Below are positions 1-34,155 of a DNA stretch of 34,155 nt, piece after piece. Both the position numbers and the translations under genes were made by a program. Under the pieces are notes generated by a model that worked only from the letters and a program-made list of their open reading frames with translations, was not told where the DNA came from and did no database searches. Source of the stretch: Oscillatoria salina IIICB1 (GTDB lineage: Bacteria; Cyanobacteriota; Cyanobacteriia; Cyanobacteriales; SIO1D9); the NCBI RefSeq assembly GCF_020144665.1, contig NZ_JAAHBQ010000064.1, positions 1 through 34,155 of the forward strand. The letters run 5' to 3'. Within the stretch, counting starts at the first letter, position 1. Each line of letters opens with the position of its first letter.

Positions 1-17
1 TTAGGGGAGAGGTTATA
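1..17. repeat. Edge of a dispersed G-rich repeat
   Basis: The first bases carry the string GGGGAGAGGTTAT. The same string occurs in the palindromic repeat copies near 23995 and 24067. The window therefore probably begins inside the last part of a copy of that family. Only the tail is visible, so assignment rests on about 13 matching bases. Confidence 0.5.
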
Positions 18-47
18 ATCAAATGTTTCTTTGACGTTATTGCTGCT

Positions 48-1748
48 ATGCCGATCGCTAAATTATTCCTTTTACCTCCTGGTTTAAGCAAACATCGTTC
101 TGCAATTGTCTTCTGGTTGGCGGCTAGCTTGCTGTTTGCGGCGTTTTGTGGCTTTTTAGGTCTGCAAGAAGCATTTCGCGAGGAATACGTCGTTCAGGAC
201 GATGCTAGGCAGCACGTTTTCTGGATGCTACGTTTTCTCGATGGGGAATTGTTTCCCAATGATTTAATTGCTGATTACTTTCAATCGGTTGCGCCACCTG
301 GGTATACTGCTATTTATTGGCTGATGGCGAAGTTGGGAGTTAATCCTTTTTTGGTCAATAAATTTTTGCCGATTTTACTAGGATTAATCGCTACTGGTTA
401 CTGTTTTGGCATTGTTTGGCAAATTTTTCCAGTACCTTTGGCTGGTTTTTTTGCATCAATGCTACTTAACCAAAGTTTGTGGATGAAAGATGATTTGGTT
501 TCCGCTACACCAAGAGCCTTTGTTTATCCGATATTTTTGGGTTTTCTTTATTATTTGCTAAAGTCGCGAATTACTGCAAGTTTAATAGCGATCGCGTTAC
601 TGGGTTTATTCTATCCGCAATATGTTCTTGTCAGCGCCGGTTTATTAATTATCCGTCTTTTTTTCCACAAACAAGATTATTTTCTTTCTGGGCTGGGTTT
701 AGTAGTTGCAGGAGCGATCGTTTCATACTATGCTTTAACTGCGTCAGATTTTGCTCCAGTAATCTCCCCAGAGTTAGCTAAAACGTTACCGGAGTTTTGG
801 GAAGAAGGACGCAGCGCATTTTTTCAAGATAACCTTTGGAGTTTCTATTTGTTGGGAACTCGTAGCGGTTTTTTGCACGTCGGATTAGTTAATCCACCTA
901 CCCTTTGCTTTTGGTTGTTTTTAGCGATCGCCTGGAAATTTCCGAATCGATTTCCTCTCATTAAACAGATTACACCAAAAATCGCTCTTTTGTGGGAATT
1001 ATTGCTCGTCGGTACAGGTTTATTTATCCTCGCTCATCTGCTATTGTTCAAACTCCACCTTCCCAGTCGCTACACCGAACATACTTTGCGGATTGTAGTG
1101 GCGATCGCTGCGGGAATCGCTTTAACTATAATTTTCACTGCTGTCAGCAAACTTTGTCAACGGCAAATTCGTCAAAATAGTCAAGTCAACACTAGACAAT
1201 GGTTAATTTTAGCAGTAACTTTCGCGATCGCGGCGGCGATCGTCTTGTATCCTCTTTGGGAAGAAAGATTTCCTGTCACCAAATATAAAATAGGTCACCA
1301 ACCTCAATTATACGAATTTTTCCAACAACAACCCAAAGACATTCTCATCGCTTCAACTTCTCAAGAAGTTAACAATCTTCCTAGTTTCTCTCAACGTTCA
1401 ATTTTAGTTGGTAGAGAATACGCTATCCCTTACCATCTCGGTTATTATAACCAATTTCGCCAACGAATTATCGATTTAATTCAAGCCCAATACAGTCCAG
1501 ACGTAACAGCCGTAAATCAGTTTATCGACAAATATCAAATCAGTTTTTGGCTTTTAGATCGAGATGCCTTTAGTTTAGAATACCTCGAAAATGAGTGGAT
1601 CGAGCAATATCCTTCCGCAACGACACAAGCTTTAGCAAATTTAGCTGCCGGAAAAACACCTGTCCTTGCTACAATAAGCGATATTTGTATTGTTTTTGAG
1701 ACAGAAGAGTTATTTGTTATGGAGGCTGAATGTATTTTAGATCGCTAA
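48..1748 (+). CDS. Multi-spanning membrane protein, probable GT-C-like glycosyltransferase
   Basis: This 566-residue protein has a first membrane segment at about residues 18-40. An extracytoplasmic loop follows with an acidic pair (D51, D52 in VVQDDARQHVFW), then many hydrophobic segments up to about residue 410, then a soluble C-terminal domain of about 150 residues. This layout (short N-terminus, acidic residues in the first outer loop, 9-12 membrane segments, soluble tail) is the architecture of GT-C glycosyltransferases that use lipid-linked sugars. I do not recognise a specific family or substrate, so the enzymatic role is inferred. The next gene has a protein of the same size and general plan but no obvious sequence similarity. 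The ATG at 48 is the first in frame; no strong ribosome binding site is visible. It could equally be an uncharacterised cyanobacterial membrane protein. Confidence 0.65.
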   Translation: MPIAKLFLLPPGLSKHRSAIVFWLAASLLFAAFCGFLGLQEAFREEYVVQDDARQHVFWMLRFLDGELFPNDLIADYFQSVAPPGYTAIYWLMAKLGVNPFLVNKFLPILLGLIATGYCFGIVWQIFPVPLAGFFASMLLNQSLWMKDDLVSATPRAFVYPIFLGFLYYLLKSRITASLIAIALLGLFYPQYVLVSAGLLIIRLFFHKQDYFLSGLGLVVAGAIVSYYALTASDFAPVISPELAKTLPEFWEEGRSAFFQDNLWSFYLLGTRSGFLHVGLVNPPTLCFWLFLAIAWKFPNRFPLIKQITPKIALLWELLLVGTGLFILAHLLLFKLHLPSRYTEHTLRIVVAIAAGIALTIIFTAVSKLCQRQIRQNSQVNTRQWLILAVTFAIAAAIVLYPLWEERFPVTKYKIGHQPQLYEFFQQQPKDILIASTSQEVNNLPSFSQRSILVGREYAIPYHLGYYNQFRQRIIDLIQAQYSPDVTAVNQFIDKYQISFWLLDRDAFSLEYLENEWIEQYPSATTQALANLAAGKTPVLATISDICIVFETEELFVMEAECILDR

Positions 1749-1808
1749 AGTCTGATTTTTTCATAGTAAGGACTTTAATCCTCTTTCTGTATGAATCAAC
1801 TCTCGTTC

Positions 1809-2264
1809 GTAGTGAGGACTAATCTCCTCCATTCTAGTCTACTTTTCTCTCTGATTAATTTCATAGTAGCGCTAAAGCGCTCACTACAAACTGCTAAGTT
1901 AGTAGTGAGGACTAAACTCCTCCATTTTAGGATATTTCTGTCTCCACTTCATTTCACAGTAGCGCTTTTTCGCCTACTACAAACTGCTAAGTTAGTAGTG
2001 AGGACTAAACTCCTCCATTCTCATGGATTTTTCTCTCTGATTAATTTCATAGTAGCGCTAAAGCGCTCACTACAAACCATTAAGTTAGTAGTGAGGACTA
2101 AACTCCTCCATTTTAGAAGATTTTTCTCTCTGATTAATTTCATAGTAGCGCTTTTTCGCCCACTACAAACTGCTAAGTTAGTAGTGAGGACTAAACTCCT
2201 CCATTCTCATGGATTTTTCTCTCTGATTAATTTCATAGTAGCGCTAAAGCGCTCACTACAAACT
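1809..2264. repeat. Five tandem 93-bp units with hairpins, ordered A-B-A-B-A
   Basis: Units begin at 1809, 1902, 1995, 2088 and 2181, an exact 93-bp spacing; the fifth is cut short at about 2264. Each unit opens with GTAGTGAGGACTAA, which contains a small hairpin (GAGGA with TCCTC). Each then carries a second palindromic block near its end. In units 1, 3 and 5 that block is AGCGCTAAAGCGCT followed by CTCACTAC, the reverse complement of the unit's first eight bases. In units 2 and 4 it is AGCGCTTTTTCGCC. A degenerate relative (AGGACTTTAATCCT) lies at about 1769-1782. Because 93 is divisible by three and no stop falls in this frame, the repeats read through into the next gene, but I regard them as non-coding. 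Confidence 0.9.
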
Positions 2265-2270
2265 ATATTT

Positions 2271-3968
2271 ATGACAAAAAAATCACGCGAAATATTATTA
2301 TTATTACTCTGGATTTGTCTCGGGACAATCTTTCGCTTTCTTAATCTCGATTTATTACCACCGTGGACTGACGAATGTGCCACAATCGCCTTTAGTCTCG
2401 GTAACAGTTTTCAAATTGTACCAGTCAATGAAATCATTAGCACAGAAGTTTTATTAGCTCCTTTAACACCAAATTCCACCGCTACAGTTAGCGATGTAGT
2501 ACATCATTTATTTACTGAAAGTACCCATCCGCCAGTTTATTTTATCTTAGCTCATTGGTGGATGAAAATGTTTTCGCCAGCAGCAGGATTAGACTTAATT
2601 TGGATTGCGCGATCGCTATCGGCATTTTTTGGCGTTGCTGCGATACCTGCAATGTTTATTTTTGCCAAATTAACAGTTAATTCTACTTTAATCGCCCAAA
2701 TCAGTGCAGCAGTAATGGCTTTATCCCCTTTTGCTATTTATCTCGCACGCGAAGCCCGTCATTATACCTTAGTCATTTTATTAGTTATTGCTTCTTTAAC
2801 TTGCTTTATTAAAGCTATCCAACTACTTGACAAACGCGCAACTTTACCTTTTTGGATTTGCTTAACTTGGATTAGCATAAATTGTGTGGGGATCGCCACT
2901 CACTTCTTTTTTAGTTTAACTCTTTTAGCCGAACTTTTTGTTTTCCTGGGGCGAGGATGGAGTCAATTTCACAAAGATAAAAACCTCCTGTTGCAATCGC
3001 CTTGGCGACGTATTTATTTAGTTGCTGCGGGTACATTAATCGGCTGCTTAGTTTGGTTGCCAATTTTAGGATCTATCTACCAGAGTCCCCTTACCCAGTG
3101 GGTTTCTGATGGCGAACCAAGAATTAATTGGTTAGAACCAATTTTACGAATGTTACTGTGGTGGTGGAGTATGTTAATTTTGCTACCGACAGCCTTTAAT
3201 AACATCTCTCTTTGGGTAGTAGTGATTTCGGGAATGGTAACGATATTATTTCTAGGTTGGGTTTTACCAAAATTGATTTCTGGTTTAAAGTTTTTTGCTC
3301 AAGATGGAGAAAATCGTTTAATTACTCAAGCATTAATTGGTTATATCGGTGGCGCGATCGCGCTTTTTTTCCTCTTTACTTACGGTTTGGCTATGGACTT
3401 GACACTCGCACCTCGTTTCCAGTTTGTTTATTTTCCGGCTGTCGTAATTTTGTTAGCAATTAGTTTGGCTAGTTGTTGGCAGCAACTCCAGCAAAAATCA
3501 ATTATTCAAGCAATCTTTTTCATTGCAGTTATCAGTGGTTTGACAGTGGTGAACAATCTCGGCTATTTACAACAGCATCGCCCCGATTTATTAGCGCCAA
3601 TTATCCAACAAAACTCGGAAAATTCTGTATTAATTGCTACCACACACAAACATCACGGTCAAACAGGGAGAATGATGGGCTTAGCCTGGGAATTTACTTA
3701 TGAAATTTCTCCCAAAAATCAGAGCAAACATCTCGTCTCTCCGCAATTTTTTTTAGCTCATCGCTCTCCAGAAACTAGAAGTTATGCTACCTCAGTCAAA
3801 ATTTTGTCGAACCAACTAACTGAAGTACCTTTCTCTTTAGATTTGTGGTTAGTTGATTTTCGCGCTGAAATTGATTTAGAACCCCGACAATGCACCCCAG
3901 ATTCAAAAACCCACTTCCGAACTGGAGAATATAAGTATAAGCTATATCATTGTCCGTCAATAAACTAG
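2271..3968 (+). CDS. GT-C / PMT-ArnT-like membrane glycosyltransferase
   Basis: The protein has 565 residues from the ATG at 2271. It begins with one hydrophobic segment (about 8-24) and then LPPWTDECAT, whose acidic pair D34/E35 sits in the first outer loop as in PMT_2/ArnT-type transferases. THPPVYFILAHWW, about 50 residues further on, is also typical of that group. Around ten further membrane segments follow, then a soluble C-terminal part. Such enzymes move sugars from polyprenyl-phosphate carriers onto lipids, polysaccharides or proteins outside the inner membrane; the acceptor here cannot be told. The frame stays open upstream to 1791, but that extension is entirely the 93-bp repeat array and has no signal or domain, so the start at 2271 is preferred. 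No good ribosome binding site is visible in the repeat-derived leader. Confidence 0.75.
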   Translation: MTKKSREILLLLLWICLGTIFRFLNLDLLPPWTDECATIAFSLGNSFQIVPVNEIISTEVLLAPLTPNSTATVSDVVHHLFTESTHPPVYFILAHWWMKMFSPAAGLDLIWIARSLSAFFGVAAIPAMFIFAKLTVNSTLIAQISAAVMALSPFAIYLAREARHYTLVILLVIASLTCFIKAIQLLDKRATLPFWICLTWISINCVGIATHFFFSLTLLAELFVFLGRGWSQFHKDKNLLLQSPWRRIYLVAAGTLIGCLVWLPILGSIYQSPLTQWVSDGEPRINWLEPILRMLLWWWSMLILLPTAFNNISLWVVVISGMVTILFLGWVLPKLISGLKFFAQDGENRLITQALIGYIGGAIALFFLFTYGLAMDLTLAPRFQFVYFPAVVILLAISLASCWQQLQQKSIIQAIFFIAVISGLTVVNNLGYLQQHRPDLLAPIIQQNSENSVLIATTHKHHGQTGRMMGLAWEFTYEISPKNQSKHLVSPQFFLAHRSPETRSYATSVKILSNQLTEVPFSLDLWLVDFRAEIDLEPRQCTPDSKTHFRTGEYKYKLYHCPSIN

Positions 3969-4299
3969 AAACAGAAACTTCGATCGAAATCGATAGCGAT
4001 CGGTAAAATCATCTAAATTAATCTATAGTTTAGCTAATGGGACAAAGAAAAATTGGCAGGATCTTTAGCAAAATTTAAGAGAAAATTTGCTGTGGTTCGC
4101 TTAATATCGAGAAGAAATAATAGTTATTAAATTCGACAAAAACCGATCGTCGCCATTGCCCGAATATTTTTTAGAGAAAATAATTCACAAGCAAAAAAAA
4201 ATCAACCTTCACGAGAATTTCACATTTTCATGACAGATTAGAATTCAGAAATTTTCTAGCTTAGAATAGATTAAACTCAAAGCTCTCCAAGCAAGTAAT
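3969..4299. other. Intergenic region, 331 bp, no gene seen
   Basis: AT-rich spacer upstream of the ethylene-receptor-like kinase. It has a cluster of CGATCG-type words near 3980-4005 and a run of A at about 4194-4202. A TAGAAT hexamer at 4262-4267 could serve as a -10 box, but no convincing -35 partner was found. I see no hairpin terminator, RNA gene or small coding region. Confidence 0.4.
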
Positions 4300-7200
4300 A
4301 TGTGGGAATTCTTAAAAACCATCTTTTCTCCAAGTCAATATATGCCGCACGGTTCTTGCTACTTGTGGCAGACCAAGCTTGTGTGGTTTCACGTTCTGAG
4401 CGACGGTTTGATTGCTCTAGCTTACTACTCAATTCCCTTACTATTAATTTACTTTATCCGCAAGCGAGGAGATTTGCCCTTTAGAGGTATCTTTCTTTTA
4501 TTCAGTACATTTATTATAGCTTGTGGGACAACCCACTTAATGGAAATTTGGACGCTTTGGTATCCAGCCTACTGGCTTTCCGGGGCGTTAAAAGCATTGA
4601 CAGCATTGATTTCTCTCTATACTGCCTGTAGTTTAGTTTCACTTATTCCCCAAGCCCTAGCTTTGTCAAGTCCCACACTTTTAGAAACAGTCAACCAAAG
4701 ACTTAAACAAGAAGTAGACCAAAGAATACAAGCAGAGAATATTCTCAAAAATATTCTTGCGGGAACTGCTTCAGTAACGGGAGAAGAATTTTTCTCAGCT
4801 TTAGTGCAGCATTTAGGCGAAGCGCTAGAAGTACGTCATGCTTTTATCAGCGAAACCGTAGCTAACCAACCAAAAAAACTAAAAACTCTAGCATTTTGGG
4901 CAAATGGCAACTGGCGAGAAAACATGGAATATCCTTACAAAGGAACTCCCTGCGAGCCAGTAATTAAAGAAGCGCAGATGAAATTTTATCCTCAGAAAGT
5001 GCAAGAACTATTTCCCGAAGCATTAGCCTTAAAAGCGATGACAGCAGAGTGTTACTTAGGCTTACCTTTACTAAACAAAGAACAACGAGTAATTGGCACA
5101 CTCTGTATCAACAGCGATCGCCCTTTGAAAAACGAGGAAAACGCCAAAGCAATTATGAGCGTATTTGCTGCCAGAGCCGCCGCCGAAATCCAGCGTCAGC
5201 AAGCAGAAAGAGCTTTGCGTCAGGCTTACGAAGAATTAGAGTTGCGAGTAGAAGAACGCACCGCCGAATTAATTAAAGCCAACACCGCCCTGGAGAACCA
5301 AATTCAAGAAAAAAATGCAGTCGAAGCCATATTACTCAAAAGCGAAGCTCGTTTGCGCGTACAACAATATGGATTAGTAACTTTAGCTAAAAGCAAAAAC
5401 TTATATCAAGGAAATCTCGAACTAGCATTAAAAGAAATTACCCAAATAGCCAGTCGTATTCTTCATGTAGAAAGAGCAAGTATTTGGTTTTACAATCAAG
5501 ATAAATCAGCGATCTCCTGTAGTGACTTATATGAGTTGACAGCTAACCGACACAGCCAGGGAATAACCCTGTTTGTGAAGGACTATCCGAGTTATTTTCA
5601 AGCCTTAGACGAAAATCGGGCGATCGCCGCCAGTGATGCTCGCCACGATCCCCGCACGAGCGAATTTAGTAAATCATATTTAATTCCCCTGGGAATTGTC
5701 TCGATGTTAGACATTCCTATTCATTTTCAAGGAGAAGCGATCGGAGTAATTTGTTTAGAGCAGACGGGAAAAATTAGACATTGGGCAACCGAAGATCAGA
5801 ACTTTGCCAACTATTTAGCACATATGGCAGCCTTAGCGATGGAATCGCGCGATCGCCGTATCGCAGAAACAGCTTTACATCAGAGTGTCGAAAGAGAAAA
5901 AGCGATCGCGAGAATTATTCAAAGGATGCGTCAATCTTTAGAGCTAGAAAAAATCTTTAGCTCGACTACTGAAGAGTTACGACAAGCCTTAAACTGCGAT
6001 CGGGCGATCGTTTATCGCTTTCAACCAGACTGGAGTGGAGAATTTGTCGCTGAATCGGTAGCTGAAGGCTGGACTTCCTTAGTCGAAGCACAAACTAACT
6101 ACTCCTCTGTTCAAGGAGTAATTGTCAACGAAGATAGTTGTCAAGTCAAAACCTGGATCGACTTAAAAAATCCGATCCCCGATACCGACACTTATCTTCA
6201 AGAAACTCAAGGTGGTGCTTACAGTCGTGGCATAACTTACCTGAGCGTCGAAGACATTTACCAAGCTAATTTTGATTCCTGCTATCTAGAACGTTTAGAA
6301 CAATTTCAAGCAAAAGCTTACCTAATCGTACCCATTTTTTGTGGCAATCAACTTTGGGGATTACTAGCAACTTATCAAAATTCTTCTGCCCGTCAGTGGC
6401 AAGAAGCAGAAATCAGAATGTTAATACAAATTGGTACTCAATTAGGAGTTGCCGTACAACAAGCAGAATTGCTCAAACGCACCCAACAGCAAACCCTCGA
6501 ACTTCAAAAAGCCAAAGAAATCGCTGATTCTGCTAACCGCGCCAAAAGCGAATTTCTTGCCAACATGAGCCATGAATTGAGAACTCCACTCAACGCAATT
6601 TTAGGTTTCAGTCAACTGATGAGTCGCGATTCCTACCTCAACCAAGAGCAGAAGCAATACTTAAAAACTATTAATAACAGTGGCGAACACTTATTAACCC
6701 TAATTAACGACATTTTAGAAATGTCTAAAATCGAAGCCGGACGAGTTACTTTGAACGAAAATACTTTCGATCTTTATAAACTGCTCGACAGTATCGAAGA
6801 AATGCTCGGACTAAAAGCTAGGTCGAAAAATCTTAAACTAACTTTCACTAAAAATTTTGATGTTCCCTCATACATCAAAACTGACGAAAGTAAACTACGC
6901 CAAGTTTTAATTAACCTGATCGGTAACGCAATTAAGTTTACCGAATCCGGCAGCGTGACTTTAAAAGTAGAAAAATTGCCAGTCAGGAGTCAAAATTCAG
7001 AAAATTGTCAGAATTCAACTAACAACCAACAACTAAAACTATTATTTTCGGTTATTGATACCGGCTTGGGTATTGCCGAACAAGAGTTAGAGCAATTATT
7101 TAAACCTTTTACCCAGACGGCAACGGGATTAAAATCTGGTCAAGGTACGGGTTTAGGCTTACCAATTTCACAAAAATTCGTCCAATTAATGGGCGGAGAA

Positions 7201-8076
7201 ATCTTAGTAAAATCTCAGGTAGGTAAGGGGAGTACGTTCAATTTTGAAATTCGAGCTAAGGAGGTTCGCGAATCTAAGGATTGCCAAGTTAATCAGTTAC
7301 CGAAAAAAGTTATTGCTCTCGCTCCTAACCAACCAAAATATCGAATTTTAGTAGCAGAAGATAAGCCAAGCAATCGCTTAATTTTGGTTAAATTACTATC
7401 TTCTCTTGGATTTAGCATTGAAGTAGCCCAAAATGGTCAAGAAGCAATTCAATTATGGTCAACTTGGCAACCAGATCTAATTTTAATGGACATCAAAATG
7501 CCCGTAATGAATGGGTACGATGCCATGAAACAGATTAGATCTTACGAAGAAGCAGCCAACCAGAAAAAGAAAGAAACTGAGTACCAATTAAGTCAAGAAG
7601 GTAAGGCATTAACTATCCTCTCACTACCAATTAAAAATCGAGTTGCTATTATTGCCATAACCGCCAACGCTTTTGAAGAAGATCGACACAAACTTTTGTC
7701 CGATGGTTGTGATGACTTTATTCGCAAACCTTACAAAGAAGAAGAACTTTTGAGCAAGATTGCTAAACATTTGCCAGTGGAATATATATATGAAAAAACT
7801 AATACCGAGGAACAAGAAACTTTGCCTAATAACAGTAAGGAGAATAACTGTGAGTTTAATTTAGATGCCACAGCCTTGAGAGTAATGCCTGATGAATGGA
7901 TAGCTTCTTTAGAAAAAGCTGCCGCTCAAGGTAGTGATATTTTAATCTTCAAATTAATGGAAGAAATTCCGGAAGATTATACCGAATTAGCTAATGCTCT
8001 CAGCGAGTTAGTAGATAACTTTCAGTTCGAGCAAGTCTTAAAATTAACTGAAAAAAGCAGTAAAAATTTGAACTAA
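4300..8076 (+). CDS. Ethylene-receptor-like hybrid histidine kinase with three GAF domains
   Basis: 1258 residues. Residues about 15-125 form a three-helix membrane domain matching plant ETR1: [15 protein letters not shown] gives D35 and Y42, and ACGTTH gives C75 and H79. These correspond to ETR1 D25, Y32, C65 and H69, the last two being the copper ligands. GAF1 (about 150-305, with the GTPC motif), a coiled coil (305-355), GAF2 (365-525) and GAF3 (543-725) follow. GAF3 resembles cyanobacteriochrome domains and has Cys661 at the canonical bilin position, followed by Tyr instead of the usual His. HisKA has the phospho-acceptor His758 in [13 protein letters not shown]. The HATPase has the GTGLGL box near 950. 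A REC domain carries Asp1064 and has an extra loop of about 30 residues at 1080-1113. A 75-residue tail ends the protein. The family precedent is Synechocystis Slr1212 (SynEtr1/UirS). Ethylene binding and bilin binding are inferences. Confidence 0.9.
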
Positions 8077-8419
8077 CGAGCGAGAAAATTTCTTCAGGGC
8101 GCGAGCGCACGATCTTGAAACCACAATTTAACTGGATACTGTATTATTAAGTATCTAGTGTGAGTCGATCGCCAGCCCAGAAGTAGGGATAGGGAAAATT
8201 TTTTCAGTTATTGGTGAGCACGAGAAGAGTCGAGGAAGTTTCCAGAGAAGCTAACCAAGCAATAAAAATTTATTTTTCTCCCAGAGGGATAGCGATCGCA
8301 CCAGGCTAAATTTTCAGGCGATCGCTGTTAAATAATACTCAGGCGATCTCTTAGTTGTAGTGATAAAAATCATAACCAGCTAATCCCTTCGTCAAGTTAT
8401 CTTAGAGGAGATAGCATCC
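8077..8419. other. Intergenic region, 343 bp, no gene seen
   Basis: The spacer between the two hybrid kinases holds several HIP1-related GCGATCGC words (for example near 8292 and 8319) and AT-rich stretches. I found no remnant of an ethylene-binding domain ahead of the second kinase, no clear terminator and no RNA gene. A separate promoter for the downstream gene is plausible given the length. Confidence 0.4.
8404..8410 (+). promoter_or_regulatory. Shine-Dalgarno site fixing the GTG start at 8420
   Basis: AGAGGAG lies nine bases before GTG 8420. It is one of the strongest ribosome binding sites in the window and supports the GTG start of the second hybrid kinase. Confidence 0.7.
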
Positions 8420-11400
8420 GTGAAGAGTAAAATTGCTTTGGCTAAAGATCGCAAGCGAACAGAAGCACAATTAGAAAGTCGCGAACAAGCTCTGCAATTA
8501 ATAGTTGAGGGAACGGCTTCAGCGACAGGAAACGAGTTTTTTCGCACCTGTGTCCGCTATCTCGCCCAAGTTTTGCAAGTTCGCTACGCCTTTGTCACCA
8601 GAATGGCTGATGATTCTCGAAGCAAACTGCGTACTTTAGCTTTTTGGGATGGGATTGATTTTGTCAAAAACTTTGAGTACGAGCTTCCAGGTACTCCCTG
8701 CGAAAAAGTATTGTGGGGCAAAATTTGTTTTTATCCAGAAAACGTTCAAGCTTTGTTTCCTAAAGATCGGGATTTAGTTGAGTTAGAGGTAGAGAGTTAC
8801 TTAGCAATTCCTTTAATCTCCTCAGAGGGAGAAGTTATCGGTCATCTAGCAGTAATGGACGTGGAGCCGATGATTAAAGATTTTAGCAAAGAATCAATTG
8901 TGAAAATTTTTGCGGCTCGTGCTAGTGCCGAATTAGAACGCTTGCAAGCAGACGAATTATTGGCAAGACGGGCAGAAATGGATAAACTACTTAGCCAAAT
9001 TTCCCGTAAGTTTATCGACGAAGAGATTAATATAGCAATAAATTTTACCTTGCGAACAGTTGGCGAATTGTTGCAGAGCGAGCGAATGTATTTTGTGCGC
9101 TACCTCGAGGAGCAAAACTCGTTTAGTATGACTCACGAATGGTGCGCTAGTGGTATCGAGCCATCTTGGGACAAATTTAAAGAGATCCCTGTGGAAAGTA
9201 ATAACTCAGTTCACCAACAAATTCTAGCTGGTGAAAATGTACAATTTTCTTGTCCAAGTCAGCGTGCGCCAGTAGCTTTCGATTGTGAAACAGCTAATTA
9301 CCCGCTTCGGTGTTTGAAGTTGGGGGTTACTGTGCCGATACTACGTTCTAGTAAAGTTGTTGGTTTCCTGGGTGTGGATATTGCTAATTGCGCCAAGGTA
9401 TGGACTCCAGAAGAAATAGACTGGCTAAAATTAGTAGGTGAATTTATTGCGATCGGACAAGCGCGAAGCAAAGCACAAGAAGCATTAGAACGTAGCAACG
9501 CTCGTTTTCAAAACTTAGCCGAGCATCTACCGGGGATGATTTATCAATACAAATTGTACCCCGACGGTTCCCAAGAATTTCCCTATGTCAGTCCTGGTTG
9601 CCGAGAAATTTATGGCATTGAAGCAGAAGCAGTAATGCAAAATTCGAGTTTACTTTGGGAAGTCGTGCATCCTGAAGATTTTGACCCTCTAGTCAACTCG
9701 ATCGCGGTTTCGGCTCGCACGTTACAACCTTGGAAAGCTAGCTGGCGGATTGTGGTTAACTCTCAAACTAAGTGGTTACAAGGGTGTTCGCGCCCAGAAA
9801 AGCAAGCTGATGGTAGCGTGGTTTGGGATGGAGTCGTTACCGATATCAGCGATCGCTTTTCCGCCGCAGAAGTCTTGCGCGAAACGGCTCAATGGCAAAA
9901 AACTTTGTTTCGAGTTATTCAAAGAATGCGTCAGACGCTAGACATCGAAACAATTTTTGGAGCAACCACCGAAGAACTGCGACAGGTGTTAAACTGCGAT
10001 CGCGTCTTGATTTATCGTTTTCAACCAGAAGGAATTGAGGAAATTGTTTCTGAGTCGGTAGCGCCAGGATGGATACCGATGTTAGAAACGAATTCTAACG
10101 ATTCGCCAACAGATAGGGATGCTTACTTACAAAACACTTCAATTGGTGTTGATAGTCTCGGAGCAAGTTACCTCTGCGTAGAAGATATTTATCAGGCAGG
10201 TTTCGATCGTTCTTACCTGGAATATTTGGAGCGTTTACAGGCACAAGCTTATATTATCGTACCAATTTTCTGTGGCTATAAACTCTGGGGATTACTCGCA
10301 ATTTATCAAAATAGCGGTTCTCGTCACTGGACAAAAGCCGAAACCAAGTTCGCCATCCAAATTGGTTCTCAGTTAGGAGTAGCCGTACAACAGGCAGAAC
10401 TGCTCAGACACACCCAACAGCAAGCTTTAGAATTGCAACAAGCCAAAGAAACTGCCGACGCTGCTAACCGGGCGAAAAGTGAATTTCTCGCTCACATGAG
10501 TCACGAATTGAGAACGCCCCTCAACGCGATTTTAGGCTTTACCCAACTGATGAACCGCGATTGGGCAAAGCCCAGCATCCTCAACGGCTTTCACGATCTT
10601 TGTTCAACTCATCAACAATATCTGGAAATTATTAGTAATAGTGGCGAACATCTCCTCAGCTTAATCAACGATATTTTGGCAATGTCCAAAATTGAAGCCG
10701 GACGAGTTACGCTCAGTAAAAATGCTTTTGACTTGTATCACTTCCTCGATACTCTTGAAGAAATGTTTTCCTACAAAGCACAATCTCAAGGATTGGAATT
10801 AATCTTTATACGCACCCCTCAAGTGCCTCAATATATCAAAACTGACGAAAGGAAACTGCGTCAAGTGTTGATTAACTTGATCGGTAATGGAATTAAGTTT
10901 ACCGAAGTTGGGAGCGTGACCTTGAAAGTAGAAACCCTACCTGACACCTCACAATCAGACTTTGAACTTAAAGAGCAAACTCTCTTATTTTCAGTTATTG
11001 ACACCGGACCCGGTATTGCTCCCGAAGAGTTAGAGCTTTTATTTAAACCTTTTACTCAAACCGAGACAGGCTTAAAATCCGGTCAAGGTACGGGTTTGGG
11101 TTTGCCAATTTCGCAAAAATTCGTTCAACTAATGGGCGGCGAAATTGAGGTTAGTAGCACTCCCAATGGAGGAACCAAGTTTAGCTTTGCAATTCAGGTA
11201 AGCCGAATCGCAGAAATAACAGTTACAAACACGCAACCAATCAACCAAAAAATTATCAGTCTTGCTCCTAATCAAGAAAAATGTCGCATCCTAGTAGTAG
11301 AGGATAATTCTGCCAATCGTTTTTTGTTAGTCAAGCTACTGGAGAATTTAGGTTTTGAGGTACGGGAAGCGGAAAATGGTCAACAAGCTTTAGCTATATG

Positions 11401-11923
11401 GTCGAGTTGGGATGCACAACTAATTTTGATGGATATGCAAATGCCAATAATGAACGGTTATGAAGCGATCGCCAAAATTCGCAGTTGTTCAAAAGGTCAG
11501 GCGATCGCAATTATAGCTTTAAGTGCTAGTGCTTTCGACGAACAGCGACAGGAAATTTTAGCCGCCGGATGCGATGATTTAGTACACAAACCTTTTCGTC
11601 AAGAGGAGCTATTGGCAAAAATTGCTCAATATCTCGATCTCAGTTATATCTATGCTTCAGAAACCGCACCCAAAGGCAAAATCAATACTCCAACTCAAGC
11701 GAAAGTGAAATTGAGCGAGATGGCGTTAAAGATTGCTCAAATGCCGCAAGAATGGATAGCCCAGTTAAATTATGCTGCTGCTCAAGGCAGCGATCTGCTA
11801 ATCTTACAATTGCTCGAGCAAATTCAGGCAGAAAATGCTGATTTAGCTGTTTTTCTGAAAGAGCTGGCGGAAAATTTCCAGTTCGAGCAGATTGTCGAGT
11901 TAATTCAACTAACTCAGAAGTAA
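8420..11923 (+). CDS. Soluble hybrid histidine kinase, GAF-GAF-PAS-GAF-HK-REC
   Basis: 1167 residues, GTG start with a strong ribosome binding site. Domains in order: a short coiled start, GAF1 (20-185, with GTPC, clearly paralogous to GAF1 of the upstream kinase), GAF2 (188-350), PAS (360-475), GAF3 (490-665), HisKA with His695, HATPase (806-930, GTGLGL box near 890), REC (955-1075) with Asp1005, and a C-terminal tail like that of the neighbour. GAF3 aligns well with the upstream protein's cyanobacteriochrome-like GAF3 but has Ser598 where that one has Cys661, so covalent bilin attachment there is unlikely. There are no membrane segments. From the histidine onward the two kinases are nearly collinear, which points to a tandem duplication followed by change of the input end. 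Input signal unknown; autophosphorylation and phosphotransfer follow from the family. Confidence 0.9.
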
Positions 11924-11976
11924 TCCTTATCGAGGATGGAATAAACTAAGCTGTAATTAGTTGAGACTATAGTGAG

Positions 11977-13770
11977 ATGAATAGCGATCGCACAGTCATT
12001 ATTAAAGAAGATATCTTGATCGTTGACGATACTCTCGAAAATTTGCGCTTGCTCTCGACGATGCTCCTCAAACAAGGGTATAACGTCCGCAAGGCTTTAA
12101 ACGGACAGATGGCTCTTAAGGCTGTGGAAACTGTGGTACCGGATCTGATTTTGTTGGATATCATGATGCCAGATATGGATGGCTATCAAGTTTGTCAGCG
12201 CTTGAAACAGCAGAGTTCCACTGCTGAGATTCCGGTTATTTTTCTCAGCGCTCTCAATGAAGTTTTTGATAAGGTCAAGGCGTTTGAGGTTGGCGGTGTA
12301 GATTATATTACTAAGCCGTATCAGTTTGAAGAAGTTTTGATTCGCATTCAAAATCAATTAGCGCTGAAGACAGCAGAGCGAGAAATTCTTCAACTCAATA
12401 GTCAACTAGAAAAGCGGGTGCAAGAGCGTACTCAGCAGTTAGAAATCGCCAATGCTCGTTTGCTAGAAATGGCACTTCACGATTCCCTAACTGGGTTGCC
12501 GAATCGGGCTTTATTTATGAAACGCTTGCAGTCAGCTCTCCAAGAGGTAAAGGCAAACAAATCATCTCAATTTGCAGTATTATTTTTGGATTGCGATCGC
12601 TTTAAAGTAATTAATGACTCTTTGGGACATCTCGTTGGCGATGAATTGCTGATCGCGATCGCCGCTCGTCTTCAGTCTTGTTTGAGCAATGGAGATACTC
12701 TCGCTCGTTTGGGTGGCGATGAATTTGCAATTCTCTTTACAGAAATAGAAAACATTAGCAATGCTATTCAAATGGCAACTCGGATCTTAGATTTGTTTTC
12801 TCACCCTTTTCAATTGCAAAGAAGAGAAGTTTTTATTAATGCTAGTATCGGGATTACTTTAGGTAATTGCGACTACGAACAACCAGAACATCTCTTGCGG
12901 GATGCTGACACCGCCATGTATCGCGCTAAAGCCCTAGGTAAAGGTCAATTTCACGTTTTTGACCCTGAAATGCACAGCGTAGCTTTGCGCTTATTGCAAC
13001 TCGAAAACGATTTGCGCCGCGCGATCGAACGCCAGGAATTTGTTCTCCATTATCAACCAATTATTGACTTGAATCAAGGAAAAATTTCTGGCTTTGAAGC
13101 CTTGGTGCGCTGGCAACATCCGACTCGCGGTTTGGTCTCTCCTGGATTGTTTATTCCTATCGCAGAAGAAACTGGTTTAATTAACCCGATCGGTCATTGG
13201 GTAATGAAGCAAGCTTGTCGGCAGCTTATTTCTTGGCAACAACAAAAATTGGTAAACGATAATCTAAGTATCAGTGTCAATCTTTCTGTGCGGCAGTTTT
13301 CCCAACCCAATTTAATTGAACAAATCGATCGCGTTTTGGCAGAAACTCTACTTAATCCCCAATGTTTAAAGTTGGAAATTACCGAAAGTGCCATTATGGA
13401 TAATAGCCAATCGGCGGCAACTATTCTCGAAGAATTAAGAAAACGACAAATTCACTTGAGTATCGATGATTTTGGGACAGGTTATTCTTCTTTGAGTTAC
13501 TTACATTCCTTTCGCGTCGATCTCCTCAAAATTGATAAATCTTTCGTTCAACGTCTGAATGGAACTTCATCTAACCTCGGTTTAATCCCCGCCATTATCA
13601 GTATTGCACAGACAATGGGCATGAAGGCGATCGCTGAAGGAATTGAAACTACTCAACAGTTAATTCAACTGAAAAAATTAAATTGTGATTTTGGTCAGGG
13701 ATATTTATTCTCCGAACCTTTGAACAGTAAAAATGTGGTAGAATTAATAACTTCCGATCCTCACTGGTAA
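11977..13770 (+). CDS. Response regulator REC-GGDEF-EAL, cyclic-di-GMP enzyme
   Basis: 597 residues. REC (8-125) has the phospho-acceptor Asp61 in LILLDIMMPDMDGY. A coiled linker (130-165) leads to the GGDEF domain with an intact LARLGGDEF (GGDEF at 246-250), then the EAL domain with E374 in GFEALVRWQHP. The EAL part keeps the metal and catalytic residues: YQPI, the N of SVNLS, EITES, DDFGTG, the K of LLKID, AEGIE and GQGY. Both synthesis and breakdown of cyclic-di-GMP are therefore possible. The inhibitory I-site position reads SNGD and lacks the arginine of RxxD, so product inhibition at that site is not expected. The gene sits 53 bp behind the second hybrid kinase, which makes that kinase a likely phosphate source. 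Its REC domain is close in sequence to that of the next gene. Confidence 0.92.
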   Translation: MNSDRTVIIKEDILIVDDTLENLRLLSTMLLKQGYNVRKALNGQMALKAVETVVPDLILLDIMMPDMDGYQVCQRLKQQSSTAEIPVIFLSALNEVFDKVKAFEVGGVDYITKPYQFEEVLIRIQNQLALKTAEREILQLNSQLEKRVQERTQQLEIANARLLEMALHDSLTGLPNRALFMKRLQSALQEVKANKSSQFAVLFLDCDRFKVINDSLGHLVGDELLIAIAARLQSCLSNGDTLARLGGDEFAILFTEIENISNAIQMATRILDLFSHPFQLQRREVFINASIGITLGNCDYEQPEHLLRDADTAMYRAKALGKGQFHVFDPEMHSVALRLLQLENDLRRAIERQEFVLHYQPIIDLNQGKISGFEALVRWQHPTRGLVSPGLFIPIAEETGLINPIGHWVMKQACRQLISWQQQKLVNDNLSISVNLSVRQFSQPNLIEQIDRVLAETLLNPQCLKLEITESAIMDNSQSAATILEELRKRQIHLSIDDFGTGYSSLSYLHSFRVDLLKIDKSFVQRLNGTSSNLGLIPAIISIAQTMGMKAIAEGIETTQQLIQLKKLNCDFGQGYLFSEPLNSKNVVELITSDPHW

Positions 13771-13853
13771 CCCCAAAAACTTTCCTGGGTAATTCCCGAT
13801 CGTGAAAATTTTCTTAGCTAATCAAAATTTTTAAGCATCAAATGTAAACCCTA

Positions 13854-15176
13854 ATGAATAACGACTCTCCTAATAATCCTCAAAAAAATGATATCCTTGT
13901 GGTTGATGATACCCCAGATAATATCCGTTTTTTATCAACAATGTTAACAGAACAAGGATATAATGTCCGCAAAGCAATTAACGGACAAATGGCTTTAACC
14001 GCAGTTCAAGCTGTACTTCCTGACTTGATTTTGTTGGATATTAATATGCCTGGTCTTGATGGATATGAGGTTTGCAAACAACTGAAACAAAATGAAAAAA
14101 CTAACACTGTACCTGTAATTTTTTTGAGTGCTTTAGATGATACAGAAGATAAAATTAAAGCTTTTAAAGTAGGCGGTGTTGATTACATAACTAAACCCTT
14201 TCACTTTGAAGAAGTTCTCGCCAGAATTAAAAATCAACTGACAATTAAACAGCTTCAATCTCAATTAAAAGAACAAAATCAACAACTTAAAGAAACTTTA
14301 AATGAGCTCAAATCTGCTCAGGCTCAACTAATACATAAAGAAAAAATGGTTAGTTTGGGTAAGTTGGTTGCTGGAATTTCCCATCAACTTAATAATCCTA
14401 TTAGTTTTATCGCCGGAAATCTTGATTTTACACGCAATTATATTCAAGATTTGCTACAATTAATCAAGATTTATCAGCAAGAATATCCTCAACCTACAGA
14501 AATAATTAAAGAAGCAATTCAAGAGATAGATTTAGATTTTATCAGTGCAGATTTAGAAAAAGTTCTCGGTTCTATTCAAGCTGGATCGGAGCGGATTTCC
14601 ACTATTATTCTTGCTTTACGCATTTTTTCCCGTTTAAATGAATCTGAAATTAAATCTGTTGATATTCATCAGGGAATTGATAGTAGTTTATTGCTGTTAC
14701 AGCACAGAATTAATCAACAAGATAAAGATTTGGAAATTGAAGTTATTAAAAATTATAGCGAGCTGCCAAAAGTTACTTGTTATGCTAGTCAACTAAACCA
14801 AGTGTTTCTTAATTTGTTGAATAATGCTGTTGACGCTTTAGAATCAAAATTTACAAAAGGTTTTCCTGAAACTACTAAACCAACCATTTGGATCGATACC
14901 GAGTTAGACGATCGCACTAGTGTTCTTGTCCGGATCAAAGACAATGGTTGTGGTATTAGTGAGGAAGTCAAAGCCCATTTATTTGAACCATTTTTTACTA
15001 CCCAACCTGGAGGTAAAGGAAGTGGTTTAGGTTTATTAACCAGTTATCAAATTGTGGTGGAAAAGCATAACGGAAAGTTGAGTTTTAATTCTCAAGTTGG
15101 ACAAGGAGCAGAATTTATTGTCGAAATTCCGATCGAGCTTGTCAAATTATCATCATCGCGATCGCCGAACCCGTAA
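13854..15176 (+). CDS. REC-histidine kinase fusion
   Basis: 440 residues. An N-terminal REC domain (10-130) with Asp62 (LILLDINMPGLDGY) is followed by a coiled coil (132-165). A kinase core comes next, with a variant H-box ISHQLNNPISFI (His177) and a HATPase domain (about 275-430) with DNGCGI and GKGSGLGL boxes. The H-box is of the HxxxNNP type common in cyanobacterial kinases, and the core resembles that of the three-PAS kinase at 18216. There is no periplasmic or membrane part, so the kinase is expected to be controlled by phosphorylation of its own receiver. It lies 83 bp behind the REC-GGDEF-EAL gene and shares its REC type, suggesting both receive from the same upstream kinase. Confidence 0.9.
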   Translation: MNNDSPNNPQKNDILVVDDTPDNIRFLSTMLTEQGYNVRKAINGQMALTAVQAVLPDLILLDINMPGLDGYEVCKQLKQNEKTNTVPVIFLSALDDTEDKIKAFKVGGVDYITKPFHFEEVLARIKNQLTIKQLQSQLKEQNQQLKETLNELKSAQAQLIHKEKMVSLGKLVAGISHQLNNPISFIAGNLDFTRNYIQDLLQLIKIYQQEYPQPTEIIKEAIQEIDLDFISADLEKVLGSIQAGSERISTIILALRIFSRLNESEIKSVDIHQGIDSSLLLLQHRINQQDKDLEIEVIKNYSELPKVTCYASQLNQVFLNLLNNAVDALESKFTKGFPETTKPTIWIDTELDDRTSVLVRIKDNGCGISEEVKAHLFEPFFTTQPGGKGSGLGLLTSYQIVVEKHNGKLSFNSQVGQGAEFIVEIPIELVKLSSSRSPNP

Positions 15177-15252
15177 CTGCATTTATCAAACCCTTCCCAT
15201 CTATGTAAACTTTTTTAACATTTTTTTTTCCTCTGCCCAAATTACCAGATTT

Positions 15253-15269
15253 GTATTATGATGTAATAC
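15253..15269. promoter_or_regulatory. Inverted repeat GTATTA-N5-TAATAC upstream of kptA
   Basis: A perfect 6-bp inverted repeat with a 5-bp spacer lies about 50 bp before the kptA start in a 130-bp leader. It is small and AT-rich. It could be an operator for a dimeric repressor, overlap a -10 box, or be chance. No family can be assigned. Confidence 0.3.
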
Positions 15270-15318
15270 GGAAAGCCTTTGGAGTTTTCACCTCCACTTA
15301 AACATTTTGGCGATCGCG

Positions 15319-15876
15319 ATGAAAAAATCCCGCTTAGTTAAAATTAGTAAATATCTAAGTTACCATTTGCGCCATCGTCCTGACAAACTTGGCTTGCAAC
15401 TCGCGCCCGGAGGTTGGGTAACAGTTGAAGTGCTTCTCGCCGCGTGCAAACAAGACAAATTTCTGATTACGGCGAGGGAATTAGAAGAAATTGTCAGCGA
15501 AAATGACAAAAAACGCTTTTCTTTCGACTCCACAGGTAAACTGATTCGTGCCAATCAAGGGCATAGTATCGAGGTCGATCTCCAACTAGAACCAGTAGAA
15601 CCACCTGACATTTTATATCACGGTACAAAAGAAGATGCAGTCAAGTCAATCCTCAGCCAAGGTTTAGTTAAAATGTCCCGGCACCACGTTCATCTTTCGA
15701 CAGATTTAGGAACAGCCAAAAATGTGGGTAAGCGACATGGCAAGCCTGCTCTCTTTGCTATTGATGCCGCAAAAATGTATCGAGATGGTTATACTTTTTA
15801 TTGTTCGGAAAATCAGGTTTGGTTAATAGAAAAAGTTCCTCCAGCTTATCTAAGTTTGCACAAGGTTAACAACTAA
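15319..15876 (+). CDS. kptA: RNA 2'-phosphotransferase (Tpt1/KptA family)
   Basis: 185 residues from ATG 15319. The protein matches the KptA/Tpt1 family along its full length: SYHLRHRPDKLG near the start, KKRFSF, then GHSIEV (H82), LYHGT (H101), RHHVHLS (R121) and KRHGKPA. The family transfers an internal RNA 2'-phosphate to NAD+, giving ADP-ribose 1'',2''-cyclic phosphate. In yeast this completes tRNA splicing, but the bacterial substrate is unknown. A TTG at 15307 would add four residues encoded by a HIP1-like GCGATCGCG; the ATG gives the usual family N-terminus. The AAA ATPase gene starts four bases after the stop, so the two are probably co-transcribed. Confidence 0.92.
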   Translation: MKKSRLVKISKYLSYHLRHRPDKLGLQLAPGGWVTVEVLLAACKQDKFLITARELEEIVSENDKKRFSFDSTGKLIRANQGHSIEVDLQLEPVEPPDILYHGTKEDAVKSILSQGLVKMSRHHVHLSTDLGTAKNVGKRHGKPALFAIDAAKMYRDGYTFYCSENQVWLIEKVPPAYLSLHKVNN

Positions 15877-15880
15877 AATT

Positions 15881-17089
15881 ATGGCCTCAGGATTTTACTG
15901 GTACGATCGCGATCGTCAGGGTAGTAATCAGCCCCAAGAACAAAGTTTATTAGGATCTGGTTGGCAACCATTATCAAGAAAATTTGACTGGGAGTTTTTC
16001 GCTCATTTAGTTACTAAAGATTCTTGGACTCTCATGCAAAAAACTTTAGATTTTGCTAGCGATTTTGCTGATGCTTTAGGTCGCCAAGAATATGCTTGGT
16101 GGGCAAATATACTAAACGTTTTTTCTGCCGATATGCAATACGAACTAGCAGAATTCTGGCAATATCTCACACCTGAACCACCATTTCCCGATCGCCGCTA
16201 CGGAGATATTATCGGCGTGGAAACCCCCATCAGTCAAATCGTTAGCCGCAATAGTATCCCGATTGATTATGTCCTTAATCGCTTACAAGAAATTACGATT
16301 TTTAAGATTCTTAAATTTTTAGGTCGTCCGGATTTAATTATGCAGTCATATATCGACCGCTATTTTTATTATCCGGTAGAAAAGTTTGTTGCTTGGGAAC
16401 GTTTAGAAGCAATGGGAACGATTTATGCTTTTTGGCACGAAGAACAAGTTTGGTTAGAAATATATCCTGGCGATCGCAACAAAAGATACTACAATCTGAT
16501 TGCGAAAAATCTCGCTCCGCTAGTTAACAAAGCCACGTACAATTTAGCAGTCATGTTAAGTGGTTATCAAAGTCGGGTGGGACAGGTTTACAGTCAGTTT
16601 TCTATTCGTTCTTTTCCTGATAATATTCAAAGTTTCACCGATATTGTTCAGCAAGCAATTATCGATAATCACCAATTAGCAGTATTGGTAAATGGTGAAC
16701 CGGGTACTGGAAAAACAGCTTGGACGCAAGCGGTGGCTAAAGAAATTTTAGTACCTTTAGGATATGTGATTTTTATTTTAGACCATGATGCCGTCGAAAA
16801 TTTTGTCCCGCCCAGTTATTTAGAAAAAATTTGTTTAATTATCAATGAAGCCGATAATTTAGCTCAAAATCGTGCCGATCGCATAGCTCAACAAAGTAAC
16901 AAAACTGAACATATTCTGAGTTTGTTGGATGGTACATTATATCAAAGCGTAATTGACGATTCGGGAATTCACTCTCAACAAAAGTTGGTTGTGTTGATGA
17001 CTTGCAATACAATGGAAAGGTTAGATCCGGCGGTTTTACGCAAGGGTCGGGTAGACTTGACTTGTGAGTTTAATTATCGCTTTGTTTGA
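15881..17089 (+). CDS. AAA-family ATPase with a long N-terminal domain
   Basis: 402 residues. The first about 240 form an uncharacterised domain rich in aromatic residues. The AAA core follows: Walker A GEPGTGKT at 272-279, a Walker B-like strand ending IINEAD (N322, E323), a sensor-1 region VLMTCNT, and RKGRVD, a likely arginine-finger segment, near the end. The usual Walker B aspartate is asparagine here while the catalytic glutamate is kept. The protein stops 14 residues or fewer after the arginine-finger region, so there is no C-terminal lid. The function is unknown; co-transcription with kptA suggests a shared RNA-related or stress role, but that is inference. Confidence 0.8.
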   Translation: MASGFYWYDRDRQGSNQPQEQSLLGSGWQPLSRKFDWEFFAHLVTKDSWTLMQKTLDFASDFADALGRQEYAWWANILNVFSADMQYELAEFWQYLTPEPPFPDRRYGDIIGVETPISQIVSRNSIPIDYVLNRLQEITIFKILKFLGRPDLIMQSYIDRYFYYPVEKFVAWERLEAMGTIYAFWHEEQVWLEIYPGDRNKRYYNLIAKNLAPLVNKATYNLAVMLSGYQSRVGQVYSQFSIRSFPDNIQSFTDIVQQAIIDNHQLAVLVNGEPGTGKTAWTQAVAKEILVPLGYVIFILDHDAVENFVPPSYLEKICLIINEADNLAQNRADRIAQQSNKTEHILSLLDGTLYQSVIDDSGIHSQQKLVVLMTCNTMERLDPAVLRKGRVDLTCEFNYRFV

Positions 17090-17198
17090 CAAAATCTTCT
17101 GAGTCGATCCACCAAGCGCGAAAAACTCCACCGATCGTTGGTAACTAAATACTAATCTGCTGCCTAGACGATCGCAATAGAAGGCAAACAGGGCAAAT

Positions 17199-17852
17199 AT
17201 GTCTGAGCATTTGTGGTTGAAATCCCTAAGCCAATACCGAGCAATCGCGATTATTCGCGCCCCTCGGAATAAATTAGGTTTACAAATGGCGTATTCTGTG
17301 GTAATAGGCGGAATGCAAATGATTGAAATTACCTGGAATAGCGAGAAACCGACAGAATTAGTAAGTCAATTGCGGCGAGAATTACCGGGCTGTATAGTCG
17401 GTGCTGGCACAATTTTGAACAAAACGCAACTGCGGGAAGCGATCGCTTGCGGTGCCAAATTCATCTTTACTCCTCATGTCGATCCGGTACTAATTCAAGC
17501 TGCAACTCATGCCGGTGTGCCGATCGTACCAGGGGCGCTTACTCCTACAGAAATTGTTACCGCATGGCAAGCGGGAGCAAGTTGTGTCAAGGTTTTTCCA
17601 GTACACGCGATGGGAGGAGCAACTTATCTCAAGAGTTTGCAAGCACCTTTAAACCAAATTCCCTTAATTCCTTCTGGAGGAGTAAGTTTAAAAAATGCCA
17701 AAAGTCTCATCGACGCAGGCGCAATCGCGGTGGGCGTTTCCAGTCATTTGTTCCCCAAAAAATTAGTCGCCACCCATAATTGGGAAGCGATCGCCCTACG
17801 CGCCAAAGCCCTCCACCAACAACTTACCTTGGAATCAGATAGCTTGGACTAG
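17199..17852 (+). CDS. eda: KDPG/KHG aldolase (2-dehydro-3-deoxyphosphogluconate aldolase)
   Basis: 217 residues, the usual length for class I KDPG aldolases. Visible signatures are AIAIIRAP (R20), MIEITWNS (E43, general base position), GAGTIL, the Schiff-base lysine K131 in SCVKVFP, and IPSGGV (phosphate-binding loop). It splits 2-keto-3-deoxy-6-phosphogluconate into pyruvate and glyceraldehyde 3-phosphate, the last step of the Entner-Doudoroff route. It may also act on 4-hydroxy-2-oxoglutarate. It stands alone between the AAA ATPase (109 bp upstream) and a histidine kinase, with no other pathway gene in the window. Confidence 0.92.
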   Translation: MSEHLWLKSLSQYRAIAIIRAPRNKLGLQMAYSVVIGGMQMIEITWNSEKPTELVSQLRRELPGCIVGAGTILNKTQLREAIACGAKFIFTPHVDPVLIQAATHAGVPIVPGALTPTEIVTAWQAGASCVKVFPVHAMGGATYLKSLQAPLNQIPLIPSGGVSLKNAKSLIDAGAIAVGVSSHLFPKKLVATHNWEAIALRAKALHQQLTLESDSLD

Positions 17853-18215
17853 AATAATAGCATAAATTGAAGCATAGGTAAATATTTGTGCTGGTTTGTA
17901 GTTGTCTTTTGATTGGGAACCCTTGGATTGGGGATTGGGTTCGTCGATCGCTGTTCGCTGATAACTGATTGGGGATCGCGCTTTTCCTGGCGTTCGGGCA
18001 TTTAATTGTTATTGCCTGCCCAAAAATTATAATTTTTTAAGATTTTAATAATACTTAACTTAAATTTCATCTTATTAATAAAATTTAGCTAAAGATAGTA
18101 TATATTAAGGTAACACTTCTTTGAAGACGGCAATTTTTTCATCTGCTACTATTTTGCGGTTATAAGAACCCCAAACAAGTTAGATAACAAAAAATAATTT
18201 TTTTTTAATCTGTCA
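17853..18215. other. Intergenic region, 363 bp, with short heptamer repeats
   Basis: At 17911-17939 and about 17958-17967 there are GATTGGG/GATTGGGG words, a degenerate form of the heptamer repeat found elsewhere in the window. The rest is AT-rich up to the ATG at 18216, including TATATATT-like sequence near 18100 that could hold the promoter of the kinase gene. No RNA or coding gene is visible. Confidence 0.5.
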
Positions 18216-20360
18216 ATGAGTAGAATTCAATATCAAACACAAACCATAAATCCACAAGCCAATGACGAAGACCATTTTCAAGATTTTTTTTATCTCTCAG
18301 AAGATTTATTCTGCATTATCGATTCAGAGGGACGCTTTCAGGAAACAAACCCGGCTTGGGAAAAAACTTTGGGATGGAATTACGAAGAATTAAAGTTATA
18401 TTCTTGGCTAGAATTAGTTCATCCCCAAGACGTAACTTCAGGAATATCTAGGAAGAAAAAATTTGAAAATCGCTATCGACATAAAGATGGTAGTTATCGC
18501 TGGTTGTCTTGGAGCATATCTCGTTCGCCTACCGGAGTAACCTATGCAGTAGCCAAAGATATCAGCGAAAGTAAAAAGAAATATGAAGCTCTCGTGGCTT
18601 CGAGAACGCGACTTTATGCACTACTCGATCGCCTCCCCGCCTTTCTTTATTTGCAACGTCCAGATCGTTCAGTGGGATTTTATAACCGACGTTTTCGAGA
18701 AATTTTTGGCGAGACCCAGAGTAAATGTTACTGTCAAATTCTCCCTGGTCGCAAGCAACTAGGTACAAAAGCTCCGACATTTCGCGTATTTGAAAGCAAA
18801 ACCCCGCAAACTTGGGAATGGTACGACGATCGCACCGGAAAAATTTATCAAATTTATAACTACCCTTTTCAAGATTTAGATGGTTCTCCCTTGGTAGTAG
18901 AAATGGGTTTAGATATTACCGCTACCAAGCTTGCTGAAGAAAAACTGCGCCAAACGCACATCGAGTTAGAACAACGAGTAGAAGAACGCACCGCAGAATT
19001 GGCAAAAGCTAACGAACAGTTGCGGGCAGAAATTGCCGAACGTCAACGCGCAGAAGCCGAACAACTACGTTTGCTTAACGTTCTCGATGCTAGCCTGAAC
19101 GAAATTTATATTTTCGATGCCGAAACTTATTATTTCGACTATGCTAATCAAACGGCACTACATAACCTAGGTTATTCGTTAGCACAAATACAACAAATGA
19201 CTCCCGGAGATATCCGAGAGAAACTCGACACAATTACCTTTGAGGAATTAATTACTCCTTTGCGACGAGGTGAGAAAGAGAAACTAATCTTTAAAACTTT
19301 TCACCGCCGTAGGGATGGTAGCGTTTACCCAGTTGAAGTACATTTGCAACTGATCGATCGCGTTTTTTTAGCTGTAGTTCTCGATATTACCGAAAGAGTC
19401 AAAACGGAAACCGAGTTAGAGCGATCGCAAGCTCAACTCAAACAAAAAAAACAGCTTGAAAGTGCTTTACGACAGTTGCGGCGTACTCAAGCTCAACTAA
19501 TTCAAAGCGAAAAAATGTCTTCTTTGGGGCAAATGGTAGCTGGTATAGCCCACGAAATCAATAACCCCATCAACTTTATCTACGGTAACTTATCCTATGC
19601 CATTAGTTACACTAATGACTTGCTTTCCTTAGTTAAAGTTTATCAGGAAGAATACCCCGAACCTACATCCAAAGTTGAAGAGAAAATTGATGAGATCGAT
19701 CTTGCATTCCTCAAAGAGGATTTTCCTAAGTTAATTAATTCAATGCAAGTAGGAGCAGAAAGAATCCGGGAAATCGTCCGTTCTCTACGCAACTTCTCTC
19801 GTCTCGACGAAGCCCAAATGAAGGAAGTAGATATTCATGAAGGTCTTGATTCAACTTTGATGATTCTCCAAAATCGTTTGAAAGCCAAACCCGGTCATCC
19901 AGAAATTAAAGTCATTAAAGAGTATGGAATGCAAAAGCGAGTCGATTCTTATCCCGGACAACTTAACCAAGTATTTATGAATATTCTCAGCAATGGAATT
20001 GATGCTTTAGAAGAATATCATTCTCACCGTAGTGAAGAGGAAATTGCGGCTAATCCACCGACAATTCGCATCCAAACTAGTTTCCGCGATGGCGAATCTC
20101 CTAAAGGCGATCGCGGCGCAAATTGGTTGGAAATTCGCATTGCTGATAACGGTTCGGGTATACCAAAAAAAGTGCAACAACATTTATTTGAACCTTTCTT
20201 TACTACTAAACCCGTTGGTAAAGGAACTGGTTTAGGTTTAGCTATTTCCTACTCAATTATTGTCGAAAAACATCACGGTCAAATTAAATGTGTTTCTGAA
20301 TTGGGAAAGGGAACTGAGTTTATTATCGAAATCCCTATTCATCAGGAGAAAAGGAGGTGA
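18216..20360 (+). CDS. Three-PAS sensor histidine kinase
   Basis: 714 residues, cytoplasmic with no membrane segments. PAS1 (about 20-125) starts FYLSEDLFCIIDSEGRF. PAS2 (130-245) contains CYCQILPGR but lacks the later cysteine pair often seen in this PAS subtype. A coiled coil with the VEERTAEL motif (245-290) precedes PAS3 (285-400), and another coiled coil leads to the kinase core. The phospho-acceptor is His446 in GIAHEINNPINFI. The HATPase runs to the end, with DNGSGI and GKGTGLGL boxes. There is no receiver domain, so its partner must be a separate regulator; the REC proteins at 11977 and 13854 are the nearest candidates (inference). The core is similar to the REC-kinase at 13854. The stop codon's last base begins a heptamer repeat array. 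Confidence 0.9.
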   Translation: MSRIQYQTQTINPQANDEDHFQDFFYLSEDLFCIIDSEGRFQETNPAWEKTLGWNYEELKLYSWLELVHPQDVTSGISRKKKFENRYRHKDGSYRWLSWSISRSPTGVTYAVAKDISESKKKYEALVASRTRLYALLDRLPAFLYLQRPDRSVGFYNRRFREIFGETQSKCYCQILPGRKQLGTKAPTFRVFESKTPQTWEWYDDRTGKIYQIYNYPFQDLDGSPLVVEMGLDITATKLAEEKLRQTHIELEQRVEERTAELAKANEQLRAEIAERQRAEAEQLRLLNVLDASLNEIYIFDAETYYFDYANQTALHNLGYSLAQIQQMTPGDIREKLDTITFEELITPLRRGEKEKLIFKTFHRRRDGSVYPVEVHLQLIDRVFLAVVLDITERVKTETELERSQAQLKQKKQLESALRQLRRTQAQLIQSEKMSSLGQMVAGIAHEINNPINFIYGNLSYAISYTNDLLSLVKVYQEEYPEPTSKVEEKIDEIDLAFLKEDFPKLINSMQVGAERIREIVRSLRNFSRLDEAQMKEVDIHEGLDSTLMILQNRLKAKPGHPEIKVIKEYGMQKRVDSYPGQLNQVFMNILSNGIDALEEYHSHRSEEEIAANPPTIRIQTSFRDGESPKGDRGANWLEIRIADNGSGIPKKVQQHLFEPFFTTKPVGKGTGLGLAISYSIIVEKHHGQIKCVSELGKGTEFIIEIPIHQEKRR

Positions 20361-20407
20361 TTGGGGATTGGGGACTGGGGATTGGGGATTGGGGATTGGG
20401 GATTGGT
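20360..20407. repeat. Heptamer (STRR-type) tandem array, A(T/C)TGGGG
   Basis: Six uninterrupted heptamers (ATTGGGG five times, ACTGGGG once) and a partial seventh start at the last base of the kinase stop codon. The complement is CCCCA(A/G)T, the classical short tandemly repeated repetitive sequence of filamentous cyanobacteria. Confidence 0.9.
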
Positions 20408-20437
20408 AAATGCGGCTACGTGATAATTGATAATTGC

Positions 20438-20539
20438 TTAACTTAGTTCAGCGACAATCTGATTATCTAGGAGAGTTTCATTGGTTAATAAATCCTCGAC
20501 ATTAATTCGCAAAGAACGTTGTTCGTCAACCCAAATTGA
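20438..20539 (-). pseudogene. Detached copy of the Hsp70-family gene 3' end
   Basis: This 102-bp stretch, read on the minus strand, encodes 33 residues and a stop nearly identical to the end of the Hsp70-family gene at 20585. The offset is 147 bp. I count eight base differences in 102; they change seven codons, of which five are silent and two are replacements (Asn/Asp and Phe/Ile). Homology ends where a heptamer repeat array begins at about 20539. It has no start and is not expected to be expressed alone. Confidence 0.85.
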
Positions 20540-20585
20540 TTGGGGACTGGGGATTGGTGATTGGGGACTGGGATTAGGGATTGGT
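20539..20585. repeat. Heptamer array between the two gene 3' ends
   Basis: ATTGGGG, ACTGGGG, ATTGGTG, ATTGGGG, ACTGGG, ATTAGGG and ATTGG follow in order, with one base missing from the fifth unit. The array joins the detached tail copy directly to the stop codon of the intact gene. Confidence 0.85.
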
Positions 20586-22174
20586 TAACTTAATTCAGCG
20601 ACAATTTGGTTGTTGAGGAGAGTTTCATTAGTTAATAAATCCTCGACATTAATTCGCAAAGAACGTTGTTCGTCAACCCAAAATGAAACCTTGACGCGAT
20701 CGCTGCCTGGGTGTCCTAATGGGGTAAGCTGGGCAATAGTTCTTGCACCGTTGCGATCGTTTAAAGCTTGTACTGTAGTTGAACCTGTATTTACTGTACG
20801 AGTAATTAAGCGAGATCCATCGAAATAAACTTCTGTGGCGGCGGTTTCTGCGCCTAATTCACCGATAATTAATTCAATACTGGGCTGATTTTCTACGGAT
20901 GCGCCTAATTTCAATTCTACGGGATTAAGCATCGGATAAGGTTGTCCGGCTTTGACAATCGGATGCCAACTGTGGCATTTTTGACGGTGATTCCAGTAGC
21001 GAATGCCGTAACTGTGGTAAAGAAAGTCTTTGAGTTGAAAGCCTTGGGCTAATTGTAATGCGCCGTGAGCGATCGCCTCGAAGGGTTTTTGACATTTCAC
21101 TCGCTTCATGTCATATTGCTCTACCCAATCTTGGACTGCGGGAATTTGGACAGTACCGCCTACTAATAATACTGCGTCAATATCAGCCGCTTCAATTCCT
21201 TGCCGCCTTCCTTGCTGCAAAACTGCTGTCATCAACCCGTCAAGTTGGTCAAAAAATTGTCTTTCTTGGAGAATCTGATTAAACTCATCTCGATTTAATT
21301 CTAACTCGTAGGTTTCTAATGTCTCATCATTAAAATAAATCTCACTCGCTTGTGGTTGCGAAGATAATTTTATTTTCAATCTTTCCGCTAAACGTAGGGT
21401 TAAAGGAGATTTGGCTAAACCTTGTTTCTCAGCAAAATAATCTACTAACCAATTATCTAAATCCGAACCGCCTAAATTGGCTCCGGCTTTGGCTAAAACA
21501 CGCGCTGTTTTCGGTCGTTGATTGGAATTTTCACCTAATAATTTTTCTCCCCATTTGAGGATAAAACCTGTTGGTTTCTGTTGATTTTTGGCACCTAAAT
21601 CCACGCGAACTAAGGATAAATCTAGGGTTCCGCCACCAAAATCTATTACTAACAAAACTTCGCCTTCCGCAGCATATCCTAAAGCGGCGGCGGTTGGTTC
21701 GTCGAGGATTCGTACTTGTTCTACTGGTAAAGATTGACAGACTTTTGTTAACCAGTGACGATAAGCTTCAAAACTGTCTATGGGAACTGTTAAAAACAGA
21801 GAATCTGAGGATTCTTGTGTTTGGAGTTTACTAATGATTTCTGCGAGAAACCATTCTCCTACTTGCTCAAATGTTACCGTTTTTTCGTCTAATTCTGGTA
21901 AAAAACCTTGAATTTCTGCACCGATACCTCGTTTAAAGCTGCGGAAAAAACGAGGATCGTTAGCTAAATCGAGTCCGCGATCGCGCACCGTTTGCCCAAT
22001 TATAACTTCACCTACCGAGGCATCCTCCACATAAGCCAAACTCGGAATTAACGGTGGATTCTTGGCTATCTGCTGAGATATTCCCGGTAAACTTAGGGTT
22101 TCCGGTTGTTGTGTCGCTGCATTCCAACGGGCGATTACTGTGTTGCTCGTACCAAAATCAATTGCAATTGTCAT
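20585..22174 (-). CDS. Hsp70 (DnaK-like) family protein
   Basis: 529 residues from ATG 22174. The nucleotide-binding domain is clear: MTIAIDFGTSNTVI (phosphate-1), EPTAAALGY at 159-167, LVIDFGGGTLDLS with DFGGGT at 178-183 (phosphate-2), and VLLVGGTVQIPAV (adenosine motif). The substrate-binding part is only about 150 residues, so the alpha-helical lid of true DnaK (about 638 residues) is shortened or absent. Proteins of this kind are common in cyanobacteria as extra Hsp70-like ATPases of unknown client. A GTG at 22228 would add 18 residues with no domain; the ATG matches the conserved family start and is preferred. A hairpin separates it from the small gene upstream. A partial copy of its 3' end lies just downstream. 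Confidence 0.87.
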   Translation of the reverse strand: MTIAIDFGTSNTVIARWNAATQQPETLSLPGISQQIAKNPPLIPSLAYVEDASVGEVIIGQTVRDRGLDLANDPRFFRSFKRGIGAEIQGFLPELDEKTVTFEQVGEWFLAEIISKLQTQESSDSLFLTVPIDSFEAYRHWLTKVCQSLPVEQVRILDEPTAAALGYAAEGEVLLVIDFGGGTLDLSLVRVDLGAKNQQKPTGFILKWGEKLLGENSNQRPKTARVLAKAGANLGGSDLDNWLVDYFAEKQGLAKSPLTLRLAERLKIKLSSQPQASEIYFNDETLETYELELNRDEFNQILQERQFFDQLDGLMTAVLQQGRRQGIEAADIDAVLLVGGTVQIPAVQDWVEQYDMKRVKCQKPFEAIAHGALQLAQGFQLKDFLYHSYGIRYWNHRQKCHSWHPIVKAGQPYPMLNPVELKLGASVENQPSIELIIGELGAETAATEVYFDGSRLITRTVNTGSTTVQALNDRNGARTIAQLTPLGHPGSDRVKVSFWVDEQRSLRINVEDLLTNETLLNNQIVAELS

Positions 22175-22247
22175 TAACCAGTTCTTGCTTATCGTCTGAG
22201 GTGTTTTTTCATTTTGCCTTATTTGCACGAGTTTTGAGCAAAATTTT

Positions 22248-22272
22248 CGGAGGTTATCAAAAATAACCTCCG
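22248..22272 (-). terminator. Perfect 10-bp hairpin between two minus-strand genes
   Basis: CGGAGGTTAT at 22248-22257 pairs perfectly with ATAACCTCCG at 22263-22272 around a 5-base loop. It lies 36 bp past the end of the small gene at 22309 and 73 bp before the Hsp70 ATG. On the minus strand it is followed by AAAATTTT, not a clean U-tract. It may terminate or attenuate transcription, or stabilise the upstream mRNA end. Confidence 0.55.
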
Positions 22273-22308
22273 ACGTTTGCTTGTTTTAATTTTCAGCCAG
22301 AATTTTTT

Positions 22309-22653
22309 TTAAGCTATCTGATATGAGAGCAATTTCTGTCTGGTTTTCGCAAAGAAGTTGTTTTTCTTCCTGCTAGAGGATTCTTCCTCCTTCGTTTCCT
22401 CGGCTTCGGCGGCTAATACGAGCATTTTATCGCTGCTGCGTACCACCATTTCGCCTCGGTTGACTGCTTCTCGCCATTGACGACCAATTTTCCAAGCGTG
22501 AAACTTCGCTGGATTCCAACGAGGGTTGACTGGATACCCAGCAAAACCAGCACGTAACGCTGCTTGGTTGGTACTAGGTATGGGGGTACGCACTAAGATT
22601 CCTTCTGCCAAGTCAACCACGTAGATATTTTGGTTGTTAATTGCCTTTGACAT
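22309..22653 (-). CDS. Small conserved cyanobacterial protein, function unknown
   Basis: 114 residues. The first about 75 look like a compact domain: NIYVVDLAEGILVRTPIP, then a basic/aromatic stretch with GYPVNPRWNPAKFHAWK and GRQWREAV. The last about 35 residues are highly charged (EAEETKEEESSSRKK) and probably disordered. There is no signal peptide or membrane segment. The start is ATG 22653: on the minus strand AGGGGG lies eight bases before it. The in-frame GTG at 22662 overlaps that ribosome binding site and is unlikely to be used. It is upstream of the Hsp70-family gene on the same strand and may share a transcript if the intervening hairpin is read through. I do not recognise the family. 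Confidence 0.75.
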   Translation of the reverse strand: MSKAINNQNIYVVDLAEGILVRTPIPSTNQAALRAGFAGYPVNPRWNPAKFHAWKIGRQWREAVNRGEMVVRSSDKMLVLAAEAEETKEEESSSRKKNNFFAKTRQKLLSYQIA

Positions 22654-22662
22654 GGATTTCAC

Positions 22663-22998
22663 CCCCTTTTTATTCAGTATTATTTAAATCATATTACAAT
22701 TTATTAAAATAGGAGATTATTTTTTGGTTTTTATTCTAGTTCCTTCATTCCCAAGTCTTTTTACCATATTTTTTAGTTCATGTCAAGCACTTAGGAAAGT
22801 CTCGCTACGGCTAAACCTTGAATTAAATTACCACAAGTTTAAAAGTTAATCCGGGCGATCGCGTCATTCGCGAAAATCTTCTTTTTCTTTATTGTATTAC
22901 AGCGTACTACAAATGACAAGTCACCAGAGTAAGTAAACAACGCTTAATATTTCGTAATTTTTTTTAAACTAAAAATAGCTAACCAAATTCAATTAACG
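22663..22998. other. Divergent promoter region, 336 bp
   Basis: The spacer lies between the small minus-strand gene and the plus-strand methyltransferase, so it should hold both promoters. It is AT-rich with a few HIP1-like bases at 22855-22863. TCTCGCTACGGCT near 22800 resembles half of the palindrome seen at 28416. No RNA gene or ORF is supported. Confidence 0.45.
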
Positions 22999-23658
22999 AT
23001 GATGCCGCGATTACGACCCGAACAGCGTACCAAACTCGACGATACTGAGGATACACTATTTTATTCTGTGCCTCGTTTAGTTACTCATGTAGATGACAAT
23101 TTTATCGACCAACTGACAAATCTTTATCGAGAGAGACTCAAACCGAAGACACGGATTTTCGATATGATGAGTAGTTGGGTATCTCATCTTCCTTCTGAGA
23201 TGGAATTCGCCCATGTGGAAGGACACGGAATGAACGAAGAAGAATTGGCGAAAAATCCGCGCCTCGACCATTATTTTATTCAAGATTTGAACCAAAATCC
23301 ACAATTACCCTTAGCCGATGCAGATTTTGATGCAGTTTTGAACTGCGTTTCAGTACAATATTTGCAATATCCAGATGCGATCTTTAGCGAAATTCAGCGC
23401 ATTCTCAAACCTGGAGGAATTGCGATTATCAGCTTTTCCAATCGAATGTTTTTCAATAAAGCGATCGCGGCTTGGCGAGAAAACACCGAAGCCGGTAGAG
23501 TAAAATTGGTAAAAAGCTATTTTCAGTCAGTTCCCGGATTTAGCGAACCAGAAATCATTGTGAATCAGTCGAGTATTCCGAGTTTCTTGCAAATGCTCGG
23601 TGTCGGTGGTACAGATCCATTTTACGCCGCGATCGCCCAGAAAGAAACTAACACTTAA
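22999..23658 (+). CDS. Class I SAM-dependent methyltransferase (Methyltransf_11-like)
   Basis: 219 residues. The second half has the typical order DADFDAVLNCVSVQYLQYP (motif II region), then IQRILKPGGIAIISF (motif III, with the LKPGG loop). The region expected to hold motif I, KTRIFDMMSSWVSHLP, lacks the usual glycines of the SAM loop. That variant is seen in a cyanobacterial/plant subgroup of unknown substrate as far as I recall. Two adjacent ATGs (22999 and 23002) are possible starts. The gene converges on the cysQ-like gene across a repeat-filled gap. The methyl acceptor cannot be inferred. Confidence 0.75.
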   Translation: MMPRLRPEQRTKLDDTEDTLFYSVPRLVTHVDDNFIDQLTNLYRERLKPKTRIFDMMSSWVSHLPSEMEFAHVEGHGMNEEELAKNPRLDHYFIQDLNQNPQLPLADADFDAVLNCVSVQYLQYPDAIFSEIQRILKPGGIAIISFSNRMFFNKAIAAWRENTEAGRVKLVKSYFQSVPGFSEPEIIVNQSSIPSFLQMLGVGGTDPFYAAIAQKETNT

Positions 23659-23673
23659 ACGGGCGATCGCTTG

Positions 23674-23967
23674 GGAAGATAATTTTCTAACCTAACCCCC
23701 CAACCCCCTTCCCTACAACCGAAGGGGGAGTAATTAATAACTGAATCATTATCAAAATTCTCCCCTCTCCTAGCAGGAAGATAATTTTCTAACCTAACCC
23801 CCCAACCCCCTTCCCTACAACCGAAGGGGGAGTAATTAATAACTGAATCATTATCAAAATTTTCCCCTCTCCTAGCAGGAAGATAATTTTCTAACCTAAC
23901 CCCCCAACCCCCTTCCCTACGAGGGTAGGGGGAGTAATTAATAACTGAATTATTCTCAAAATTCTCC
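23674..23967. repeat. 102-bp tandem repeat, nearly three copies
   Basis: Copies start at 23674, 23776 and 23878 with an exact 102-bp period. Each has a C-rich block (CCTAACCCCCCAACCCCC), AGTAATTAATAACTGAAT and a terminal TCCCCTCTCCT. The first two copies differ at about one position. The third diverges (GAGGGTAGGGGG in place of AACCGAAGGGGG) and runs into a second repeat type. The stretch fills the gap between two convergent genes. Confidence 0.9.
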
Positions 23968-24099
23968 CCTCTCCTCGCAGGAGAGGGGTTGGGGGAGAGG
24001 TTATCTAAAATCCAGTGCTACTCAGCATCAAAATTCTCCCCTCTCCTCGCAGGAGAGGGATTGGGGGAGAGGTTATCTAAAATCCAGTGCTACTCAGCA
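23956..24099. repeat. 72-bp tandem repeat overlapping the 3' end of the cysQ-like gene
   Basis: Two copies (23956-24027 and 24028-24099) each contain a strong hairpin. The first is CCCCTCTCCT, CGC, AGGAGAGGGG at 23966-23988; the second, at 24038-24060, has the outermost pair lost. The right-hand copy includes the stop codon and last codons of the gene at 24090, so the duplicated unit captured the gene's end. Confidence 0.9.
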
Positions 24100-24974
24100 T
24101 CAATTTCCGCTAAAATTGCCGTAGCCGAGGAATAAAGTTCTTGATGGCAATGACCATTACTAGCCATTAAACCACCCCACTGATTCACATCACCAGTATT
24201 GTAAACAATCGGCTCGCCCTCAAAATTAGTAAATTTTCCGCCAGCTTCAGTTAAAATCAACTCAGGCGCGGCAAAATCCCAATCTTTCGGCGCAGATTTG
24301 CCCGAAAGCGAGATATAAACATCACATCGCTGTTCCACAATCGTCGAGATTTTACAACCCACGCTACCAACATAATTACGTTCATTAAACGGTATACGTG
24401 CTAACATTTCATTCAAACGTTTGTCGCGGTGAGAACGACTAGCAACCAAATTCAAATCTTCAATGCGATCGCGATCGCTAACTCGCAACTGCTCAACTTT
24501 ACCATCCTTCGTTTCCACAAAACTACCGCCACCTCTCGTCGCAAAATAGACTTTTTCCAGTTCCGGGACGGCAACCACAGCCAAAACCGGGCGTTTCTGG
24601 TAAGTTAAAGCAATATGAACCGCATATTCGCCCGTTTTCTCGATAAAATCCCGCGTACCATCGAGAGGATCGACAATCCAAACCCAATCACCAGGAACAG
24701 GTTTTGAACCACCAGCTTTGTAAGTTTCCTCACTCAGATAGCCAAAATGTTCCTCACTAAAAGCAGCCTGTAAATGTTCGAGAATATAGTGATTAGCGGC
24801 GATATCAGCAGCCGTAACCGGACCATCCTTTTTTTCCTCAACCTCCAAATCGCCCTCATTCGCTTTACCGCGATAATACGATCGCAGAATTTCGCCCGCT
24901 TCCCAACCCACTTTACGCGCGATCGCCACCATTTCTTCTAACTGCTCAAAATAATTAATACCCAAAACCTTCAC
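24090..24974 (-). CDS. cysQ: 3'(2'),5'-bisphosphate nucleotidase / inositol monophosphatase family (CysQ-like)
   Basis: 294 residues. The metal-binding signatures of the Li+-sensitive phosphatase superfamily are present: SEE at 81-83, WIVDPLDGTRDF with D102 and D105, and KDWDFAAPELILTEAGG with D233. Length and the DPLDGTRDFI form fit CysQ-type enzymes that hydrolyse 3'-phosphoadenosine 5'-phosphate to AMP, recycling a by-product of sulfate assimilation. Inositol monophosphatase activity cannot be excluded. The start at 24974 is GTG with GAGG just upstream on the minus strand; ATG 24932 (MVAIARKVGW) is the alternative and would still keep the fold. It lies 49 bp behind the pfkB-family gene and is probably co-transcribed with it. 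Its last codons and stop lie inside a 72-bp repeat. Confidence 0.83.
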   Translation of the reverse strand: MKVLGINYFEQLEEMVAIARKVGWEAGEILRSYYRGKANEGDLEVEEKKDGPVTAADIAANHYILEHLQAAFSEEHFGYLSEETYKAGGSKPVPGDWVWIVDPLDGTRDFIEKTGEYAVHIALTYQKRPVLAVVAVPELEKVYFATRGGGSFVETKDGKVEQLRVSDRDRIEDLNLVASRSHRDKRLNEMLARIPFNERNYVGSVGCKISTIVEQRCDVYISLSGKSAPKDWDFAAPELILTEAGGKFTNFEGEPIVYNTGDVNQWGGLMASNGHCHQELYSSATAILAEIDAE

Positions 24975-25023
24975 CGCCTCTGTTAAGTTTCTTGTTCAAC
25001 AAAAATTGTAAACGATCGCTCAA

Positions 25024-25881
25024 TTATCGTTGCATCCACTGACGAGTTCCCCAAGATTGACAAGCAAAAGCGGCAATTTTCGCCGAATTTGACAGCGCCT
25101 CAATAAAATTTGTTTGGAGAATATAATGGCAAAAAGCACCGTGAAAAATATCCCCAGCGCCGAGAGTATCTACTGCGGTAATTTGCGGTACTGCCAATTC
25201 TCCCCTTTCACCTTCACTGAAATATTTAATCGGTTTTTCTCCATTTGTTAAAGCAATCTGAGTAATTTCACTACTATGAAGATAAGCAAAAACCTCAGCT
25301 TGCGATTCACAACCAGGAGGGAAAAAATTAGCCGAAACTATCGCATAATCAGCCCAACAGAGAACTTTTTCAAACCCCGGTTTCCAACTTCCACCATCCA
25401 CAACAACCGGAATCTTTTTTGCTTTCGCTTGTTTCGCCAAATATTCACTAACAATCATTTGATGTCCATCGATTAAAACCACATCCACATCATCTAAGAT
25501 ATCTGCGGGAATCGCGGAAACATCAGCTTGAGATTTAACCGCATTGACAGAAATCACAGCGCGATCGCCAGTAAATGCAGTACTAATAGTCGAAGACACA
25601 GGCGGAGAATCCACGCGATCTTTATCCAGATCGATCGCATTCACTTGACAAGCTTCTAAATCAGCTCGAATTAAATTACTAATCGGATGTTTACCAATCG
25701 CTCCCAAGATAGATGCTTGATTTTTAAAATAACTAAAAGTAACCGCCGCATTAGTAGCCGGACCTCCAGCCGCTATAGTGTCATTAGAAGCAACAACCTT
25801 TTGATTTCTTTCAGGAAATTCATCAGTTAGATACAGAATATCTAAAGTAACCAATCCGACAAACAAACCATTTTTCATCAT
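25024..25881 (-). CDS. PfkB-family sugar or nucleoside kinase
   Basis: 285 residues, typical ribokinase/PfkB length. The glycine signature AAGGPATNAAV lies near residue 37. The C-terminal signature DTLGAGDIFHGAF holds the catalytic-base aspartate (about D244) and the anion hole GAGD. GLVTLDILYL near the start is also typical. It phosphorylates a sugar or nucleoside hydroxyl using ATP; the substrate cannot be named. Two adjacent ATGs (25881 and 25878) are possible, preceded by AGAGGAG on the minus strand at a rather long spacing. It leads the cysQ-like gene and diverges from the ethylene-sensor gene at 25924 with only 42 bp between start codons. Confidence 0.87.
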   Translation of the reverse strand: MMKNGLFVGLVTLDILYLTDEFPERNQKVVASNDTIAAGGPATNAAVTFSYFKNQASILGAIGKHPISNLIRADLEACQVNAIDLDKDRVDSPPVSSTISTAFTGDRAVISVNAVKSQADVSAIPADILDDVDVVLIDGHQMIVSEYLAKQAKAKKIPVVVDGGSWKPGFEKVLCWADYAIVSANFFPPGCESQAEVFAYLHSSEITQIALTNGEKPIKYFSEGERGELAVPQITAVDTLGAGDIFHGAFCHYILQTNFIEALSNSAKIAAFACQSWGTRQWMQR

Positions 25882-25923
25882 TTTGAAACAAATTTCTCCT
25901 CTAACAGAAAATATAGGTTATAT

Positions 25924-28164
25924 ATGATAGAATTTTTCCCAAATCTAGCCCTTTGGTCAAAATTATTTCCCATAGGATTATCTCACCCATCGGGATTTAT
26001 GCCTCACGGAACTTGCTATCTTTGGAAACCAGAATTAGTAATTTTACATAGTGCTTCCGACTTACTCACTGGATTTGCTTACTATTCCATTCCAGCCATG
26101 CTCATTTACTTCGTTCGCAAGCGTGAAGATTTGCCTTTCCCGTGGATTTTTTGGATGTTTGGTGCTTTTATCATCTTTTGCGGTACAACTCACTTAGCAG
26201 AAGTTTGGACGCTATGGTATCCTAGCTACTGGCTATCTGGAGCCTTAAAATTAGCCACAGCAGGCATTTCACTCTATACTGCCATCGAACTCTTCCCCTT
26301 AATTCCTAAAGCCTTAGAATTACCTAGTCCCGCACAACTAGAAGCAACCAACCGCAAATTAGAGCAGGAAATCAGTGAAAGAAAACAAGCAGAAGCCGCA
26401 TTGCAAAACAGCGAAGCACGCTTACGCTCAATTTTTGAAGCCGCAGCGATCGGTATTACTGTAACTGACAATCAAGGAATTTTACTAACCGCAAATCCCG
26501 CTTTCAGAAAAATTTTAGGTTATAGTGAAAAACAATTAACTCAAATGCGTTTTAGCGATCTCACCCATCCAGAGGATAGAGAAGTCAATTGGGAACTTTT
26601 TCAAGAATTATTTACTGGCAAACGGGAATTATACCACATAGAAAAGCGTTTTCTTCGCAATACCCAAGAGATAGTTTGGGCTAATCTTACTGTTTCTCTA
26701 CTGCGAGATCCAGATAACCAGCCCCAATTCGCGATCGCCATGATTGAAGACATTACCGAACGCAAAAAAACGGAAAAAGCACTACTTCAATATCACCAAC
26801 ATCTCGAAGAATTAGTAGGAGCGCGTACTACTGAACTTACCTTAGCTAACGAACAACTTTCTTGGCAAGCTAGCCACGATTCGCTTACTGGATTAGTCAA
26901 TCGGAACGAGTTTGAAAAACAGTTACAAGATGCTATTTTGAGTTGCAAATCCCTCCAACAATCTCACAGTCTTCTCTATCTAGATTTAGACAGATTTAAA
27001 ATTGTCAACGATACCTGCGGTCATATTGCTGGCGATGAATTATTACGTCAAGTTAGTAATATTTTAGCAAATAACTGCCGCAAATCCGATCTGCTCGCTC
27101 GCTTAGGAGGCGATGAATTTGCTTTGTTACTTTACAATTCTACTTTAGAAGGAGGAGAGTCGATCGCGCAAAATATTCTCGAAAAAATTCAAGAGTTTCG
27201 CTTTGTTTGGCAAAATCAATCTTTCACTATTGGTGTTAGCATCGGCTTGGTTCTGATTGACTGTATTAGCTTTAATGTTGAAGAAGTTATTAATGCTGCT
27301 GATGCTGCTTGTTATGCTGCTAAAAGTTACGGACGGAATCGAATTTACATTTATCAAAAAAATGATAAAGACTTGTCACAAGCTAAAGCAGATATACGAT
27401 GGGTAAAGCAAATCGAACGGGCAATCATTGAAAATAAATTCCAACTTTATATCCAACAAATTGCTTGTTTGCAAAAATCTTCTTTAGCAAATGAAGACCA
27501 TTACGAGGTGTTGTTACGATTGTCAGATGAAACAGGTAAGATTGTTTCTCCAATGGCGTTTATCCCCGCCGCCGAACGCTATAATTTAATGGGATTAATC
27601 GATCGTTGGGTGATTGGTAACTTTTTTGCTTATTTAGCTCAATATTCGGCTAAATTGCTTTCTCAAGAAAAGAAGTTGGCAAGTATCTATACAATTAATT
27701 TATCTGGAGAAAGTATTAATGACGATCGCTTGGTAGAATTTCTCAAACAACAGTTCCAAATTTATCAAATACCACCGCAGCTAATTTGCTTTGAAATTAC
27801 TGAAACTGTAGCCGTATCTAATCTCACTAAAGCTAGACAAATGATTCAGGAAATTAGTAAACTTGGTTGTTGCTTTGCTTTAGATGATTTTGGTAGTGGT
27901 ATGTCTTCTTTTGGTTATCTTAAATATTTGCCTGTAAAATATTTAAAAATTGACGGACAGTTTATTAAAGATATAGTAAACGATCCTCTCGATCGCGCGA
28001 TCGTCGAAGCAATTAATAATATTGGTCATGTGGTGGGAATGAAAACTATTGGTGAGTTTGTTAGTGATGAAAATATTTTGCAAATTATTGGAGAATTGGG
28101 TGTAGATTATGCTCAAGGTTATGCAGTTAGTAAACCTCATCCTTTATGGGAAATTGAGGATTAG
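25924..28164 (+). CDS. Ethylene-receptor-like diguanylate cyclase/phosphodiesterase (PAS-GGDEF-EAL)
   Basis: 746 residues. Residues about 26-140 are an ETR1-type membrane domain with D46, Y53, C86 and H90 (FCGTTH). These have the same spacing as the kinase at 4300 and as ETR1, and [15 protein letters not shown] is shared almost exactly with that kinase. Then come a short coiled coil, PAS (165-285), GGDEF with the active motif at 395-399 and an I-site RKSD at 386-389, and an EAL-type domain whose motif reads EVL (E528). The phosphodiesterase residues are kept: the Q of YIQQI, the N of INLSG, EITET, DDFGSG, the K of LKIDG, the E of IGEFV and AQGY. Both activities are therefore plausible. Inferred role: coupling ethylene (or another copper-site ligand) to cyclic-di-GMP level. 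Confidence 0.9.
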   Translation: MIEFFPNLALWSKLFPIGLSHPSGFMPHGTCYLWKPELVILHSASDLLTGFAYYSIPAMLIYFVRKREDLPFPWIFWMFGAFIIFCGTTHLAEVWTLWYPSYWLSGALKLATAGISLYTAIELFPLIPKALELPSPAQLEATNRKLEQEISERKQAEAALQNSEARLRSIFEAAAIGITVTDNQGILLTANPAFRKILGYSEKQLTQMRFSDLTHPEDREVNWELFQELFTGKRELYHIEKRFLRNTQEIVWANLTVSLLRDPDNQPQFAIAMIEDITERKKTEKALLQYHQHLEELVGARTTELTLANEQLSWQASHDSLTGLVNRNEFEKQLQDAILSCKSLQQSHSLLYLDLDRFKIVNDTCGHIAGDELLRQVSNILANNCRKSDLLARLGGDEFALLLYNSTLEGGESIAQNILEKIQEFRFVWQNQSFTIGVSIGLVLIDCISFNVEEVINAADAACYAAKSYGRNRIYIYQKNDKDLSQAKADIRWVKQIERAIIENKFQLYIQQIACLQKSSLANEDHYEVLLRLSDETGKIVSPMAFIPAAERYNLMGLIDRWVIGNFFAYLAQYSAKLLSQEKKLASIYTINLSGESINDDRLVEFLKQQFQIYQIPPQLICFEITETVAVSNLTKARQMIQEISKLGCCFALDDFGSGMSSFGYLKYLPVKYLKIDGQFIKDIVNDPLDRAIVEAINNIGHVVGMKTIGEFVSDENILQIIGELGVDYAQGYAVSKPHPLWEIED

Positions 28165-28166
28165 AG

Positions 28167-28236
28167 ATTGGGGATTGGTGATTGGGGACTGGGTTCAGTT
28201 ATCAGTTATCAGTGAACAGTTATTAGTCAACAGTTG
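28167..28236. repeat. Mixed heptamer array directly after a stop codon
   Basis: The sequence can be cut into ten consecutive heptamers. It begins ATTGGGG, ATTGGTG, ATTGGGG, ACTGGGT and changes to TCAGTTA (twice), TCAGTGA, ACAGTTA, TTAGTCA and ACAGTTG without losing the 7-bp register. It starts two bases after the stop of the upstream gene. Confidence 0.85.
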
Positions 28237-28302
28237 GGATGGGATTGCTAATGGGAGAGATTCAAGAAGGTGGCATTAGAAGAACGACAGATTCGAGGGT
28301 AA

Positions 28303-28363
28303 ACTGGTCACTGTTCATTGGTCACTGTTCACTGTTGATTGGGGATTGGGGATTGGGGATTGG
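28303..28363. repeat. Heptamer array containing three STRR word classes
   Basis: Successive heptamers are ACTGGTC, ACTGTTC, ATTGGTC, ACTGTTC, ACTGTTG, then ATTGGGG three times and a partial unit. They correspond to the TTGGTCA, CAACAGT and CCCCA(A/G)T words described as STRR repeats in filamentous cyanobacteria, here fused in one register. Confidence 0.88.
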
Positions 28364-28415
28364 AAAATGATTTTTTTGGGTTACTAAGTATAGATGATTT
28401 ATTAAATTATTTTTT

Positions 28416-28438
28416 GGTAGCGGGAGCGTCTCGCTACC
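28416..28438. repeat. Short palindrome GGTAGCG...CGCTACC
   Basis: A 23-base palindrome forms nine pairs (one G-T) around a five-base loop, about 60 bp before rsmI. It is followed by TAAAATTTTTAA, so it could act as a weak terminator for the upstream gene. The sequence type is a dispersed cyanobacterial repeat as far as I recall. Confidence 0.6.
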
Positions 28439-28498
28439 TAAAATTTTTAAGACCAATAATTGCTATAGTAGATGAAAAGTTACTGATAATAATCGACG

Positions 28499-29335
28499 AT
28501 GAACGATAAAGCTGGAAATCTTTATGTAGTAGGAACACCGATTGGTAATCTAGAAGATATTACTTTTCGGGCTATACGAATTTTACAAGAAGTGGATATA
28601 ATTGCGGCTGAAGATACGCGCCATACAGGTAAATTATTACAACATTTTCAGATTATTACTCCACAAATTAGTTATCATAAATATAATTGCCAACAACGTC
28701 AAGAAGAATTGTTGACTCGGTTGCTGGAAGGGGATAAAATTGCTTTAGTTACTGATGCAGGAATGCCCTCGATTTCCGATCCGGGTTGTGAGTTAGTCGC
28801 TGCTTGTTTAAAGCAGGGAATAAAAGTGATTCCTTTACCTGGTGCAAATGCGGCGGTAACTGCTTTATCGGTAGCAGGAATGAATGGATCTGAGTTTGTG
28901 TTTGCAGGTTTTCTTCCTACTAAGAATAAAGAGCGACAAACTCATTTGGAAACTCTCAAAAATGAAACTCGCACGATAATATTTTATGAAGCACCTCATC
29001 GACTGGTAACAACACTGCAAGATTTAGCGAAGTTTGTTGGGGAAAATAGAGAAATTTTTCTGGGGAGAGAGTTGACAAAATTACATGAAGAGTGTATAAA
29101 GATGAAACTAGGGGAGGCGATCGCGTTTTACAGGGAAAAAACTCCTAAAGGTGAATTTACCTTAGTGATGGCAGGAGCAGCAACCGCAGAAAAGCTCACA
29201 ATCTCCGAAAGTGAGTTGAAAGTAGAGTTACAGCAAATGTTAGCCCAAGGAATGACGCGATCGCAAGCTGCTCGTCAACTAGCTCAAGTAACTAATCTCT
29301 CCCGTCGGCAAATTTATCAACTGGATTTAGATTAA
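28499..29335 (+). CDS. rsmI: 16S rRNA 2'-O-ribose C1402 methyltransferase
   Basis: 278 residues, full family length. Family signatures are plain: LYVVGTPIGNLEDITFRA at the N-terminus, AAEDTRHTGKLL, LVTDAGMPSISDPG, and VIPLPGANAAVTAL. This is a tetrapyrrole-methylase-fold enzyme that uses SAM to methylate the 2'-O of C1402 in 16S rRNA, tuning the decoding centre. It stands alone, 334 bp after the ethylene-sensor gene and about 400 bp before the exported-protein operon. Confidence 0.96.
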   Translation: MNDKAGNLYVVGTPIGNLEDITFRAIRILQEVDIIAAEDTRHTGKLLQHFQIITPQISYHKYNCQQRQEELLTRLLEGDKIALVTDAGMPSISDPGCELVAACLKQGIKVIPLPGANAAVTALSVAGMNGSEFVFAGFLPTKNKERQTHLETLKNETRTIIFYEAPHRLVTTLQDLAKFVGENREIFLGRELTKLHEECIKMKLGEAIAFYREKTPKGEFTLVMAGAATAEKLTISESELKVELQQMLAQGMTRSQAARQLAQVTNLSRRQIYQLDLD

Positions 29336-29564
29336 GAAGAAACCTAACCCCAGATAGAGGTTTTAAAGAAAAAAAATAGCTACCAGAGAGTTAATTTACT
29401 AAGAAGAAAAAATTTACTCATAAATAAAGTTAATGACGAAAAAAATTAGCCATTTAGTCCGGTTTAGTCGTAAAATCTTAGTAGATTAGTCTGTCAGGAG
29501 AAATTCCCCGAGTCAGGAAACAGAAGTTAAGCTCGAAAAATTCGTTAGTGAAGGAAGGATTTGT

Positions 29565-29584
29565 AGACGAGAAAAAAATCGTCT
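29565..29584 (+). promoter_or_regulatory. Leader hairpin AGACGA-N8-TCGTCT
   Basis: A perfect six-base stem with an A-rich loop (GAAAAAAA) is followed by TGCTAATTTTTGTT. It resembles a weak intrinsic terminator and could attenuate the downstream operon if transcription starts upstream of it. Chance remains possible in AT-rich DNA. Confidence 0.35.
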
Positions 29585-29725
29585 TGCTAATTTTTGTTAA
29601 ACCAACGAAAATAGTTTCCATGCAAGCAAAGCTTCTCAATTCTGCCTTTTGAATTTTAGCTCCTGATGCGGAAAAAGATAATTAAGTAGTGAAGCATACA
29701 TCTCAAGAGATGTTGGTGTGAGACC

Positions 29726-29734
29726 AGAGGAGGT
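29726..29734 (+). promoter_or_regulatory. Strong Shine-Dalgarno site deciding a GTG start
   Basis: AGAGGAGGT ends four bases before GTG 29739. An upstream in-frame GTG at 29718 would put this perfect ribosome binding site inside the coding region, so 29739 is the start. Confidence 0.8.
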
Positions 29735-29738
29735 CAAA

Positions 29739-31109
29739 GTGCGCCTTTCAGGTATTGCTCTCGGTAGTTTAACAGCCTTGGTAGCGGCTAATTTTCCTGC
29801 TATTGCAAGCGAAATGACGACTTGGGAAAATCAGTCATCTAAATCACGAGAATTTCCTAGCGAAATAAATTTTTCAGTTGGAGAAATACCAGCAGTTGAA
29901 AAAGTAAACTCGGTTACATCTGACGATTCTGTCACAGTGACAGACTTATCATCAGAGTTAACCACAACTTCCTTAGAAATAAGCCCAAAAACTAACAACA
30001 GCCAAACGGAGAAAACTAATCTTAGTCAGAGATATTTAGCCACAACCAACCCAGCTAAATTAACTCCCCAAACCAAGTCAGAAGTAATCGAATTTGGACA
30101 AGAAATTCCTAAAAAAAACCCAGCAACTCAACCTGTTGCTGAAATTACAATCTCACAAGTAGCTCAAACTCCTTTTACTGAAGTTCCCGCGATAGAAGCA
30201 ATTACTTCGACAGTTAACCAATCAAGTGAAACAAATGTGGTTAACAGTCGTGGAGAAGTAGAAATGCCAACCCAAACAGTTAGCCAAGAAATAACTAACG
30301 AACCAGCACAAAATTCAAATTGTGCGGCACAAAATCCAGACAATCGAGAAGTATCTAATCAAGGAGCAGAATTATTAGCTCAAACTCGTAATTGTCCCCG
30401 TCCCCAACCAATTCAACCTTTAGTTTTACCAGATATTACGTTTGAAGAAGCGGGTTCATCTCCAGCTTTGAGCATTTACATTCCCGTTGGTTTTGGTGCA
30501 GATGGTGGCACATTATTTGTGAGTGGAACTTACCAAGCTAGCGTCCGCGACGATGATGGCGATGTCGCTACATTTGGCGCAGGTTTAGGTTTGGGAAATG
30601 CTAGAGAAGCAGTGGGAGTAGAACTATCTTATGCTTTTGAAACCGAAGATACAGATGACTTTGGTGCAGGGGGTTTTAATGCGAAAGTGCATCGTCAGTT
30701 AGGACGAGATTTGTCAGTTGCTGTCGGTTGGAATGGTTTTGCAAATATCGGTGATAATGATTTCGACCATTCAGTTTATGGAGTAGCAACGACCGTTTTA
30801 CGCACCAGAGAATCAATTAACGATCCTTTCAGTCGGGTTGCTTTAACACTTGGTGTTGGTACGGGACAATTTAGCGAACATGACGATGACGATGATGATG
30901 GCGTAAATGTGTTTGGTAATGTGGCTATTCGCGTCAATCGTCCGATTAGTTTGATTACAGAATGGTCGGGAGACGATTTAGGTTTTGGTTTATCGATCGC
31001 GCCGTTTAAAAATATACCTTTTGTAATTACTCCCGCAGTTCGTGATGTAATTGGTGAAGGTGACGAACCGAGATTTGTTTTAGGTGCTGGTACGGCAATT
31101 AAGTTTTAG
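29739..31109 (+). CDS. Exported protein with probable outer-membrane beta-barrel
   Basis: 456 residues from GTG 29739. The N-terminus MRLSGIALGSLTALVAAN with PAIASE is a signal peptide, cleaved near AIA-SE. Residues about 30-225 are rich in Ser, Thr, Asn, Gln and Glu and look disordered. A C-x30-C pair lies at the end of this region (NSNCAAQ and TRNCPRP). Residues about 240-456 alternate polar and hydrophobic residues (LSIYIPVGFG, TLFVSGTYQ, VGVELSYAF, LSVAVGWNGF, RVALTLGVGTG, VFGNVAIRV), like beta-hairpins of a small barrel. The protein ends in phenylalanine (GTAIKF), the classical outer-membrane insertion signal. A run of six aspartates (EHDDDDDDG) lies in one probable loop. First gene of a three-gene operon. 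Function unknown. Confidence 0.8.
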   Translation: MRLSGIALGSLTALVAANFPAIASEMTTWENQSSKSREFPSEINFSVGEIPAVEKVNSVTSDDSVTVTDLSSELTTTSLEISPKTNNSQTEKTNLSQRYLATTNPAKLTPQTKSEVIEFGQEIPKKNPATQPVAEITISQVAQTPFTEVPAIEAITSTVNQSSETNVVNSRGEVEMPTQTVSQEITNEPAQNSNCAAQNPDNREVSNQGAELLAQTRNCPRPQPIQPLVLPDITFEEAGSSPALSIYIPVGFGADGGTLFVSGTYQASVRDDDGDVATFGAGLGLGNAREAVGVELSYAFETEDTDDFGAGGFNAKVHRQLGRDLSVAVGWNGFANIGDNDFDHSVYGVATTVLRTRESINDPFSRVALTLGVGTGQFSEHDDDDDDGVNVFGNVAIRVNRPISLITEWSGDDLGFGLSIAPFKNIPFVITPAVRDVIGEGDEPRFVLGAGTAIKF

Positions 31110-31110
31110 T

Positions 31111-31117
31111 GAGGAGG
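31111..31117 (+). promoter_or_regulatory. Shine-Dalgarno site immediately after the stop codon
   Basis: GAGGAGG starts two bases after the preceding TAG stop and lies nine bases before ATG 31127. It contains the codons of a longer reading from GTG 31109, which is therefore unlikely to be the start. Confidence 0.8.
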
Positions 31118-31126
31118 TTGGTAAAA

Positions 31127-31555
31127 ATGGAGAAAATCAAGCGTTTAAGTTGGGTTTTAGGCTTATCAATGGTTGCAGTCAGCTTAACAGTTAGTCCGGC
31201 GAAAGCTGATGGTAGTTATTCTGATATTACTGGGACAAATATTTGGAACAATACCGCACCCATATTTGAAGGTTCCGAAGGCGGAATAGACCCGGATTTA
31301 GTCGCCAGAGTCGAACGATTAAACGAAGAATCAGCCGCAGCATTCCAAGCTTGTAACGCAGCGATCGCGCAAGTCGAACAACAACTTCCTCCCTCCGGAC
31401 CGAGGAGATTCGCTCGACAACCGCAACCCGGTCAATCTCCCGGCGTTCCCGTCGCTTGTCAGCGACTGAATGAATTAAGAGTAGAAGTTGAAAATGTGCG
31501 TCTAGAGTTGCAAGAATTGGCAGGAACCGTCCAATCCGGTTACGCTACTTGGTAA
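31127..31555 (+). CDS. Small exported protein, function unknown
   Basis: 142 residues. The signal peptide MEKIKRLSWVLGLSMVAVS has a cleavage site at AKA-DG (about residue 26). The mature part begins with YSDITGTNIWNNTAP and then forms a predicted helical section with two cysteines (FQACNAAI and VACQRLNEL) separated by a Pro/Gln/Arg-rich insert. The end (VRLELQELAGTVQ) looks like a short coiled coil. It starts 17 bp after the barrel protein's stop and is translationally well placed, so it probably works with that protein at the outer membrane or in the periplasm. No family recognised. Confidence 0.8.
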   Translation: MEKIKRLSWVLGLSMVAVSLTVSPAKADGSYSDITGTNIWNNTAPIFEGSEGGIDPDLVARVERLNEESAAAFQACNAAIAQVEQQLPPSGPRRFARQPQPGQSPGVPVACQRLNELRVEVENVRLELQELAGTVQSGYATW

Positions 31556-31610
31556 AGATTCACATAGCGCGATCGCCCTTTCCGCCGAATAGTGAGGAGA
31601 AGAAGCAACA

Positions 31611-32291
31611 ATGAATTTAAGCAAAATTCACTTATTTACCACCGTTTTAGCTGCTGGAGTTGTCACTTCCCTTGCAACTCCCACCCAAGCACAAGTTCGG
31701 GATGTCTTCGATAACCAAGCCATCCAATTTGCCGAAGATACTATCGTCGAATTTGAGTTTGTCGGAACTCACGGTTCGTTTCAATCTACCATCGGTATCC
31801 GAAACGAAACCACAGGGGAAGAAATTGCCCTCTTCCGGGAAGTAAAACCTTATGATGACTTTGGTCGCTCAGGTACAGAACGAGCAGTTCCCGGTCAAAA
31901 TAATACTGGTACAAACTTAGATTTTGTCGGCACAATTGGTGATGCCGTTCAACCAGGACCGAGAGTTAATGTCGTGAACGTATCTGGAAAACCTCAAGGG
32001 GCAGTAGTTGAGTTTCCCTTCCAAGCGGGAAATAGGTATACTTTGTACCTAGACTCAGTTAGCGCCACAGGACAAACCAGAAGACGGGTTTTATCTACTC
32101 AAGTTTTTGCTAATTTTGACGGAAACTTTGCCAGTTTAAGCGGTGGAACTCGCGGTAATATTACTGGTAGTCGCATCGCTTGGGAAGATGGCGGACAACC
32201 GGAAGTTGGTAACGACAGTGACTTTGATGATTTTGTTCTCGAAGCAGGTGGATTTCTCGCTGGTGTAATTCCCTGTCCTCCAATTAGATAA
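31611..32291 (+). CDS. Exported beta-rich protein with an acidic C-terminal motif
   Basis: 226 residues. The signal peptide runs from MNLSKIHLFTTVLAAG to TQA-QV (about residue 28). The mature protein is beta-rich with repeated VEFEFVG and VVEFPFQ strands. Near the end, GNDSDFDDFVLEAGG resembles the Asp/Asn-rich, probably Ca2+-binding motif found at the end of some DUF4114-like exported proteins; this is only a resemblance. GAGGAG precedes ATG 31611 at a reasonable distance. It is the last gene of the three-gene exported-protein operon, 55 bp after the second gene. Confidence 0.78.
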   Translation: MNLSKIHLFTTVLAAGVVTSLATPTQAQVRDVFDNQAIQFAEDTIVEFEFVGTHGSFQSTIGIRNETTGEEIALFREVKPYDDFGRSGTERAVPGQNNTGTNLDFVGTIGDAVQPGPRVNVVNVSGKPQGAVVEFPFQAGNRYTLYLDSVSATGQTRRRVLSTQVFANFDGNFASLSGGTRGNITGSRIAWEDGGQPEVGNDSDFDDFVLEAGGFLAGVIPCPPIR

Positions 32292-32321
32292 ACCTAAAAT
32301 GTAGTTGCCCCTTTAATTCAC

Positions 32322-32418
32322 CTCTCCCCTAACCCCTCTCCTGCAAGGAGAGGGGAGAAACTATTAATTACTCCCCCTTCCCTAATAGGGAAGGAGGTAG
32401 GGGGGTTAGGTTCTTTAC
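32322..32418. repeat. Dispersed G/C-rich palindromic repeat between convergent genes
   Basis: There are two hairpins: CCCCTCTCCT, GCA, AGGAGAGGGG at 32333-32355 (perfect ten-base stem) and CCTTCCCT, AAT, AGGGAAGG at 32376-32394. CACCTCTCCCCTAACCCC precedes them and GGTAGGGGGGTTAGG follows. It is the same family as at 23674-24099 and at the window end. Its position between convergent genes makes bidirectional termination plausible. Confidence 0.85.
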
Positions 32419-32502
32419 TTAAGAAAAAGCTAAAATTTTCTGATAGTGGCTAAATTTCGTTTTTGTCGATTTGGGGATTAGTTGCAAGAATCCATAAAAT
32501 TG

Positions 32503-32916
32503 TTATTTAATCAGCAACGGTCGAGTCAACTCATCAGTATATTCAGCCGCAGCTTCTTCTACTTCCGGTTCAGTCACCATTAAATGTTTTTCCAGAATTT
32601 CTAAATTACGAATATTAGACTTATAAAAAGCGTCAAAAATATCGCCAAATAACGGAACTGTCCCAATGACAAATTCCAAGCCCACATTGTAAATCATTTT
32701 CCGCAAATCTTCGCCAGGAATGCCAAAACGAGTAGCTAGATAAATAATATATGCGGAAAATGCGGTACTAACCAAATCGCCAGCACCTGGGATAATACCA
32801 AGAATCGGGTCGATACCGATGCGAAACTTAGTACCGGGAATACCAATCGCGGTATCCATCAAACGACTAAGTTTACGGATGCGTTTGAGTGTTTTTAAGC
32901 GTTCGTCGATGTTCAT
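32503..32916 (-). CDS. DUF4112-family membrane-associated protein
   Basis: 137 residues. The family pattern is clear: a basic N-terminus (ERLKTLKRIRKLSRLMD), then IGIPGTKFRIGIDPILGIIPGAGDLVS, a hydrophobic segment (AFSAYIIYLATRFG), and a second GTVPLFGDIFDAFYKSN. The two P-x-x-GD motifs flanking hydrophobic stretches suggest a small integral or re-entrant membrane protein. Function of the family is not established. It is a single gene, divergent from mtnA (129 bp between starts) and convergent with the exported-protein operon. Confidence 0.85.
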   Translation of the reverse strand: MNIDERLKTLKRIRKLSRLMDTAIGIPGTKFRIGIDPILGIIPGAGDLVSTAFSAYIIYLATRFGIPGEDLRKMIYNVGLEFVIGTVPLFGDIFDAFYKSNIRNLEILEKHLMVTEPEVEEAAAEYTDELTRPLLIK

Positions 32917-33045
32917 ATTTTGATATTGACATTACTGAGGTCTTTTTGTCGTATATCGCTAGAATTAAATTGTCAGCGACAGATGTTGTTTTTGTGTTTC
33001 TCAGCATCTATCCTTAGTTAGAAACTTAGAAAACCGAAAATCCCC

Positions 33046-34098
33046 ATGAATTCCCCAGTTTATCCGATAGTTTGGCAAGAAAACAAGGTAAGATTAATCG
33101 ATCAAACCTGCTTACCTGGTAAATACGCAGTTGTGGAAATTAGTCGCGCTGAAGACATGGCGCGAGCAATTAAGACTATGATTGTCAGAGGTGCGCCAGC
33201 GATCGGTGTCGCGGCAGCTTATGGTATGTATTTAGGTGCAACGGAGATCGAAACTAGCGATCGCCAAGAATTTTTACGTCAACTCGATCGCGTAGCTGAG
33301 ATGTTGCGGCAAACCCGCCCCACCGCAGTAAACTTATTTTGGGCGATCGCGCGATCTCTAAAAACTGCTTACGAAACTCTCGGTACAATCGCAGACATTC
33401 GCGCCGCTTTACTCACCACCGCTCAGAATATTCAAGCCGAAGACTTACAAACTTGTCAAGCGATCGGCGATCGCGGCTTAACCGTCTTACCCAGCAACCC
33501 ACAAAAACTAACCCTGCTTACCCACTGTAACGCAGGTTCCCTCGCCACCGCCGGATACGGCACAGCATTAGGCGTAATTCGCTCGGCATGGCGCGAAAAC
33601 CGCTTAACGAGAGTTTTCGCCGACGAAACCCGTCCGCGTCTCCAAGGCGCAAAATTGACCGCCTGGGAATGCGTTCAGGAAGGCATACCAGTCACCGTAA
33701 TTACTGATAGTATGGCAGCCCATTGCCTGAAAGAAAACAAAATTGATGCGATCGTTGTCGGTGCAGACAGAATTGCCGCAAATGGAGATACTGCTAATAA
33801 AATAGGCACTTATTCCCTAGCAGTTGTCGCTAAAGCGCATAACGTTCCCTTTTTCGTTGCTGCACCCCTTTCTACAATAGATTTTGAATTAGCAACTGGC
33901 GCAGAAATTCCCATCGAAGAAAGAGATTCCGAGGAAATTTATCAAATCGGCGAAACCCGAATTTGTCCCCAAGGCGTAGAATATTACAACCCCGCCTTTG
34001 ACGTTACTCCTGCGGAATTAATTACCGCAATTATCACCGAAAAAGGCGCAGTTAAACCCGAACAATTGCCACAATTAACCGAACAAGTAGCAGTTTAA
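33046..34098 (+). CDS. mtnA: S-methyl-5-thioribose-1-phosphate isomerase
   Basis: 350 residues, standard length. It isomerises 5-methylthioribose 1-phosphate to 5-methylthioribulose 1-phosphate in the methionine salvage pathway. Signatures: [37 protein letters not shown] with the catalytic C161, [23 protein letters not shown], and [20 protein letters not shown] with D241. C161 and D241 correspond to C160 and D240 of the Bacillus subtilis enzyme. No other salvage gene is in the window. Confidence 0.96.
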
Positions 34099-34125
34099 AA
34101 CACATTTTCTAAGAATAATTTAAGA

Positions 34126-34155
34126 ACCTAACCCCCCTACCCCCTTCCCTACAAC
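34126..34155. repeat. Start of another dispersed palindromic repeat copy
   Basis: AACCTAACCCCCCTACCCCC and the following CTTCCCTACAAC match the repeat at 23693-23720 closely. The copy runs off the window end, just downstream of mtnA. Confidence 0.8.

Follow-up and report, generated by a model that had tools for sequence, protein, structure and literature searches.

A single gene of Oscillatoria salina IIICB1 joins an ethylene-receptor input domain to a PAS domain and to both kinds of cyclic di-GMP (c-di-GMP) domain, GGDEF and EAL. We consider it probable (roughly 0.6) that the encoded fusion protein is a one-component sensor in which a membrane domain with copper-dependent ethylene binding is linked to c-di-GMP turnover. 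From the sequence, its best reading is that of an RbdA-like enzyme equipped with an ethylene-receptor input, by which c-di-GMP would be set within one protein. A wider picture can be drawn more tentatively, as its parts taken together fall just short of even odds: a conserved cyanobacterial one-protein ethylene-to-c-di-GMP switch, formed once from an RbdA-like enzyme and a receptor input, maintained between pfkB and rsmI in five families beside a two-component route, with one branch that has no hydrolysis and, within it, a sub-branch that has no copper cysteine, giving a synthesis-only or ligand-free form. If this is true, the same genome has two routes by which ethylene feeds into c-di-GMP. 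Throughout, "the window" denotes the whole stretch of 34,155 nucleotides that was analysed; loci, genomes and families carry our L, G and f numbers.

Domains and functional sites of the fusion protein

The gene at 25924-28164 is one open frame on the forward strand that encodes 746 amino acids without an internal stop. According to Pfam, its product has the domain order ETR1_N-PAS-GGDEF-EAL with all matches above the cut-offs. The ethylene-receptor domain ETR1_N (PF25487) covers residues 38-133 (E 8.9e-42) and scores 141.7 bits against a curated cut-off of 27. It is followed by PAS at residues 166-277 (E 1e-9 to 2e-14, depending on the PAS model), GGDEF at 316-473 (E 9.6e-43) and EAL at 496-738 (E 1.5e-57). 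The gene, its domains and its two conserved flanks are as follows.

25024..25881, minus strand: pfkB-family kinase, divergent left neighbour and conserved flank (Pfam and relatives' loci)
25924..28164, plus strand: ETR1_N-PAS-GGDEF-EAL gene, 746 aa, single open frame
26035..26322, plus strand: ETR1_N domain (D46, Y53, I56, P57, I83, C86, H90; Pfam PF25487)
26419..26754, plus strand: PAS domain (Pfam; matches to solved structures weak, best E 3.7e-07)
26869..27342, plus strand: GGDEF domain, I-site RKSD at 27079-27090 and GGDEF motif at 27106-27120
27409..28137, plus strand: EAL domain, motif EVL at 27505-27513, examined catalytic positions all present
28499..29335, plus strand: rsmI, 16S rRNA cytidine 2'-O-methyltransferase, conserved right flank (relatives' loci)

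Chance domain matches were ruled out, with E values below 1e-40 for each of ETR1_N, GGDEF and EAL and of 2e-14 for PAS. A frame fusion or assembly artefact was likewise dismissed on account of the stop-free frame and of identical domains at the same locus in 13 other genomes, and synteny and the tree described below speak against an isolated, one-off domain shuffle. Pfam detected neither HisKA nor HATPase in the protein, which therefore does not have the histidine-kinase-like output of the characterised ethylene receptors; since its output is GGDEF-EAL, we refer to an "ethylene-receptor input" and not to a classical receptor kinase. In a structure model of the fusion (4 rows; mean pLDDT 67.5) the GGDEF and EAL folds are good and the membrane part is middling, with pLDDT below 50 over most of the PAS domain and the second linker. 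The conclusions presented here were drawn independently of this model.

The seven ETR1_N positions that bind ethylene are assigned here after the ETR1 literature. These positions read DYIPICH in the fusion protein (D46, Y53, I56, P57, I83, C86 and H90). Seven residues are described as required for ethylene binding. The copper-site residues D46, Y53, C86 and H90, which the earlier note had recognised ahead of the PAS domain, are thus all in place. Among the 154 ETR1_N domains aligned, all seven positions are found in 106 and D, Y, C and H in 130. The same seven residues occur in an ETR1_N kinase of Azospirillum brasilense Sp 7 (L200, on a plasmid record), the ETR1_N domain of which is 53% identical to that of the fusion and which is taken to be AzoEtr1. 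When expressed in yeast, residues 1-130 of AzoEtr1, in a construct derived from strain Sp245, bind ethylene, and Sp7 cells with a disrupted gene no longer do so (PMC11819568). A comparison of the ETR1_N part with solved structures gave no match at E 0.01. With these residues conserved, the ETR1_N domain of the fusion is predicted to bind copper and ethylene.

The GGDEF motif (residues 395-399), the metal aspartate and the I-site RKSD (386-389) are intact, in agreement with what had been noted before. All examined catalytic positions of the EAL domain are present as well, namely E528 (in the motif EVL), R532, N592, E624, D654/D655, K675, D677, E711 and Q731, so that the fusion protein carries the catalytic residues of both enzymes. 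E711 presumably corresponds to RocR E352, judging by residue numbering and the alignment ranges. Among solved structures RbdA (5xgb) comes closest, matching residues 311-741 with E 7e-137; the tandem of GGDEF and EAL is homologous to that of RbdA, an RbdA-like dual-enzyme architecture. RbdA has PAS ahead of GGDEF and EAL and is active as a phosphodiesterase (PMC10294637), and GTP bound to its GGDEF domain stimulates c-di-GMP hydrolysis (PMC10294637, PMC10874727). PA0285, with the motif ESL and without an I-site, is an active phosphodiesterase that displayed no cyclase activity in vitro (PMC10874727). As RbdA, which reads ELL, and PA0285 are phosphodiesterases, the EVL of the fusion is not disabling as such, and with the catalytic positions present we reject a degenerate EAL domain for this protein. 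To judge from these residues, the GGDEF and EAL modules are apparently enzymatically competent. The note had also proposed that c-di-GMP could be set in one protein without a phosphorelay. With a receptor input fused directly to apparently competent GGDEF and EAL domains, a phosphorelay would be unnecessary within the fusion protein; this part of the proposal stands, but a likely two-component arrangement from ethylene to c-di-GMP is also present about 10 kb upstream.

The conserved pfkB/rsmI locus

A check of how far the domain order has spread placed ETR1_N-PAS-GGDEF-EAL genes next to pfkB and rsmI in five cyanobacterial families, with 14 genomes altogether, including that of the window (f1). 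The gene is present in this organism as the earlier note had it, but a restriction to this organism proved too narrow. Both flanks recur in G226, G038 and G181 (f11), in G019, G202 and G187 (f20), in G025 (f26) and in G031, G178, G192, G221 and G236 (f32); for G248 (f32) the pfkB flank alone was seen within the fetched stretch. With 1206-1219 aa, the proteins of f20 exceed the others in length, and they contain a second PAS match. The rsmI loci were inspected from the other side as well, using the best 30 of 78 matches in 80 genomes of the same order, which is not a random draw. A GGDEF-EAL gene adjoins rsmI in five of these 30, window included, and all five belong to the 14; pfkB lies within about 0.5 kb of rsmI with no GGDEF-EAL gene between them in 13 and about 1.1 kb away in two, while the short flank of the remaining 10 shows no pfkB. 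In family f7, an ETR1_N-GGDEF gene is found beyond pfkB on its opposite side in G164 (L309), and at the same place in G130 (L308) there are two frames, ETR1_N of 212 aa and GGDEF of 209 aa.

The output modules were compared in a tree of 42 rows, comprising the 14 orthologs, three other ETR fusions, the REC-GGDEF-EAL regulator of the window and the 24 best other matches. The 14 orthologs make up one side of a branch with bootstrap 94 and SH-aLRT 98. The row of the window is long and its placement inside the ortholog group is weak (81/73); in an earlier quick tree of 36 rows, seven orthologs were in the starred group and the window stood just outside. Two further ETR1_N-GGDEF-EAL proteins (L045, L051) group with the regulator of the window in another lineage and a third (L142) stands apart, which indicates that such fusions arose more than once. 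Free trees of the ETR half are poorly resolved: one, with 14 fusions of every kind (among them five of the 14 orthologs), requires 13 changes, and a second requires three changes for the 14 orthologs and does not gather them together. When the 14 orthologs were held together in a tree with 30 kinase-type frames (drawn at random from L037-L116 and the window) and eight others, p-AU was 0.80 and the likelihood was 15 units above that of the free quick tree. Identical domains, a shared locus and a single group in the output-module tree thus define an ortholog group, which the ETR half does not reject.

Within this group, 14/14 proteins have the GGDEF motif together with the metal aspartate and an RxxD I-site, and so they do ExLLR, N, E, DDF, K and Q of the EAL domain. 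Seven (window, f11 and f20) retain the equivalents of D677 and E711, whereas the proteins of f26 and f32 have lost the two. We read the ortholog, on these patterns, as a protein probably centred on diguanylate cyclase, with a phosphodiesterase that appears intact here and dispensable in one branch. The invariant residues of the gas site (14/14) are D, Y, I56 and H; Cys is kept in 11, Ile83 in 10 and Pro57 in eight. The copper cysteine is replaced by Ser in three, Pro57 differs in six and Ile83 in four, and the complete set of seven remains in five (window, G025, G178, G236 and G248). The gas site would accordingly be constrained in most, not all, members, as we read it. Mean identity between families is 65% for both ETR1_N and GGDEF, 58% for EAL, 49% for PAS, and 58% and 51% for the first and second linker, respectively. 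The orthologs with natural losses in the EAL site or of the copper cysteine constitute a ready-made control set.

Among ETR1_N-GGDEF proteins, Ser at the copper cysteine was noted in L082, L303 and L304 (G031, G192 and G221) and Tyr in L114. Ser or Tyr at this position resembles ethylene-blind receptor mutants. Another type of fusion, without an EAL domain, is represented by L114, L136, L098 and L169, in which the C-terminal partner of ETR1_N is a GGDEF variant that reads GGEEI or GGEEM.

Two-component neighbours and the outputs of ETR1_N proteins

Beyond what the earlier note mentioned, the window contains another ETR1_N protein as well as a regulator of REC-GGDEF-EAL type, both in one row of genes on one strand with gaps of about 340, 50 and 80 bp.

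4300..8076, plus strand: second ETR1_N protein of the kinase type, ETR1_N-GAFs-HisKA-HATPase-REC(s)
8420..11923, plus strand: GAF/PAS hybrid histidine kinase with REC
11977..13770, plus strand: REC-GGDEF-EAL response regulator; DibA and Tlr1612 are its closest NCBIfam models, with scores below cut-off
13854..15176, plus strand: REC-histidine kinase

From its gene content, the region 4300-15176 is likely a two-component ethylene-to-c-di-GMP route, in which the ETR1_N kinase at 4300-8076 would, by its position, phosphorylate the REC-GGDEF-EAL regulator. The GGDEF-EAL part of this regulator (11977-13770) belongs to a lineage distinct from that of the fusion. Genome-wide, 32 matches to GGDEF, 17 to EAL, one borderline match to PilZ and six to ETR1_N (two of them in the window) were obtained, along with eight matches to phycobilisome proteins, consistent with a cyanobacterium. 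Elsewhere in the window, ORFs of 566 and 725 aa at 48-3968 have no Pfam match, and two ORFs of 463 and 148 aa at 29718-31555, overlapping by one base, have at most a weak beta-barrel match. A 547-aa protein at 20585-22228 (minus strand) matches only a part of Hsp70/DnaK; its 117-aa neighbour at 22309-22662 (minus strand) falls into no Pfam or NCBIfam family.

For the survey of outputs, 140 ETR1_N loci from genomes and 10 from plasmids were fetched and the two frames of the window added. This gave 154 frames at 153 places (the second frame of L068 is L106), of which 143 are genomic and 10 on plasmids; 18 weak or partial ETR1_N places from a listing of 103 were left out. A histidine kinase is the output of 122 frames, GGDEF with EAL of eight and GGDEF alone of six, while 18 of the 154 have none detected, the detection being by single-sequence phmmer queries from the window, which miss divergent outputs. 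A GGDEF-coding neighbour on the same strand is present in 15 of 150 loci and has a receiver domain in 13 of the 15, compared with about two expected from the GGDEF density of this one genome, a figure to be read with the variation in density and flank lengths and the frequent adjacency of kinase and receiver genes in mind. A diguanylate-cyclase gene is likewise grouped with GeiEtr2 (PMC6682694). The fusions, the GGDEF neighbours and the GeiEtr2 case together indicate that the ethylene-binding domain has repeatedly been tied to c-di-GMP.

Of 19 plasmid records with ETR1_N, 10 were fetched; seven of these 10 carry kinases and none a GGDEF fusion. No output domain was detected in the plasmid frames of Kovacikia and of two Acaryochloris plasmids, the latter frames being short. 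These two (L197 and L198, plasmids of Acaryochloris sp. 'Moss Beach') have kinase-type genes and a receiver-DGC regulator after each ETR1_N frame, and an IS1 transposase gene follows one of them. When the whole fusion protein was used as the query in a contig search, the sole return was a GGDEF-EAL locus of Sulfurovum.

Mechanism, alternatives and known systems

In the mechanism that we propose, the linkers would be helical and the protein dimeric. Cu(I)-ethylene bound between helices 1 and 2 would alter helix packing, and this change would be passed through the linkers and the PAS domain to alter GGDEF dimerisation and EAL release. The common output would be feedback-limited c-di-GMP synthesis, as GGDEF and the I-site are kept in 14/14 orthologs and a single branch shows a decayed EAL site; hydrolysis would be a second activity retained in this species. 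By analogy with Azospirillum brasilense, where ethylene lowered c-di-GMP according to metabolomics (PMC11819568), ethylene might perhaps lower c-di-GMP through the fusion and favour motility. In Synechocystis, ethylene increases phototaxis and biofilm formation alike (PMC11819568), which leaves the sign of the response uncertain.

Several points count against this proposal. Five of the 14 orthologs alone keep the full set of binding residues, seven have lost the equivalents of D677 and E711, the free trees of the ETR half do not bring the orthologs together, and the window is weakly placed within the output-module group. The PAS domain could carry a signal of its own, and an intact GGDEF domain is no proof of synthesis, as the precedents of RbdA and PA0285 illustrate. 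In one alternative reading, ETR1_N is a mere membrane anchor and dimeriser and PAS the real sensor that drives GGDEF-EAL. Among the 29 further top matches of the output module that were fetched, five had ETR1_N and 24 showed none (seven of these frames being cut at the locus edge), so that the module works with other inputs, and the copper cysteine is gone from three orthologs. An anchor would be expected to drift, however, and ETR1_N is as conserved as GGDEF and more so than PAS, whose matches to solved structures are weak; we regard this reading as very improbable. Somewhat less so, though still improbable, is a metal site that senses a cue other than ethylene, such as copper, another small gas or the redox state, and still controls c-di-GMP. 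The uneven retention of Cys, Ile83 and Pro57 beside the invariant D, Y, I56 and H would suit it, as would the six ETR1_N proteins of the genome, a number that exceeds what a single gas signal would seem to require. On the other hand, AzoEtr1 and SynEtr1, bacterial ETR1_N proteins with binding data, bind ethylene (PMC11819568, PMC6682694), and the fusion of the window has all seven binding residues.

A third alternative concerns the output and fits either input. The protein could mainly be a phosphodiesterase like RbdA, its GGDEF domain acting as a GTP-binding activator without net synthesis. That RbdA, whose hydrolysis is stimulated by GTP on GGDEF (PMC10294637, PMC10874727), is the best solved relative argues for this possibility, together with the EAL catalytic positions kept in the fusion. 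It accords poorly with the loss of two EAL positions in 7/14 orthologs in the face of universal conservation of GGDEF and the I-site; moreover, the best NCBIfam match of the fusion is a diguanylate cyclase model, PRK09776, at 557 bits where the cut-off is 1135. We consider a predominant phosphodiesterase unlikely, but not to be dismissed lightly. A one-component ethylene sensor with a c-di-GMP output remains our preferred reading.

Ethylene alters motility and biofilm formation in cyanobacteria, and the pathway from AzoEtr1 to the response is stated to be unknown (both PMC11819568). With the ethylene site and the c-di-GMP enzymes on one membrane protein, a direct link becomes testable in vitro. 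Bacterial proteins with ethylene-binding domains are diverse in their output domains, some of which are absent from plants (PMC7700396). Within the open-access literature covered on ethylene receptors or sensing together with GGDEF, EAL or c-di-GMP, no description of such a fusion was met, and an earlier one may exist outside it; the word "ethylene" is absent from a 2022 census of c-di-GMP sensory inputs (PMC8846402).

Both the input and the output are therefore known, in a combination that we have not seen characterised and to which a conserved locus is added. On the output side, RbdA (PA0861) of Pseudomonas aeruginosa (PDB 5xgb, 5xgd and 5xge) is alike in having PAS ahead of GGDEF-EAL and an EAL motif without A (ELL), but lacks ETR1_N and has an N-terminal sensor of its own. 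The same type of ethylene-binding input is found in SynEtr1/UirS (Slr1212) of Synechocystis and in GeiEtr1 and GeiEtr2 of Geitlerinema (PMC6682694), receptors without GGDEF or EAL whose histidine-kinase output is combined with GAF parts and, for GeiEtr2, with PAS as well. AzoEtr1 resembles the fusion in its ETR1_N domain (53% identity and the same seven residues), but is a PAS-histidine kinase with a receiver-only regulator (PMC11819568). AtETR1 of Arabidopsis shares the input as well and is a kinase-type receptor that signals through CTR1 (PMC7700396). PcrK/PcrR of Xanthomonas campestris links another plant hormone, cytokinin, to c-di-GMP (PMC7700396); unlike the one-protein fusion described here, it does so with a CHASE input, separate proteins and a phosphorelay.
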